Source: Massilia varians
GTDB taxonomy: Bacteria; Pseudomonadota; Gammaproteobacteria; Burkholderiales; Burkholderiaceae_D
DNA length: 64,000 bases
Reading direction: 5' to 3'
NCBI RefSeq assembly: GCF_027923905.1
Contig: NZ_AP026966.1
Coordinates: 558,001-622,000, forward strand
The number at the start of each line of letters is the position of its first letter. The stretch's first letter is position 1. The position numbers were made by a program, and so were the translations under genes. This document shows positions 1 to 64,000 of the stretch, piece after piece. Under the pieces are notes generated by a model. The model saw only the letters and a program-made list of their open reading frames with translations. It was not told the origin of the DNA and did not search any database.

Positions 1-1
1 G

Positions 2-793
2 AAGGCGATCGAACTGAACGGCGTCTCGGTGCCCTTCAACAAAGCCGCCTTCAACTGGGGCCGCACGGCCGCCCACGACCTGGCCGCGGTGAAGAAGCTG
101 GCCACCCCGGCCCAGGTGATCGAGTTCAAGCGCAGCGAAAGCCTCGACGACCTGATTACCCGCCGCGTCGAGCTGCTGACCGCCTACCAGGACGCTGCCT
201 ACGCCGCCAAGTACAAGACTTTCGTCGACCAGGTACGCGCCGAAGAGGCCAAGCTTGGCAAGGGCAGCCGCCTGGCCGAAGCCGTGGCGCGCTACTTCTA
301 CAAGCTGATGGCCTACAAGGACGAGTACGAGGTCGCCCGCCTGCATACCGATCCGGCGTTCAAGGCCAAGATCGCGAACATGTTCGAAGGCGACATCACG
401 CTGAAATTCCACCTGGCGCCGCCGCTGCTGGCCAAGCACGACAAGGAAGGCCGCGCGCTCAAGAAGGAATACGGCGCCTGGATGATGGGTGCGTTCGGCG
501 TGCTGGCCAAACTGAAACGCCTGCGCGGCACCCCGTTCGACGTGTTCGGCTACACCGCCGAGCGCCGCACCGAGCGGGCGCTGATCGACCAGTACCGCCA
601 GACCGTGGAAGCGCTGCTGCCCAAGCTCACGCCTGAGAACCTGGCGCAGGCCGTGGCGATCGCCAGCATCCCGGAAGACATCCGCGGCTACGGCCACGTG
701 AAGGAGCGCCACCTGAAGGCCGCCAGGCAGAAGGAAGCGGCCCTGGTCGCGGCCTTCCACACGCCGGCTGCAGGGACGCCGCGCGCCGCATAA
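2..793 (+). CDS. Indolepyruvate ferredoxin oxidoreductase-like protein, C-terminal part (partial)
   Basis: The gene runs in from the left edge. The frame is open from base 2 and ends with TAA at 791-793, so only about 263 C-terminal residues are visible. The sequence (RRVELLTAYQDAAYAAKY, then a Lys/Arg-rich helical region ending near GYGHVKERHLK) resembles the C-terminal domain of large (about 1,150-residue) indolepyruvate ferredoxin oxidoreductase family proteins, which oxidatively decarboxylate aryl-pyruvates from aromatic amino-acid breakdown. The catalytic TPP, ferredoxin and gamma domains lie outside the window. The family call rests on the tail alone. A strong hairpin follows, so it is probably the last gene of its transcript. 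Confidence 0.7.
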   Translation, partial: KAIELNGVSVPFNKAAFNWGRTAAHDLAAVKKLATPAQVIEFKRSESLDDLITRRVELLTAYQDAAYAAKYKTFVDQVRAEEAKLGKGSRLAEAVARYFYKLMAYKDEYEVARLHTDPAFKAKIANMFEGDITLKFHLAPPLLAKHDKEGRALKKEYGAWMMGAFGVLAKLKRLRGTPFDVFGYTAERRTERALIDQYRQTVEALLPKLTPENLAQAVAIASIPEDIRGYGHVKERHLKAARQKEAALVAAFHTPAAGTPRAA

Positions 794-806
794 GCGGGCA
801 GCGCTT

Positions 807-844
807 GACAGGCAAACAAGGCCGCAAGTCTGGCCTTGTTTGCC
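807..844 (+). terminator. Hairpin after the oxidoreductase gene
   Basis: A near-perfect inverted repeat (CAGGCAAACAAGGCC pairing with GGCCTTGTTTGCCTG, about 8-nt loop) starts 14 bases after the stop codon. A weak T-rich stretch follows. It is probably a transcription terminator. Confidence 0.65.
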
Positions 845-925
845 TGGAAATTCTTCTTAGCATTCCTTGTTGTCCATCAGACCCAACTGTTACAGTTGGT
901 TGCACTTGGGTCCGATTGGCGCGTC

Positions 926-931
926 TATAAT
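926..931 (+). promoter_or_regulatory. Consensus -10 box 8 bp before the S41 peptidase start
   Basis: TATAAT lies at 926-931 and the first plausible ATG at 939, so transcription would begin at or next to the start codon. TTGCAC and TTGGGT upstream are poorly spaced -35 candidates. No ribosome binding site fits between the box and the ATG, which suggests a leaderless mRNA. Confidence 0.5.
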
Positions 932-938
932 CGATCGC

Positions 939-2528
939 ATGAGACCGCCATATGCACATGGTCGTTTGTCGACCGTCCCCCGCCTGATGGCGTCGCTGTG
1001 CGCCGCCACGGTCGTCCTCGCCGGATGCGGCGGGGGCGGCGGTTCGCCCGGCGGTACCGGCCCCGGCCAGAGCGGGCAGCAGCCGCCCACGCCGACGAAT
1101 CCGACGCCGCCGACCGGCAGCGCGTCGCCGGAAGACCTCAACCCCAATTTGCTGGGCGAAGCCTTCAGCACCTACTGGAACCTGTGCGCCAAGCCGCGTA
1201 CCGGCCTGGACACTGAAGGCCGGCCCTTCCCGGACCGCCAGGGCACGCTGCTCGACGAGCTGAAGTTCCTGCGCGCATGGTCGAACCAGTACTACCTCTG
1301 GTACAACGAGATCCCGAACACCTACCGGATGGCGGATTTCACCAACGCCCTCGACTACTTCAACGTGCTTAAGACCCCGGCCCTGACCCCCTCGGGCCAG
1401 CCGAAGGACAAGTACCACTTCACCTACACCACCGAGGAGTGGGAAAAGCTGCAGAACTCCGGGATCGACCTGGGCTATGGCTTGACCTGGAAGCGCAACA
1501 GCGCCACCGTGCCGCGTACCTGGCTGGTCGCGATGGTGGAGCCGGGTTCGCCGGCCGAGGCGGCCGGCCTGCGCCGCGGCGACATGCTGCTCAAGGTCGA
1601 CGGCGTGGACTTCGTCAACGGCGGCGGCGCCGACCAGGTTAACAGGATCAATGCCGGCCTGTTCCCCGAGACGGCCGGCGTGGCGCACGGGTTCACCCTG
1701 CAGCGCGGCAGCACGGTCTTCGACGTGTCGATGACGGGTGCCGACGTGCGCATCGATCCGGTCAAGCTGGTGCAGGTGCTCGACACCCCGACCGGCAAGG
1801 TCGGCTACCTAAGCTTCGAGACCCACAACCAGGTGTCGGAGAAGGAGCTGGTGGATGCCTTCACCACCTTGAAGCAGGTCGCCGTGAGCGACCTGGTGCT
1901 CGACATGCGCTACAACGGCGGTGGCCTGCTGTACATCGCCAGCGAGCTGTCCTACATGATCGCCGGGCCGGAGCAGACCAACGGCAAGATCTTCGAGCGC
2001 CCGCAGTACAACGACAAGACCCCGCAGAAGCAGGCCATTCCGTTCCGCAGCACGGCCTACGGCTTCAGCTCGCCCAATCCGGTGCGTGCGGGCACGCCGC
2101 TGCCTTACCTGGGCCTGAAGCGGGTGACCGTCCTGACCACCTCGGGCACCTGCTCGGCCAGCGAGGCCGTGATCAACGGCCTGCGCGGCGCCGATGTCCA
2201 GGTTGACGTGATCGGCAGCACCACCTGCGGCAAGCCCTACGGCTTCACGCCGGTGTCGAACTGCGGCACCACCTACTTCTCGATCGAGTTCAAGGGCGTG
2301 AACAACAAGGGCTTCGGCGACTTCTCGGACGGCCTGGCGCCGACCTGCCAGGTAGCCGATGACCTGTCGCGTCCGCTCGGCGACCGCAGCGAAGGCCTGC
2401 TGGCCGCGGCCCTGAGCTACCGCGAGACCGGCACCTGCCCGCCGGCCAGCCGCGCGCGCCAGGTGCCGATGGAGATCGTGCGCCATCCGGCCGGGGAAAT
2501 CTCGATCTATACCAAGCCGCGCCCCTGA
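939..2528 (+). CDS. S41-family (C-terminal processing type) peptidase, lipoprotein
   Basis: This 529-residue predicted lipoprotein has a basic, hydrophobic N-terminus ending in the lipobox VVLAGC (Cys about 30), followed by a Gly/Pro/Thr-rich linker, so it should be anchored outside the inner membrane. A PDZ-like segment (SPAEAAGLRRGDMLLKVDG, about residues 193-211) precedes the S41 protease domain. The GTCSASE motif places the catalytic Ser near residue 406, with a candidate Lys in GSTTCGKPYG about 25 residues later. The family cleaves proteins near their C-termini in the periplasm. I chose ATG 939 over the upstream in-frame start at 867 because the -10 box lies between them. Substrate unknown. 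Confidence 0.85.
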   Translation: MRPPYAHGRLSTVPRLMASLCAATVVLAGCGGGGGSPGGTGPGQSGQQPPTPTNPTPPTGSASPEDLNPNLLGEAFSTYWNLCAKPRTGLDTEGRPFPDRQGTLLDELKFLRAWSNQYYLWYNEIPNTYRMADFTNALDYFNVLKTPALTPSGQPKDKYHFTYTTEEWEKLQNSGIDLGYGLTWKRNSATVPRTWLVAMVEPGSPAEAAGLRRGDMLLKVDGVDFVNGGGADQVNRINAGLFPETAGVAHGFTLQRGSTVFDVSMTGADVRIDPVKLVQVLDTPTGKVGYLSFETHNQVSEKELVDAFTTLKQVAVSDLVLDMRYNGGGLLYIASELSYMIAGPEQTNGKIFERPQYNDKTPQKQAIPFRSTAYGFSSPNPVRAGTPLPYLGLKRVTVLTTSGTCSASEAVINGLRGADVQVDVIGSTTCGKPYGFTPVSNCGTTYFSIEFKGVNNKGFGDFSDGLAPTCQVADDLSRPLGDRSEGLLAAALSYRETGTCPPASRARQVPMEIVRHPAGEISIYTKPRP

Positions 2529-2542
2529 GCCCGGTGTGCAAC

Positions 2543-2577
2543 AAGAGCCCGGCCAGCACTTCTGCCGGGCTCTTTTC
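2543..2577 (+). terminator. Rho-independent terminator of the S41 peptidase gene
   Basis: An 11-bp stem (AAGAGCCCGGC / GCCGGGCTCTT) with a 10-nt loop is followed by TTC and more T-rich sequence, 15 bp after the stop. Confidence 0.85.
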
Positions 2578-2593
2578 ATTCTGGAAACAGGTC

Positions 2594-2599
2594 TATAAT
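2594..2599 (+). promoter_or_regulatory. -10 box of the M14 peptidase gene
   Basis: TATAAT lies 38 bp before the ATG at 2637. A GTGGAG sequence at 2625-2630 can serve as ribosome binding site. The -35 region overlaps the previous terminator and is not distinct. Confidence 0.5.
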
Positions 2600-2636
2600 C
2601 GTCGGCTTTGTCACCCGCTTGATTGTGGAGTTTCCG

Positions 2637-4397
2637 ATGATCCGTTCCGCCCTGCTGCTGGCCCTGCTGGCTGCCGTCCCCCTCGCCCATGCCGCTCCCG
2701 ATCTGACCACCGTGTCGGAGCGCTCCGGCTTCCAGGCCACCGGCCGCTACGATGAAGTCATCAAGCTTTGTGGCGACTTCCAGAAGGCCTATCCGAAGCA
2801 GGTCAAGTGCATCGAATTCGGCCGCACGCCGGAGAACCGCCCCATGCTGGCGCTGATCGTGTCGAACACCGGCGCCTTCACGCCGCAGCTTGCTAAGAAG
2901 CAGGGCCTGCCGGTGACCCTGATCCAGGGCGGCATCCATGCCGGCGAGATCGACGGCAAGGACGCCGGCTTCCTGGCCCTGCGCGAAATCCTGAACGGCA
3001 AGTTGGCGAAGGGCGCCCTGGACAAGCAGGTGCTGCTGTTCGTGCCGGTGTTTAACGTCGACGGCCACGAGCGCTTCGGCAAGTGGAACCGCCCGAACCA
3101 GCGCGGCCCGGTCGAGATGGGCTGGCGCACCACCGCCCAGAACTACAACCTCAACCGCGACTACGTGAAGGCCGACGCGCCCGAGATGCAGGCCATGCTG
3201 GGGCTGGTCAATGCCTGGGATCCGCTGACCTATGTCGACCTGCACGTGACCGACGGCGCCAAGTTCCAGCACGACGTCTCGATCCAGGTCGAGCCGGTGT
3301 ACTCGGGCGACCCGGAATTCCGCAAGGCCGGCCTGGCCCTGCGCAGCAAGGTGATCGCCGACATCGCTCGTCAAGGCGCGATGCCGCAGTCCTACTACAT
3401 GTCCTTCGCCAAGACCGACGACCCGCAGTCGGGCTTCATCGACAGCGTGTCGGATCCGCGCTTCTCGACCGGCTACTTCCCGCTGCGTAACCGCATGGCG
3501 ATGCTGGTCGAGACCCATTCGTGGAAGGATTACCCGACCCGCGTGCGCGTCACCCACAACACGGTGATCTCGGTGCTGGAACAGGTCGCACAGCACGGCA
3601 AGGCCTGGCAGCAGGCCGCCCAGGCCGCCGACGCCCGCGCCGCCCAGCTGGCGGGCAGCCCGGTCGCGCTGACCTACCGCACCACCCACAAGACCGAGAT
3701 GGTCGACTTCCAGGGCTACGCCTACACCCGCACCCCGTCCGAGGTGTCGGGCATGCTGATGACCCGCTACGACGAAAGCAAGCCGCAGGTATGGCGCGTG
3801 CCGCTGCGCGAGGAAGTGGTGCCGGACCGCGTGGTCAGCGCACCGCGCGCGGGCTACATCGTGCCGGCCGCCTGGGCCGACATCGTGGCCAAGAAGCTGA
3901 CCCAGCACGGCATCAGCTTCCGCAAGCTGGACAAGGCGATCGCGCAGGCGAGTGTCGAAACCTTCCGCGCCGACAAGGCGAGCTTCGGCGCCACCTCGCT
4001 GGAATCGCACCAGCGCCTGACGGTCGAGGGCGCCTGGCAGGCGGAGCCGCGCGGCGTACTGCCGGGCTCGCTGTACGTGCCGGTGAACCAGCCGAAGGCG
4101 CGCCTGGTGGTGGCCATGCTGGAGCCGCAGGCGCCGGACTCGCTGCTGGCCTGGGGCTATTTCAACAACGCTTACGAGCGCAAGGAGTACATGGAAGAAT
4201 ACGTGGCCGAGGACGTGGCGCGCGAGCAGATGGCCGCCGACCCGGCGCTGGCCGCCGAATTCAAGCGCCGCGTCGAGACCGACCCGGCCTTCGCCAGGAA
4301 CCCGCACGCGCGCCTGGACTTCTTCTACAAGCGCCACGCCTCGTGGGACGAGCGCCACAACCTGTACCCGGTCTACCGCACCGCCATCGCTCCCTGA
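2637..4397 (+). CDS. M14-family zinc metallocarboxypeptidase, secreted
   Basis: The 586-residue protein starts with a Sec signal peptide (hydrophobic core, AHA-AP cleavage). The M14 zinc ligands are visible as HAGE (His101, Glu104) and the downstream DLHVTDG (His203); an RTTAQNYNLNRDYVK stretch resembles the substrate-binding Asn-Arg region. The family removes C-terminal residues from peptides or cell-wall peptides. The long C-terminal half (about 300 residues) is not typical of classic carboxypeptidases and I recognise no second domain in it. ATG 2637 is preferred over an upstream in-frame TTG (2619) because of its signal peptide and Shine-Dalgarno spacing. Confidence 0.85.
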   Translation: MIRSALLLALLAAVPLAHAAPDLTTVSERSGFQATGRYDEVIKLCGDFQKAYPKQVKCIEFGRTPENRPMLALIVSNTGAFTPQLAKKQGLPVTLIQGGIHAGEIDGKDAGFLALREILNGKLAKGALDKQVLLFVPVFNVDGHERFGKWNRPNQRGPVEMGWRTTAQNYNLNRDYVKADAPEMQAMLGLVNAWDPLTYVDLHVTDGAKFQHDVSIQVEPVYSGDPEFRKAGLALRSKVIADIARQGAMPQSYYMSFAKTDDPQSGFIDSVSDPRFSTGYFPLRNRMAMLVETHSWKDYPTRVRVTHNTVISVLEQVAQHGKAWQQAAQAADARAAQLAGSPVALTYRTTHKTEMVDFQGYAYTRTPSEVSGMLMTRYDESKPQVWRVPLREEVVPDRVVSAPRAGYIVPAAWADIVAKKLTQHGISFRKLDKAIAQASVETFRADKASFGATSLESHQRLTVEGAWQAEPRGVLPGSLYVPVNQPKARLVVAMLEPQAPDSLLAWGYFNNAYERKEYMEEYVAEDVAREQMAADPALAAEFKRRVETDPAFARNPHARLDFFYKRHASWDERHNLYPVYRTAIAP

Positions 4398-4407
4398 GTT
4401 GTTCCCG

Positions 4408-4440
4408 GCGCTTGATCCGCATGCGATGCGGATCAAGCGC
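4408..4440. terminator. Perfect 15-bp hairpin after the M14 peptidase gene
   Basis: GCGCTTGATCCGCAT and its exact complement are separated by 3 bases. There is no T-tract, so factor-independent termination is uncertain, but the position 10 bp after the stop codon fits a transcript 3' end. Confidence 0.6.
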
Positions 4441-4512
4441 GGGGCGTGCGCCGTCCCCCGGGCGGCGCCGATCCGCTAGACTGCCACGGTCGCCGCCATT
4501 CCTCTTCCTGCA

Positions 4513-5784
4513 ATGCGTGCCTGCCGTGTTTCCCTCCAGCCCGGCATCCGCGCCGCGATCGCCACGCTGCCCGTCGCCTTCCTCCTGTCCAGCCTGGTCA
4601 CCGGTATCGGCATCGGCCTGGCCGGTTTCCTGTTCCTCGGCATTGCACTCTGGCAGTGGCGCGCCAGCCGCGCGCATCTGGCGCGCGACTGGCCGGCCCT
4701 GCGTCCGGTCGTGCTCGCGTTTGCCGCCTATGCCGCCTATGCACTGTTCCTGCACCTGGCGCGCGCCACCGGGTGGCGTACGGTCGACGCGCCCCTGCGG
4801 ATGCTGCTCGCCCTGGCCCTGGTGCCGGTACTGCGGATGGCGCAACTGGACGCTCGGCCGTGGTGGATTGGTGCCTGCGCCGGTGCGCTGGCCGCGGCCG
4901 CGCTGGCGGCATGGGAACGCTGGGGCGCCGGCGTCGAACGTGCCGGCGGCTTCCTGAACCCGATCGTGTTCGGCAACCTGGCGCTGGTACTGGTGCTGGT
5001 GGCGCTGGCCTCGCTGCTCGATCCGCGCATGCGCCGGCATTGGTGGTGGCCGGCGGCCGCCGCGCTGGCGGGCGCCGTCGCCTCGCTGCTGTCCGGCAGC
5101 CGCGGCGGCTGGCTGGCCCTGCCGCCGGCCTTCCTGCTGCTGTGGACCCAGCGCCGCCACATCCCGCGTGCCTTGCCTGGCGGCCTGGCGCTGGCCATGG
5201 CCGCGCTGGTCGTGCTGGCGTATGCGGTGCCGGCCACCGGTGTCAGGGCGCGGGTCGCGGTGGGCCTCAGCGACCTGGCGCTCTACCGGGACGGCAATCC
5301 CCTGCCGACCTCGCTGAGCGTACGCCTCGAATTGTGGAAGGCGGCCGGCATGCTGGCAAGCGAACACCCGCTGGCCGGCATCGACACGCCGGCGTACAAG
5401 GCGCGGATGCGGGCCTGGATCGCCGAGGGCAGGCTCAGCCCGGCCGTGTTCGCGCCGCCGGAGCCGCCGCACCTGCATAACGACGCCCTGCAGGCCCTGG
5501 TGACCCGGGGCCTGCCCGGACTGGCCTGCTGGCTGGCGATCATCCTGGCGCCGTTGTGCTGGTTCGGACTGCGCCTGCGCCGTGCCGCCAGTGGGGAACA
5601 GGCGGCGCCGGCGCTGGCCGGCCTGCTGGTGGTGGTGAGCTATGTCATGGCGGGGCTGAGCGAGGTGATGTTCTGGTCGATGAAGGCGAGCCTGCTGTAT
5701 GCCATGCTGGTGTTCGCCTTCATGGCCTGCTGCCTGCAGGCAGCGGATCCGCTGCGCAGGCAGGCGCCGCCGGCGTGCGTCTAG
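4513..5784 (+). CDS. O-antigen ligase-like (Wzy_C) membrane protein
   Basis: The 423-residue protein has about ten hydrophobic membrane segments. Family signatures are LSGSRGGWLAL (about residues 193-203) and, in the large periplasmic loop, PPHLHNDALQALVTRG, the His-containing motif of WaaL/Wzy_C enzymes. The family joins undecaprenyl-linked glycans to lipid A core or to proteins at the periplasmic face. The polysaccharide operon lies convergent and immediately downstream, its last gene overlapping this one by 4 bp. No clear ribosome binding site precedes the ATG, so the start is tentative. It could instead be a polymerase (Wzy) or a protein O-glycan ligase. Confidence 0.8.
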   Translation: MRACRVSLQPGIRAAIATLPVAFLLSSLVTGIGIGLAGFLFLGIALWQWRASRAHLARDWPALRPVVLAFAAYAAYALFLHLARATGWRTVDAPLRMLLALALVPVLRMAQLDARPWWIGACAGALAAAALAAWERWGAGVERAGGFLNPIVFGNLALVLVLVALASLLDPRMRRHWWWPAAAALAGAVASLLSGSRGGWLALPPAFLLLWTQRRHIPRALPGGLALAMAALVVLAYAVPATGVRARVAVGLSDLALYRDGNPLPTSLSVRLELWKAAGMLASEHPLAGIDTPAYKARMRAWIAEGRLSPAVFAPPEPPHLHNDALQALVTRGLPGLACWLAIILAPLCWFGLRLRRAASGEQAAPALAGLLVVVSYVMAGLSEVMFWSMKASLLYAMLVFAFMACCLQAADPLRRQAPPACV

Positions 5785-6761
5785 CGGTCCTCGTGACGGC
5801 GCCGCAGGTCGATCTTCCCCATCCCCTGGCCTTGCGCCCCGGGCCCGGGAGAAGCGTTTGCCGGAGGTGCGCCGGGCAACGTGGGGCAAGGACCGAGCCG
5901 TCCGGCCCAGCCGTCGGCCAGCGCCTGCCTGACGGTGCGCCAGGCACCGCGCCGGAAGCGTCCACGGCAGCCCAGCCACAGTCCCAGGCCGGTCAGTGTG
6001 GCGACCGCTCCCGCCAGTTGCGGCAGGCGCGCATGCCGGCGCGCCACCACGATCCGGTTGCGCAGGTTGTAGTAGTGGCGCGGGCCGATCGGGCCGGCGC
6101 GCATCCGGCCGGCGGGCGCGCGCAGGTGGTCGACCACGCTGCCGGGCGCCAGCCACAGCGGCCAGCCGGCGCGCCGCAGGCGCAGGCAGTATTCGGTGTC
6201 GTCGTAGGACAGGAACAGGGCGGCGTCGGGCAGGCCGCAGGCTGCCGCGGCGCGCGCCGACACCAGCAAGCCGACGAAGGAGGCGGTGTCGACCGGCACC
6301 AGGGCGCGGCAGTAGTCGGCAGGGGCGATCGTGCGTTCGATGCCGCACGACAGCCCGTAACGGCGCCGGTGGGCCAGCGCCAGGCTACCGAACTCGAAGA
6401 CGGCCGGCGCCACCGCCCCCGGCGCCGCCGTGCCCTCTGCCTGTGCGATTGCCCCGGCCAGCCGTTCCAGCGTGTCGGGGCGCGGCACCGCGTCGTCGTC
6501 CAGCAGCCAGATCCAGTCGCAGCCGCCGGCCAGGGCGTGGCGCATGCCGAGGGCGAAGCCGCCGGCGCCGCCCAGGTTGCCGCCGGGGCGCAGCACGTCC
6601 AGGCCCTGGCAGCGCGCCAGCACGGCGCCCGTCTCGGGCCCGCCGCCGTTGTCGACCACGACCACGTGGTCGGGCGGGCGCTGCTGCGACTGCAGCGCCG
6701 CCAGCACCTGCTGCAGCAGTGGCGGGCGGTCGCGGGTGACGACGACGGTGACGATGCGCAT
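5781..6761 (-). CDS. Family 2 glycosyltransferase
   Basis: The 326-residue GT-A fold protein has an N-terminal nucleotide-binding strand (MRIVTVVVTRDRPPLLQQVL), VVVVDNGGG, a metal-binding DDD in WLLDDDAVPRPDTL (about residue 88), and an acceptor-site region containing FLSYDDTEYCLR, typical of GlfT2/rhamnosyltransferase-like enzymes. A C-terminal hydrophobic segment may bind the membrane. It is the last gene of the leftward polysaccharide operon and starts 6 bp after the WavE-like gene. The sugar transferred cannot be told from sequence. Confidence 0.85.
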   Translation of the reverse strand: MRIVTVVVTRDRPPLLQQVLAALQSQQRPPDHVVVVDNGGGPETGAVLARCQGLDVLRPGGNLGGAGGFALGMRHALAGGCDWIWLLDDDAVPRPDTLERLAGAIAQAEGTAAPGAVAPAVFEFGSLALAHRRRYGLSCGIERTIAPADYCRALVPVDTASFVGLLVSARAAAACGLPDAALFLSYDDTEYCLRLRRAGWPLWLAPGSVVDHLRAPAGRMRAGPIGPRHYYNLRNRIVVARRHARLPQLAGAVATLTGLGLWLGCRGRFRRGAWRTVRQALADGWAGRLGPCPTLPGAPPANASPGPGAQGQGMGKIDLRRRHEDR

Positions 6762-6767
6762 GGCCGG

Positions 6768-7796
6768 CTACAAGTGGCGCGCGAGCCGGCTCACCATGCG
6801 GCGCACCGGTTCGCTGCTGTGCTGCGGATCGAACAGCAGCCCATGCAGCAGGCGGCTGTGGCGGAAGGCGAGGGCGGTCAGGCGCTTGCTGCGCGCCCGC
6901 GCGCGGATCAGGCGGCGCAGGCCGGCGGCATCCTGGAATCCGGCCAGCTCGGGGCCCTGCAGCGCGACCCAGTCCAGATGCATCAGGTTGTTCATGCACT
7001 GGAAGCGCGAGGCGCCCACCCAGGCATACTTGGGAAAGACCAGGCCGATCTGCCAGGGGTCGAGCAGAATCACTTCGTGGGCCATGAAGCGCGCGTGGTC
7101 GCGCAGCACCGCTTCCGACGTGTCGTTCAGCGCCCGTGGACAGGCATAGCCGCGGGCGCCGGCGAACTGCGTGCACAGGTGCTGCTCGACCGCGAAGCGG
7201 GCACGGAAGCGGCGCTCGAAGATCGACGCGCCGGGCGGATGCGGACGCTGTTCGTAATGGCGCGCGTCGCGCGCGTCCATCGGCGCGGCCGACCAGTAGG
7301 CCCGCAGCAGTTCGGTCGGACCGAAATGGAACCAGTCGCTCAGGTGGTAGGGCAGGCGCTCGAACATGAGCGGGTCGAGGGTGAAGAAGGAGCAGGCCAG
7401 CAGCCGTTCGCGTCCGCCGTCGCGGCGGCGCTGCTCGGCGGCGAAGTCGAGGAAACCCGCATGTTCAAGAAAGCAGTCGGTGCGCAGCTTGACGGCATAG
7501 GGCGTGCGCACGGCCGTCAGGCCGGCGCGCGTGCTGGCCAGCTGCCGGTTGGCGTTGTTGGCCTTGTCGTCGTCGAGCTTGAGCGGCGCCAGCGGACCCG
7601 GGTCCGGGCTGAGCACCACGGTGTCGACCCCCGCGTTGTGCGGCACGTCCGTGCCTTCCCAGGTGGAGAGGACGATGCGCGCGCCCGGCAGCACCTGGCG
7701 CGTCATGCGGATATTGCGCACGAAGGCGTCGCGCTCGCGCGTGACGTAAGGCTTGAACGCGCCCTGGAACACGAGGGTGATGTCGGAAGTCTTCAT
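6768..7796 (-). CDS. WavE-like lipopolysaccharide/capsule synthesis protein
   Basis: The 342-residue protein begins DITLVFQG and contains LPGARIVLSTWEG (about residues 36-48), KLRTDCF and FHFGPTELL, all matching the WavE family of Vibrio core LPS synthesis, thought to be cytoplasmic glycosyltransferases. Its ATG overlaps the stop of the preceding gene by 4 bp (ATGA), so translation is probably coupled. Donor and acceptor are unknown. Confidence 0.8.
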   Translation of the reverse strand: MKTSDITLVFQGAFKPYVTRERDAFVRNIRMTRQVLPGARIVLSTWEGTDVPHNAGVDTVVLSPDPGPLAPLKLDDDKANNANRQLASTRAGLTAVRTPYAVKLRTDCFLEHAGFLDFAAEQRRRDGGRERLLACSFFTLDPLMFERLPYHLSDWFHFGPTELLRAYWSAAPMDARDARHYEQRPHPPGASIFERRFRARFAVEQHLCTQFAGARGYACPRALNDTSEAVLRDHARFMAHEVILLDPWQIGLVFPKYAWVGASRFQCMNNLMHLDWVALQGPELAGFQDAAGLRRLIRARARSKRLTALAFRHSRLLHGLLFDPQHSSEPVRRMVSRLARHL

Positions 7797-8806
7797 GGCG
7801 CGACAGGCGGCTGGTGGGAACCGGGCGCCGGCCGCGGCGCCGGCGCCGGCGCCGGGGCGGTAGCCAGTGCGTCGATGTAGCGGCGCAGCGGGTGGTCCGG
7901 ACGGCGCGCTACCCGCTTCACGCCGAACAGGCCGTGGCGGTCGAATACGCGCCAGGTGTTGTTGCTGTCGGACATCCATTCGTAGCGCGCCAGCCAGGCG
8001 GCATCGCCGGCGCCGATGCGGTCGACCAGGCGCCGCCGGGTCCGGTGGAAGCCGCTGCGGATCATCAGGTACTCGATGAGGCGGCGCGGGAAATGGCGCG
8101 GTTCGCCCGGCCGGCCGATCAGCGGATCGGCATAGCGCAGCACGCGCCAGAAGGCCTGGTCGAAACGGTGCACCTCGGACAGCACGTAGGGGCGGCCCCC
8201 GATGGGCGCGCGCAGCGCATGGGCCGCGGTGGCCAGCCAGACTTCCTCGCGCGGATAGGCGGCGCTGCCGTCGAGGTGGCGCTCGAGCAGGGGCGCCAGC
8301 TCGAACAGCAGCGCCGCCTCGAAGCTGGCGCCCTCGACCTGGGAGCCCACCAGGCTGGTGCTGCCGAGCCGCCGGCACAGGTTGACCAGCTGCCGGTCGG
8401 CCAGCGCCGGCGCGGCGAAGCGCCAGCGGCTGCCGGCGCGGATGGGGCGCGTGTGCAGGAAGTTGCCGCCACGTCCCAGCCAGCCGGCCAGGCCGGGACG
8501 CACCAGCATGTCGTTCGAGGCATGCAGGCAGATGCGGCTGGCGTCGCCGGCGCGGCGGATCCAGCCGATGTTGGCCAGGTGGGCCTGCAGGATGCCGCCC
8601 CAGCGTGTCGCATGGCGTGCGGGATTGAGCACGACGTTGGCGCAGCCGGCGGCGTCCAGCGCCGTTTCCAGTTCGGGCAGGCTGAAGCGGGCGTTGGCCG
8701 AGACGTGCAGCACGATGCGCGCCTCGGGGAAGAAGGCGGCGATGTTCCTGGCCTGGCTCGCCACGACCCGTGCCTGGGTGTGCACGGGAAGCGATATGTA
8801 GATCAA
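7793..8806 (-). CDS. Uncharacterised polysaccharide-operon protein, possible glycosyltransferase
   Basis: This 337-residue protein starts at a TTG overlapping the TGA of the previous gene (TTGA), a typical coupled start; without it the open frame extends far upstream into the neighbour. It opens with an alpha/beta strand (LIYISLPVHTQARVV), then ARIVLHVSANARF and CLHASNDMLVRPGL, where the SND could be a DXD-like sugar-nucleotide site. It ends in a Pro/Ala-rich tail. I do not recognise the family. Its place between a nucleotidyltransferase and a WavE-like gene suggests a glycan-transfer step. Confidence 0.6.
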   Translation of the reverse strand: MIYISLPVHTQARVVASQARNIAAFFPEARIVLHVSANARFSLPELETALDAAGCANVVLNPARHATRWGGILQAHLANIGWIRRAGDASRICLHASNDMLVRPGLAGWLGRGGNFLHTRPIRAGSRWRFAAPALADRQLVNLCRRLGSTSLVGSQVEGASFEAALLFELAPLLERHLDGSAAYPREEVWLATAAHALRAPIGGRPYVLSEVHRFDQAFWRVLRYADPLIGRPGEPRHFPRRLIEYLMIRSGFHRTRRRLVDRIGAGDAAWLARYEWMSDSNNTWRVFDRHGLFGVKRVARRPDHPLRRYIDALATAPAPAPAPRPAPGSHQPPVAP

Positions 8807-9546
8807 AACAGGCTCCGTGCGCCGTCGTGCAAGGCGCTGTATTCCTGGGGCGTGCCGGCGAAGTGCACCTCGTGCGCGCTGATCTGGTGGTACATGATGC
8901 GCTTGCCGGCCGCGATCAGGTGGTTGTACAGCGGCGCGACGTAGAGTTCGCCCCACTGGCGCAGGTAGCGGCCGCCATCGCCGAGCGCATGTTCGCAGCT
9001 GGCGCCGAAATCGGCGGCCCGCGCGAAGTAGTACAGCCCGGTGCTGCACAGCGGCGAGACGCGGCGCTTTTCGGTGGCCTCGGCAACCAGCGGGCACAGC
9101 GACGTGGCGGGGCGCACGAAGGACCAGTGCGCGCCTTCGCCGGCGAACACTTCCAGGTAGCCGTCGCTTGCACCCATGGCTTCGGGAAAGCGGTAATGCG
9201 GTCGGATGGTGTCGATGTTGAAGATGAGCAGGGCCTCGTTGGCGCCGGCGCTGGCAGCGTCCAGGCCGCGCAGCACGGTTTCGGCCTGGCCGCGCGTGCT
9301 CTCGCCCAGGCCCGCCGCCAGGTAGTTGTCCAGGCCCAGCCGGTCGCATTCGCGCGCGATGAAGTCGTCGGCACCGAAGGCGTGGCGGTGGACGAACACG
9401 AAGCGCTCGCTGCCGAAGTAGTGTTCGAACGAGCGCAGGCAGCTGGCGAACAGCGTCTGTCCGTCGAGCGGCAGTTCGTACTTGGGCCGGGAGTAGCCGG
9501 CGTCAAAGAAGCGGCGGCTCATTTCCGCCATCGGGATCACGATCAT
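8803..9546 (-). CDS. Sugar nucleotidyltransferase-like protein
   Basis: The 247-residue protein begins MIVIPMAEMSRRFFDAGY followed by PKYELPLDGQTLF. This is the altered G-X-G-X-R-X-F loop and PK motif of NTP-transferases that make NDP-activated sugars or alditols. An internal LLIFNIDTI supplies the metal-binding Asp. The classic GLGSRF loop is degenerate (AEMSRRF), so activity on a standard sugar phosphate is uncertain. It overlaps the upstream gene by 44 bp and the downstream gene by 4 bp. Confidence 0.7.
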   Translation of the reverse strand: MIVIPMAEMSRRFFDAGYSRPKYELPLDGQTLFASCLRSFEHYFGSERFVFVHRHAFGADDFIARECDRLGLDNYLAAGLGESTRGQAETVLRGLDAASAGANEALLIFNIDTIRPHYRFPEAMGASDGYLEVFAGEGAHWSFVRPATSLCPLVAEATEKRRVSPLCSTGLYYFARAADFGASCEHALGDGGRYLRQWGELYVAPLYNHLIAAGKRIMYHQISAHEVHFAGTPQEYSALHDGARSLF

Positions 9547-11308
9547 GCGCTCTCCATTCGAGGTAAACGCGGATGGCATTGGCCAGCAGGGCGCGTTGGC
9601 GTAGCGGGGCGTCCGCGTGCAGCGGCAGCATCGACAGGAACAGCAGCACCATGACGGGATAGCAATCCCATGCGGTGGGCAGGCGGCCGGCGAAGGGCGT
9701 GGCCAGGAACAGCGCGCGGATCGGAGCGCTGCGCTGGGCCAGGACCCGGAAGCGTAGCGCGTGGCCGGGAGGCAGTCCAGGCAGCGGATCGTCGCGCAGG
9801 CCGTGCAGGGATGAGCCTGCCGGGGAGCGCGGCGGGACGGCCGGCGGCATGCCGCCCTGACGACGCGGGCCCCCCTTGCCATGCCCGTCCAGGTCGCCGC
9901 TCAGCTGCAGGTTCCGCTGTTCGCCGAACTGTGCGCTGCCCGCGCTGCTCTTCTGCAGGCCGGGGCGCTCGCCCTGTTCCTCGCCGTGCCGGTCGTCGTC
10001 TTCGAGCACGAAGTGGCCGGCCACGATGTGGTCGTACAGCCCGAGCACCGAATGGGCGAGCTTGCCGATGTCGTAGCGCAGGTCGCCGAAGCGCGAAGGG
10101 CGGCCGCTGGCATCGGTCCCGCGCGGGTCGATGGTCTTGACGCGGCCGGCGCGGAAGTCGAACAGGATGTTGCTGAAGCAGAAGTCGCCGTGCAGGAAGC
10201 TCGGTTCCGCCATGCCGGCATCGACTGCGGCGCTGGCCTGTTCGGCGATGACGCGCAGCGAGGGCGTGCGTACGCCGTTGAGCGCCCAGCCGGCGTCGAG
10301 GTCGCACCCGGCCGCGGCGGCATAGGCTGCGAGCCGGGACAGGGTTTTTTCGCGGTAGGCCTGGCGGATGGCATCGAGCGCGGGCGGCTGCTCCAGCGGC
10401 ACCGCCTGCGCGGTGCGCAGGAAAGCATCGGCGGCGCGGAAGATGCGCGCCCAGACCTGCTCGGGCAGGCGCCCGAAGACGTAGAGCTCGTTCAGGGTGG
10501 CCAGGTGCAGGTATTCGAGCTGGTACCCGCAGCCGCAGCCCTCGTCGGTGCGCCCGATGTACGGGGCCAGGAAGGGCTTGACGGAGCGCGGCGCCCGTTC
10601 GAACCATTCGGCCTCGGCCACGATCTTGCCGCTGTCGTCCCCCGTCTTGGTGACCACGCCGTCGGACACGCGCAACTGGTTGAAGTGGCGCTGGGTGGTG
10701 ACGGTGCGCTTGGAATCGAAATAGGTGTGCACGTGGCCAAAATCCAGCCAGCGCGCGACCGGCCAGTGGGCCAGGCCGACCTGGCGCTCGTAGGCGACCA
10801 CCGAGGCGATGAAATCGCCCTCTTCGGCCAGCAGTTCGCGCAGCCGCGCCGGATCGGAAAAGGCGAACATGCCGGTCCAGATGCCGCCCGGCTGACCATG
10901 CCGGGGAACTTCGTGGCACCAGTCGTAGTACTCGTCGGTCTGGCCCACCGCCAGCCAGTCGCTGCCACCGCGCGGCGGGTCGTCGATCAGGGTGTCGCCG
11001 TACAGGATTTCGATCGGCCCGCTGACGCCGTGGGAAGAGAGGAAATCGTGCACCGCCCAGCCCAGCGCCGCGCCGGTCTCGGTACGGTAGAGCGTGATGC
11101 CGCAGGCCTCGAGGCAGGCGGCGTCGGCCTCGTCGAGCGCGAAGTCGCCCGGCACGGTCATGACCACCTGCGCATGACGGGCGCCATGGCGCCGCGCCTG
11201 GTAGCTGAACAGGCGCCGGTTGCCCACCGGAAGAAACGCGGGCGGAATGCGGCCGAACTCGGCGTACAACTCGCTGTCGACATAGGCGCCGGAAGTGATG
11301 AGCAGCAT
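9503..11308 (-). CDS. Predicted fused nucleotidyltransferase-kinase for capsule precursor synthesis
   Basis: The 601-residue protein has an N-terminal NTP-transferase-like half (ELYAEFGRIPPAFLPVGN at about residues 13-30, ILYGDTLIDD at about 101-110) and a C-terminal half with the aminoglycoside/choline-kinase catalytic signature (FLHGDFCFSNILFDF, then KTIDPRG, about residues 370-395). This suggests one protein that phosphorylates a small molecule and activates it with a nucleotide. A Gly/Gln/Asp-rich low-complexity stretch (about 445-500) follows the kinase half. Its start abuts the HAD gene's stop (TAA-ATG). The substrate could be an alditol, amino-alcohol or sugar; this is inference. Confidence 0.7.
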   Translation of the reverse strand: MLLITSGAYVDSELYAEFGRIPPAFLPVGNRRLFSYQARRHGARHAQVVMTVPGDFALDEADAACLEACGITLYRTETGAALGWAVHDFLSSHGVSGPIEILYGDTLIDDPPRGGSDWLAVGQTDEYYDWCHEVPRHGQPGGIWTGMFAFSDPARLRELLAEEGDFIASVVAYERQVGLAHWPVARWLDFGHVHTYFDSKRTVTTQRHFNQLRVSDGVVTKTGDDSGKIVAEAEWFERAPRSVKPFLAPYIGRTDEGCGCGYQLEYLHLATLNELYVFGRLPEQVWARIFRAADAFLRTAQAVPLEQPPALDAIRQAYREKTLSRLAAYAAAAGCDLDAGWALNGVRTPSLRVIAEQASAAVDAGMAEPSFLHGDFCFSNILFDFRAGRVKTIDPRGTDASGRPSRFGDLRYDIGKLAHSVLGLYDHIVAGHFVLEDDDRHGEEQGERPGLQKSSAGSAQFGEQRNLQLSGDLDGHGKGGPRRQGGMPPAVPPRSPAGSSLHGLRDDPLPGLPPGHALRFRVLAQRSAPIRALFLATPFAGRLPTAWDCYPVMVLLFLSMLPLHADAPLRQRALLANAIRVYLEWRAHDRDPDGGNEPPLL

Positions 11309-11689
11309 TTACGCCTCGCGCCCTTCGTCCGCCAGCAGGGCCGAGATGTCGGCGAGGGAGTAGCGCAGGAATTCAGACGGCCGCACCGCCTTGTCGTCGA
11401 CATAGAAGCCTTGCGTGCCGCACCAGGGCTTGCCGACGTGGAGCTCGTCGCAGGGCACGCCGTGCCGTGACAGCCATTCGACGATGAGGGGCAGCGTGTG
11501 CAGGTTGATCTTGCCGATGTTGCCGCTGTAGGTGCGCACGTTGCGGCTGGTGCTGATGACGATGTCGAAGCCGTCGCGCTGGTAGTCGCGCAGGCGTGCG
11601 ATCAGGGCCAGGTTGGGAAGCGCATGCGCATAGCCCGCTTCCGTGCAGTAGGCGATGGTGTCGTCGAGGTCGATGATCAGGCGTTTCAT
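11309..11689 (-). CDS. Small HAD-family phosphatase of the polysaccharide operon
   Basis: The 126-residue protein has the HAD nucleophile motif near its start (LIIDLDDTI), a ISTSRN segment fitting motif II (Ser/Thr), and GFYVDDKAVRPSEF as the acidic motif IV. It lacks a large cap domain, like the small HAD proteins found beside capsule nucleotidyltransferases. It likely removes a phosphate from a sugar or alditol phosphate feeding the next two gene products. It is separated from the ABC genes upstream by 62 bp. Confidence 0.75.
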   Translation of the reverse strand: MKRLIIDLDDTIAYCTEAGYAHALPNLALIARLRDYQRDGFDIVISTSRNVRTYSGNIGKINLHTLPLIVEWLSRHGVPCDELHVGKPWCGTQGFYVDDKAVRPSEFLRYSLADISALLADEGREA

Positions 11690-11751
11690 GCGACCAGAAT
11701 AGGCGGGGCCGGAAGCGGATCCATGATCCATGTCTATCGTGCGCACGGTGC

Positions 11752-12471
11752 TCACAGGAGGTTGGCGTCGACTTCGCACAAGAGCCCGTGTTCGAGCCGG
11801 AAGAAGCGGCGGCAGTGGCGCTTGAGGGCCGCGATGTCGTGCGAGGCGAACACGAAGATGCGCACCGAGGAGATCAATGCCTCCATGCGGGTGGCGGCCT
11901 TCAGCTGGAACTCGGCGTCGCCGGCGCCGAAGATCTCGTCGACCAGCAGGATGTCCGGACTGGTCGAGGTGGCCACCGCGAACATCAGGCGCGTGGCCAT
12001 GCCGGCCGAATAGGTGCGCACCGGCAGGTGCAGGAAGGGGCCGAGCTGGGTGAATTCCTCGATGTCGGGCAGGCGCGCGGCGATCTCGCGCTTGCCGATC
12101 CCGAGCAGCATCGCCATGCGCCGGATGTTCTCGTAACCGCTCAGTTCGCTTTCCATGCCGGCCCCGAGTTCGAACACGGTCGCCACCCGGCCTTCGCGCA
12201 GCACGCTGCCGGCCGAGGGACAGTACACCCCGGCCATGGTGCGCAGCAGGGTGCTCTTGCCGGCGCCGTTGTGGCCGAGCAGCCCGACGCTGTCGCCGTC
12301 GCGCAGCCGGAAGCTGGCGTCGCGCAGCGCGGTGACGAGCTGGATGCCGCTTCCCTCGGACTCGATGCGCCCGCCCGTCGATACCCGCATCAGGTGCCGG
12401 CGCAGCGACTTGGCGCGCACGTCGTAGACCGGATACTGGACCGTCACGCGGTCGAATTCGAGGCGCGCCAT
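11752..12471 (-). CDS. ABC transporter ATP-binding protein for polysaccharide export
   Basis: The 239-residue ATPase has Walker A GHNGAGKST (about residues 66-74), signature RTYSAGMATRL, Walker B ILLVDEIFGAGD and switch His in FASHDI. It resembles KpsT/Wzt-type exporters that move lipid-linked polysaccharide across the inner membrane. It is short and lacks the C-terminal O-antigen-binding domain of long Wzt proteins. It follows the permease gene by 2 bp. The start at 12471 is chosen because the longer frame reads back through the permease gene. Confidence 0.88.
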   Translation of the reverse strand: MARLEFDRVTVQYPVYDVRAKSLRRHLMRVSTGGRIESEGSGIQLVTALRDASFRLRDGDSVGLLGHNGAGKSTLLRTMAGVYCPSAGSVLREGRVATVFELGAGMESELSGYENIRRMAMLLGIGKREIAARLPDIEEFTQLGPFLHLPVRTYSAGMATRLMFAVATSTSPDILLVDEIFGAGDAEFQLKAATRMEALISSVRIFVFASHDIAALKRHCRRFFRLEHGLLCEVDANLL

Positions 12472-12473
12472 GG

Positions 12474-13304
12474 TCAGAGCCAGTAGGCGATGCGGTTGCG
12501 CTTGGCGTCGAACAGCCACAGGGTGAGGATCCAGCTGCCCAGGCACAGCAGGACATTGGTCAGCACGACGAAGCCGGGCGGCGCCGCGCCCAGCAGCGGA
12601 TAGCGCATCAGCTCGATCAGGTGGCTGAACGGATTGAGCCAGATGAACTCCGCGCTGAACGGCAGGTAGTTAGGCCGGTAGAACACCGGGCTGAGGAACA
12701 TCAGCAGCGGCATGGCGGCGCCCAATACGTATTCGAGGTCGCGAAAGCGCGCTCCGAGCATGCTGAGCAGCAGCGCCAGCCACAGCAGGTTGGCCGCCAG
12801 CAGCAGCAGGCAGGGCAGGGCCAGCAGGGTATGGCGCGTGACGGGCACGTCGAACATCAGCACGACCGCGAGCAGCACCGGCAGGTTGTGTGCGAAGTTG
12901 ATCAGGTGCTTGAGCACCATCTGGATGGGCGGCATCGACAGCGGCATGCTGATGTTGCGGATCAGCGCCGCCTGCCGCCAGTAGGTGGTAGTGGATTCGA
13001 GAATACAGCCGCTGAGCAGTTGCCACAGGATCAGGCCGCAGGTGAGCGAGGGCACGAAGCTGGCGCGCTCCATGCGCAGCAGCTCGCTCCACACGAGGCC
13101 GAGGCCGAGCGTGCCGGCCGCGGTGCCGAGCGTCATCCAGAACGGGCCGAGCACGCTGCGCCGGTAGCGCGCGCGCAGGTCGCTGGCCGCGATGAAGGCG
13201 ATGACGTGCAGCAGTCCCCAGGCATGGCGCAGGTCGGTCAGGGCGGGCCCGCCCAGCACCTTGCGCACGCTGCCGTTCATGGTGGTCGTGGCGGTGGTTG
13301 ACAT
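12474..13304 (-). CDS. ABC-2 type permease for polysaccharide export
   Basis: The 276-residue protein has a cytoplasmic N-terminus with the SDLRARYRRSVLGPFWMTLG motif of KpsM/Wzm/TagG permeases, then six membrane segments and a conserved NPFSHLIELMRYPLLG region. It pairs with the ATPase just downstream. This is the first gene of the eight-gene leftward operon; the methyltransferase gene diverges from it across a 132-bp spacer that must hold both promoters. Confidence 0.88.
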   Translation of the reverse strand: MSTTATTTMNGSVRKVLGGPALTDLRHAWGLLHVIAFIAASDLRARYRRSVLGPFWMTLGTAAGTLGLGLVWSELLRMERASFVPSLTCGLILWQLLSGCILESTTTYWRQAALIRNISMPLSMPPIQMVLKHLINFAHNLPVLLAVVLMFDVPVTRHTLLALPCLLLLAANLLWLALLLSMLGARFRDLEYVLGAAMPLLMFLSPVFYRPNYLPFSAEFIWLNPFSHLIELMRYPLLGAAPPGFVVLTNVLLCLGSWILTLWLFDAKRNRIAYWL

Positions 13305-13436
13305 GATGGGCGATTCTGGGCCGCCCTTCCCCCGTGCGCCTGATCTTGCGCAATCGGGCGCGATACCGATGCAACTGCCGATCCTGTCGGGCCGTCTGAA
13401 TCTCCATCTGGCCGCAGGCCGGTTCCGGAGACGTCG

Positions 13437-14282
13437 ATGGACAATTTTCTCAAGCAGTATGCACGCATGCAAAAGACTTTCTATGACGACTCCCCCGCGG
13501 ATGTCGAGGAGATCGTCGGCAACTACGACTACCACGAGAACTTCCCCTACGAGACCCACCTGCTGCACCTGTACGGCGACATCCGCAAGCCTGTGCTGGC
13601 CGACCCGCAATCGGCGCGCGGCTTCGAGGTCGGTTGCGGCGAAGGCCGCATGGTGCGGCGCATGTCGCGCCTGCTGCGCCAGGTTGACGGCGCCGACATC
13701 TCCAAGAAGATGGTGCGGGCGGCGCGCGCCCGCACTCCGAACGCCGAGATCTTCCTGAGCAGCGGCACCGACTGCGGCGAGGCCCCGTCCGGCGCCTACG
13801 ATTTCGCCTACTGCGCGATCTCGATGCAGCACATCTGCGTGTACGACACCCGCGCCCGCATCCTCGACGACATCGTGCGCATCCTGCGTCCCGACGGCTG
13901 CGCCACGCTGCAGTTCTTCTTCTCGCGCTACTACCCGTACTGCCGCACCGCGCCGCCGCCCGCCAACGAGGCCTTCCTGGTCGACATCCACCACATCGAC
14001 CGCCTGCACGCGCGCTGGACCGAGAACCGCTGGGACGCGGCCGGCACCAACAGCGCCTGCGACGTCGCCTTCGGCACCGACGACATCCCGCGCGTGCTGG
14101 AAGACTTCGGCCGCTGGTTCCGCCAGGCCGACGTCTGGTTCCACGACATCTCGCTGGGGCGGCCGGACGCGCGCGGCGGGCGCGAGCGCGTCCTGCCCGA
14201 GGTCCATCCCAACTGCCATGGTTGGGACGACGCCTGGTTCACGCACATGGCCTTTTTCCACCTGCGCGGGCCAAAAAAATGA
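13437..14282 (+). CDS. Class I SAM-dependent methyltransferase
   Basis: The 281-residue protein carries SAM motif I FEVGCGEGRM (about residues 62-71), an acidic GADISKKM motif II and a YCAISMQHI motif IV-like segment. In polysaccharide loci such enzymes methylate sugars or cap chains. The following glycosyltransferase gene overlaps it by 4 bp, so both are made together. Confidence 0.82.
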   Translation: MDNFLKQYARMQKTFYDDSPADVEEIVGNYDYHENFPYETHLLHLYGDIRKPVLADPQSARGFEVGCGEGRMVRRMSRLLRQVDGADISKKMVRAARARTPNAEIFLSSGTDCGEAPSGAYDFAYCAISMQHICVYDTRARILDDIVRILRPDGCATLQFFFSRYYPYCRTAPPPANEAFLVDIHHIDRLHARWTENRWDAAGTNSACDVAFGTDDIPRVLEDFGRWFRQADVWFHDISLGRPDARGGRERVLPEVHPNCHGWDDAWFTHMAFFHLRGPKK

Positions 14283-15151
14283 CACAGGCGCCGGTCCTGG
14301 CCAGCTGCTCGGTGGTGGCCTACGCCAATCCCACGGAGCAGATCGAACGCTTGCTGCGCGGGGTGAGCGGCAGCTGGCCGCGGCTGCTGATCTACCTGAT
14401 CGAGAATTCGCCCGAGGACCGCCTGCGCAGCCTGGCGCCGCGCTACCAGGCCCTGTACTGGCACCAGCCGGACAATCCGGGCTTCGGCCGTTCGCACAAC
14501 CGCGCCATGCGCGCCGCGATGGAAGCCGGCAGCCGCTACCACTTCGTGCTCAATCCCGATATCTATTTTTCTGAAGACATTTTTCCCCGCCTGCTGGCCT
14601 ATATGGAGAGCCAGGCCGACGTGGCGATGCTGTCCCCGCGCATCTGCTTTCCCGATGGCCGCCTGCAGCCGCTGTGCAAGCTCCTGCCCGCGCCGCTCGG
14701 CCTGGCGACACGGCGCTTCCTGCCCTGGCTGCACCGGTGCTCAGGCCAGCAGTACGACTACGAAATGCATGCCAGCGGTTACGACCGCATCATGGAGGTG
14801 CCGGTCCTGTCCGGATGCTTCATGCTGATCCGCACCGATGCGCTGGCCAGGGCCGGGCTGTTCGACGAACGCTTCTTCCTGTATTTCGAGGACGTCGACC
14901 TGTCGCGGCGGCTGGCCCGTATCGGCCGCATCGTGTTCTATCCGCGCGTGACGGTGGTGCACGAATATGGCCGCGGCTCCTACCGCGACTGGCGCCTGCT
15001 GTGCCATCACAGCGCTTCGGCGGTGCGCTACTTCAACAAGTGGGGCTGGTGCTTCGACGAGGAGCGCGAACGCGTCAATGCCCGGGCGCTGGGCAGCATC
15101 TCGCTCGCGAAAGAAGGGATGGGAATCGACGCCGCCGGCGACGTGCTCTAG
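14279..15151 (+). CDS. Family 2 glycosyltransferase (rhamnosyltransferase-like)
   Basis: The 290-residue protein has the GT2 elements NPGFGRSHNRAM (about residues 64-75), HFVLNPDIYF with a D-based metal site, SGCFMLIRTDAL, and the ERFFLYFEDVDLSRRLARIG acceptor motif found in WbbL-like rhamnosyltransferases. ATG 14279 overlaps the methyltransferase stop (ATGA). It converges on the next gene with a 4-bp overlap at its 3' end. Confidence 0.86.
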   Translation: MTQAPVLASCSVVAYANPTEQIERLLRGVSGSWPRLLIYLIENSPEDRLRSLAPRYQALYWHQPDNPGFGRSHNRAMRAAMEAGSRYHFVLNPDIYFSEDIFPRLLAYMESQADVAMLSPRICFPDGRLQPLCKLLPAPLGLATRRFLPWLHRCSGQQYDYEMHASGYDRIMEVPVLSGCFMLIRTDALARAGLFDERFFLYFEDVDLSRRLARIGRIVFYPRVTVVHEYGRGSYRDWRLLCHHSASAVRYFNKWGWCFDEERERVNARALGSISLAKEGMGIDAAGDVL

Positions 15152-16110
15152 CAGAGTTGCCCGCCGAACGGATCGCTGATGGTCTGGGTGGCGTAGTCGA
15201 TGCCGCTCAGCTCGGCATACTGGGCCATGCTGCGCACCGATCCCAGCCCATACGCGCCGGGCAGGCCGTCGCCCATCAGCAGGCGGTTCAGGCGCAGCCT
15301 GGCGCGCTCGGTCAGGTAGCCCGAGCCAAAGGCGCGCCGCCCGTCGAACTCGCCGTGCCAGTGGTGGCTCTCGTAGGGCATGCCCTCGTTCTTGTACAGG
15401 TGGTAGACCGGCGTGGTGAGCGGATGGAAGATGTCCCAGCCGCGCGTGAAGGCGCGCACCGCCAGGCTCTGCTCCTCGCCATGGAAGTAGAGGTAAGGCT
15501 CGTAGGGCACTTCTTCCACGAAGCTGCCGGCCGCGAACAGGAAGCCGGCGGACACGTGGCAGCCCATGACCGGCTCGCTGGTGAACAGGTGGTGCGCCAT
15601 GAAGCGCAGCACGGCGTCATCAAGTGTCAGGGGCTTTTCCGGATGCGGGCGCAGCACCAGCGCGGTCCGGCCGTCGCCCGGCGTGTACCGGGGGACGCCG
15701 CCGACCATGTCGAAGCGGTAGGGATAGGTGCTGACGATCGGCTTGGCCGAGCGCGCGCCCAGCCTCGCGTGCAGGCTGCGCAGCTGTTCGTCCCAGCCCG
15801 GCTCGAACAGGGTGTGCGAATCGACCTGCAGCAGGAAGGCTTCGCCGTCGTACAGCGAAAAGGCGATGCTGCGCGCCCAGCTCACGCCCAGCGTGTCGCG
15901 CGGGTCCAGGTGCACGTAGCGCACCCGGCGCGCGAAGGGCAGGGCGGCAATCGCCGCGCGCTGGTGCTCGACGTGCTGGTCGACCACGTCCAGCGACAGC
16001 AGCTCCGGGCGGGCAGCTTTCGCCACCGCATCGTTCAAGGTGAAGAACAGCATCGGGTCAAGATAGGATGCGATGCTGATGAAGATCGTCGGGCTGGTCG
16101 CTGGCGTCAT
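15148..16110 (-). CDS. GlcNAc-transferase-like glycosyltransferase (GT60-type)
   Basis: The 320-residue protein begins TIFISIASYLDPMLFFTL, and carries RYVHLDPRDTLGVSWAR, LLQVDSHTLFEPGWDEQL (a DXH metal-binding motif) and YFHGEEQSLAVRAFTRGWD. These match the GlcNAc family related to polypeptide alpha-GlcNAc-transferases of slime moulds, which also occurs in bacterial surface loci. It is transcribed away from the regulator, which lies just upstream (5 bp) on the same strand. Confidence 0.75.
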   Translation of the reverse strand: MTPATSPTIFISIASYLDPMLFFTLNDAVAKAARPELLSLDVVDQHVEHQRAAIAALPFARRVRYVHLDPRDTLGVSWARSIAFSLYDGEAFLLQVDSHTLFEPGWDEQLRSLHARLGARSAKPIVSTYPYRFDMVGGVPRYTPGDGRTALVLRPHPEKPLTLDDAVLRFMAHHLFTSEPVMGCHVSAGFLFAAGSFVEEVPYEPYLYFHGEEQSLAVRAFTRGWDIFHPLTTPVYHLYKNEGMPYESHHWHGEFDGRRAFGSGYLTERARLRLNRLLMGDGLPGAYGLGSVRSMAQYAELSGIDYATQTISDPFGGQLC

Positions 16111-16115
16111 CGGGC

Positions 16116-17315
16116 TCAGGTGCTGATTCCCTGGAAGGAGCCGCCGTCGGCTTTGAGCGCGCGCTGCACGGCCGATGCGGGGAGATTCATCAGGAGCCGT
16201 ACCAGCTCCGGCTGGCGGTTGGTGGCGGTCTTCTGGTAGATCGACATCAGCTGCTTGCGCACCGTGTCGTACTGCACCCCCAGCGTTTCGGCGATGCTCT
16301 TGAGCGGCACGCCGTCGGCCAGCAGCGAGGCCACGCGGCATTCGGCATGCGACAGGCCGAACGCTGCGGTGAGCAGGTCCGAATCGATCACCTGGGCCGA
16401 GGTCGGATGGTAGAAGAACAGCATCACCAGCGGGCGCAGGCCGAAGCTGCCCAGGGTGCGTTCCGGCACCAGGAGGGTGAAGAAACCGTACAGGACGTCC
16501 GGCGCGGCGCCGGGCTCGCTGCTCATGTGCAGCGAACGAAAGGCGGTGTCCGGGGCGGCGCCCGCGGCTGTACGTGCCTGGTGCTCGAGCTGCGCGCACT
16601 GGTCGAGGAAGGCGCTGCGGTAGGCCTGCGGCAGCACCAGGCGTTTCTCACGCACCTGCACCAGGCTGGTCGAGCCGAGCAGGCAGCGCGCCGCCTCGTT
16701 CGCCAGCACCACTTCACCGCCGGTAGTCAGGAGCATCACCGGCTGGCGCAGCTTGTCGATCAGCGCGTGTCCGACCAGGGCCTGGGCCGAATACACGAAC
16801 TGGGCCAGGCCGAGGCGCGCCGCGCGCTGCAGGTGCGGGCGCAGGCGGTCGAGAAAGGCCAGGGCATCGGCCGGCATCGGGCCGTCGCCGGGGCGGCGCA
16901 GGCAAGCCAGCAGCACGGTCGCTTCGCCGTTCTCGACCAGCTTGCAGGCCGTCAGGTAGCGCGCACCGTGCGGCAGCAGGAATTCCTGGTAGAAGGGATC
17001 GGTGGCGACGAAAGCCTCGTCGAAATGCTCATGGCAGTGCAGCCACGCGTCCGCCCATTGGCTGCGCATCAGCTCGACACGTGGATCGATGAACTGGTAT
17101 TTCTGGATGTATTCCAGGTCGATCTGCGGCGCCATGGCGGCGCCATCGCTGTATGACAGGGCGCCATGGGCGGCATCGAAAGCGAGCATGTGGATGGCGC
17201 GCCCGCCGACCGCCTCGTGCAGGCATGCGAGCACGCTGCGCCAGGCAGTCCGGTCGTCCAGCGTGTCGTAGATGAGGTTGACGGCGCGGTCGAACTGCGC
17301 CTGGGACAGATCCAA
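16116..17315 (-). CDS. LuxR-family transcriptional regulator
   Basis: The 399-residue protein ends in a LuxR/NarL helix-turn-helix (LSHAECRVASLLADGVPLKSIAETLGV, about residues 322-348, then TVRKQLMSIYQKT). The N-terminal 300 residues resemble a PAS/GAF-like sensor with no receiver Asp pattern, so it probably responds to a ligand rather than phosphorylation. It is 5 bp upstream of the GT60-like gene and likely co-transcribed with it. Targets unknown. Confidence 0.8.
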   Translation of the reverse strand: MDLSQAQFDRAVNLIYDTLDDRTAWRSVLACLHEAVGGRAIHMLAFDAAHGALSYSDGAAMAPQIDLEYIQKYQFIDPRVELMRSQWADAWLHCHEHFDEAFVATDPFYQEFLLPHGARYLTACKLVENGEATVLLACLRRPGDGPMPADALAFLDRLRPHLQRAARLGLAQFVYSAQALVGHALIDKLRQPVMLLTTGGEVVLANEAARCLLGSTSLVQVREKRLVLPQAYRSAFLDQCAQLEHQARTAAGAAPDTAFRSLHMSSEPGAAPDVLYGFFTLLVPERTLGSFGLRPLVMLFFYHPTSAQVIDSDLLTAAFGLSHAECRVASLLADGVPLKSIAETLGVQYDTVRKQLMSIYQKTATNRQPELVRLLMNLPASAVQRALKADGGSFQGIST

Positions 17316-17435
17316 GATGAACTCCAGTCAGTAATTCATGCATCCTAACTGAAGCTTTAATGCATTGGAACTACTGGTTGCTGACAAGCCACGACGATAT
17401 TTCAAAATCACAACATCAGCAAGGGAGTGGCTGCC

Positions 17436-17945
17436 TCAAGGCGTGGAGGGGGAGGTCAGCAGGATCGTCCGGACCGCACCGCCTGCCGCCGGCGTCAGCT
17501 GATACAGGCGATCGTATTCGTCGTCGCCGATGTCGGCGCCGGGGGCGCCGCCGAACAGCCGCACCAGTTCCGGCAGGGTGTTCGAGTGTCCCACCACCAG
17601 TACCGGCCCGGACAGGGTTTTCACCTTGTCGATCAGCGCTTTCGGCGCGCGCGGGTCGTACAGCTGCACCTCGAGCCCGATGCGCTGGGCCAGCGGCTGC
17701 GCGGTCTGGCGCGTGCGCTGGGTCGGCGTGCTGAACACGGCAGTGATGCCGCTGCGCGACAGGATGGTGGCGATCGCCCGGGCCCGCGCCTGGCCTTGCG
17801 GGGTCAGCTCCGGGTCCTGGCCCACACTGGCCTTTTCGCCATGGCGCACCAGGTAGATCGCGCTCGGCTCGGCCAGCGCCGCGGCGGGGGCGAGGATGGC
17901 CAGGCTGAAGGACAGGCAACGGAACAGGCGGGCGGGCAGGCTCAT
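17436..17945 (-). CDS. Histidine phosphatase family protein, exported
   Basis: The 169-residue protein has a signal peptide (cleavage near AAALA-E, residue 25) and the histidine phosphatase motif LVRHGEKA (R34, His35), with the second catalytic His in VVGHSNTLPEL. It is SixA/GpmB-sized but predicted to be periplasmic. The start at 17945 is preferred because it begins at the signal peptide. It lies downstream of ttcA on the same strand, behind a terminator. Confidence 0.82.
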   Translation of the reverse strand: MSLPARLFRCLSFSLAILAPAAALAEPSAIYLVRHGEKASVGQDPELTPQGQARARAIATILSRSGITAVFSTPTQRTRQTAQPLAQRIGLEVQLYDPRAPKALIDKVKTLSGPVLVVGHSNTLPELVRLFGGAPGADIGDDEYDRLYQLTPAAGGAVRTILLTSPSTP

Positions 17946-17968
17946 GGAATCCTTTTGTCGATGGGACG

Positions 17969-17999
17969 AAAAAAAGGCAGGGTAGCACGACCCTGCCTT
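17969..17999 (-). terminator. Rho-independent terminator of the chromosomal ttcA
   Basis: On the minus strand a 10-bp stem (AAGGCAGGGT / ACCCTGCCTT, 6-nt loop) is followed by a run of seven T. It ends the SDR-folB-ttcA transcript, which the island now interrupts. Confidence 0.85.
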
Positions 18000-18021
18000 C
18001 CTGTTAAAGCCGGTGGCCGGG

Positions 18022-18770
18022 CTACAGCTGCGTGAGCGAAATCGTATTCGCCGCCGGCGTCGAGCACGGCTCCTCGTCGAAGGCGATGTCGCCGTTCGGA
18101 TTCGCCACGCCGTCGGTCTTCAGGTCGACGAAGCCGAACAGGTCACGGTCCTGCAGGTGCGAGGGCACCACGGTGGAGAGCGACGAGAACACGTTCTCGA
18201 CGCGGCCCGGATGCTTCTTTTCCCAGTCGCGCAGCATGGCCTTGATCTGCTTGCGCTGCAGGTTTTCCTGCGAGCCACACAGGTCGCACGGGATGATCGG
18301 GAAGCCTTTCACCTCGGCGTAGCGCTCGGTATCGGCTTCCTTCACGTAGGCCAGCGGGCGGATCACCATGTGCTTGCCGTCGTCCGAGACCAGCTTGGCC
18401 GGCATGCCCTTCAGCTTCCCGCCGAAGAACATGTTCAGGAAGAAGGTTTCCAGGATGTCGTCACGGTGGTGGCCCAGGGCGATCTTGTTGCAGCCCAGCT
18501 CGTCCGCCACGCGGTACAGGATGCCGCGCCGCAGGCGCGAGCACAGCGAGCAGGTGGTCTTGCCTTCCGGGATCAGACGCTTGACGATGCTGTAGGTGTC
18601 CTGGTTCTCGATGTGGTACGGCACACCCAGCTTCTCGAGGTAGGCCGGCAGGATATCGGCCGGGAAGTTCGGCTGCTTCTGGTCAAGGTTGACCGCGACG
18701 ATGTCGAAATGGATCGGCGCGCGCTCGCGCAGGGTCATCAGGATGTCCAGCAGGGCATAGCTGTCCTTGC
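18022..18770 (-). pseudogene. ttcA: Chromosomal ttcA, 3' part, cut off by the island
   Basis: This encodes about 249 C-terminal residues of TtcA, the iron-sulfur enzyme that makes 2-thiocytidine at position 32 of some tRNAs. It begins inside the PP-loop ([10 protein letters not shown]) and retains [12 protein letters not shown] and [10 protein letters not shown], which hold the cluster Cys residues. The N-terminal 59 codons are 28.3 kb away at 47065-47242. Joining the two at the shared CCTTGC restores a continuous frame reading SGGKDSYALL. A GTG at 18778-18780, inside the island, could start a fragment, but it would lack half of the ATP-binding loop and should be inactive. Confidence 0.95.
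18765..18770. repeat. Left copy of 6-bp core direct repeat
   Basis: CCTTGC, identical to 47065-47070. Removing one copy together with the island regenerates intact ttcA. Confidence 0.85.
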
Positions 18771-18789
18771 TTATGTGCACATAGCAAGG
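18765..18789. other. Left attachment junction, 25-bp pseudo-palindrome
   Basis: CCTTGC, a 13-bp spacer TTATGTGCACATA (itself containing a 12-bp palindrome), then GCAAGG. The outer arm is ttcA sequence and the inner arm belongs to the island. The right junction has the same architecture, which points to a recombinase recognition site. Confidence 0.75.
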
Positions 18790-18830
18790 TATTTGTTCGA
18801 CGAACTCAAGAGGGAGGTTACTAACTCAAA

Positions 18831-18838
18831 CTTTACAC
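18831..18838 (+). repeat. CTTTACAC box 1, left end
   Basis: CTTTACAC in the AT-rich left end. Further copies are at 18857 and, near the other end, at 47037. Confidence 0.5.
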
Positions 18839-18853
18839 ATTGAATATTTATGT

Positions 18854-18865
18854 AATCTTTACACT
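18854..18865 (+). repeat. AATCTTTACACT box 2, left end
   Basis: The 12-mer AATCTTTACACT is repeated exactly at 47034-47045, next to the right junction. It is a candidate recombinase or accessory-protein binding site. Confidence 0.6.
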
Positions 18866-18919
18866 CCGAAGCCAAACACCGTGTCCTAGAATAAAACTGG
18901 TGTTGCATATTGCCTACAC

Positions 18920-19246
18920 ATGCATACGCGGGGACGGTTGTCCTCGCTACCGATACACCTACGCCTCATGCTGCTTGTGCTCGAGTCGGTGCATGGCATA
19001 CTCGCCGACGGATTAGCGGATGGCATCGGCAGCCGGCTTGACGAAGTCTCCAGGCAACAACGAATTTTTGATAGCAGTGCCAGACTCTTGCTCGCGTCTT
19101 TGACGGAGGGCGTCCGCGCCGACACGGGAGCTGCGGTTCTTCGCAGTAAGTTTTCTGACCGTGAGTCTCAGCTGTTGGCCAACGTAATCGCCCTCGAGTT
19201 TGAACGCCGCGACCGTTCCCGACGCAGGTCGCCTACTTCGTTTTAA
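18920..19246 (+). CDS. Small hypothetical protein at the island left end
   Basis: A 108-residue open frame with a mixed amphipathic composition (VHGILADGLADGIGSRLDEV) and an Arg-rich tail. No family is recognised and no strong ribosome binding site precedes the ATG. An antisense frame covers much of the same segment. It may be a genuine accessory gene or a chance frame. Confidence 0.35.
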   Translation: MHTRGRLSSLPIHLRLMLLVLESVHGILADGLADGIGSRLDEVSRQQRIFDSSARLLLASLTEGVRADTGAAVLRSKFSDRESQLLANVIALEFERRDRSRRRSPTSF

Positions 19247-19271
19247 GACGCGACGGCCTGTAGTTGGCTTG

Positions 19272-19388
19272 CTTCAGTTGCAACGAGATAAAGTTGAGCG
19301 TCACCAGCGTCGGGCACGGCTCGTCGTCGAAGGCGGTGCCGACGTCTGATTCGCCATGTCGCCGGTCCGCAAATCGACATTAAAGCTC
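19272..19388 (-). pseudogene. Decayed 3' remnant of a host-type ttcA
   Basis: On the minus strand this encodes, with one frameshift, VDLRTGDMAN and GTAFDDEPCPT. These parallel [10 protein letters not shown] and [12 protein letters not shown] at the C-terminus of the chromosomal TtcA. The nucleotide match to 18022-18138 is obvious by eye. The stop codon is lost and no upstream ttcA sequence follows. The tail is of the chromosomal type, not that of the island's own TtcA. Confidence 0.8.
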
Positions 19389-19453
19389 CTTGTTCCATGC
19401 GACAAACCTCGTCAACTAGAGGAAGTGACCTGATCTAGACAGGTACTATTGGT

Positions 19454-19489
19454 TGAGAGAATGTGGCAATATAGGCATCACTTCTCTCA
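19454..19489. promoter_or_regulatory. Inverted repeat upstream of the helicase gene
   Basis: TGAGAGAA and TTCTCTCA form a perfect 8-bp dyad with a 20-bp spacer, ending 12 bp before the helicase ATG. It could be an operator for the three-gene cassette or a leader hairpin. Confidence 0.45.
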
Positions 19490-19501
19490 GTAGGGTTTAG
19501 A

Positions 19502-22021
19502 ATGGTCAATTTCAGTAAGCGGCTCGCTGGCGGTAAAGCCAAAAAAGTTGTCGATCCAATCGCTCTTTATGAAACTTTGGATCGTGCCACTGACAAGGGG
19601 CCACTTCGTCCCGCGCAAATCGCTGTTCTCAAAGCATGGTTCGATGGTCATCAGACCGATCGAGACATTATTGTCAAGTTGCACACTGGACAAGGCAAAA
19701 CTCTGATCGGCTTACTGATGCTTCAGTCGAGGCTCAACGACGGCAAGGGCCCGGTCGTATATCTTTGTCCCAGCAATTTTCTCGTTGAGCAAACGTGCGA
19801 CCAAGCAAAACAATTCGGTATCAAGACTTGCATTGCGGCACCCGAACTGCCAGAGGAGTTCTTGCATGGCGACAGCATTCTGGTTACGTCTGTTCAGAAA
19901 TTGTTCAACGGGTTGACCAAGTTCGGCCTCAACAATCAATCGGTTAGCATCGGCACCCTTTTAATGGATGACGCACACGCGTGCGTTGATGCAATCCGTG
20001 CGGCCTGCCGAATCAGGATTCCACGGGACGAACCGGCCTACCATTCTATATTGGAGATGTTTTCCACCGACCTGGAAGAGCAAGGTGTCGGCACGTTCGC
20101 TGATATTCAAAATCAGAAACGGGACGCCCTGCTGCCAATTCCTTACTGGGCTTGGACGGCCAAAGAAGCCGAGGTTGCTCGGATTCTTTCTAGTGCAACT
20201 GATAGGCAAAGCGTGCGCTATGCCTGGCCGTTGCTCAAGAATATGTTGGATAGATGCCAGTGTGTGATTTCCGGCGACGCGCTGGAGATTGAGCCTTATG
20301 TGGCGCCGTTGCAAGCGTTTGGCAGCTATTGGAGAGCGTCGCATCGGATCCTGATGTCAGCAACGGTGACCGATGATTCGTTCCTTGTAAAAGGTCTGCA
20401 GCTATCGCCAAAAACCATCGCGTCACCGTTAAAGTATGCTGCCGAGACCTGGTCGGGCGAGAAGATGGTCCTAATTCCTTCATTAATCGACGAAAGCTTG
20501 GATCGCTCGGAGATGGTGAATATGTTTGCCAAGCCGAACGACAAACGTAGATCTGGCGTTGTTGCGTTGACAAACAGTTTCGCTACAACCAAGGACTGGG
20601 AGGCATATGGGGCGATCGTTGCAGACACGAAGAACATACCTACCGTAGTCGGAAGTCTTAAACGGGGTCAATATGAGTTAACAGTTGTCCTGGCGAACCG
20701 CTACGATGGCATTGATCTTCCAGACGATACGTGCAGAATCTTGATTTTCGATGGGAAGCCATTCTCAGAGAGCCTGATTGACCTGCACACCGAGTCGTGC
20801 CGCCCGAATAGCGAAGCAACATTAATCAGAGCTGTAAGAAGCGTTGAACAAGGTATGGGACGTAGCGTTCGAGGCGAAAAGGACTATTCGGTTGTCGTCG
20901 TAACCGGGACAGATCTAACGCGATTGATACGGGACAGTAAGTCGAGATCGTATTTTTCGCCTCAGGTAGCGCAGCAGGTAAAAATCGGCATTGATGTGGC
21001 TGAGATGGCGCGTGAAGAGGTGGGAGATGAAGGGGCGCCTGTCGACGCCTTTGCGAAACTGATATCGCAGTGTCTCAATCGAGACCCGGATTGGAAAGAA
21101 TATTATGCAGAGCAGATGGATTCGGTCGTTCCAAATGTGACGCGGAAAGAAATTCTTGAGCAGTTCGAAATGGAGCTGCTATCTGAGCATTCATTTGCTT
21201 CTGGGAACTATCGCGCTGCTGTTGATCGCGTGCAGGCATATCTTGACAAAAATGTCTCTGACAGTGATGAAAAAGGCTGGTATTTGCAAGAAATGGCTCG
21301 ATACAGCCATAAGTTCGACCGCCCCTTGTCGGAGCGTTTCCAACTGGCTGCGCATAGCGCAAATCGACTGCTGCTGAAACCGGCAAACGGAGTTCAGATT
21401 ACTAAGCTTTCGATCGTCAGTCATGGGCGTATGGAACGAATCCAAAGCTGGATTTCGCAGTTTGATGACTATTCACAGTTAAATGTTGCGCTGACGGACA
21501 TTTTGGCACGGCTCGCCTTCGGCGTAAAAGCTGACAAATTTGAGCAGGCTCTAGATGAGCTCGCGTCGTGCATAGGTTTCGTTGGCGAACGGCCTGACAA
21601 AGAGTGGAAAGAAGGTCCAGATAACCTGTGGGCGTTGGACGGAACCCAGTATATCCTTTGGGAATGTAAGGACGAGGTATTGCTGGAACGTAGCGAAATC
21701 AATAAGCGTGAATCGGAGCAGATGAACCGGTCTGCTGCATGGTTTGAAAAGCATTATCCAGGGATGAAGGTAAAACGGCTGATGATTCATCCCGCCCAAC
21801 AGCTTGAGAGCGCCGGCGCGTTCACGCACGAGGTCGAAGTGGTGCGGCCGGCCGAGTTGAAGAGGCTAGTGAAGGCAGTGCGTACATTTTTTAACGCATT
21901 CGAGCATGTCAACTTCTCAGACCTGTCGGCACACCATATCCAAAAGCTCGTCGATTCGCATGGGCTAGCACTTAGCGAAGTGGTTGGGAACTACTCCAAA
22001 AAGATTCGCGACAATCGGTAA
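19502..22021 (+). CDS. Superfamily 2 helicase with C-terminal PD-(D/E)XK-like nuclease domain
   Basis: The 839-residue protein has SF2 helicase motifs: Walker A HTGQGKT (residues 61-67), Walker [10 protein letters not shown] (DDAH near 156), motif III LMSATV (about 284) and motif [11 protein letters not shown] (about 452). The middle region is helical. Near the C-terminus, [20 protein letters not shown] (E721, K723) followed by INKRESEQ fits a restriction-endonuclease fold active site. It likely translocates on and cuts DNA. It is first in a same-strand set with a methylase and a second nuclease-like gene. AT-richer codon use than the chromosome suggests transfer. Confidence 0.82.
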
Positions 22022-22242
22022 CCAATGTGTCAGACGTAAGCACCAAGGGGCTGCTCGGGTCTGTTCGGCCGTCGAGCAGTCCGTCCTTGATGTGGTGGTG
22101 CAGCGAAGCCGTGTACGTACGAACATAGAGAAGATCGGACAGTGATTACAAGTTGTTAGGACTCGCTAATTAATTGCCTTTAGAATACAATTTTGCGCTT
22201 GAACGGATCATCGACCGTCGTCTTTCTAACATACCCATACGT

Positions 22243-22286
22243 GAGGTCGACATTATTAGACCTCGCTACCATCGATGTAATAATGT
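22243..22286 (+). promoter_or_regulatory. Overlapping alternative hairpins in the 343-bp helicase-methylase gap
   Basis: ACATTATTA (22250-22258) pairs exactly with TAATAATGT (22278-22286), while GAGGTC (22243-22248) pairs with GACCTC (22259-22264). The two hairpins interleave and are mutually exclusive, as in attenuators. The rest of the gap 22022-22364 holds no convincing gene; a TAGAATACAAT stretch near 22190 may be a weak -10 region. Confidence 0.4.
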
Positions 22287-22364
22287 TCTTGAGCGCTCTG
22301 TACCGAAAGCATAAGTTAGACTCGGCGTGCAAAGTACGGAAATAAAGCAGTACAAAGGATTAAT

Positions 22365-25300
22365 GTGACGAATACGTCATTACATAATTGGCTCGATAAG
22401 CTTGGGTATTCGGCAGAACCTGCGGTTTTGCATTTGCGCGGTGACTCAATCCCTGAGACGCACCCGTACGCTCTTGAGATAGCGAATCTCTTGAAGCCAG
22501 ATGGAGCGATTCGTGCCCAAGCAGTCTTTGATGTGGAGGGCGTACCAACCGTTGTCTTCTTGGGAGACGATAACAAGCCTTTGACTTCCACGGAACTTGA
22601 CGAAGCGCGAAAACGTATTTGGAATCAGAATCTTGCGACCGTTGTTATTGAGATTAAGGGCGATCATGCGATCGCGCTTCCAGCTCGAAAGTTAAAGAGT
22701 GCGTTCGCTCAACTATCGCTAGCAGATGCGCGTCCTGATGGGGATTTTTCGGCCTTGGATGTCGTCTCGGCTAATCTTTCCCGTCGAGCGCCGAGCTGGT
22801 TTGATGTCAAAGCACGGGTAGACCGTAAGCTACTTGACAACCTTAATGTCGTCGTCGCGAAGCTTGTAGAAAGCGGCTTCTCAGGAGGTAAGAATAAGCC
22901 ACAGCGTAAGCGTTTGGCCGAATTACTTATGGGCCAAGTACTTTTCGTTGCTTATCTTGAGCATCGGGAAATCGTAGGTCAGACGTATAGAGAGCGCCGA
23001 AACGTTTCGCAATTACATAGTCTCGTCAAAAGTGGCGATAGGGCCGGAGTGCAGGCCCTTGTAGACCGACTGAGGACTGACTTTAACGGTGATTTTTTAG
23101 GCGAGGATCGCCACGACCCCTGGAATGCCTTGGCCGACGACGGGTTTGTCCTGCTTGATCAGTTCCTACGGAGGACCGACATGCGCACTGGACAACAAGA
23201 TTTTTGGAATTATGACTTCAGCTATATTCCGGTTGAATTGCTTTCTGGCCTATACGAGTCATTTCTGATTCCGGATCAGAAAGCCAAGGACGGAGCGTAT
23301 TACACGCCACGTAATTTGGCTATGCTTGTGGTCGATCAGGCATTTTCTTCATCACCCGACCCGCTTTCGGAAACGATTTTTGATGGTGCTTGTGGTTCTG
23401 GAATTCTGCTGACAACAGCTTATCGTCGCCTTATAGCGTTGGCAGAGCGGCGAGAAAAGCGGCAAATAAGCTTCAGCGAACGTTCAAGAATTTTGGAAAC
23501 CTGCATATTCGGCGGTGACATTAATTTTATGGCGTGCCGTGTTACTGCCTTCAGCCTCTATTTGTCGTTATTAGAGGGCCTCGCTCCCGCCGACATACTG
23601 GAGGCGCAGGAGCAGGAAGGGGCTAGGTTACCTTCGCTGAAAGGAACAAACCTCGCGTACGGTCACAAAACCGCAGATTTTTTCAATAATGCGCATCTGT
23701 TTCGCACAAGACAGTTCTCGCTAATCATATCAAATCCGCCATGGGCTGAACCGGCTGGTGAAACTCGTACTTCTGCGGACGATTGGGCCGAACAGGCCGA
23801 CGCCCCCTTTGTACGGCGCCAAATTGCCGGAGCATACGCCCTGCGCGCGTTAGATTTTTTAACAACAACTGGCCGAGTGTGTTTGGTCCAGCCTATTGGG
23901 CAGTTCCTAGGGCCTTCGAGCTCTGGCTTTGTTTCGCACTTACTCGAGAAGTACCGTCCAATACGACTTCTCAATTTCGGGGATCTGCAGGGCCTCCTCT
24001 TCCCGACGGCAGAGAACACTTGCCATGTGTTCCTCGGGGAGCGCAGGTCAGTAGAGCCTTGCGGGGGAATATCGTTCGGAGAGATATTTGAGTACTGCGT
24101 GCCGAAAGCGGACATGAGCCTCTCATTGGGGCGACTCACGGTGCAGTCCAGTGACCGTCACCTACTTCAAACACGCTCTATAGTAGACGATCCACAGCTT
24201 CTCGTTACCTTAATGTGGGGTGACGCTAACGACCTCGCGACTTGGACACGACTAACGGCGCGCGGTACCTTTGCAGATTTTTGGTCGGGTCCACGTGAGT
24301 TTCGCCGATGGGTGTACCGCAAGGGCATCCACCTAAATGATAAAAGCCGTGTGGCCGTCAGTGCAGCGCCTTTGAGGCGGACACCTTTTGTGCCAATTGA
24401 AGTTCTAAGCGTTGGCTCTCCTGTTTTACATCCAGAACTGCTCACTAAGTGGCCTGCAAGCCAGGATACCGTAGTTGGTCTAAACTCTGCCATATTGGAC
24501 GTTTTCGACGGCCCACGCGTGCTGTTTCCAGACGGGTTCTCGCGGGGCGAGCAAAACGTCCGGGCCGTGTATTACGACGGGCCGGCCTCGTTTACTCACA
24601 GTGTTGGCGTAATCGCAGGAAAGGCCGAGCATGCACTACTTTTGCAATTCGTCGCGGTGTATCTGCGCTCTAGTCTCGCACGATATTTTTTGATGATACG
24701 CGGCTGGAAAATGCTTTGTGAGCGAAACGGAGTGCACTTAGCTGACGTCGAAACTTTCCCCTTCTTTATTCCTGAGGATGCACCTGATCCAGTAGCTGCC
24801 AAAGCAGCATTGGAGACTGTCTCCGAGTGCATGGCTCAGATATCGGATTTAGCTGAGTGGGAGCAAAAACGGTGCTACGAAGAGTTGCGGTCAACTCTCG
24901 ACCAAGCAGTCTTCGATTATTTTGGCCTCTCGTCCGAAGAGCAGGCGTTGGTCAGTGAATCGGTGGACGTTTTAATGCCATCAATCCGTCCTCGTAGTTT
25001 CAAAAGCCTAGACACGCCAGCACAGCGATCCGCAAGTCCAGCAAACGTCGAACGATACGCGACTGCATTAGCTGAATCGCTTACCTCTTGGCGGAAACGA
25101 ACCGGGGGAGAGGGACGCTTTAGTGTCAACGTGACAGTGAGTGATCCAAATCGAGCGGGCCCGTCGGGGATCGTTCGCATAAAATTTGCTCCACAACCTA
25201 CGTCGAGTCCCGAAATAGAGACCGAGGTTGATAGTGAGCTAGTCCTCGAGACCTTGGCCCTGCTTCGTGATGCCGGTTTTCGTGCTATCCCTTCTGGAAA

Positions 25301-25517
25301 TTATCTAACTTTGGTTCCCGATATTCATTTATGGATGGAGGGGGCACTTTACCTAGTGCGCCCCCTTGCTCTGCGCAGTTGGACAATCCGCCAAGCTCTG
25401 CGTGATGCGGAGCACGTCGTCCGAACGGTTCAGTTGGGCGCAGTCCGAACGGTCCAGTTCAGTACGGTCCGAACGGTTCAGGTAGGCGCAATGCGCGAGA
25501 AGCAGGAGACGGCCTGA
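22365..25517 (+). CDS. N6-adenine DNA methyltransferase, large (restriction-system type)
   Basis: The 1,050-residue protein has the N6-methylase SAM motif FDGACGSGIL (about residue 340) and catalytic motif ISNPPWAEP (NPPW near 456). A preceding YYTPRNLAMLVVD is typical of type I and IIG HsdM-like enzymes, and the region after the catalytic domain could recognise DNA. No separate HsdS gene is present. It starts at GTG 22365 with AAAGGA 5 bp upstream; an overlapping ATG at 22363 is followed at once by a stop. Its C-terminus carries a three-unit peptide repeat. The next gene overlaps its stop codon by 1 bp. Confidence 0.85.
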   Translation: MTNTSLHNWLDKLGYSAEPAVLHLRGDSIPETHPYALEIANLLKPDGAIRAQAVFDVEGVPTVVFLGDDNKPLTSTELDEARKRIWNQNLATVVIEIKGDHAIALPARKLKSAFAQLSLADARPDGDFSALDVVSANLSRRAPSWFDVKARVDRKLLDNLNVVVAKLVESGFSGGKNKPQRKRLAELLMGQVLFVAYLEHREIVGQTYRERRNVSQLHSLVKSGDRAGVQALVDRLRTDFNGDFLGEDRHDPWNALADDGFVLLDQFLRRTDMRTGQQDFWNYDFSYIPVELLSGLYESFLIPDQKAKDGAYYTPRNLAMLVVDQAFSSSPDPLSETIFDGACGSGILLTTAYRRLIALAERREKRQISFSERSRILETCIFGGDINFMACRVTAFSLYLSLLEGLAPADILEAQEQEGARLPSLKGTNLAYGHKTADFFNNAHLFRTRQFSLIISNPPWAEPAGETRTSADDWAEQADAPFVRRQIAGAYALRALDFLTTTGRVCLVQPIGQFLGPSSSGFVSHLLEKYRPIRLLNFGDLQGLLFPTAENTCHVFLGERRSVEPCGGISFGEIFEYCVPKADMSLSLGRLTVQSSDRHLLQTRSIVDDPQLLVTLMWGDANDLATWTRLTARGTFADFWSGPREFRRWVYRKGIHLNDKSRVAVSAAPLRRTPFVPIEVLSVGSPVLHPELLTKWPASQDTVVGLNSAILDVFDGPRVLFPDGFSRGEQNVRAVYYDGPASFTHSVGVIAGKAEHALLLQFVAVYLRSSLARYFLMIRGWKMLCERNGVHLADVETFPFFIPEDAPDPVAAKAALETVSECMAQISDLAEWEQKRCYEELRSTLDQAVFDYFGLSSEEQALVSESVDVLMPSIRPRSFKSLDTPAQRSASPANVERYATALAESLTSWRKRTGGEGRFSVNVTVSDPNRAGPSGIVRIKFAPQPTSSPEIETEVDSELVLETLALLRDAGFRAIPSGNYLTLVPDIHLWMEGALYLVRPLALRSWTIRQALRDAEHVVRTVQLGAVRTVQFSTVRTVQVGAMREKQETA
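25419..25490 (+). repeat. Three 24-bp tandem repeats at the methylase C-terminus
   Basis: Units at 25419, 25443 and 25467 share GTCCGAACGG and encode VRTVQLGA, VRTVQFST and VRTVQVGA. The 24-bp period keeps frame, so copy-number change would lengthen or shorten the protein without breaking it. Confidence 0.85.
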
Positions 25518-26281
25518 TGACAATCCCAACGAGTTGGTTTGCCGCGTTCCCTATTGTGCCAGCAACAGAAGCAGTCGAGGTTCTTCGGGAAGCCTGGACT
25601 TATCTAGCCAGCCGTCCTCGGGCTGACTTTAATCCAGAAACGCATGAGGGGCCCTTAACCAAGCGACTGAAGGTGTACGTGGAGAACTACACCGCCCGGG
25701 AACGAGGGTTACTCGGAATGTGGGCAGCTGAAGACATTATCGGAGATATATGCCCGACGAGCGGCTCACTAGTCGAGGAGCGCCGAACTGACATCGTCTA
25801 TGGCTGGAATGACGATGTCCGAGATATGAAGTTAGTGTTTGAATTCAAGCGGTTGGGTAAGCAGAAAAGTCACAGGGACCATTATTTACTCGATCAAGGG
25901 CTAGGGCGTTTCGTTACTGGCATTTACAGCCGTCGACAAGCTGTCGCGGCGATGGTGGGTGTCCTTCTTGATCCAGAGCCAGAGATCGTACCTCCAATCA
26001 GGGCAGCACTTTCTGATCCTGCGCTTGCGACCTCCCTGCGACTTCGCCCCAACGGTGCAGGACAACCTTTCACGAAACCATCAAACCTGTTTGCGAACGC
26101 CGATTTCGACACGGAGCACGACCGGGACCCTTCATTAGCCCCGAGTCACGGGCACATTTGCGTGTCACATTTCTTTTTTTCCTTCGGATATCCAACAAGT
26201 TCCAGCAAACCAAGAAAGGCCTCCGCACGCCAAGGAGGAACTGCAAAACCGAAAGTGTCCCACAATCCCAAATCCACTTAG
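25517..26281 (+). CDS. PD-(D/E)XK nuclease-like protein of the helicase-methylase cassette
   Basis: The 254-residue protein contains RRTDIVYGW (D92) and, after a short loop, KLVFEFKRLGKQ (E109, K111), the spacing expected of a PD-(D/E)XK nuclease core. The C-terminal 60 residues are Ser/Lys-rich. Its ATG overlaps the methylase stop (TGATG), so expression is coupled. With the upstream helicase it gives the cassette two candidate nuclease active sites. I do not recognise a named family; it could instead recruit one of the larger proteins. Confidence 0.65.
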   Translation: MTIPTSWFAAFPIVPATEAVEVLREAWTYLASRPRADFNPETHEGPLTKRLKVYVENYTARERGLLGMWAAEDIIGDICPTSGSLVEERRTDIVYGWNDDVRDMKLVFEFKRLGKQKSHRDHYLLDQGLGRFVTGIYSRRQAVAAMVGVLLDPEPEIVPPIRAALSDPALATSLRLRPNGAGQPFTKPSNLFANADFDTEHDRDPSLAPSHGHICVSHFFFSFGYPTSSSKPRKASARQGGTAKPKVSHNPKST

Positions 26282-26373
26282 CATTTAATGCGGCTTCCGA
26301 CTGTAACTACTGACCGAGCGTTCAATGTACGCCTGCGGTAACTACTGATGAGCCTTGTCAGGACTTAGAACGC

Positions 26374-27177
26374 CTAACAAAACCGCTCGACGTACCGCCA
26401 GCAGATGAGCGAGCAGGCAAGCGAAAGGAACGCCTGGTGCACGTCTGCTCGCCGCTCATGTCGGATGCGCAATCTACGGAAGCGGTGTAGCCAACCCAAG
26501 GTGCGTTCGACGACCCAACGCCACCGGCCAAGCCTTTCGCGTGACTCTACGCCGTAACGCGCGATCCGAGCTGCAATGCCCCGACTGCGCAGCCAGGCCC
26601 GATGGGCTCTTGAAGCGTACGCTCGATCGGCATGCAGCTTACCAGGACGTTTACGCGCACGGCCTGCCAGCCCCTTAACTGCGGGGATTGACTCTACCAG
26701 CGGGATGAGGAAACGCGAGTCGTGTACCTGCGCGCCTGAGATCTGAGCTACTAACGGAAGCCCACGCTCATCCACCAGCAGATGATGTTTGCTTCCGAGT
26801 TTGCCGCGATCGGTTGGGTTTCGGCCCGTGTGCTCGCCTCCGGCAGGTGCCGGTACGCTTGCAGCATCAACGCAAGCTCGATCCCACATGATCTGGTCAT
26901 GCTCTCGGAGCCTTCGCAAAATCGCCTCGTGTATACGCTGCCAAACGCCAGCAAGCATCCATTCGTGCAGGCGACGCCAGCATGTCATGCCGCTGCCGCA
27001 GCCGAGTTCGCGCGGCAGGTACTCCCACGGTATTCCAGTCTTGAGGACAAACAGGATCCCGGTCAGGGCCGCGCGATCATCGATACGCGGGCGTCCGCCT
27101 TTCGGCGATCGGTGATGGGCCGGAAGATGAGCTGCTATAAGCGACCACAGGTCTTCAGGAAGTAGTGCTCGGGCCAT
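26374..27177 (-). CDS. IS5-family transposase (full-length, single frame)
   Basis: The 267-residue transposase has an N-terminal RPRIDDRAALTGILFVLKTG segment and a DDE catalytic triad visible as CVDAASV, LHADRAY and WVVERTLGWL. It ends WRYVERFC right beside the left inverted repeat. Many relatives need a frameshift between two overlapping frames; this one is continuous. The ATG is at 27177, about 480 bp inside the right end. Confidence 0.9.
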   Translation of the reverse strand: MARALLPEDLWSLIAAHLPAHHRSPKGGRPRIDDRAALTGILFVLKTGIPWEYLPRELGCGSGMTCWRRLHEWMLAGVWQRIHEAILRRLREHDQIMWDRACVDAASVPAPAGGEHTGRNPTDRGKLGSKHHLLVDERGLPLVAQISGAQVHDSRFLIPLVESIPAVKGLAGRARKRPGKLHADRAYASRAHRAWLRSRGIAARIARYGVESRERLGRWRWVVERTLGWLHRFRRLRIRHERRADVHQAFLSLACSLICWRYVERFC

Positions 27178-27274
27178 GGCATCAGTCCGTCTACGAACAC
27201 GGACACTATGTTAGTGCCCGGACTGAGCCTGCGTAGGTCTGCTTCCGACCCAAAGCAGTCATTGAAACACGACG

Positions 27275-27532
27275 TTATCGCGAGCCTGCACGTCGTTTTT
27301 GCTTAACAGCTTTCCATATCTGCCATACATTTCTGATCATGGGCGCTGCATACGCGACAACGAAAACGATTGGCACGGATGAGAGAAAAATTGCAAGGTC
27401 GGTGCGTGCTGGACTCCTGTTAAAAAAGTAGATCAGCCCTCCGGTTGCAACCCCGAAAACAAATCCAGATCCTACGAACTTGAGCACAGCGATGATCGAT
27501 TCGCGCATAGCTCTTTCTAATGAGTCTGTCAT
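27275..27532 (-). CDS. Small two-helix membrane protein carried inside the IS
   Basis: The 85-residue protein has two hydrophobic helices (KFVGSGFVFGVATGGLIYFF and LAIFLSSVPIVFVVAYAAPM) and a basic C-terminal tail (KQKRRAGSR). It lies between the transposase and the right inverted repeat, on the transposase strand. No family is recognised. It may be a true passenger gene or a captured host fragment. Confidence 0.55.
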   Translation of the reverse strand: MTDSLERAMRESIIAVLKFVGSGFVFGVATGGLIYFFNRSPARTDLAIFLSSVPIVFVVAYAAPMIRNVWQIWKAVKQKRRAGSR

Positions 27533-27737
27533 GCTGCTTTCTTGAAGCTTAGGGATTATTGTCGGTTTGTGGGGGGATTACCGAAGGACCGCTTGTGGCC
27601 GAAAGCGGACGGTCGGTATGGCTCAGTGTACGAGCATGTTGCCGTCAGAGCAAGTAACAGGTTTTGTTAGGCGTTCTAAGGCCTTCTAAGCGCAAATTTG
27701 CGAGCATCTGGAAACATGTTGCGCGCGATCTTGATTG

Positions 27738-28301
27738 TCATGGGACATAGGCGATAGCAGTGAATGGGGAGTTGCAGCGCATGGCCACGCCTCGATCGTC
27801 CTCTTGTAGCATTATTGCCCGGCCGAATTCCTCGGGCTGGGCAAGGCACTCACGCCACTTCCACGCGTAGTTTGCGCATAGGTTCCTTTTCTCCCACAGC
27901 TCGATCTGCTTCAAGGCCTCCCGCTTAATCCAGGTGCCGGGCTGGCCTGATTGATACAGCAGATCGGCCACAGCGCAATGAAACGCGAGCTGCCGGCGCT
28001 CCTGCTCTTTTTTCTCTGCCAAGACCTTGCGACGGTGTTCGAGCTTCTGCTCGCGCGTCAGGTTGTCTCGGTTGTTCCATTCCTCGGCGGATGGTAGTAC
28101 GCGCTCCAACCCGGCCAAGTCTGCGGCGCGGTTCGCCTCAAGCAGATCGTGTAAGGCCTGCAGCTGGCAGCGCGCCGGCGCGTAGGCCGGACGAAGCCCG
28201 GCCGCATCTGATTCGGCCACGGCTTGATTCACACCCTTGCTGATCCCTGCCATGAGCTCGGCGCTGAAGATAATGCTCTGCAAATCTTTCGTCGCCATCA
28301 C
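27738..28301 (-). CDS. Hypothetical cytoplasmic protein
   Basis: The 187-residue protein is rich in charged helices, with a probable coiled coil around LTREQKLEHRRKVLAEKKEQERRQ split near residues 80-103. It has Cys and Trp residues in LCANYAWKWRECL. It starts at MMATKD, either Met being possible. It lies just outside the IS right end. No family or function is recognised; codon use looks genuine. Confidence 0.6.
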   Translation of the reverse strand: MMATKDLQSIIFSAELMAGISKGVNQAVAESDAAGLRPAYAPARCQLQALHDLLEANRAADLAGLERVLPSAEEWNNRDNLTREQKLEHRRKVLAEKKEQERRQLAFHCAVADLLYQSGQPGTWIKREALKQIELWEKRNLCANYAWKWRECLAQPEEFGRAIMLQEDDRGVAMRCNSPFTAIAYVP

Positions 28302-28403
28302 GATTTCCCTTTCCGTATCACTACTCTTTTGTCATGCCATGGTACGTCTCGAGCCAACGTCAACTCAAGAAATATTGTTTCGACGCCGCCGGAGGCGGCC
28401 TGT

Positions 28404-28577
28404 ATGCTCAAGTCGACAGAGACTGTGGCGGTGCTGCTCAAGGCTGTGGCTGATTCCAGAGACATCTTTGAACGCGGAAGCGTCGTATCGGACAAGATCA
28501 GCGATGCGGCTGCAAATCTGCTGCACTCCTCGCACGTCTCGCGCGGCAATAGCGCAAGGTCTCGATCGTTAGTGTGA
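28404..28577 (+). CDS. Possible small protein
   Basis: A 57-residue frame beginning MLKSTETVAVLLKAVADSRD, with GGAGG 8 bp before the ATG. The GGAGG is inside a GCCGCC/GGCGGC hairpin that could hide it. No family is recognised. It is divergent from the 187-residue gene. Confidence 0.3.
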   Translation: MLKSTETVAVLLKAVADSRDIFERGSVVSDKISDAAANLLHSSHVSRGNSARSRSLV

Positions 28578-28682
28578 CAAGCGGCCGGTAGACCGTGTCG
28601 CAGGATGGACTGAGCGATCGATAACCTCGGGGGAGTACTTCGGTTGTTTCTTCATAGCTCAAGTTTTTTAAAAATAGAGCAT

Positions 28683-29906
28683 CTACAAAAACCGGGGAAA
28701 TTCACTATGAAAGAAATCGCTTATATTTCTTGCCGTCACGGTTTCGAAAGCGAAGTTACCTTTTCCTAGAACTTTGTCGAAAAGGATTCCTGTGATGATG
28801 GGTTCTTTATCCGCGCGCAGTCGGTTCCAAGGTCGGATAGGGGAATTATTGGCTAGCCGACGGTCGATGTCGCGACGGAGATTGCCGGCAACCATATTGT
28901 AGACATGAGGGCGTAAATATCTACCTTCTTGAATCAGGGCGGCGGTCTCCCGCATCGTGTACCAGAGAACATTCCAGACCTGAGCGAGTGATACCCGCTC
29001 CAGGCAATATCGGATCGATTCAGCAACCTTTGGGGAGAAAATAGCCTCCTTGGAAAAACGGTAGCGCTCGCATAGTTCGCCAAAATAGCGTTCGCATTCT
29101 GCCTCGGCAACCATGGACCAAAGCTCAGCAACCGACACAAGATCACGCTGGTCAAGCACCATTTCCAGCGAACCCAGAATACTTTCGATGGGCGCCCCAT
29201 CCTTGGGGAGGGCTAACGTCCAGTTGACCTCTTGAGGTGGAAAGTTAAATGTGCCTGATACATCGTCGACGATGATGTATGCCTTCGAGCTCCACGAGGG
29301 CGCCGGGGCAATAATCCCTTCCTTATATAGGTGCAGATAGATAGCTGTCGCCATCTCCTCTGTCGGAGCAAAGTTCCCTGCTTGTGTCCCTAAGGACATG
29401 ATCTGCCGCCCTTGCCAACACTCTCCAGCGGCCCTAAGTAAAGAATAGAGAAGGAATGCCTCAGTGTATCCAAAAGCACTATAGTCAATTGGATCCAGAG
29501 GTGCACCAAGCGCTGTAAGCATATTTGCAACTTGAGCCTTCTTGCGCTCATCTTCTGCTACCGCTTCAGCTACGCGTTTATGTTCGGCCGCTTGTGTGCA
29601 CTTCTGACAGCGGTGCACATGGCCTTTCCTGACGAATGACCTAGCCGCATCAACAAACTGCTGTCGCGAAGTAATCTCTGGCGCGGTCCCGCAATCGTGG
29701 CATCTGATCCCCTTAATGTATGATCGACATGAAGCACCGATCAGCGCGAGTAAGTCCCGCTGTGCCCATCCGCTTCGCTGTTGCAGGGCCGTTACTTTTT
29801 CACTCCAAGTTCCATTGTTCTCTAGGGACCAATATCGCAAGCAGAGATCGAGTGTTTGTTCGTTGTCGGTGAGGAAACAGAGGATAGGGGTAGGTTTACA
29901 GATCAT
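28683..29906 (-). CDS. Hypothetical protein with zinc-ribbon motif
   Basis: The 407-residue protein has a CHDCG (about residue 70) and CQKC (about residue 100) pair spaced like a zinc ribbon or treble clef, followed by a charged helix (AEHKRVAEAVAEDERKKAQV). The remaining 270 residues are mostly helical with no motif I recognise. It is divergent from the XRE regulator across a 175-bp gap. Zinc binding is inference from Cys spacing. Confidence 0.6.
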   Translation of the reverse strand: MICKPTPILCFLTDNEQTLDLCLRYWSLENNGTWSEKVTALQQRSGWAQRDLLALIGASCRSYIKGIRCHDCGTAPEITSRQQFVDAARSFVRKGHVHRCQKCTQAAEHKRVAEAVAEDERKKAQVANMLTALGAPLDPIDYSAFGYTEAFLLYSLLRAAGECWQGRQIMSLGTQAGNFAPTEEMATAIYLHLYKEGIIAPAPSWSSKAYIIVDDVSGTFNFPPQEVNWTLALPKDGAPIESILGSLEMVLDQRDLVSVAELWSMVAEAECERYFGELCERYRFSKEAIFSPKVAESIRYCLERVSLAQVWNVLWYTMRETAALIQEGRYLRPHVYNMVAGNLRRDIDRRLANNSPIRPWNRLRADKEPIITGILFDKVLGKGNFAFETVTARNISDFFHSEFPRFL

Positions 29907-30018
29907 TGCAATTGAACATCAAGCCTTGAGATGCATGATTCCGAGCCCCTAATGTAATAGGTGACGTAGGAACCAGCGGATGTGCTGTGGGAGGAGCAGT
30001 GGGGTAGGTCAAAATGCA

Positions 30019-30028
30019 GAGTATACTC
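30019..30028. promoter_or_regulatory. GAGTATACTC palindrome upstream of the XRE gene
   Basis: A perfect 10-bp palindrome about 54 bp before the XRE start, between two divergent genes. It resembles half-operators bound by small XRE and restriction-controller proteins, so autoregulation is possible. Confidence 0.4.
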
Positions 30029-30081
30029 CGAAGACTTAATCATACCGCAAGGACATGATTTCTCCTAAATAGGGAGGAATC

Positions 30082-30312
30082 TTGGATCCAGGGCTGGCCT
30101 TTGCGAAGGTCTTACGAAAAGTTCGAAAGCAGGCAGGGTTGACGCAAGAGCAACTAGCAAATAATGCAGGTGTTGACCGGACTTTTATCAGCCTTGTGGA
30201 ACGAGGTATCAACCAGCCATCCGTGCGAGTCCTTTTCAGGCTTGCCGCAGCGCTCGGTGTCTCACCAACGGAGCTGATCAATATGACAGAACATCAGTCC
30301 AGCCAGGACTGA
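30082..30312 (+). CDS. XRE-family helix-turn-helix regulator
   Basis: The 76-residue protein is nearly all HTH: VRKQAGLTQEQLANNAGVD then FISLVERGINQPSV, with LFRLAAALGVSPTELI completing the fold. Size and layout match phage or controller-type repressors. The start is a TTG at 30082 supported by AGGGAGGA 5-6 bp upstream; no ATG fits. It may control the divergent zinc-ribbon gene or other island genes. Confidence 0.8.
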   Translation: MDPGLAFAKVLRKVRKQAGLTQEQLANNAGVDRTFISLVERGINQPSVRVLFRLAAALGVSPTELINMTEHQSSQD

Positions 30313-30585
30313 CCAAGCGCTTGCTGCCTCCGAGCCGCCCCAAACGTGACTGCTTTGCTCAGATGGCGGGTTGTCTCAGCTTCCGCCGGCATTGAGGCTT
30401 CTGCAATGACGCCGGCGCAAATTTGCCGTCCACGACGGTGCCAGTACCATCGGCAAGGCGGTAGGGTTGACGAACGACCAATTCCGTTAGAAAGCCCCGC
30501 ATGAGACAATATGTGCTTTGCCCCAGCGGGCACGTACAACTCATCCACGACCGGCAGAACTATTTGCCAAGGCACAGAGCAGGCA
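30313..30585. other. Gap before the island ttcA; possible degraded coding remnant
   Basis: No intact gene is seen. On the minus strand, pieces in different frames read like protein (GFLTELVVRQPYRLADGTGTV; ASMPAEAETTRHLSKAV), suggesting a frameshifted relic. No promoter for the ttcA copy is obvious. Confidence 0.3.
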
Positions 30586-31530
30586 ATGAACGTTATAGAA
30601 CATAAATTCAACGAAGACGAGAGCAGTGGAGAAGTTGTGCCCGATGAGCTCTCGAGCAGCACTATGTCTAGAACATCCCGGCGCTTTGAGATGCTGGAAA
30701 AGACGATCCGAAGGTCCACAGGCAAAGCGATCATGGAGTTCAACATGATCGAAGAGGGGGACTTGGTCATGGTGTGTCTTTCCGGAGGCGCCGACAGCTA
30801 CACGATGCTGGAAACCTTGCGTCACCTCCAGCGCATCGCCCCCGTAAATTTTGAGCTGATCGCAGTCAACTTGGACCAGAAGCAGCCAGGCTTCCCGGAA
30901 CATGTTCTGCCAACATACCTTGATAGCATCGGTGTTCGCTATCAAATCGTTGAGCAAGACACTTACAGCATCGTCAAGGAAAAAATTGCGCCTGGGAAGA
31001 CTACATGTTCGTTGTGCTCTCGGTTGCGCCGCGGCATCTTGTATCGCACCGCTAAAGAACTCGGAGCCACAAAAATCGCCCTTGGGCACCACCGCGACGA
31101 TATCCTGCATACGTTCATGCTGAACATGTTTTACGGCGGATCGATCAAGAGCATGCCACCGAAACTTCTTGCGGATGACGGCGAGAACGTCGTTATTCGG
31201 CCTTTGGCATACTGCAGAGAGGGAGATATCAAGAAGTATGCGGCGGCAATGGGCTTCCCCATCATTCCATGCAACCTGTGTGGATCTCAACCTAACCTGC
31301 AGCGTCAGGCGATGCGCGAGATGCTGAACCAATGGGAAAAGACTAACCCACTCTGGATTCGGAGCATGGTGACGGCAATGCAGAATGTTGTTCCGTCACA
31401 TATGATGGATCGCTCACTCTTCAACTTTAATTCATTCAAGGTCGAGACTGAGCGGAATATCGAAGGCGATACACTTTTTGACTCGCAGGATAAAGTCAAC
31501 AACGAGCAAAACGTGGTCAAGTTCGTTTAA
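30586..31530 (+). CDS. ttcA: Island-borne TtcA, tRNA 2-thiocytidine(32) synthetase
   Basis: The 314-residue protein is a complete TtcA. It has the PP-loop [13 protein letters not shown], the cluster Cys motifs [12 protein letters not shown] and [10 protein letters not shown], and strong similarity along its length to the interrupted chromosomal copy (for example AVNLDQKQP and DTYSIVK). The PP-loop has Ala where TtcA normally has Lys (SGGKDS), still within the general SGGXDS pattern. The N- and C-terminal tails differ from the host type. It presumably replaces the activity lost on insertion. ATG 30586 is chosen since the upstream extension shows no similarity. Lower GC than the host gene shows separate origin. 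Confidence 0.92.
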
Positions 31531-31536
31531 GAGTAT

Positions 31537-31640
31537 CTAACAAAAATCGCTGGTGTACGGCCGGCAGATGAGTGCGCAGGCGAGCGGAAGATGACCTTGG
31601 AAAACATCCACTCGTCGCACGTGCCGGATCAGTGGTTTAT
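31537..31640 (-). mobile_element. Truncated end of an IS5-family element
   Basis: About 100 bp match, with many changes, the left end of the intact IS at 26373-26490 (shared CTAACAAAA and GGCAGATGAG-type blocks). On the minus strand it encodes the decayed transposase C-terminus. It begins 6 bp after the island ttcA stop. Confidence 0.75.
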
Positions 31641-32001
31641 GCTGCAATAGTACGCGCACGTAATCAAACACGATACGCTCGGCAGGTTCTCCTTGCAGGT
31701 TCTCAGAATATTTCACAATGTCTCAGAAAAATTCGCAGTGACTTCGCAGTAGTTTTCCCTAGTCCGCAGTGGTTTTGCTTCAGTCCGGCAAAGCCACTAC
31801 AAAGCGCGATCATTGATGACGATAGTTATCAATTTTCGAAACAATCAGTTGCCACCAGCCGATCTTCTCGACGATCGGGCTCCTCCTTATAGTTTGCCTG
31901 TGTCCAGCTCACCTCGCCGTTCTTCAACGCCGACGTGAGCGGACCGGTCAATCACCCATTCAACGTCGCCTTGATGGCGCATCGAAAGCAGGAGAAGAGT
32001 T
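31641..32001. other. Non-coding gap before the oxidoreductase block
   Basis: No convincing gene. Near 31735-31790 it contains degenerate CGCAGT-GTTTT repeats, and before 32002 an AGGAGAAG ribosome binding site. GC content rises across this gap, marking a change in sequence origin. Confidence 0.4.
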
Positions 32002-32991
32002 ATGGCACGTCATGTTCGTTTTCACAAAACCGGTGGTCCTGAAGTTCTGCAAATCGACGAGGTTCCTACTCCGGAGCCGAAGGCTGGCGAAGTACGCATC
32101 AGCGTCCGCGCGTTGGGTCTGAACCGCGCCGAGAGCATGTACCGCACCGGTCGCTACGTGATCGAGCCTACCTTCCCGGCCACCATGGGATATGAGGCAT
32201 CGGGTGTGATCGACGCCGTCGGCGCGGGAGTAGACGGTCTGGCGGTCGGCGATTCGGTCGCCGTCATCCCGGCCTTCATGTTCGACCAGTACGGCCTGTA
32301 TGGCGATCTCGTGATCGCCCCGTCCCGCGCCGTGGTCAAGAATCCGGCTGGCGTGAGCTGGGAAGCCGCGGCAGCCACCTGGATGCCGTTCACGACAGCC
32401 TGGGGCGCCCTGATCGACCTGGCTGGCCTGGGCAAAGGCGAATTCGTAGTCCTGTCGGCAGCGTCGAGCAGTGTCGGCCTGGCCGCGATGCAGATCGCCG
32501 AGTCGGTCGGTGCTACCCCGATCGCCATTACCCGCAAAGGCGAAAAGGTCGACGAACTGAAGCAGGCAGGCTTTACCCACGTCCTGCAGACCGGCCTGGA
32601 CGACATCACTGCAGAGATCATGCGCATCACCGGCGGCGCCGGCGCACGCGTGGTCTTCGATCCGGTCGGCGGCCCCGACTTCGAAAACATCGTCAAGGCG
32701 ACGAGCAAGGATGCGATCGTGTTCATCTATGGTGCACTGAGCCACGACGTAACCCCGGTGCCGGTGCTGCACGTGCTCGGCAAGCACACGACGATTCGCG
32801 GCTACGAATTCATCGAAGTCACCACTGATGACGAGAAGCTCGCCCGCGCGAAGGCATTCATCACCGAAGGCCTGAGCGCTGGAAAGTTTAGCCCGCAGAT
32901 CGCCAAAGTGTTCCCGTTCGAAGAGATCGTCGAAGCGACCCGCTTCCTCGAGTCCAACGCGCAGTTCGGCAAGATCGTGGTCAAGCTGTAA
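32002..32991 (+). CDS. MDR-type zinc-independent quinone/alcohol oxidoreductase, paralogue 1
   Basis: The 329-residue protein has the MDR N-terminal fold (PEPKAGEVRISVRALGLNRAE, MGYEASGVIDAVGAGVDGL) and a Rossmann domain with LSAASSSVGLAAMQIAESVGA. The zinc-binding Cys/His set of alcohol dehydrogenases is absent, so an NADPH:quinone reductase-like role fits. It is closely similar to the gene at 35594, including YRTGRYVIE versus FRTGQYLEK and the FGKIVVKL ending. Strong AGGAG site before ATG and a terminator after. Confidence 0.85.
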   Translation: MARHVRFHKTGGPEVLQIDEVPTPEPKAGEVRISVRALGLNRAESMYRTGRYVIEPTFPATMGYEASGVIDAVGAGVDGLAVGDSVAVIPAFMFDQYGLYGDLVIAPSRAVVKNPAGVSWEAAAATWMPFTTAWGALIDLAGLGKGEFVVLSAASSSVGLAAMQIAESVGATPIAITRKGEKVDELKQAGFTHVLQTGLDDITAEIMRITGGAGARVVFDPVGGPDFENIVKATSKDAIVFIYGALSHDVTPVPVLHVLGKHTTIRGYEFIEVTTDDEKLARAKAFITEGLSAGKFSPQIAKVFPFEEIVEATRFLESNAQFGKIVVKL

Positions 32992-33020
32992 AAGCCACAC
33001 TGGCGTAATTATGCGTCCGG

Positions 33021-33047
33021 AAGCCCCGCGTGCTGCGGGGCTTTTGT
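33021..33047 (+). terminator. Rho-independent terminator after MDR paralogue 1
   Basis: AAGCCCCGC / GCGGGGCTT stem with 5-nt loop and a T run. Confidence 0.88.
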
Positions 33048-33082
33048 CGTACAGGATTCGACGCTACGTGCTTATTTCCCGA

Positions 33083-34000
33083 TTACTCAAGCCAGGTGCG
33101 GTCGATGGCGAGAAAGTGCTGCTGAAGCCAGTCCGAGAATGCACGCAGCGGCGGGGGAACATGCGACCGGCTGGGATAAACCAGCGAGACGGGGCGCGGG
33201 GCGGGACGAAATTCCGTCAGGACCTCCACCAGCGTCCCATCGCGAAGGTACCGATCCACCAGAATTCCCGGTACTTGAATCAAACCGAAGCCTGAGCGGG
33301 CGCACTGGACATAGGCCGATGCATCGTTCACCAGCATCGAGCTGTCGGGCAGCAGCGAGCTGCTGATCCCATCCTGGAGGAAGTGCCATGGCAGCGTGCG
33401 TTTGCTGATCCCGGACAGGAAATTGACGCATGCATGTTGCGCGAGACAGTCCGGTTGATCGAGCGAGGCCGCTTTCTCGAGATAGGCCGGCGCTGCGCAG
33501 GTGATCATCACGAGCGCACCCAGGCGGCGGGCCACCAGGCTTGAACTCGGCAGTTCGCCGATGCGCAGCACGCAATCCACTCCTTCGGCGATGAGGTCGA
33601 CCGAGCGATCGCTCACTCCCAACGTGATCGATAACTTGGGATATGCATTGCGGAACTGGCTGAGCGAAGCCATGAAGCCCTCTACGGCAAACGCCGAAGG
33701 AATATCGATCCGGAGCCGTCCGCTTACGGCGTCCCCCGGAGCCTGAAACATTGCCACGGCTTCCTCGACGCCGCCAAGAATCTCTTCAACCTTGGCCAGG
33801 AACGCCTTGCCCTCGGCAGTCAGGCTGACCTTGCGTGTCGTTCTCTGAAACAGTCGTACTTCCAGCGATGCTTCTAGCTGGTTGATGGCCAACGTGACTT
33901 GCGGCCGGCCGATCTGCAGGGACTCGGCGGCCTTGGTGAAGCTTTGCAGCTGTGCGACCTTTGAGAACAGACGCATTGATTGAAAGAGCTCCATCGGCAC
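33083..34000 (-). CDS. LysR-family transcriptional regulator
   Basis: The 305-residue protein has the LysR winged HTH (MRLFSKVAQLQSFTKAAESL, then LEVRLFQRTTRKVSLT, residues 9-63) and a periplasmic-binding-like effector domain. It belongs to the CrgA/DsdC-like group often paired with oxidoreductase genes. It is convergent with MDR paralogue 1 and 56 bp downstream of the HxlR gene on the same strand, so it may regulate the block in either direction. Confidence 0.88.
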   Translation of the reverse strand: MPMELFQSMRLFSKVAQLQSFTKAAESLQIGRPQVTLAINQLEASLEVRLFQRTTRKVSLTAEGKAFLAKVEEILGGVEEAVAMFQAPGDAVSGRLRIDIPSAFAVEGFMASLSQFRNAYPKLSITLGVSDRSVDLIAEGVDCVLRIGELPSSSLVARRLGALVMITCAAPAYLEKAASLDQPDCLAQHACVNFLSGISKRTLPWHFLQDGISSSLLPDSSMLVNDASAYVQCARSGFGLIQVPGILVDRYLRDGTLVEVLTEFRPAPRPVSLVYPSRSHVPPPLRAFSDWLQQHFLAIDRTWLE

Positions 34001-34056
34001 CTCTACTTAATTGCTTGCATTGCCAGAGCGATGCGGCCGACACAGAAAGCGCGGCA

Positions 34057-34467
34057 TCAGTCTTCGTCCGGAGGCGATATCGCGTCTCCGGACGCGGCCC
34101 TGTTACGTTCAACCGCGTCCAGTAGCGCAGCGTTTGCTTCCGCCCAATCGTAAAGCGTCAGCAAGGGTTCGACGAATTTCTGTCCCAGCTCCGTCAGCGA
34201 ATACTCGACCGCCGGCGGCACGACCTGGTGCACCTTGCGCGCGACGAGCTGGTCTCCCTCCAGTTCCCGCAGGGTCTGAGTGAGCATCTTTTTGGAGATC
34301 CCCGGCATGCTGCGCTGTAGCTGTCCAGTGCGCAGCGGGCCGAAACTGAGCACGTAGATCACCATTGACGTCCACTTCGGCGTGAGCAGCATGTGGATAC
34401 GCCGCGGCAGACACGTTTCGCTGACGACAAGCGGGTCGAGCGGTCGGCGGACGGTAGGAGTGATCAT
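34057..34467 (-). CDS. HxlR-family transcriptional regulator
   Basis: The 136-residue winged-helix protein shows the HxlR core (LLTPKWTSMVIYVLSFGPLRTGQLQ split near residues 27-51, and GISKKMLTQTLRELEGDQLV). It lacks the conserved early Cys of redox-sensing members such as YodB/HypR, though the CLPR upstream of the HTH has a Cys at about residue 19. It is divergent from the oxidoreductase at 34589 and is the best candidate for its regulator. Confidence 0.85.
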   Translation of the reverse strand: MITPTVRRPLDPLVVSETCLPRRIHMLLTPKWTSMVIYVLSFGPLRTGQLQRSMPGISKKMLTQTLRELEGDQLVARKVHQVVPPAVEYSLTELGQKFVEPLLTLYDWAEANAALLDAVERNRAASGDAISPPDED

Positions 34468-34588
34468 GGTTACCTTTTGGTGCCTATGGTTCGGAAAAGT
34501 GCCTAATTTACTTGTGGAGCCTTATGGATCAATATTACTCCACAACTCGTTTTATTCCCAAGAACCGTTTGTTAAAGGAAGTCCAACA

Positions 34589-35590
34589 ATGACCACCCAA
34601 ACCATGCGCGCGCTCGTACTGAACGATTACGCCGACGGACAATTCAGCGACACGCAGGTACTACGCCCCGCTCCCGGCGCGGGCGAAGTCCTGGTGCAGA
34701 TCTTCGCCAGCGGCGTCAATCCGATCGACTACAAGATCCGGACGGGTGCAGCCCCGTACGCAGAGCCGGAGCTGCCGGCCATCCTCGGCACCGACCTTGC
34801 CGGCGTCGTCGCCGAAGTCGGCGCCGGTGTCACCGACTTCAAGGTCGGTGACGAGGTATACGGCTTGACCGGCGGTGTACGCGGCATCCCGGGCACCCTC
34901 GCCGAGTTCGCGGCGGTGGACGCACGCCTGCTGGCGCCAAAGCCGAAGAACCTCAGCATGCGCGAGGCTGCAGCACTGCCTCTCGTGTTCCTGACAGCGT
35001 GGGAAGGCCTGGTCGATCGGGCGCACGTGCGCGCTGGCCAGCGTGTGCTGATCCAGGGAGGCGCCGGCGGCGTCGGCCACGTAGCGGTCCAGATCGCGCG
35101 CGCGTTTGACGCCGATGTCTACGCCACCGCCTCAAGCGGCAAGCACGACGTCATCCGGGGCTACGGCGCTACGCCCATCGACTACCGCACGGCCAAGGTG
35201 GCCGACTACGTCGCGCAGCATGCGGACGGTGTTGGCTTCGACGTCGTCTACGATACGGTTGGTGGACAGACGCTCGACGACTCGCTCGTCGCCGCCAAGC
35301 CCTACGGTCACGTGCTCAGCTGCTACGCGTTCGGCGAAACCAATCTCGCTCCAGGTTCGCTGCGCTGCGTGACGCTGTCGGGCATCTTCGTGCTGCTGCC
35401 GATGCTCAGTGGAGAAGGCCGTGCCCATCATGGCGAGATCTTGCGCGAAGCAACCCGTCTGGCTGAAGAAGGCAAGCTCAAGCCGCTGGTCGACGAAAAG
35501 CGCTACACGCTGTCGGATGCCCACGCCGCCCACGATGCACAAGAAGCGGGCAAGGCACTGGGTAAGATCGTCATCGACGTCGCATCCTGA
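34589..35590 (+). CDS. MDR-type NADP-dependent oxidoreductase, paralogue 2
   Basis: The 333-residue protein has GVNPIDYKIRTG, LGTDLAGVVAEVGAGV and the nucleotide-binding IQGGAGGVGHVAVQIAR. It belongs to the zinc-free quinone oxidoreductase group. ATG 34589 is preceded by AAAGGAAG; the longer frame from 34382 overlaps the divergent HxlR gene and is not used. It is followed after 3 bp by paralogue 3, so the two are co-transcribed. Confidence 0.87.
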   Translation: MTTQTMRALVLNDYADGQFSDTQVLRPAPGAGEVLVQIFASGVNPIDYKIRTGAAPYAEPELPAILGTDLAGVVAEVGAGVTDFKVGDEVYGLTGGVRGIPGTLAEFAAVDARLLAPKPKNLSMREAAALPLVFLTAWEGLVDRAHVRAGQRVLIQGGAGGVGHVAVQIARAFDADVYATASSGKHDVIRGYGATPIDYRTAKVADYVAQHADGVGFDVVYDTVGGQTLDDSLVAAKPYGHVLSCYAFGETNLAPGSLRCVTLSGIFVLLPMLSGEGRAHHGEILREATRLAEEGKLKPLVDEKRYTLSDAHAAHDAQEAGKALGKIVIDVAS

Positions 35591-35593
35591 ATC

Positions 35594-36589
35594 ATGGTCA
35601 CGCTTTCGCAAGTTGTCCGGTTTCATGAGCTGGGCGGCCCGTCCGTTCTACTACTCGAGCAGCGCGCCGTCCCCGTCCAAGCAGAGGACGAAGTGCTCAT
35701 CAAGGTTATGGCGATCGGACTGAACCGCGCTGACAAGATGTTCCGCACTGGGCAGTACCTGGAAAAGGCCCGGCTTCCCTCGATGCTTGGCTTTGAGGCG
35801 GTTGGTACTGTAGTGGCCTGCGGCGCGTCGGTCACGGGTTTTGCGGCTGGCGACATGGTGGGCGTCGTGCCAGGGTTCGAAGTGGGGAGATATGGAACGT
35901 ACGCCGAGCACGCACTGATTCCCGCGTCGCACGTACTGCCCCAACCTGCAGGGCTGTCGCCCACGGAGGCGGCAGGCCTGTGGATGGCCTACCTGACTGC
36001 TTACGGCGGCCTGGTCGAGGCAGGTCGAACGGGAAGCGGCGACTGGGTTGCAATCACTGCTGCTTCAAGCAGCGTCGGCCTGGCGGCGATACAAATTGCT
36101 CGCCGGGTCGGGGCACGGCCGATCGCCATTACCTTGACGAGCGCAAAGCGCGAAGCCCTGCTGGCGGCGGGCGCCGAAGCGGTGATCAGTACGACAGAGG
36201 AATCCTTGGATGAGCGACTCCGCGCACTGGCACCGGATGGCCTCCAGTGCGTATTCGACGCCGTCGGTGGCCCGCAGGTCGCTGTTCTTGCGGATGCCAT
36301 GGCGCGCCGCGGTACCATCGTCGTTCATGGGGCACTCAGCCCGGAGCCGACGCCGTTCCCATTGAAGCTGGCGTTAAAGCGCAGCCTGTCGCTACGCGGG
36401 TTCGTCTACACGGAAGTCACTGAGGATCCGGATGCTTTGCAGCGGGCCCGAGCCTTCATCAAGCTTGGCATCGAAACAGGATTTCTACGGCCTCACATCG
36501 ACAAGGTGTTCCCGCTGCGCGACGTCGTCGCCGCGCATGAGTACCTCGAATCGAACCAGCAGTTCGGCAAGATCGTGATGACGGTGTGA
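35594..36589 (+). CDS. MDR-type quinone oxidoreductase, paralogue 3
   Basis: The 331-residue protein has the same domain order as the others, with GLNRADKMFRTGQYLEK and ITAASSSVGLAAIQIARRVGA. It resembles paralogue 1 more than paralogue 2, so duplication within the block or repeated recruitment is likely. No structural zinc Cys cluster is seen. Confidence 0.86.
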   Translation: MVTLSQVVRFHELGGPSVLLLEQRAVPVQAEDEVLIKVMAIGLNRADKMFRTGQYLEKARLPSMLGFEAVGTVVACGASVTGFAAGDMVGVVPGFEVGRYGTYAEHALIPASHVLPQPAGLSPTEAAGLWMAYLTAYGGLVEAGRTGSGDWVAITAASSSVGLAAIQIARRVGARPIAITLTSAKREALLAAGAEAVISTTEESLDERLRALAPDGLQCVFDAVGGPQVAVLADAMARRGTIVVHGALSPEPTPFPLKLALKRSLSLRGFVYTEVTEDPDALQRARAFIKLGIETGFLRPHIDKVFPLRDVVAAHEYLESNQQFGKIVMTV

Positions 36590-36630
36590 TGGAAATCGGG
36601 CGTATTGCCCGAATGTAGATCTGTATGAAA

Positions 36631-36670
36631 ATCGCTCCACCGGGCAGTATCGGCCGGGTGGAGCGATGTT
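36631..36670. terminator. Hairpin between convergent oxidoreductase genes
   Basis: ATCGCTCCACC (36631-36641) pairs with GGTGGAGCGAT (36657-36667), followed by GTTTAT. It can end transcripts from both sides. Confidence 0.75.
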
Positions 36671-36681
36671 TATGCAGTTAT

Positions 36682-37689
36682 TCAGTTCGAAGGAAATTCC
36701 GGCAGGACGTATTCCGACAGCTCCTGCAGCACTTCGCGCGCAGGCCGGCGCGAGACCTTCAGGTTCAGCGCAACGTGGTTCACGCCAAGAGCCTGCAGCC
36801 AGTACAGGTACTCGATCAAGCTGTTACGCCCGACGCGCAAGCCTGAATGGATGCGCTGCACCGGATGATCCGGATTCTCTGACAGGTCGAAGAACATCCC
36901 TTGTGCAAAGGGCTTGAACACATCGGATTGCGTTTCACGCTTGACTACGTCGCGCCAGGTCGACACCAGTGGCGCTAAGTGCTCCGGGTTGACGAAGTAG
37001 TACAGCCAGCCGTCTGCGTTCCGTGCGATCCACTCCAGGTCCTGGCGACTTCGTCCTGTAACGATAGTCGGGATTTTGCTATGGGCCGGTTTCGGCAGCA
37101 GGTCCAGCGAGCCGTCGAGAGAGCCGAATCGTTTAGACCGATGTACGGCGAACGTTTCCTCCAGGCTGGCCTTGAACATGCCGAGCGCTTCACGGAAACG
37201 CTCACCCCGCGACTCGAAATCGCTTTCGATACCAAAAGCAGGATACTCACTCGGCCGATCTCCCGACGAAATCCCTAATACCATGCGTCCGCCTGAGAGC
37301 TGGTCGACGGAAGCAGCCTGCTTTGCCAGCAGAAGCGGGTGCCGAAGCGTGACCACCGCGCTGCCGGTTGCCAAGGCCAGGCGCTGCGTGATCGCCGCCA
37401 TGAAACCCAGATAAGTGAAGGGCTCATACAGTTGACCGGTGTCGCCAAACATAGGGTCGTACATCGGCACGTCACGCGCCCAGACGCCGGCAAAGCCTGC
37501 CTCGTCGGCGTAGCGGGCAACGGCGGCATGGTCGTGCATGGTAGGCGCTGGCGAGTTCGGGTAGCCCTCCAGTGGGAGGATGAAACCGATCGTCAGCCCG
37601 CCTGGCTTGAACATGCGCGAAAAGCCAGCATGGGTCGAGAGTTGAGGCGGTAGCAATTGTGTTTGTGCTGTTGGTGTGTCTGCTGCCAT
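36682..37689 (-). CDS. LLM-class flavin-dependent oxidoreductase
   Basis: The 335-residue protein has the luciferase-like TIM-barrel features: GFILPLEGYPN near the start, ARYADEAGFAGVWARDVP, LALATGSAVVTLRHPLLLAKQAASVDQLSGGRMVLGISSGD (split near residues 105-145), and IVTGRSRQDLEWIARNADGWLYY. It should bind FMN or F420-like cofactor; the oxidised substrate is unknown. The start at 37689 follows AAGGAGC; an upstream in-frame ATG at 37773 is weaker. Confidence 0.85.
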   Translation of the reverse strand: MAADTPTAQTQLLPPQLSTHAGFSRMFKPGGLTIGFILPLEGYPNSPAPTMHDHAAVARYADEAGFAGVWARDVPMYDPMFGDTGQLYEPFTYLGFMAAITQRLALATGSAVVTLRHPLLLAKQAASVDQLSGGRMVLGISSGDRPSEYPAFGIESDFESRGERFREALGMFKASLEETFAVHRSKRFGSLDGSLDLLPKPAHSKIPTIVTGRSRQDLEWIARNADGWLYYFVNPEHLAPLVSTWRDVVKRETQSDVFKPFAQGMFFDLSENPDHPVQRIHSGLRVGRNSLIEYLYWLQALGVNHVALNLKVSRRPAREVLQELSEYVLPEFPSN

Positions 37690-37786
37690 TGCTTGCTCCT
37701 TCTTCGCTGGTAGCTGCGGCCCAGGCGCGGTCGATGTAATCGACGAACTTACTTTCGATACGGGTGGGACCACAGCTGCGTTAGCC

Positions 37787-38802
37787 TTAGTCTTCGGCGA
37801 CCTTGATCACAATTTTCCCGAACGCGCCGCGTGACAGATGTTCATAGGCTTGTACCGCGTCTTCGAAGGCATACACCTTGTCGATGACCGGCTTGATTCG
37901 GTGTTGATTGAGGAATGGGTTCATCCGGTCGAACGAGGTACGCGGCGCGACCGCGATGCCACGTATCGTCGTCTGGCGGAAGATCACCGGCATGAGCTGC
38001 AACTGCGTGGTTTGGCCAGTCAGGAAGCCCACCTGCGCGATCACGCCGGCTGCCTTGGTGGCCTGAACCGACTTGTTCAGGCCATCGCCGCCGGCGACGT
38101 CGATGGTGACGTCGACACCTTTGCCACCAGTGAGCTCCAGGACCTTTTGCTCCCAGTCCGGATGCTTACGGTATTGATGCCGTCGCTGACCCCCAGTGCC
38201 TTGACCTTCTCCAGGTTTTCGTCGCTGCTCGACGTCGCGATGACGCGTGCGCCGTGAGCCACAGCGATCTGGGCTGCGAAAATCGAGACGCCGCCGGTTC
38301 CTTGGACCAGCACGACCTGCCCCGGCTGCAGGTTGCCGACGTCCATCAGCGAGTACCAGGCTGTCAGGGCTGCGATCGGCAAGGTCGACGCTTCCTCGTT
38401 ACTCATCGTATCGGGTGCTTTGACCGCGCCGTTCTCGTGCAGGATCATGTATTCCGCCAGGCCGCCCGGCAGCGGTGACCCGAGGCAGTATTCAGGTTCG
38501 TCGGATGCTGGGGCACCGTCGAGCCAGCGCGAATACAGGTGAGAGTTCACGCGATCGCCGAGCTTGAATCGAGTGACGCCTTCACCGACGGCGACAATGC
38601 GGCCGACAGCATCGGATACGGGGATCAGGGGTTTCGGCACCTTGTGCGGTTCATAGAACCCATCCACGATCGCCTTATCACGGAAGTTCAGCGAAACAGC
38701 CCCCACTCGTATCAGAATTTCGCCAGGCCCTGGCGTTGGCAATGGTGCTTCGCCGAGCACGAGATTGTTGAGACCAAAATCGTTGAGAAGCCATGCCTTC
38801 AT
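37787..38802 (-). pseudogene. MDR-type oxidoreductase, paralogue 4, with a one-base frameshift
   Basis: The N-terminal 210 residues (MKAWLLNDFGLNN, FRDKAIVDGFYEPHK, VQGTGGVSIFAAQIAVAHGA) and C-terminal 125 residues (VDVTIDVAGG, IAQVGFLTGQ, AFGKIVIKV) are both well conserved but lie in different frames. Near 38171-38176 the minus strand reads ATC AAT ACC GTA where ATC AAT TAC CGT would restore a full 338-residue protein. A single missing T explains it. Without correction the protein ends early and lacks part of the Rossmann domain. Either a recent mutation or a sequencing error. Confidence 0.82.
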
Positions 38803-38908
38803 ATCATTTCCTCGGTGTGTGTTTGGTCTGGAAAGTCTAGTTGATCCCGGCAGGCAGAAAAAGCCGCTAAAATTCCAGACTTCCCATCCTCCCAGTCCAT
38901 AATCAGCC

Positions 38909-39838
38909 ATGGAAGATCGTTTCGTAGGCATCCGTGAATTTGTTCTGACCGTTGAGAAGGGAAGCCTGACAGCAGCTGCGGCGCAGCTTGGCGTGACCGG
39001 TTCTGCAGTCGGCAAAAGCATCTCGAAGCTTGAGGCGCGCCTGGGCGTGCAGCTACTGCACCGTACGACGCGCCGGATCGATCTGACCAGCGAAGGAGAG
39101 GCCTATTTGCTGAGCTGCCGGCGCATCTTCGAAGAGCTCGATCAAACCGAATCTTTCCTTGCGACCGGTCACCAGCACCCGATAGGCCGCCTGCGCGTGG
39201 ACCTGCCGACGACCTTTGGACGCCGCCACATCGTTCCGACCTTGCTGGACCTCGCGGAGCGCCACGATAAACTCGACCTTAATGTCACCTTGCGTGATCA
39301 GCCAGTCGACATGGTCGCGCAAGGGATCGACTTGGCCGTTCGTATCGGCGTATTGGGTGACCACCCCGATCTCATCGCGCGCCGGCTGGGAGACCAGCAT
39401 CTGATGACTTGCGCTTCGCCTGAATACCTGGCGCGCAAGGGCGTGCCATTGTCCTATGCCGATTTGTTCCAGCACGATTGTCTGACCGGATGGCGACGTG
39501 GCGCCAAGCCTGCCTGGCTGCTAAAGGACGAGCAAGGGAAGTTTGAACGCTACGAGGTATCGGCACGGCATGAGCTGACGGACGGCGACGCGCTTCTCGA
39601 GGCGTGTATCCGCGGCGCTGGACTGGCACAGCTCCCCGTCTGGTTAGCCGGTAAGGCTATCCAGTCCGGGGCCTTGGTGCCAGTGCTTCCCGAAATTTCC
39701 GGGGCGGCTATGCCAATCCACGTCATCTGGCAGAAAACGTGGCACATGCAACCCAAGGTGAAGGTAACTGTCGACGCGCTGACCCAGTTGGCCGCCTCGT
39801 GCCCTGATATTTTCAACGCGAAGTGCGATACATTATAG
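38909..39838 (+). CDS. LysR-family transcriptional regulator
   Basis: The 309-residue protein has the HTH VEKGSLTAAAAQLGVTGSAVGKSISKLE (split near residues 14-42) with LLHRTTRRIDLTSEGEAYL, and a LysR substrate-binding domain. It is divergent from paralogue 4 across 106 bp, the usual arrangement for a LysR protein controlling its neighbour. Confidence 0.88.
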   Translation: MEDRFVGIREFVLTVEKGSLTAAAAQLGVTGSAVGKSISKLEARLGVQLLHRTTRRIDLTSEGEAYLLSCRRIFEELDQTESFLATGHQHPIGRLRVDLPTTFGRRHIVPTLLDLAERHDKLDLNVTLRDQPVDMVAQGIDLAVRIGVLGDHPDLIARRLGDQHLMTCASPEYLARKGVPLSYADLFQHDCLTGWRRGAKPAWLLKDEQGKFERYEVSARHELTDGDALLEACIRGAGLAQLPVWLAGKAIQSGALVPVLPEISGAAMPIHVIWQKTWHMQPKVKVTVDALTQLAASCPDIFNAKCDTL

Positions 39839-39961
39839 AATCTTAGGATGAAGTCTTCATCCATAGATGTACTTACTGGAATACAGAGACAGATTTAGAC
39901 TGCTATCAACGTTGTTGCTGAATGCAACGACGGTCGATCAATCGTTTATGAAAGCAGAACC

Positions 39962-40957
39962 ATGAGTAAGAACTTTGGAATCCGTGCGCGCAATTTGCTC
40001 TCCAACCTGGTGATTTCCTCGCTGATCGGTGCCGCGGCCGCCCATGCCGCCGCACCTGTACAAAGCGAACAGGCCCCAGGTTTTTACCGACAACAGGTCG
40101 GTGACGCCGTCGTCACGGCAGTCTACGACGGCTATCTCGACCTGGATCCCAAGACCCTGTCGGGGATGACCCAGCAGCAGATCCAGGTCCACATCGCCAA
40201 GCTATTCCAGGCAAAGGACTCCACGGTGCAGACCGCGGTGAACGCCTATCTCGTTCATACCAAGAATAACCTGGTCCTGATCGACTCCGGCTCGTCGGAC
40301 TGCTTCGGCCCGACGGTGGGGCGCCTGGTCGACAACATCAAGCTGGCCGGCTACGATCCTGCAGACGTCGATACCGTGCTGCTGACCCACCTGCACCCGG
40401 ATCACGCTTGCGGCATCACGACGCCGGATGGCAAACCGGCGTTTCCGAATGCGACCGTCTGGGCCGATCGCAAGGATGCCGACTTCTGGCTCAACCAGTC
40501 ATCGGCATCCCGTCTGCCGGAAAGTCAGCATGTGTTCCTCAAAATGGCGCAGGCCGCTGTCGCACCGTATGCCGCGCAAGGCCGATTCAAGACGTTCACC
40601 GGCAGCGACACGATTGTGCCGGGCATCACCGTCGTTCCTTCCAACGGACATACGCCGGGCCACTCGTCGTACCTCGTGAAGTCCGGTGCGGAGAAGCTCC
40701 TGGTATGGGGTGACATCGTGCATTTCCATGCAGTCCAGCTGCCACACCCGGAAGTGACGATCGAAGTCGATGTCACATCGAAGGAAGCGATCGCCTCGCG
40801 CCGGAAGATTCTGGCAGAAACCGCGCAGCGGAAATGGCTCGTGGCTGCCGCCCATCATCCGTTCCCCGGGTTTGGCCATGTGCGCAAAGAGGTGACCGGG
40901 TATTCCTGGGTGCCCGTCGAGTACGCGGAGTTGAAGACTGCCGCTAAAGGCAAATGA
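39962..40957 (+). CDS. Secreted metallo-beta-lactamase-fold hydrolase
   Basis: The 331-residue protein has a signal peptide ending near AHA-AAP (about residue 30) and the metal-binding motif LTHLHPDHACG (about residues 141-151), with further ligands in NGHTPGHSSYLV and AAHHPFPGFGHV. Members of this exported group include lactonases and thiol hydrolases; the substrate is unknown. A conserved hairpin follows. Confidence 0.87.
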   Translation: MSKNFGIRARNLLSNLVISSLIGAAAAHAAAPVQSEQAPGFYRQQVGDAVVTAVYDGYLDLDPKTLSGMTQQQIQVHIAKLFQAKDSTVQTAVNAYLVHTKNNLVLIDSGSSDCFGPTVGRLVDNIKLAGYDPADVDTVLLTHLHPDHACGITTPDGKPAFPNATVWADRKDADFWLNQSSASRLPESQHVFLKMAQAAVAPYAAQGRFKTFTGSDTIVPGITVVPSNGHTPGHSSYLVKSGAEKLLVWGDIVHFHAVQLPHPEVTIEVDVTSKEAIASRRKILAETAQRKWLVAAAHHPFPGFGHVRKEVTGYSWVPVEYAELKTAAKGK

Positions 40958-40976
40958 TTCGGTGAGCTGATCTGGC

Positions 40977-41006
40977 CCTGTTAGGACCACAAGCGGTCCT
41001 GACAGG
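40977..41006 (+). terminator. Strong hairpin after the MBL gene
   Basis: CCTGTTAGGACC pairs with GGTCCTGACAGG (one G-T) around a 6-nt loop. No T run follows. The rest of the gap to 41205 holds only a short direct repeat of GTTCCTRCACT (about 41174-41201). Confidence 0.6.
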
Positions 41007-41205
41007 TTAGGATATTCGTTTTCCGCTACAAAGGCATCGCCGTTCTATAGGTGCAACACCGTATTCGCTCAGGCCAGCGGGCTCTATAAACTGCGAAATT
41101 TTATGAGCAAAAGTACTGCAAAATACTCAAGAGACACGTGCGAATGAACAGGAAGCTACTGCAGAGTATCGTGGGTTCCTGCACTGTGAGTTCCTACACT
41201 CCTTA

Positions 41206-41625
41206 TCATCCTTGTTGACTTTTTGTGTTGTCAGGCAGAGGATCAAGCAAGTTACTACCTCCCTCAAGTAGGGAGGCGTTGTACACCAACTGTGTGTGAC
41301 GTAACAGTAAGCGATCGTACTTCAGCTGTAGTTCACTTACCTTGGACTTCAGATCAGAAATTTCCTGTGCAGCATCAGCTTCGTTCATTACAGCCGGAGC
41401 AGCTGGTTCTTCCTTAAGTCTTCTTTTTGCCACTAAGAAGGCGTCGTAGATGTCCTTGTTGTCTGACAGGGATTGTCGTGACCAGACTTCGTCAAGAGAT
41501 GCCTCAACGGTCTTCGCAATGGCTTCGCGAAGACTTTCCCATGTTAGCCGATCGTGCTTTGGCCATCGTCGCAGGACAGCGACGATGTCATTTTTGTCTT
41601 TCTCAGACATCTTTTTCATACCCAT
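41206..41625 (-). CDS. Small coiled-coil protein, fourth gene of the recombinase operon (GinD/TnpC-like)
   Basis: The 139-residue basic protein has a helical N-terminal part (KNDIVAVLRRWPKHDRLTWE) and a coiled coil (AAQEISDLKSKVSELQLKYDRLL, about residues 87-111). Size and position match GinD of GInts and TnpC of Tn554, which assist recombination by binding DNA. It starts 8 bp after the large recombinase stop. The earlier in-frame ATG at 41670 would overlap that gene and is less likely. Confidence 0.7.
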   Translation of the reverse strand: MGMKKMSEKDKNDIVAVLRRWPKHDRLTWESLREAIAKTVEASLDEVWSRQSLSDNKDIYDAFLVAKRRLKEEPAAPAVMNEADAAQEISDLKSKVSELQLKYDRLLLRHTQLVYNASLLEGGSNLLDPLPDNTKSQQG

Positions 41626-41632
41626 AGTCGAT

Positions 41633-44095
41633 CTACTCCTTCTCTTTCGTTGCCGACAAATTTTCTGCACGCAGCCGCAACGTTAAGTCGGAACTGCTCA
41701 TCGCACGGGGTGGGGCGGAAAACGTCACTAGAGTCCCGATTTCAATATCGTCGTTGTCCTCGGCCGCCAGGATTGCATCATAACGCGCTAGATCATCTTT
41801 AAACTGCTGGTAGTGTAGTAACAGAGGGCGCGGCGGATCCTCGTGTAACTTGATCTTGCTTTCCGCTTTATTAATCATCTCGATGGTGTAGCTTCGACGA
41901 ATTTGTATCTCTGGCAAACGCTTTTTATCCCCTTTGCGCCAAATTTGTTGGTCGCAACGAGTACAGTCTCCATACTGCTTGCACGGGTCGAGTGACCAAT
42001 CCGTTGAGCAGCCTCCAATATCCGTAACATGTTTAGGTGCGGCATTCTCAAACAAAAATGTTTGGCGATCTACCAACTTTACTTTCCGGGCTTGGTCAGC
42101 GACAGGTCCTACTACGTCAAAATCAACATCAGGATCGAAAGTGTCTATCGATTGGACCAGAATTTCATGCGGACTACGTAAGTCGTAGTGGTCGGATTGC
42201 GTCCCGGTCTTTCTTCCTGCAAGCTCGTCAATAAAAACCTCATGGGCTCCAGCTAGCAATGCTTCCGTATGGTGATATTTTCGCGTGTCGTGCAATGTTA
42301 GCGATGGGTATGTGCCGTCACGTAGTCTAATATCAGTTTTGCGAAACAATAGTGGCTCGCCATCGGACGAAGCATCTCCGCTAAGCCATCTATTAATTAA
42401 GTCAGCCTTCACTGGCCCAGGCATCCACCAGCGACCCTTATTCTCGCCGATTCCAACCTTGTCATTCTCAAGTTCGAAGCAGACAAGCAGTGCATTATCT
42501 ACACGCATGGTGTTGTCTTTATCGATGAATGGCCAGTGGGGAAAGCTGCTACTCGATTGGAATTGTTTCAAAAGCCAGTCCTTGAGGTCGTCACTCTTGA
42601 TGCGTTTGTGGGCCAGTTGACCTTCTTTGAAAAGGTCGGAAAATAAGACGCCTTTTGTCCTTGGCTCCTTAACGTATCGCAAGGCGCAACCTTTTCCAAT
42701 GTAACAGTCTTTTCTAATCCCGATCGGAAAGCGTGTTTCAATGTTTAGCTTCGCACAGGCTGTCTCGACAGCGGAAATAGTTAGCATACGCTCTAGACGT
42801 GAGCTGTTATGCGGCTCTAGTTCGGATATGTCCCCTGGAGTATTCACAAAATCTAACACATCGATCTGGTTCCTAAAGCGCTGGGGAAAGACGGAATAGC
42901 CCGTCGAAGGTAAAGAAATTTCAAAGATATCACAGACTTCTTGGACTGTAAGATAGGGTTTGTCAAACTCGGCTTTAAGACGTTCAGGGATATACAACTC
43001 GTTGATAGAACCAAAATCCGATCCAAACTTCTCTATATAGAACTTTAATGCCTTATTAGCCCCGTCTGTATGTGAAAGTAGTCGCTGGAACAGCTCATCT
43101 GCCAAGTCGCTTAACTTTACTGGAATCGGCAAGTCCTGATGAATGCCGACTTTCGGCCTGCTGATCCTGATCCTGCAGCGTTCTGATGCACTATCAGACC
43201 TATAGACTGCGTCTCTGCTGAGTACCAGAGCATCAGACATGCGCATGGATACGGTCGTAAGGCTGAATCCCGCGATCGAGGCAAAGAAATTTGCCAAGCT
43301 ATCCGGGCCAAACAAAGCAATCGTTTTCCGATAGGCCAATCCCACGGCCGCAACATGCTCGCTAGTAAGTCTGGGAGGTGCTTGGGTAAGATCTTCAGAG
43401 TTGAGAGAAATGGCTCTTTTTCGCTGCTTGTTAGGGATGTGGGATGAAAAATTAATAGGCGCTGTGATGAGGCGAAATCCCTTGTCCTGGAAGCGGAACG
43501 TCTTGCTTTTGTAACCGTCCTGCAGCATTCCGGCGAACATCTCAAGCTCTTTGCCTATATCATACTTTCTGCCTGCATGATGCGACGAATTGCTAACTGC
43601 TGCGAGAGCTCGATCCAATACTTTTCTGCTTATTTTCGCAGGTGATGAATCGCCAGAGTTTATATCTCGCAAAGCTTTCTCAATGTAACTCATGGCATAA
43701 ACGGTCGCTCTTGCAGGCGATCGCAAAGCCTTATAGTAGGAGATCACGTTCACGTAAGCCTTGGCAAAAGCAAGGAATGCTTCGGAGGAAATTAACGCAT
43801 CAGGATTGAATATTTTCGGAGCGGCGCCTTTGCGGGCGCGTTGGAAAGCAGATCGTGCTTCTCCGGCATACTCTTGCTTTATGAACCACGAGCGGGTGTT
43901 CTGATCGCCGTGTGCGAATACTTTAGACGACCAGGCAAAATATGGGATGTGAGGGTCGTAGTTTTCGGAGTGATAATCGTTGATCCCCGCCGTTCCACCT
44001 GGACTTGCCCACTCAACGAATTTTTGAATTCGCGCTTCCACTCCGTCAGACGAGCTTGGGGTGGGGAATGTATATACGCTAACTGATACTTGCAT
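41633..44095 (-). CDS. Large divergent tyrosine-recombinase-like protein (GinC-type)
   Basis: The 820-residue protein has a degenerate tyrosine recombinase signature near residues 620-670: LHDTRKYHHTEALL, then DELAGRKTG and SDHYDLRSPHE. It keeps H-x-x-R and a Tyr candidate but lacks a canonical LGH. Box I (SMRMSDALVLSRDAV) is also atypical. A C-terminal Cys cluster (CSTDW, CKQYGDCTRCDQQ) suggests zinc binding. It overlaps the preceding gene by 17 bp. In such trios one member may be structural rather than catalytic. Confidence 0.78.
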   Translation of the reverse strand: MQVSVSVYTFPTPSSSDGVEARIQKFVEWASPGGTAGINDYHSENYDPHIPYFAWSSKVFAHGDQNTRSWFIKQEYAGEARSAFQRARKGAAPKIFNPDALISSEAFLAFAKAYVNVISYYKALRSPARATVYAMSYIEKALRDINSGDSSPAKISRKVLDRALAAVSNSSHHAGRKYDIGKELEMFAGMLQDGYKSKTFRFQDKGFRLITAPINFSSHIPNKQRKRAISLNSEDLTQAPPRLTSEHVAAVGLAYRKTIALFGPDSLANFFASIAGFSLTTVSMRMSDALVLSRDAVYRSDSASERCRIRISRPKVGIHQDLPIPVKLSDLADELFQRLLSHTDGANKALKFYIEKFGSDFGSINELYIPERLKAEFDKPYLTVQEVCDIFEISLPSTGYSVFPQRFRNQIDVLDFVNTPGDISELEPHNSSRLERMLTISAVETACAKLNIETRFPIGIRKDCYIGKGCALRYVKEPRTKGVLFSDLFKEGQLAHKRIKSDDLKDWLLKQFQSSSSFPHWPFIDKDNTMRVDNALLVCFELENDKVGIGENKGRWWMPGPVKADLINRWLSGDASSDGEPLLFRKTDIRLRDGTYPSLTLHDTRKYHHTEALLAGAHEVFIDELAGRKTGTQSDHYDLRSPHEILVQSIDTFDPDVDFDVVGPVADQARKVKLVDRQTFLFENAAPKHVTDIGGCSTDWSLDPCKQYGDCTRCDQQIWRKGDKKRLPEIQIRRSYTIEMINKAESKIKLHEDPPRPLLLHYQQFKDDLARYDAILAAEDNDDIEIGTLVTFSAPPRAMSSSDLTLRLRAENLSATKEKE

Positions 44096-45587
44096 TCTTT
44101 TCTATTTCGCTTATTACGAACTTGACGGCTGCGATCAGGTGCGCGTCGCGTTTTGTGGATTCCGCAGATAGATTAAGTTTTTGTGCGGCCGCCGTTTTTC
44201 TTTCTAAAAACTTAAGGACTGAAGAATGAGCGCCATCAGTGAAAGCTTCAAAGCGGGGGCAAACGTAACAACCTATAGGGGCGAAAACGTCACATGGATC
44301 GCCTGCACAGTCACCGAGGGAATCGTCGAGGTCCGGACTCAAAATCGCATGGTGGGGGTCATGGTTTGTGGCTTCGGTAGGCTCGACAATACGACCTCTG
44401 AAGGCGTTGTGCACCTCTTGGTTGTGGCCGTCGAGGCGGTCCTCGTAATCCATATACGCTTCCTCATCCAGATTGACATAATGTCTTAAGGAAATGGTAG
44501 AGGTCTGATAGCCAGCCCTTGCAAGTACTGGAAGAGGTGCTCCAAGTACCGCTAGATGTGTTAGTTTTGTATGCTTGAAGCGGCGCGTGAAAAGGTCTGT
44601 ATCTTCAACGGTTGGCAATGCTTCTGCAATGCGTCTTCTGGTAATCTTGATTTTATTGGGAATTCGAATTGCCGTGTCTTTGGCTGCTCGACCCCCAAAG
44701 CCTCGCTGGATTATCGAGAAAAGTGGTTGAGTTGGCTGGGGGGGATGCCCAAGCGTCAATTCAAGGAACGCTAAATGCTGTTGAAGCGCAGCAGTTACTG
44801 CTTCCGACATCCGGTATTCCATCATGTACGATCTAGCTGGCGTTGCGTGTTGTTTTACGATTGGTATATTGAGAAAGGCGTGAACCTTTTTTGTCCCTTC
44901 CTCAATTTCGTACCTGACATCACCAGTCCTCAGGAGTTCAAGTTGTGTGGGTCGCAATCCCAGTGACACAATCAATCTCCAGAGCAGATTGTCTTGAGGA
45001 TCGAACACTCCTGAAATATATAATTCGTCGACTTGGGCCAGAATTGCTCGAACCTCTCCGATTGGCAGCGGCCTTTCGTGCGGCTCAGTAATCTGTATCT
45101 CGGACGTATGCTTGGGTTTTGGCGATTTTGAGAGTGTGAGATAATCGGAGAGATCGCTCGATATTCCTGGAATCTTCCTCTTTGACCAATACAGGAGCGC
45201 TGAGCGGAGGAGTTTCTGCTGAGATGCGCCTTTTGCTGCGGCGTATTGGTTGAACATTTTTAGGGTGATGACATGTATAGGCGGGTCGGATTTTCTATAA
45301 ACCGACCTTATAAATAGGTGGAGTTCATTCACCCATTTCTGTAGGGTACTTACTTTGCGCTTACCGTTGAGCGCGTGTAGGATGGCAAAATGAAGTGCTG
45401 TTGATGTTTCTGCGCTAAGATGTTCGGAAACGTTTTTCAATCGTAGTGTCCAGTTCCCAATGTCACCAGTGATGAGCATTTCATCCAGATTCACTAAGAC
45501 GAATTTTCCGGTGTCAACGATTTTAACTTTCGCCGGCAGTTCGATATCTGAAACGGTTTTACGCGCCGAATGGATTTCGTAGTTCAT
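44079..45587 (-). CDS. Tyrosine recombinase, second of the trio (GinB-type)
   Basis: The 502-residue protein has a recombinase domain with SLGLRPTQLELLRTGDV (box I Arg) and RRFKHTKLTHLAVLG ... LRHYVNLDEE (box II region with the Tyr). The usual H-x-x-R is H-x-x-K at its first part, so catalysis is uncertain. A Cys-rich tail (CAGDPC, GCYVCPRF) follows. Its ATG overlaps the stop of the first recombinase by 4 bp. Confidence 0.82.
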   Translation of the reverse strand: MNYEIHSARKTVSDIELPAKVKIVDTGKFVLVNLDEMLITGDIGNWTLRLKNVSEHLSAETSTALHFAILHALNGKRKVSTLQKWVNELHLFIRSVYRKSDPPIHVITLKMFNQYAAAKGASQQKLLRSALLYWSKRKIPGISSDLSDYLTLSKSPKPKHTSEIQITEPHERPLPIGEVRAILAQVDELYISGVFDPQDNLLWRLIVSLGLRPTQLELLRTGDVRYEIEEGTKKVHAFLNIPIVKQHATPARSYMMEYRMSEAVTAALQQHLAFLELTLGHPPQPTQPLFSIIQRGFGGRAAKDTAIRIPNKIKITRRRIAEALPTVEDTDLFTRRFKHTKLTHLAVLGAPLPVLARAGYQTSTISLRHYVNLDEEAYMDYEDRLDGHNQEVHNAFRGRIVEPTEATNHDPHHAILSPDLDDSLGDCAGDPCDVFAPIGCYVCPRFEAFTDGAHSSVLKFLERKTAAAQKLNLSAESTKRDAHLIAAVKFVISEIEKNASIS

Positions 45588-46951
45588 GTTTTTCTTTGAT
45601 TAGACTCTAGCTGCCGATCTCTTTCTTCAACGAGCTCTGCTTCACGTTTCTCTGTGAAGCGTCTGGTATAGTGGTTTGGAGTTTCTGAGTTGGGGGACCA
45701 GTGGCCACGATTTCGTAAGACTGCCTTGGTGTCTTTTTCGCTCTTTCCAGATTTTTCGCATGTTTCTGCAAATTCGGTAAAGTGTGTATGCCTCAAGACA
45801 TGTGGGGAAATGGTGGCAGATGTGTCGGGAATGGAGTTAAGCTTAGCGACAATTCTATTCAGATTGCGCTGTGAGATTGGCTTGCCGCGTTGCTTCCCCT
45901 GATGGCAGACGAAAAGGTAGGGTGTTTCTCGAGAGCTGGTACAGGCGTCAACGGCGGCTCGTCGGTCGCCTCTGGTATATTCGATCAAATCGGATGCTAG
46001 ACTTCTGCTGACGATAATTGGACCAGGGAGCGTTTTCACGGCTGGCTCTATAACTCTTTCGTCATCAGGATCGTTAGGCCGTCGAATGACCTTGATGACG
46101 CCAACCGTTCTTCCTTCAAGAACATAGTTGTCATCAATGTCCCCACATTGGAGTTTTAGGAGTTCACCTGCTCGAAGACCAGTAGCAAGTAGGAGTCGGT
46201 TAATTAAGCGATCTCTTCTTCCTTCAGCAGTATTCGGGAGGAAGTTTGTTGATGCGAGGTTTTGCCTGACCGCCGTCGCGTGAGCTTTATCTAAGGAGCG
46301 GTAAGGCGCAGCCTTGTTCTCCGCACTCATGTGCGAGGTGAAAGCTTCTTGTAATGATTCTTGGAGGTAGACACTACGCGCGATGGCCCCGTCTTCAAGA
46401 AGAAGAGTACCTTCGACCATTTCCTTGGTTAGCCAAACCAAATAGGCAGAAATATTTTCAAGGCGGCTGTTGGTTGTGCCGCTTTCAACCGCCCGTGCTG
46501 ATGCAAGGACTCGAATATTGTCGGTTTCGCGTTGTCGAGCACGAACAAGATCCAGAGCGGTGGACTGGCACCGTCCACTGAGATCAGTTATTTCTCGTTC
46601 TGAGAGAGCTGGGCGGCCAGCACGTAGCCGAGCCTCCGGTCTTTGCCAAACGGCGACACCGGGCGTCTTGGCACGCGCCGCTTCGTTGCGGTCGGTTTTT
46701 AATTTGACCCATTCTATGTAGAAAGCAAGATCGTAAAGAACGGTAATCTGCGTACGTAACGCCTTCTGCCCGTACTTGCGCAGTATATAGATGGTCGGGA
46801 GCTCGTGGAGTAGTCCGCTAGCTTTGTCGACCAGGAGGGCGCGCCGGACTGATCGACGGTTCTTGCCTTGACCAAGCTCGTCACGGATGACGCGGACACC
46901 TGCGGACAGCGAGGGTTTGGTTTTGGAGGTCTTCAAACGATGCTGGCTCAA
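45584..46951 (-). CDS. Tyrosine recombinase, first of the trio (GinA-type), canonical active site
   Basis: The 455-residue protein has a canonical tyrosine recombinase domain: LATGLRAGELLKLQCGDI (box I Arg), SPHVLRHTHFTEFAE (His-x-x-Arg), RNRGHWSPNS and the nucleophile in NHYTRRF. An N-terminal SAM-like DNA-binding region precedes it (TVLYDLAFYIEWVKLKTD). It starts 113 bp inside the right end of the island and leads the operon. It is the likely catalytic integrase. Confidence 0.9.
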   Translation of the reverse strand: MSQHRLKTSKTKPSLSAGVRVIRDELGQGKNRRSVRRALLVDKASGLLHELPTIYILRKYGQKALRTQITVLYDLAFYIEWVKLKTDRNEAARAKTPGVAVWQRPEARLRAGRPALSEREITDLSGRCQSTALDLVRARQRETDNIRVLASARAVESGTTNSRLENISAYLVWLTKEMVEGTLLLEDGAIARSVYLQESLQEAFTSHMSAENKAAPYRSLDKAHATAVRQNLASTNFLPNTAEGRRDRLINRLLLATGLRAGELLKLQCGDIDDNYVLEGRTVGVIKVIRRPNDPDDERVIEPAVKTLPGPIIVSRSLASDLIEYTRGDRRAAVDACTSSRETPYLFVCHQGKQRGKPISQRNLNRIVAKLNSIPDTSATISPHVLRHTHFTEFAETCEKSGKSEKDTKAVLRNRGHWSPNSETPNHYTRRFTEKREAELVEERDRQLESNQRKT

Positions 46952-47033
46952 AATCAGCCAGCATATGCAGCCCTGTCGATCCTGTAAAGCAAGATCGCCG
47001 GTTGAGTCCTAGTAGTTAGCGATCTGATAGGTC

Positions 47034-47045
47034 AATCTTTACACT
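47034..47045 (+). repeat. AATCTTTACACT box, right end
   Basis: Exact match to the left-end box at 18854-18865. It abuts the right junction palindrome at 47046. Confidence 0.6.
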
Positions 47046-47071
47046 GGCAAGAGTGTGCGCATACCCTTGCC
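47046..47071. other. Right attachment junction, 26-bp pseudo-palindrome
   Basis: GGCAAG, a 14-bp spacer AGTGTGCGCATACC, then CTTGCC. Read inward from the chromosome, the spacer carries ATGCGCACA, against ATGTGCACA at the left junction. Confidence 0.75.
47065..47070. repeat. Right copy of 6-bp core direct repeat
   Basis: CCTTGC, matching 18765-18770. On the minus strand it is GCAAGG, the end of the PP-loop Gly codon, the Lys codon and the first base of the Asp codon. Confidence 0.85.
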
Positions 47072-47238
47072 GCCCGACAGGCAGACCATCACCTTGTCGC
47101 CGTCCTCGATCATGTTGAAATCGCCGATCGCCTGGCCCACCAGGCGACACAGGCGCTTGTGCAGCTTGTTGTTCTCGAACGCCACCTTTTCCGCTTTTTT
47201 AGCGGCATCGGCGCTCAGTTGATCGAGATCCGCTTCGC

Positions 47239-47637
47239 TCATGCTTCTTCCTTCAGTTGGAACACTTCCACGCCCACGCCCTCGCAGTCGGGGTAGACGT
47301 CCGGCTTCATGGTCGACACGCGCGCGGCGCGCACCCGCGGGTGCGTCAACATCGCCTTGACCACGTCGTCGCACAGTGTTTCCTGCAGGTGGATGTGGCC
47401 TTTCGAGATGCGCCTGGCGATGGTCTCGCGCATGAAATCGTAGTCGACCACTTCCGACAGCTGGTCGGCCTTCGGGGTGGACTGCTCGAGCGGGATGTAC
47501 AGGTCGACGTTGATCAGGACACGCTGTTCCGCCCGCTTCTCGAAGTCGTGCACGCCGATGTTGATCATGACTTCGTAGTTGCGCAGGAACAGCCGGCGGC
47601 AGTCGCGCAAGCTCGGGTGGATCAGGGCGGATAACAT
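47239..47637 (-). CDS. folB: Dihydroneopterin aldolase
   Basis: The 132-residue protein matches FolB in length and motifs: [40 protein letters not shown] and [19 protein letters not shown]. It cleaves dihydroneopterin to 6-hydroxymethyl-dihydropterin in folate synthesis in the cytoplasm. It lies 12 bp after the SDR gene and overlaps ttcA by 4 bp. Confidence 0.92.
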
Positions 47638-47649
47638 GGTAAAGCCTTA

Positions 47650-48441
47650 TTAGGAATATTGATTGTTTTCAGTCAGGAACATCACGTCCCGTGATAATGG
47701 TGCCAGGTGCTGGCCGCCGTCGACCAGCAGGGTGGTGCCGGTCACGGCGCGCGCCCCGGCGGCATACACCACTGCATCGGCGATGTCCTGCGGGGTCGAG
47801 GAACGGCCCAGCGGCGTCATGCGGTGCGCGCGCGCGAAGCCTTCCTCGCTCTGCTCGCCCGACACCATCGTGATGCCCGGCGCCACGCCGACCACGCGCA
47901 CCGCGGGCGCCAGCGCCTGCGCCAGCATCGTGGTGGCCGCGTGCAGCGCCGCCTTCGACAGCGTGTACGACAGAAAATCCGGGTTGAGATTGTACAGTTT
48001 CTGGTCCAGCAGGTTGATCACCACCGACTGCGAATCTGCCGGGGTGGCGGCGTGCAGGGCCTGCGCCAGCAGCAGCGGCGCGGTCAGGTTCGCGCCCATG
48101 TGAGTGGCGAGCAGGGCCGGAGAAAAGCTGGTGGCACTGTCGTATTCGAACAACGATGCATTGTTCACCACACAGGTGATCAGCCCCAGTTCCGCCGCCA
48201 CCCGGCCGGGCAGGGCGCGTACCGCGGCTTCATCGAGCAGGTCGCACTGGAACAGGGCGGCGCGCCGGCCGAGGCCCCGGATGGCTTGCGCCGTCTCGAT
48301 GGCCTCGTGCTCGGAATGGCGGTAGTGCACGGCGACATCCCAGCCGGCGGCAGCCAGGCCGAGCGCGATCGCACGCCCCAGGCGGCGGCCGGCGCCGGTC
48401 ACGAGCGCGACCCTCGAAGCGGTGTGGACGGATTCGGTCAT
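47650..48441 (-). CDS. SDR-family oxidoreductase, possibly a pteridine (dihydromonapterin) reductase
   Basis: The 263-residue protein has the [12 protein letters not shown] cofactor loop, where Arg favours NADPH as in pteridine reductases, [13 protein letters not shown], and catalytic SYTLSKAAL (Tyr-x-x-x-Lys). The loss of the usual TGxxxGIG and the folB neighbour point to a FolM/PTR1-like role in folate or pterin reduction. Function is inferred from context. Confidence 0.8.
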
Positions 48442-48502
48442 GCCTTGATGTGTGCTGAGGTTGAAAGATGCTGCTTGTTTGCCGTTTCGCTACAATGCCG
48501 GC

Positions 48503-49651
48503 ATGTCCCTGCCCGCACCTACTCCCGACGCCCTTGCCGCGTCCCACTCCCTGCAACAACTGATCGCCGCCGAGATCGAACAGCTCGGCGGAGCGATGGC
48601 GTTTTCACGGTTCATGGAACTGGCGCTGTACGCACCCAGACTCGGGTACTACAGCGGCGGCGCGTCCAAACTGGGGGCTAGCGGCGATTTTACGACCGCG
48701 CCCGAGATCTCGTCCCTGTTCGGGGCAGCGTTGGCGCGCGCGGCAGCCGCTATTATCGCCCAAAGCGCGCCCGACATCATCGAATTCGGCGCCGGCACCG
48801 GCAAGCTGGCGCGCGACGTGCTCACCGCCCTCGGGAAGATGGGCGTGCAGGTGCGCTCGTACACCATCATCGAACTCTCGGGCGAGCTGCGCGCGCGCCA
48901 GCAGGAAGCGCTGAAGGACTTGCCGCAGGTCCGCTGGCTGGACGGCATGCCCGCCAGCTTCAGCGGGGTGGTGCTGGCCAACGAGGTGCTCGATGCGATG
49001 CCGGTCGAACTCGTCATCCGCAAGGACGGCCGCTGGCAGCGCCAGATGGTCACCGTCGACCAGGGCGCCTTCGCCTTCGTGCAGCAGGCGCTGCCGGAGG
49101 ATCTGGCGCGCCACGTGGCACGCCAGATCCCCGACGCCGAGCACCTGCCGGACGGCTACGTCACCGAGATCCACCCGGTGGCCGAAGGCTTCATGGGCTC
49201 GCTGGCGAGCATGATGAAGGGGGGACGCGGCGCCGCCTTCCTGTTCGACTACGGCTTCCCGGCGCACGAGTACTACCTCGACCAGCGCATGGGCGGCACC
49301 CTGATGTGCCACTACCGCCACCATGCGCATCCGGACCCCTTCTACCTGCCCGGCCTGCAGGACATCACCGCCCACGTGGACTTCACCGCGATGGCGCTGG
49401 CATCCCAGAAAGCCGGCCTGCCGGTGCTGGCCTACATGAACCAGGCCTCCTTCCTGCTCGGCTGCGGCATCGGCGAGCTGCTGATGGAAACCGACCCGCA
49501 GGATGCGCTGCGCTTCCTGCCGCAGTCGAAGGCGGTGCAGAAACTGGTGTCGCCGGCCGAGATGGGCGAGCTGTTCAAGGTGCTGGTGGTGGGGCAGGAC
49601 GTGGACTTGCTTGACGCTATCGTGCGGGCGGACCGCGCCCACCGCCTGTAG
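48503..49651 (+). CDS. MidA/NDUFAF7-like SAM-dependent methyltransferase
   Basis: The 382-residue protein has GDFTTAPEISSLFGAALA, the SAM motif IEFGAGTGKLARDVL and FDYGFPAHEYYLDQRMGGTL, all typical of this family, whose mitochondrial members methylate a respiratory complex I subunit. The bacterial substrate is unknown. It diverges from the SDR-folB operon. The start at 48503 is the first ATG in the conserved region. Confidence 0.85.
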   Translation: MSLPAPTPDALAASHSLQQLIAAEIEQLGGAMAFSRFMELALYAPRLGYYSGGASKLGASGDFTTAPEISSLFGAALARAAAAIIAQSAPDIIEFGAGTGKLARDVLTALGKMGVQVRSYTIIELSGELRARQQEALKDLPQVRWLDGMPASFSGVVLANEVLDAMPVELVIRKDGRWQRQMVTVDQGAFAFVQQALPEDLARHVARQIPDAEHLPDGYVTEIHPVAEGFMGSLASMMKGGRGAAFLFDYGFPAHEYYLDQRMGGTLMCHYRHHAHPDPFYLPGLQDITAHVDFTAMALASQKAGLPVLAYMNQASFLLGCGIGELLMETDPQDALRFLPQSKAVQKLVSPAEMGELFKVLVVGQDVDLLDAIVRADRAHRL

Positions 49652-49761
49652 AATTTTTGACATCTTGCGCTCCGGACACAAATCCGGCTAAGCTGTACAA
49701 CCCGGAGCGTTCGCGGATCGTCAACGGAACCGCGCCCACGGAACCGCGCACCTGAAAGATT

Positions 49762-50763
49762 ATGGCCAAGATCCATACCCACTATGACAACCTGAAGGTC
49801 GCGCGCGGCGCGCCGGCGGAAGTCATTCGTGCGGCATACAAGGCCCTCAGCCAGAAATACCATCCCGACAAGAATCCGGGCGACGAAAAAGCCGCCCGCA
49901 TCATGGCGATCGTCAATACCGCCTACAACACCCTGTCCGACCCGGTGCGCCGCAAGGAGCACGACGAATGGATCGCGTCGGAAGAGTGGGAAGTCGAATG
50001 GCTGGAAAGCACCGGCGCCGAAGAGGGCTCGGGGCAGGGGGGACGCCAGCCGCGGCCCGACGCCTGGGAGCCGCGCGTGCCCGACACGGCGGTGCGCCCG
50101 CGTCCGCGCCTGATGCGCGACCCGCGTTGGTGGCTGGGCCTGGCCACCTGCTTCCTGGCCGGCGCGGCCGCCGCCGTCTACCTGATGGAGCCGCCGCAGG
50201 GCAAATTGCCGCCGGCGCTGGCCTGGGCCGGCAAGCCCGATGCGAGCGCGGGCGCGGCCGCAAGCATGCCCAGTGACCGTCCCGACGAGCTCGGCACCGA
50301 CGCCAGCTCCGAAGGCTGGGCGCGCCGTTTCGGAGGCGACGGCAAGGCGCCGCCGCCCGAGATCCGGGCGCTCGCCGTGACCCAGCTGGTGGTGCCGGCG
50401 CAGGCGCCCGACTGCGGCACCGACCTGCAGACCCTGACCGCCCCCAGCGGCGACCCCTGGCCGGCCGAGTCCGGCTACCTGCCCGGCTACCCGGTGGGCA
50501 ACAGCGGCAGCGAGATGCAGTTCATGATCGACAACAGCGCGAATGCCTCGCCGATCTTCGTCAAGCTCTACGACCTCGACCGCCGTTCGAACGTGCGCCA
50601 CGCCTACGTGCAGGCGCGTGCGACTTTCCTGATCGACAAGCTCAGCGCCGGGAAGTACGAAGTGCGCTACCAGAACATCGTCGTCGGCGACGGCAAGACC
50701 GAGTGCCTGAATGGCCGCCGCGTGCCGCTGCGCCAGGCCGCGGCCTTCGCCCCGGGCGGTTGA
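49762..50763 (+). CDS. J-domain protein with one membrane helix
   Basis: The 333-residue protein has an N-terminal J-domain (residues 6-70) with the HPDKNPGDE motif needed to stimulate Hsp70 ATPase, a linker, one membrane helix (WWLGLATCFLAGAAAAVYLM, about residues 118-137) and a C-terminal domain with a CGTD ... TECLNG Cys pair. The J-domain would be cytoplasmic and the C-terminal part periplasmic. Partner unknown. Confidence 0.8.
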   Translation: MAKIHTHYDNLKVARGAPAEVIRAAYKALSQKYHPDKNPGDEKAARIMAIVNTAYNTLSDPVRRKEHDEWIASEEWEVEWLESTGAEEGSGQGGRQPRPDAWEPRVPDTAVRPRPRLMRDPRWWLGLATCFLAGAAAAVYLMEPPQGKLPPALAWAGKPDASAGAAASMPSDRPDELGTDASSEGWARRFGGDGKAPPPEIRALAVTQLVVPAQAPDCGTDLQTLTAPSGDPWPAESGYLPGYPVGNSGSEMQFMIDNSANASPIFVKLYDLDRRSNVRHAYVQARATFLIDKLSAGKYEVRYQNIVVGDGKTECLNGRRVPLRQAAAFAPGG

Positions 50764-50906
50764 GGCCTGTCGTTTTTTCGCGCAATAAGCAATCGTTGCG
50801 CTGCATCTTTACCCAATTTACCTGATTTGTTCCAGAGCCGTAATATACTGCCCTGATGCAACGCCAATGCAGCGTTGCCGCACGCCCAACGCAGGCTTAC
50901 GGACAC

Positions 50907-52586
50907 ATGAACGAACTGGAAGGCCTCACGGCCCTGATCATCGAGCCCCACGCGGGCATGCGCGCCAACATCCACAGCATGCTCAACATGTGTGGCCTGA
51001 CACGCATCGAGCACGCCAGTTCGTCCAACCTGGCGGTCAAGCACCTTGGCCTGCGCAGCTTCGACATGATCCTGTGCGAATACGACCTCGAGGGCGGCCA
51101 GGATGGCCAGCAACTGCTCGAGGACGTGCGCCACCACAAGCTGATGCCCCTGTCAACCATGTTCTTCATGGTGACCGCCGAGGGCAACCACAGCAAGGTG
51201 GTCAGCGCCGCCGAGCTGGCGCCCACCGACTACATCCTGAAACCCTTCACCGCCGACCGCCTGCTCGACCGCATCGCGCGCGCCCTCGACCGCCGCGGCG
51301 CCTTCATGCCGGTGTATACCCTGATGGAAGCGGGCGACCAGCGCGAAGCGATCGAGGCCTGCGCCGAAGGCGAGCGCCGGCACCCGCGCTACGCGGTCGA
51401 CTTCATGCGCCTGCGCGCCGAACTGCACGTGTTCCTGGGCGAGCCGGACCAGGCCGAGCCGATCTACCGCAAGCTCATCGACCTCAAGGCGATCGCTTGG
51501 GCCCGGCTGGGCCTGGCCAAGACCCTGTTCCTGCGCAAGCAATTCGACGAAGCCAAGGGCATGCTGCAAGAGCTGGTCGATACCAACCGCAATTTTGTCG
51601 ACGCCTACGACTGGCTGGCGCGCACCCATGCGGCGGTGGGCGAGCTGGACAAGTCCCAGGCCGTGCTGGTCGACGCGGTGGCGGTGTCGCCGCATGCGGT
51701 GCGGCGCCTGCGCACGCTGGGCGAGACCGCCTTCGAGGCCGGCGACACGGCGGCGGCCGAAAAGGCGCTCAAGCAGGTGGTGGCCAAGGCCAGGTATTCC
51801 GAATTCCGCGACCCCGAAGACCACGTCAAGCTGGTGCGCACCTTGGTGAAGAAGGGCGACCCGGTGGCGGCGGCCTCGGTCATCCGCGACCTCGACCGCT
51901 CGATGGGCGGCCGTCCCGCCACCGCGCTGTGCAGCGCGATCTCCTCGGCCCTGCTGCACGAGTACACCGGCAACGAAGCCCGCCTGAACGACTCCCTGGC
52001 GGCCGCCCTGGCGGCCTGCGCCGACGTGCCGGGATTGTCGTCCGACCTGAAGCTGGAGCTGGCGCGCACCTGCCTCGAGAACGGCATGGAAGAAGGCGGC
52101 GCCGACCTGGTGCGCGAGGTCATGCGCAATGCCTCGAGCGACGCCGCCATGCTGCGCGCGATGAGCGTGCTGGAAGGGGCGGGCTTCCCCGACCTGGCGC
52201 GCACGCTGGCACAGGAAAGCCGCCAGCACGTGGTCGACCTGGTGGCCGACGGCGCGGCGCGCGCCCGCAGCGGCGACTACAAGGGCGCGGTGGGCATGAT
52301 GCTGGAAGCGGCGGCCAAGCTGCCGAACAACCCGGCGGTGGCCTTCAACGCCGCGCTGGCGACCCTGCGCTGCCTCGAGCACGACGGCTGGGAAGACAAG
52401 CTCGGCCAGCAGGCCGTCAGCCTGATCGGCAACGTGCGCAAGCTCGACCCAGGCAACCCGAAGCTGGGCGCGCTGTCGGCCCTGCATCACCAGGTACTGA
52501 GGAAATACGAACGCAATGCGCAGGGGCGCCCGGTCAGGCCGGCCGCCCCTGCGCCGGCAGCCGCCCCCGCGGGGAAAGCAGCATAA
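50907..52586 (+). CDS. Receiver-domain protein with TPR repeats, phospho-Asp site replaced
   Basis: The 559-residue protein has a CheY-like receiver (residues 1-125, ending DYILKPF with the conserved Lys) followed by TPR-like helices (EPIYRKLIDLKAIAWARLGLA, MLQELVDTNRNF and others) and a Pro/Ala-rich tail. Where most receivers have the phosphorylated Asp, this has Glu (ILCEYDLEGG). ATG 50907 starts directly at the receiver; an upstream in-frame ATG at 50856 lies only 6 bp from a TATACT box. The HDOD-GAF gene follows after 16 bp, so the two probably work together. Confidence 0.82.
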   Translation: MNELEGLTALIIEPHAGMRANIHSMLNMCGLTRIEHASSSNLAVKHLGLRSFDMILCEYDLEGGQDGQQLLEDVRHHKLMPLSTMFFMVTAEGNHSKVVSAAELAPTDYILKPFTADRLLDRIARALDRRGAFMPVYTLMEAGDQREAIEACAEGERRHPRYAVDFMRLRAELHVFLGEPDQAEPIYRKLIDLKAIAWARLGLAKTLFLRKQFDEAKGMLQELVDTNRNFVDAYDWLARTHAAVGELDKSQAVLVDAVAVSPHAVRRLRTLGETAFEAGDTAAAEKALKQVVAKARYSEFRDPEDHVKLVRTLVKKGDPVAAASVIRDLDRSMGGRPATALCSAISSALLHEYTGNEARLNDSLAAALAACADVPGLSSDLKLELARTCLENGMEEGGADLVREVMRNASSDAAMLRAMSVLEGAGFPDLARTLAQESRQHVVDLVADGAARARSGDYKGAVGMMLEAAAKLPNNPAVAFNAALATLRCLEHDGWEDKLGQQAVSLIGNVRKLDPGNPKLGALSALHHQVLRKYERNAQGRPVRPAAPAPAAAPAGKAA

Positions 52587-52602
52587 GGAAAGATGAGCCG
52601 CG

Positions 52603-54141
52603 ATGGCAGCCATGTTTGATTCGACGTCGCCGGAAGGCGCGACCCGGCGCGTGCGCGCCGCCCTGATGCACAAGGTGTGCGGCGACGAAGAGATGTTCGC
52701 CCTCGGCGCCTCGATCGCCCGCGTGGTGGAGATGGCTTCGAGCGAGGACCAGGGCACCCACGACCTGGCCTATTACGTGGTCTCGGACCCGGCCCTTACC
52801 CAGCGCATCCTGCGCCTGTCCAACACCATCCAGTACCGCACCCCGGGCGGCATCCCGGTGACGACGATCTCGCGCGCCATCTCGCTGCTCGGCTTCGACA
52901 ACGTCAAGACCACGGCCCTGGCCATGCTGCTGGTCGATGCGCTCGACAGCTCGGAGCACGCCGGCAGCGTGCGCATGGAACTGGAAGCGGCCCTGTGCGC
53001 CAGCCTGGTGGGGCGCGAGATGGCGCGCCACAGCTTCTACCAGGGCGCCGAGGAAGCGGCGATCTGCGCGCTGTTCAAGAACCTGGCCCCGCTGCTGGTG
53101 GCCAGCCACGAACACGAGCGCTACCGCGAGATCGCCGCCCTGGTCGCGGGCGGCAAGCATACCGTGGGGCAGGCCTCGCAAATGATTCTCGGGGCAAGCT
53201 ACGACGCGCTGTCGCAGGCGGTGCTGGCCGAGTGGAAGATCCCGGACGTGATCGTGCGCGCCCAGGCCGCGCTGCCGCCCGCCGCCCTGCGGGTGGCGGC
53301 CAACCGCGGCGAATGGATGCGCCAGGTGGCGGCCTTCGGCCTGGACGTGGCGCGCCTGCTGGCCAGGACCCACGAACCGGCCGGTTCGAACGAGGCGCTG
53401 GCGTTGCTGGGGCGCTACGGCGAGGCCCTCGACCTGGACCGCGCCCGCATGGATGAACTGATGAGTACGGTGCAGGACGGCATGCGCGGCCTGCTGGAGA
53501 GCATGAACATGCAGCCCACGCCGCGCAGCGAAGCGCAGGCGGGCGGCGGCCTGCCGAACGTGCTGCTGCTGGCCACGCTCGACGCCGGCGAGGACGAGCA
53601 GGCCGGCACGCATCCGAGCGGCAAGCCGAAGAATGCACGCGACCTGCTGCTGGCCGGCGTGCAGGACGTGACCCAGATGCGCGCCTCGGGCGGCAAGGTC
53701 AACGACGTGGTGCTGGCGGTGCTGGAGACCCTGTACGGCGCGCTGGGCTACCGCTTCGCGGCCGTGTGCCTGAAGGACGCCAGGAGCGGCCAGTACCGGG
53801 CGCGCCTGGCGCTGGGCGAGGACAGCGCGCGCATGCAGGCCGGCTTTGCCTTCCAGGTCGCGCCCAGCCGCGACCTGTTCCACCTGGCGATGGAGAACGA
53901 CGCCGACCTGATGATCTCGGACGCCACCAGCCCCAAGATCCGCGCCCTGCTGCCGGAGTGGCACCGCAGGCTGCTGCCGGATGCGCGCTGCTTCATCGTC
54001 TTGCCGCTGGTGGTGGGCAAGGTGCAGCTGGGGCTGTTCTATGCGGACCGCACGCTGGCGGCGCCGGAGGGCGTGCCGCCGGATGAGACGGCCCTGATCA
54101 AGGCGCTCAAGGGGCAGGTGCTGGCGGCGCTGGCACCGTAG
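52603..54141 (+). CDS. HDOD-domain protein with C-terminal GAF-like domain
   Basis: The 512-residue protein has an HDOD domain (residues about 20-230; DLAYYVVSDPALTQRILRLSN and ISRAISLLGFDNVKTTALAM) without the HD metal residues, as usual for HDOD, and a GAF-like C-terminal region (YRFAAVCLKDARSGQYRAR, FIVLPLVVGKVQLGLFYAD). These proteins act in signalling linked to motility and cyclic-di-GMP. It is likely co-transcribed with the receiver-TPR gene. Its stop codon lies inside a palindromic repeat. Confidence 0.82.
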   Translation: MAAMFDSTSPEGATRRVRAALMHKVCGDEEMFALGASIARVVEMASSEDQGTHDLAYYVVSDPALTQRILRLSNTIQYRTPGGIPVTTISRAISLLGFDNVKTTALAMLLVDALDSSEHAGSVRMELEAALCASLVGREMARHSFYQGAEEAAICALFKNLAPLLVASHEHERYREIAALVAGGKHTVGQASQMILGASYDALSQAVLAEWKIPDVIVRAQAALPPAALRVAANRGEWMRQVAAFGLDVARLLARTHEPAGSNEALALLGRYGEALDLDRARMDELMSTVQDGMRGLLESMNMQPTPRSEAQAGGGLPNVLLLATLDAGEDEQAGTHPSGKPKNARDLLLAGVQDVTQMRASGGKVNDVVLAVLETLYGALGYRFAAVCLKDARSGQYRARLALGEDSARMQAGFAFQVAPSRDLFHLAMENDADLMISDATSPKIRALLPEWHRRLLPDARCFIVLPLVVGKVQLGLFYADRTLAAPEGVPPDETALIKALKGQVLAALAP

Positions 54142-54244
54142 GGTGCACGGCTCCGCCGTACGCGCGTTCAACTCCGACATGCACTGTGGCGCGGCTGTTC
54201 TTGCGCCGGCTGAACGCGCGGTCGGCGCAGCCGACCACCCTACG
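54137..54244. repeat. REP-like compound palindromic repeat
   Basis: A 108-bp unit with CGTAGGGTG and CACCCTACG at its ends, GCGCGTTCA and TGAACGCGC further in, and two small hairpins (ACGGC/GCCGT and GTCGGC/GCCGAC). It overlaps the last bases of the HDOD gene. The rest of the gap to 54417 holds the two promoters listed next. Confidence 0.75.
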
Positions 54245-54290
54245 AAATTCCCTCATTTTTCGATTCCCTGCAATTCCCGCAAAATCACCC

Positions 54291-54319
54291 TTGTGGTTTT
54301 GCATCCCGCCCGTTACAAT
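54291..54319 (+). promoter_or_regulatory. Upstream promoter of the tRNA-tuf operon
   Basis: TTGTGG and TACAAT separated by 17 bp, about 100 bp before tRNA-Tyr. Confidence 0.55.
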
Positions 54320-54374
54320 CACGCCCCGAAGCAACGCTGCTATGCGAAGCCAGACAAAGTCTGATGAAACATAG

Positions 54375-54403
54375 TTGACACTACGTTGAGCTTGCTTCAT
54401 ACT
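54375..54403 (+). promoter_or_regulatory. Main promoter of the tRNA-tuf operon
   Basis: TTGACA and CATACT with a 17-bp spacer, 14 bp before tRNA-Tyr. Confidence 0.75.
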
Positions 54404-54417
54404 CTGCGGTTCTTCGC

Positions 54418-54502
54418 GGTGGGGTGGCCGAGTGGTTAAAGGCAGCAGACTGTAAATCTGCCCTCTCTGAGTACGCTGGTTCGAATCCAGCCCCCACCAC
54501 CA
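54418..54502 (+). tRNA. tRNA-Tyr (GUA)
   Basis: Acceptor stem GGTGGGG/CCCCACC, anticodon stem around loop CTGTAAA with GTA at 54452-54454, a long variable arm typical of class II tRNA-Tyr, and an encoded CCA end. Confidence 0.97.
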
Positions 54503-54536
54503 AAAAGAAGAGTCGAAGGAATTGAATTTGTACCTC

Positions 54537-54610
54537 GCGGGTGTAGCTCAATGGTAGAGCAGAAGCCTTCCAAGCTTACGACGAGGGTTCGATTCCCTTC
54601 ACCCGCTCCA
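54537..54610 (+). tRNA. tRNA-Gly (UCC)
   Basis: Acceptor GCGGGTG/CACCCGC, loop CTTCCAA with anticodon TCC at 54569-54571, TTCGATT T-loop and encoded CCA. Confidence 0.97.
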
Positions 54611-54642
54611 GTTAGTGCGGTGTTTCTAACCGCAAAAAATAA

Positions 54643-54717
<75 letters not shown>

Positions 54718-54803
54718 GAATTTTGTACGGCAGTCGCGTTGCACTCGTCCGTCAGGTGTGCCTGGTAATTCTCAAAAAAATCGTTAGATCTTAGGAGTCT
54801 GAA

Positions 54804-55994
54804 ATGGCAAAGGAAAAATTCGAACGGACCAAGCCGCACGTCAACGTCGGCACCATCGGTCACGTTGACCACGGCAAAACCACCCTGACGGCTGCAATCG
54901 CAACCGTTCTGTCGAAGAAGTTCGGCGGCGAAGCCAAGGCCTACGACCAGATCGACGCGGCTCCGGAAGAGAAGGCACGCGGCATCACCATCAACACCGC
55001 GCACGTCGAATACGAAACCGCAAACCGTCACTACGCCCACGTCGACTGCCCGGGCCACGCCGACTACATCAAGAACATGATTACCGGTGCTGCGCAGATG
55101 GACGGCGCGATCCTGGTGTGCTCGGCCGCTGACGGCCCGATGCCGCAGACCCGCGAGCACATCCTGCTGGCGCGTCAGGTTGGCGTTCCGTACATCATCG
55201 TGTTCCTGAACAAGTGCGACCTGGTCGACGACGCAGAACTGCTGGAACTGGTCGAAATGGAAGTGCGCGAGCTGCTGTCGAAGTACGAGTTCCCGGGCGA
55301 CGACCTGCCGATCATCAAGGGTTCGGCACGTATGGCCCTGGAAGGCCAGGCTGGTCCGCTGGGTGAAGACGCCATCCTGCAACTGGCTGAAGCACTGGAT
55401 TCGTACATCCCGACCCCGGAACGTGCCGTTGACGGCGCCTTCCTGATGCCGGTGGAAGACGTGTTCTCGATCTCGGGCCGCGGTACCGTGGTGACCGGTC
55501 GTGTCGAGCGCGGCATCATCAAGGTCGGCGAAGAAATCGAAATCGTCGGTATCGTTGACACCGTCAAGACCACCTGCACCGGCGTGGAAATGTTCCGCAA
55601 GCTGCTGGACCAGGGTCAAGCTGGCGACAACGTCGGCCTGCTGCTGCGCGGTACCAAGCGTGAAGACGTCCAGCGTGGCCAGGTTCTGGCCAAGCCGGGC
55701 TCGATCAAGCCGCACACCGACTTCACCGGCGAAGTGTACGTCCTGTCGAAAGACGAAGGCGGCCGTCACACCCCGTTCTTCAACAACTACCGTCCGCAGT
55801 TCTACTTCCGTACGACTGACGTGACCGGTTCGATCGTGCTGCCGGCCGACAAAGAAATGGTCATGCCAGGCGACAACGTGTCGATCACCGTCAAGCTGAT
55901 CGCTCCGATCGCGATGGAAGAAGGTCTGCGCTTCGCAATCCGCGAAGGCGGCCGTACCGTCGGCGCCGGCGTGGTTGCCAAGATCATCGCCTAA
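54804..55994 (+). CDS. tuf: Elongation factor Tu
   Basis: The 396-residue protein is a complete EF-Tu with G1 GHVDHGKTT (residues 19-27), DCPGHADY (G3), NKCD (G4) and the C-terminal domains 2 and 3. It carries aminoacyl-tRNA to the ribosome using GTP. The tRNA-tuf-tRNA-secE order is conserved in betaproteobacteria. GGAG lies 7-8 bp before the ATG. Confidence 0.98.
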
Positions 55995-56006
55995 TCAGCG
56001 ATGGTA

Positions 56007-56032
56007 GAGGGAGGCAGAACAACGCCTCCCTC
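56007..56032 (+). terminator. Hairpin after tuf
   Basis: GAGGGAGGC / GCCTCCCTC with 8-nt loop, 13 bp after the stop; no T run. Confidence 0.65.
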
Positions 56033-56040
56033 GACCAGCA

Positions 56041-56069
56041 TTGCGTGGTACGCGCGTACCATGTATAAT
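56041..56069 (+). promoter_or_regulatory. Promoter of tRNA-Trp-secE-nusG with spacer palindrome
   Basis: TTGCGT and TATAAT are separated by 17 bp. The spacer is almost wholly a 16-bp palindrome, TGGTACGCGCGTACCA (56046-56061). Confidence 0.7.
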
Positions 56070-56094
56070 GCTGGATTCAGCGAGAAGTTTTCGT

Positions 56095-56170
56095 AGGGGT
56101 GTAGCTCAATTGGCAGAGCGTCGGTCTCCAAAACCGAAGGTCGCGGGTTCGATTCCCTCCGCCCCTGCCA
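56095..56170 (+). tRNA. tRNA-Trp (CCA)
   Basis: Acceptor AGGGGTG/CGCCCCT, loop CTCCAAA with anticodon CCA at 56128-56130, discriminator G and encoded CCA. Confidence 0.97.
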
Positions 56171-56207
56171 CCGAATTCTGGTGCGTAAGCACCGAAAGTA
56201 AAGAAGA

Positions 56208-56594
56208 ATGTCCAATCAATCCGTGCAAACTGTCAGCACCTCGAATGACAAGTTCAAGGTCGCCCTGGCGGTAGTTGCCACGATTGCAGGCGTTGTCGGG
56301 TTCTTTTACCTGAAAGGCCAAAACAAACCAGCCTTGGTCGCCGCCGGCGCCCTCGTGGCTGGTTTAGTTTTTGCTGTCCTGCTTTTGTGGACTTCGACCA
56401 CCGGCCGTGATTTCCTGAGCTTCGCCAAGGAGTCGGTGCGCGAGACCAAGAAAGTTGTTTGGCCGACCCGTCGGGAAGCTACCCAGATCACCGGCATCGT
56501 GTTTGCCTTCGTGGTCGTCACTGCGATCTTCCTGTGGGGCACGGATAAGGTTCTGGAATTCCTGTTGTACGACCTGGTCCTGGGATGGAAATAA
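56208..56594 (+). CDS. secE: Preprotein translocase subunit SecE
   Basis: The 128-residue protein has three membrane helices, as in the long proteobacterial SecE, and the conserved amphipathic segment SFAKESVRETKKVVWPTRREA (split; about residues 70-90). It forms the SecYEG channel in the inner membrane. Three bases separate it from nusG. Confidence 0.96.
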   Translation: MSNQSVQTVSTSNDKFKVALAVVATIAGVVGFFYLKGQNKPALVAAGALVAGLVFAVLLLWTSTTGRDFLSFAKESVRETKKVVWPTRREATQITGIVFAFVVVTAIFLWGTDKVLEFLLYDLVLGWK

Positions 56595-56597
56595 CTG

Positions 56598-57212
56598 ATG
56601 AGCGATAACGTGCAAGACAACGCGCCGGGCCAAGACCCGGCGCAAGACGCTGGTGCGGCTCCCGTGAGTGTCCCGGTCAGCAACAAGCGCTGGTACGTCG
56701 TACATGTCTACTCGGGCATGGAAAAGAGCGTCATGCGCGCCCTAACCGAGCGCATCGAGCGCGCGGGCATGCAGGAGCAGTTCGGTCGCATCCTGGTGCC
56801 GACGGAAGAAGTCGTCGAGATGCGCAACGGCACCAAGGCTGTTTCCGAGCGTCGTTTCTTCCCGGGCTATGTCCTGGTTGAGATGGAAATGACGGACGAG
56901 ACCTGGCACCTGGTCAAGAACACCAGCAAGGTCACCGGTTTCATCGGTGGCAAGTCGAACAAGCCGACGCCGATCCCGGCGCGCGAGATCGACAAGATCA
57001 TGCAGCAGGTCCAGGAAGGCGTCGAAAAGCCGCGTCCAAAAGTCCTGTACGAAGTGGGCGAGCAGGTCCGGATCAAGGAAGGCCCGTTCACCGACTTCAA
57101 CGGCAACGTCGAGGAAGTCAACTACGAAAAATCGAAGGTGCGTGTGTCTGTCACCATCTTCGGTCGCGCAACTCCGGTGGAGCTGGAGTTCGGGCAGGTA
57201 GAAAAGGTTTAA
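56598..57212 (+). CDS. nusG: Transcription antitermination factor NusG
   Basis: The 204-residue protein has the NGN domain ([31 protein letters not shown]) and a KOW domain ([16 protein letters not shown]). It binds RNA polymerase and couples it to Rho or the ribosome. The N-terminal 30 residues are an Asp/Ala/Pro-rich extension before the conserved domain. Confidence 0.97.
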
Positions 57213-57320
57213 AGCGCTTAAATCGGAGCGTCGCAGCAGCAAGGCGGAATCCGGTAAGAGGAGCCCCGCCGGAGTGGTAGTGGTGGGGCGCTACTACTCA
57301 AAACCAATCAAGGAGCCATC

Positions 57321-57752
57321 ATGGCCAAGAAGATTATTGGTTTTATCAAGCTGCAAGTCGCAGCTGGTAAAGCAAACCCGTCCCCACCGATCGGCCCGGC
57401 ACTGGGCCAGCGCGGCCTGAACATCATGGAATTCTGCAAGGCGTTCAACGCTCAGACCCAGGGTTTCGAGCCGGGCATGCCGATTCCTGTCGTGATCACC
57501 GCGTTCGCCGACAAGTCCTTCACCTTCGTGATGAAGACCCCGCCGGCAACCTACCTGATCAAGAAAGCCGCTGGCATCACCAAAGGTTCGCCGAAGCCAC
57601 ATACCGACAAGGTTGGCTCGCTGACCCGTGCCCAGGCTGAAGAAATCGCAAAAACCAAGCAGCCGGACCTGACCGCCGCCGACATGGACGCCGCAGTGCG
57701 TATCATCGCTGGCTCGGCACGTTCGATGGGCATCACGGTGGAGGGTGTGTAA
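57321..57752 (+). CDS. rplK: 50S ribosomal protein L11
   Basis: The 143-residue protein is full length with [23 protein letters not shown] (split) and the C-terminal rRNA-binding region ending [17 protein letters not shown] lies 7 bp before the ATG. The 108-bp gap from nusG contains hairpin-forming sequence that may include the operon's leader. The rplA start overlaps its stop. Confidence 0.98.
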
Positions 57753-58450
57753 TGGCTAAGCTGTCCAAGCGCGTCAAAGAAATGAAAGCAAAAGTGGACC
57801 GTAACAAGGTCTACGCGTTCGACAACGCTGTGTCGATCGTCAAGGAATTCGCCACCGCCAAGTTCAACGAGTCGATCGACGTCGCCGTGCAACTGGGCGT
57901 GGACCCGAAGAAGTCGGACCAGGTGGTTCGCGGTTCGGTCGTCCTGCCAGCAGGCACCGGCAAGACCGTGCGCGTCGCCGTGTTCGCATCGGGCGACAAG
58001 GCTGAAGCTGCCAAGGCAGCCGGCGCCGACATCGTCGGCATGGAAGACCTGGCAGAGATGGTCAAGGCGGGCAACATGCCGTTCGACATCGTGATCGCTT
58101 CGCCGGACACCATGCGTATCGTCGGTACCCTGGGCCAGATCCTGGGCCCGCGCGGCCTGATGCCGAACCCGAAGGTCGGCACCGTGACCCCGGACGTGGC
58201 TGGCGCCGTCAAGAACGCCAAGGCCGGTCAGGTCCAGTACCGTACCGACAAGGCTGGTATCGTGCACGCCACCATCGGCCGCAAGTCCTTCTCGGACGAG
58301 CAGCTGAAGACCAACCTGGCAGCGCTGCTGGAAGCCCTGAACAAGGCCAAGCCGGCAACCTCGAAGGGCGTCTACCTGCGCAAGGTCGCGATCTCGTCGA
58401 CCATGGGTGCAGGCGTGCGCGTCGACCACGCGTCGATCGCCGCTCAGTAA
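57752..58450 (+). CDS. rplA: 50S ribosomal protein L1
   Basis: The 232-residue protein matches L1 across its length ([38 protein letters not shown]). It binds 23S rRNA at the L1 stalk and typically represses its own operon by binding the mRNA leader. It overlaps the rplK stop by 1 base. Confidence 0.98.
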
Positions 58451-58756
58451 TAGCAGAATCAAGTCCTCGCAAAACATCGCGGGGCGCATCTTTGGGCTGT
58501 CGGGGCAAATCGCCGCTCCGGCAGGCAATCAAAGACCGTTGGGCCGACGTCGTCAACAAGGGGAAAGACCGCGAAGCGCTCTGTTCCCTCTGATTGTGGC
58601 GGAGGTTAATAGACCACCCAACGCAGATGGTGTACCCGAACAAGTTTTGTAGTCCACGCTGCGTGAGTTCATCCGCGTTAGATTGACTTCTTAACTTCGG
58701 ACGCCGTGTTCGAACCGATGTGAACATGTTGTTCGCATCATTTAAGGAGATTGACC
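58451..58756 (+). promoter_or_regulatory. rplJL leader region
   Basis: This 306-bp gap holds no gene. Its position matches the structured leader bound by L10-L12 for autoregulation in other proteobacteria. AAGGAG at 58744-58749 serves rplJ. The fold itself was not worked out. Confidence 0.6.
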
Positions 58757-59281
58757 GTGGGTCTTAATCTGAATGACAAAAAGGCCGTCGTCGAAGAGGT
58801 AAGCGCTAAAGTTGCAACCGCGCAAACCATCGTCGTGGCTGAGTACCGTGGCATCCAGGTTGCTCACTTGACCAAACTCCGTGCAACCGCACGTGCCCAG
58901 GGCGTCTACCTGCGTGTTCTGAAGAACACGCTGGCTCGTCGCTCGGTTGAGGGTACGCAGTTTGCCCCGCTGGCTGATGCCATGACCGGTCCGCTGATCT
59001 ACTCGATCTCGGACGACGCCGTTGCTGCCGCTAAAGTCATCGCTGACTTCGCGAAAACCAATGACAAGCTGGTCGTGAAAGCCGGTAACTACGCTGGTAA
59101 GCCGCTCGACGTGGCTGGCGTTACCGCGTTGGCAAGCATCCCGAGCCGTGAAGTCCTCATCGCCCAGCTGCTGGGCGTCATGCAGGCACCGGTGTCGGGC
59201 TTCGCACGAGTTCTGGCTGCAGTTGCAGCACAAAAAGGCGAAGGCGCCGCTGCTCCGGCAGCGGAAGCCGCCGAAGCGTAA
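58757..59281 (+). CDS. rplJ: 50S ribosomal protein L10
   Basis: The 174-residue protein begins [14 protein letters not shown], the usual L10 start, reached from GTG 58757 with AAGGAG 7 bp upstream; a TTG two codons earlier is less well placed. It anchors the L12 stalk to the ribosome. The C-terminal Ala-rich tail fits L10. Confidence 0.96.
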
Positions 59282-59350
59282 TCGCTTCGCGTCTTTCTGT
59301 TCAAGTAGAACCAAACCTGTACTACACACACACAATATTTGGAGTTTCAA

Positions 59351-59728
59351 ATGGCAATTAGCAAAGAAGAGTTCCTGGACGCAGTTGGCGCAATGTCGGT
59401 CATGGAACTGAACGACCTGGTCAAGGCTTTCGAAGAGAAGTTCGGCGTGTCGGCAGCTGCAATGGCAGCACCGGCAGCTGGCGGTGCCGCTGGCGGCGCA
59501 GCTGCTGCTGAAGAGCAGACCGAGTTCAACGTTGTCCTGACCGAAGTCGGCGCGAACAAAGTCGGCGTCATCAAGGCAGTCCGCGAAATCACCGGCCTGG
59601 GCCTGAAGGAAGCCAAAGACGTCGTCGACGGCGCACCGAAGACCGTGAAAGAAGCCCTGCCGAAAGCTGACGCTGAAGCCGCCAAGAAGAAGCTGGAAGA
59701 AGCTGGCGCCAAGGCCGAGCTGAAGTAA
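59351..59728 (+). CDS. rplL: 50S ribosomal protein L7/L12
   Basis: The 125-residue protein has the N-terminal dimer domain, an Ala/Gly-rich hinge ([18 protein letters not shown]) and the conserved factor-binding C-terminal domain ([20 protein letters not shown]). GGAG is 6 bp before ATG 59351; an upstream in-frame TTG at 59339 is not used. Confidence 0.97.
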
Positions 59729-60018
59729 TACATATGCATTGGGCGCTCATCGAGGGTGCCCAGCGCGGGAGTCAAAGCTTGCGGAACCTGCCGAAAGGGA
59801 GGGGATGCGGCTTTGGCTCTTTTGTCGTCCCTGCATCAAACACAAGCGACACCCGTTTTTCGCAGCACCAGCATCACCGGCTTCAGAAATATCGTAACAC
59901 AGCAGTACGGCTGTCTTAATCACCTGGCGGGAAAGCAGAGGCTTCAGGCCTTGCGTGTGGTGCGACCACCACTGGCAATTCCTGAATTCTCATCCTTTCT
60001 GTCACTCACGGAGTGTCC
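59729..60018 (+). promoter_or_regulatory. rplL-rpoB intergenic region
   Basis: A 290-bp gap with no gene. It has hairpin-forming sequence near 59737-59765 (TGGGC ... GCCCA). In other proteobacteria this site holds the partial terminator and processing site that lower rpoBC expression relative to rplL. Confidence 0.5.

Positions 60019-64000
<3,982 letters not shown>

What the first reader, a model, noticed from the sequence alone, without database searches (positions are those of the whole stretch)
30586..31530. Island carries a replacement ttcA that lacks the insertion core
The cargo ttcA is complete, but its PP-loop codons read GGA GGC GCC GAC AGC where the target reads GGC GGC AAG GAC AGC. 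The single Lys-to-Ala change removes GCAAGG, so the element cannot use its own ttcA as a target while keeping an SGGXDS loop. This looks like a self-compensating and self-immune design: it disrupts the gene, supplies the function, and protects the supplied copy.
Basis: partly seen in the sequence, partly recalled or inferred. Interest (0 to 1): 0.85.

Follow-up and report, generated by a model that had tools for sequence, protein, structure and literature searches.

The report
Mobile island carrying replacement tRNA-modifying gene
A mobile DNA island cuts a conserved tRNA-modification gene in two at its active-site loop but carries its own intact copy of that gene, a pairing seen in two bacterial families that may outlive the island itself.

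Summary
In detail: ttcA at 30586-31530 is intact, reads SGGADS (GGA GGC GCC GAC AGC) and sits in a 28.3-kb island that splits the host's only other ttcA at GCAAGG in its PP-loop.

The island is a divergent GInt (ginABCD, 41206-46951). "Disrupt and replace" is well supported. Two further islands read here (Massilia sp. Root133; G955, another family) split ttcA at the same codon and carry an SGGADS ttcA. Thirteen more TtcA/GinB protein pairs have equal contig lengths. Over 16 pairs TtcA and GinB co-diverge (Mantel r 0.79). One genus shows three states: intact native ttcA; split native plus island copy; SGGADS ttcA alone beside folB with a ginC remnant.

"Self-immune by one Lys-to-Ala change" is not shown. 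Ala is a clade trait (217 of 219 listed relatives), also of sole copies without gin in Herbaspirillum, Noviherbaspirillum and Undibacterium. A synonymous AAG-to-AAA change would also remove GCAAGG, and nine more nearby bases differ from the target. All 16 gin-linked copies lack the Lys codon, so immunity remains possible but is confounded with descent.

New variant of a known kind (GInt).

The parts
30586..31530 (+). replacement ttcA, 314 aa, PP-loop SGGADS
   Evidence: NCBIfam NF007972 464.6 bits vs cut-off 272; PP-loop codons at 30784-30798
47065..47242 (-). 5' half of the native (SGGKDS-type) ttcA, ends in the PP-loop at GCAAGG
18022..18770 (-). 3' half of the native ttcA, starting with GCAAGG (ORF 18022-18780 opens at a GTG in the element end)
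47065..47070 (-). GCAAGG core copy at attL
18765..18770 (-). GCAAGG core copy at attR
47053..47064 (-). left element end, motif GTATGCGCACAC (Root133: ATATGTGCATAC)
   Evidence: compared by eye
18771..18783 (+). right element end, read inward TTATGTGCACATA (Root133: ATATGTGAATAC); imperfect inverted repeat of the left end
   Evidence: compared by eye
45584..46951 (-). ginA, 455 aa, tyrosine recombinase (PF00589)
44079..45587 (-). ginB, 502 aa, integrase-like
   Evidence: NF041502 143 bits, below that model's cut-off of 350; 24.9% to GinB of pTROUS1
41633..44095 (-). ginC, 820 aa
   Evidence: 24% to GinC of pTROUS1 over its C-terminal part, E 1e-15
41206..41670 (-). ginD, 154 aa
   Evidence: 32.6% to GinD of pTROUS1, E 1.6e-6
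18765..47064 (.). whole integrated element, 28,300 bp with the core counted once
47239..47637 (-). folB (dihydroneopterin aldolase type), native upstream neighbour of ttcA; landmark for empty and domesticated sites
   Evidence: name from the Comamonas record that has it beside ttcA and from recall; neighbourhood
19304..19378 (-). fossil of the 3' end of a Lys-type ttcA inside the island (80% over 76 aligned columns to the host C-half)
   Evidence: local score 75; best of 500 shuffles 28

Best explanation
The window holds a GInt-type mobile island whose recombinases (ginABCD) integrate at the PP-loop codons of ttcA (core GCAAGG), interrupting the host gene, and which carries a divergent, intact ttcA of its own. 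That copy (SGGADS clade) has travelled and diverged together with the gin operon for a long time. It pays the cost of inserting into the middle of a conserved gene and helps the island persist. When the island decays, the carried ttcA can remain as the host's only copy. The Lys-to-Ala change is a shared old trait of this TtcA clade; it may make the copy a poorer target as a consequence but was not demonstrably selected for that. Shown here: the split site, recurrence, intactness, co-divergence, one decayed stage with a ginC remnant. Inferred: enzyme activity, recombination at this site, order of events, benefit to the island.
For: Chromosome holds only the island ttcA and two halves; the joined empty site encodes full SGGKDS TtcA. 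GinB matches at E <= 1e-10 in 17 of 392 family genomes; only two are close (E < 1e-160), the window's and Massilia sp. Root133; both split ttcA at the same codon and carry SGGADS ttcA. Third island in another family, G955: native ttcA cut at ...GGGGGCAAGG, folB beside it, SGGADS copy intact while ginA, the 5' part of ginB and part of the native C-half are gone. 13 TtcA and GinB clusters share exact longest-contig lengths, all above 7 kb (about 0.13 expected by chance above 7 kb, 0.9 over all lengths, by a kernel estimate), all SGGADS. 16 TtcA/GinB pairs: Mantel r 0.788, p 5e-5; both trees divide into the same 8+8 at 99-100 support. pN/pS window vs Root133 0.15; 0.15-0.49 over the 36 pairs. G849 / G955 / G1031 of one genus: intact SGGKDS, split plus island, and SGGADS-only with a ginC remnant between folB and ttcA (E 1.6e-9 and 2.2e-10). 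All four gin genes match, in order, an operon beside ssb.
Against: No enzymatic or recombination test. The 13 extra pairs rest on contig lengths, not on DNA that I could read; one is a 5.1-Mb contig, so only the same replicon is shown. The two trees differ inside the 8-member groups: TtcA joins window with Root133, GinB joins Root133 with P0022, both with middling support. Only 1 of 22 SGGADS loci without gin shows a gin remnant, so domestication elsewhere rests on position alone; Herbaspirillum has ttcA collinear with folB, which homologous replacement would also give, and the G955 copy is on the same strand as folB, unlike the two Massilia islands. pN/pS is 0.31-0.49 for several pairs where synonymous sites are not near saturation. 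The basal SGGADS group (f37 and SKS MAGs) shows no gin, so the gene could have been captured from a chromosome.
Confidence: 0.85

Rival explanations
1. Self-immune design: selection on the element changed or kept Ala in the cargo PP-loop so that the recombinases cannot cut the supplied copy; every viable cargo ttcA must then lack the core.
For: GInt integration frequency depends partly on attB/attI identity (PMC5385486, Results read).
Against: Ala is shared through the clade, including sole copies without gin, so one inherited change explains all 16. A synonymous change would remove GCAAGG: 20 of 59 Lys-type rows read GCAAAG. Root133 has unequal spacers at its two ends. Nine further mismatches surround the Lys codon in the window copy.
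Confidence: 0.25
2. Ordinary cargo: the ttcA copy was picked up by chance with other DNA and its presence in a ttcA-splitting island is coincidence.
For: GInts carry very diverse cargo (PMC5385486); of 14 other GInts of the family scanned (2 of them with almost no flank), none carried a convincing copy of its flanking gene in the 3-10 kb read.
Against: Recurrence in 3 of 3 read islands in two families, 13 contig-length pairs, co-divergence p 5e-5. The contrast with other GInts suggests that the copy is special to the subfamily that cuts mid-gene.
Confidence: 0.04
3. Repeated capture: SGGADS ttcA is a normal chromosomal gene of Herbaspirillum-like bacteria, and islands captured it several times from such hosts, rather than hosts keeping island copies.
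For: The basal SGGADS group (f37 and SKS MAGs) and several genera have it without detected gin; Herbaspirillum has it collinear with folB.
Against: TtcA and GinB trees agree in their main division and several pairs; G1031 has a ginC remnant beside its sole SGGADS ttcA; SGGADS genes without gin lie at the folB/ttcA target locus, pointing toward folB in 5 of the 8 cases near folB, as in the two Massilia islands.
Confidence: 0.12

Closest known systems
GInt (Genomic Island with three Integrases; Bardaji et al. 2017, PMC5385486; abstract, Results and Discussion read)
   Same: ginABCD order at one end, all four proteins detectably related to an ssb-side operon, site-specific insertion, large cargo including restriction-modification genes.
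   Different: The paper says GInt insertion probably does not inactivate target genes completely: intergenic, 3' end or 5' end sites. This one cuts the active-site loop and carries a replacement. Its GinB is only about 25% identical to that of pTROUS1.
Tn552-II of S. aureus with target-gene-like gene tgl (PMC12486829; abstract and passages read)
   Same: A site-specific element that carries a homologue of the gene it interrupts; the authors suggest a rescue role.
   Different: tnpABC, Gram-positive; its tgl still holds an att copy (i-att2), whereas the ttcA copy here lacks the core. No long co-divergence appears in the passages read.
[quoted passage not shown] PMC10214605; abstract, most of Background and passages read)
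   Same: Four-gene module, imperfect inverted terminal repeats, 6-bp spacer; Root133's GCAAGG/GGAAGG resembles the SE fingerprint/footprint.
   Different: The paper reports no BLAST similarity between SE and GInt genes and no Tfp/Srap homologues in Betaproteobacteria; the window genes match GInt-like genes. SE proteins themselves were not compared.
Rac prophage in E. coli ttcA (PMC4632033; passages read)
   Same: ttcA as an integration target.
   Different: Uses the 5' end of ttcA and changes four N-terminal residues; the passages name no second ttcA.

Membership tests
GInt | ginABCD operon in order at one end of the island | tested here: met
   Homologues in order to the operon beside ssb on pTROUS1: 34.5, 24.9, 24 and 32.6%. 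That pTROUS1 carries a GInt is inferred from gene order and its place after ssb, as described in PMC5385486.
GInt | flanking direct imperfect repeats of 10-17 nt from site-specific insertion | tested here: inconclusive
   6-bp exact GCAAGG at both ends (GCAAGG/GGAAGG in Root133), shorter than the published repeats
GInt | all four gin genes needed for excision and integration | not testable with these tools
   needs experiment
GInt | cargo of about 2.5-76 kb | tested here: met
   28.3-kb element; Root133 57.4 kb
GInt | short AT-rich 3' end | not tested
   not measured
SE | intA-tfp-intB-srap proteins | not tested
   SE proteins were not fetched; only the published lack of similarity between SE and GInt genes is cited
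SE | 6-bp spacer brought in at attR from the previous site | tested here: inconclusive
   Root133 attL GCAAGG, attR GGAAGG; the window is identical at both ends
Tn554 group | three-gene tnpABC module | tested here: not met
   four genes present; the cited paper says Tn554 lacks the counterpart of CDS2. Tn554 proteins were not compared.
TtcA | equivalog model score and conserved PP-loop and cysteine pairs | tested here: met
   464.6 bits vs 272; SGGxDS, CSLC and CNLC aligned with E. coli TtcA
TtcA | 2-thiocytidine-32 synthesis | not testable with these tools
   needs experiment

The most novel reading that the evidence does not exclude
A GInt lineage that lives by splitting ttcA at its catalytic loop and carries an obligate, core-free ttcA that is both antidote and immune copy; on decay it leaves that copy behind, so mobile elements have repeatedly replaced a core tRNA-modification gene across Burkholderiales and made the host's new ttcA resistant to further insertion.
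Probability: 0.3. Interest if true: 0.82.

Novelty: new variant of a known kind. Interest (0 to 1): 0.62.

Why it matters
Site-specific elements commonly limit damage by using gene ends or tRNA genes (recalled). Here an element cuts a conserved enzyme at its active site and, in each of the three islands read, brings its own replacement, which has co-diverged with the recombinases. This offers a mechanism for replacement of core genes by divergent versions, with candidate intermediate stages in one genus, and a testable case for asking whether carried target copies are shielded from the element's own recombinases.

Tried and rejected
Viral-contig scans with GinB and TtcA: nothing usable. Plasmid search with GinB: 6 records, all at 23-25%. 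Order-wide GinB search: 1 of 399 at E <= 1e-30, the window itself. Gin remnants in 22 SGGADS loci without gin (some redundant, two short): only G1031; 10 control loci none. P. flava: a GinD-like hit at E 0.001, 59 columns, about 5 kb beyond folB was not borne out by the GinD profile (best of all profiles a GinC match at E 0.1) and is taken as chance. Remnants of native ttcA halves in SGGADS-only loci of P. flava, G076, G115, Undibacterium, ANIsp_004 and four Herbaspirillum: none. Target-gene copies in 14 other GInts (L149 left out, no ginD; L147 and L157 had almost no flank): two marginal 17-22 aa hits at E 0.001, taken as chance; pTROUS1, 3.4 kb read after ginD, none. Fossil ttcA 3' ends in the Root133 and G955 islands: none. 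Promoter scan of the cargo ttcA region: nothing above shuffles. Structure predictions: not run. Reading the Ala as unique to this island: rejected. Rows dropped: P0019, P0010 and P0028 from the tree (the last two are the Root133 and P. flava genes, present as L125 and L034), and many Herbaspirillum and MAG rows thinned there and. Print: searches listed no paper that I recognised as describing a GInt that splits ttcA or carries a ttcA copy; the library lacks most subscription papers and bioRxiv preprints, and supplementary tables were not read.

Full report
Observation. The window is bases 558001-622000 of a complete 5.58-Mb chromosome. A complete ttcA lies at 30586-31530 (+) and reads SGGADS with codons GGA GGC GCC GAC AGC at 30784. 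The native gene on the minus strand is cut in its PP-loop...CTGTCGGGCGGCAAGG, core at 47065-47070, and GCAAGGACAGC..., core at 18765-18770. Joined with one GCAAGG, the halves give a full SGGKDS TtcA, 92.0% and 94.5% identical to two congeners and 86.6% to a third. The element is 28,300 bp. At DNA level, cargo and target differ at 12 of 39 bases around the loop, 3 of them the Lys codon.

What the island is. Beside the native N-half lie four genes in tandem (455, 502, 820 and 154 aa). The first is a PF00589 integrase. All four match, in order, an operon next to ssb on P. aeruginosa plasmid pTROUS1, the arrangement that Bardaji et al. describe for several GInts (PMC5385486; abstract, Results and Discussion read). 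The window's proteins are far from these (24-35%), so this is a divergent GInt subfamily. The terminal 12-13 bp form imperfect inverted repeats, similar in Root133 (compared by eye).

Does the pairing recur? A GinB search matched 17 of 392 genomes of the family at E <= 1e-10; two are close, this one and Massilia sp. Root133, and the other 15 are distant (E 6e-11 to 3e-19). In Root133 (GinB 53%) a 57.4-kb island splits ttcA at the same codon and has an SGGADS ttcA next to ginD. In another family, 3 of 399 genomes matched GinB at E <= 1e-20. One of them, G955, is close (45%): its native ttcA ends ...GGGGGCAAGG, folB is adjacent, an intact SGGADS ttcA is present, and the island is decayed (ginA not found, 5' part of ginB missing, native C-half eroded). 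Its copy lies on the strand of folB, unlike the Massilia islands. The other two genomes were distant and not followed up. The protein database shows no context, but of 219 listed TtcA clusters (two searches, 120 rows listed in each of 8000 scored) and 85 GinB clusters, 13 pairs have exactly equal longest contigs, all above 7 kb; a kernel estimate expects 0.13 above 7 kb and 0.9 over all lengths. One of these pairs (Acidovorax sp. 100) is a 5.1-Mb contig and shows only the same replicon. All 13 are SGGADS. For the 16 pairs, TtcA and GinB distances correlate (r 0.788, p 5e-5), and both trees divide into the same two groups of eight; inside the groups several pairs agree, but Root133 joins the window in one tree and P0022 in the other. 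An earlier test on 8 pairs gave r 0.83, p 0.0006.

Is the copy functional? Not testable here. It keeps SGGxDS, CSLC and CNLC as in E. coli TtcA. pN/pS between window and Root133 copies is 0.15, and 0.15-0.49 over 36 pairs of nine copies, with synonymous sites near saturation in many. The copy is intact in the decayed G955 island.

Where does the Ala come from? 118 of the 120 best relatives of the island TtcA are SGGADS, and so are all 99 further ones listed in a second search: 217 of 219. The exceptions are P0016, inside the clade, and P0019, which by eye resembles E. coli TtcA. The clade includes copies without gin in Herbaspirillum, Noviherbaspirillum, Undibacterium and Pseudoduganella flava, and no second ttcA was found in the nine such genomes searched for one. 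On a tree built with the loop residue masked, SGGADS rows group apart from the Lys-type TtcA of the same family; L067 (Lys) and L011 (Ala) sit at the base with weak support, and P0016 is a Lys inside it. The change is therefore old and shared, and the finding's own refuter is met. In addition, GCAAGG occurs in only 23 of 59 Lys-type rows and GCAAAG in 20 (rows include duplicates), so a synonymous change would remove the hexamer. Root133's attR spacer, GGAAGG, differs from its attL, as expected if the spacer was brought from an earlier ttcA with a GGG glycine codon, as in SEs (PMC10214605, Background part 1 read). Strict identity thus does not seem needed. Immunity stays open: all 16 gin-linked copies lack the Lys codon, and all three split genes are Lys-type.

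Decay and domestication. In genus g255 (3 genomes held), G849 has an intact SGGKDS ttcA beside folB (its parts 95% and 99% identical to G955's halves), G955 is split, and G1031 has only an SGGADS ttcA beside folB with a 68-column ginC remnant between them (profile match E 2.2e-10). In 8 of 10 genomes with an SGGADS ttcA and no close gin, ttcA lies within 18 kb of folB (G095 has them on different contigs and G155 has only a weak folB match). Only G1031, of 22 loci scanned, keeps a gin remnant.

What is known. Site-specific elements carrying a homologue of their target are in print: Tn552-II's tgl, with a suggested rescue role (PMC12486829, abstract and passages read). ttcA as a target is known from Rac (PMC4632033, passages read). 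I found no paper on a GInt at ttcA. I file the island as a new variant of GInt.

Noticed in passing
window 19304-19378 (-): A 76-column fossil of the 3' end of a Lys-type ttcA (80% to the host's) about 530 bp inside the right end of the island; it may record an earlier insertion or an outward shift of the right end that captured flanking DNA. Not found in the Root133 and G955 islands.
   Followed up: partly
window 19502-26281: Defence-like cargo: PDC-S28 helicase (1021 bits) and a type IIG restriction-methyltransferase (808 bits) in PADLOC, followed by an unnamed 254-aa gene.
   Followed up: partly
window 32002-40957: Cluster of three zinc-type dehydrogenases, a luciferase-like monooxygenase, two LysR and one HxlR regulators and a metallo-beta-lactamase-fold protein; looks like redox or detoxification cargo.
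   Followed up: no
window 26374-27177 (-): IS4/5-family transposase inside the island.
   Followed up: no
P0016: One TtcA inside the SGGADS clade reads SGGKDS; its 1.8-kb contig hides the context. It is the best natural test of whether a gin-linked copy can hold Lys.
   Followed up: partly
L145-L159: 15 distant gin operons in other genomes of the family (one cut by a contig end); none of the 14 scanned carries a convincing copy of its flanking gene near ginD.
   Followed up: partly
G955:C1:2071842-2077345: Decayed island with ttcA on the outer side of a truncated ginB, an order unlike the Massilia islands, suggesting rearrangement.
   Followed up: partly
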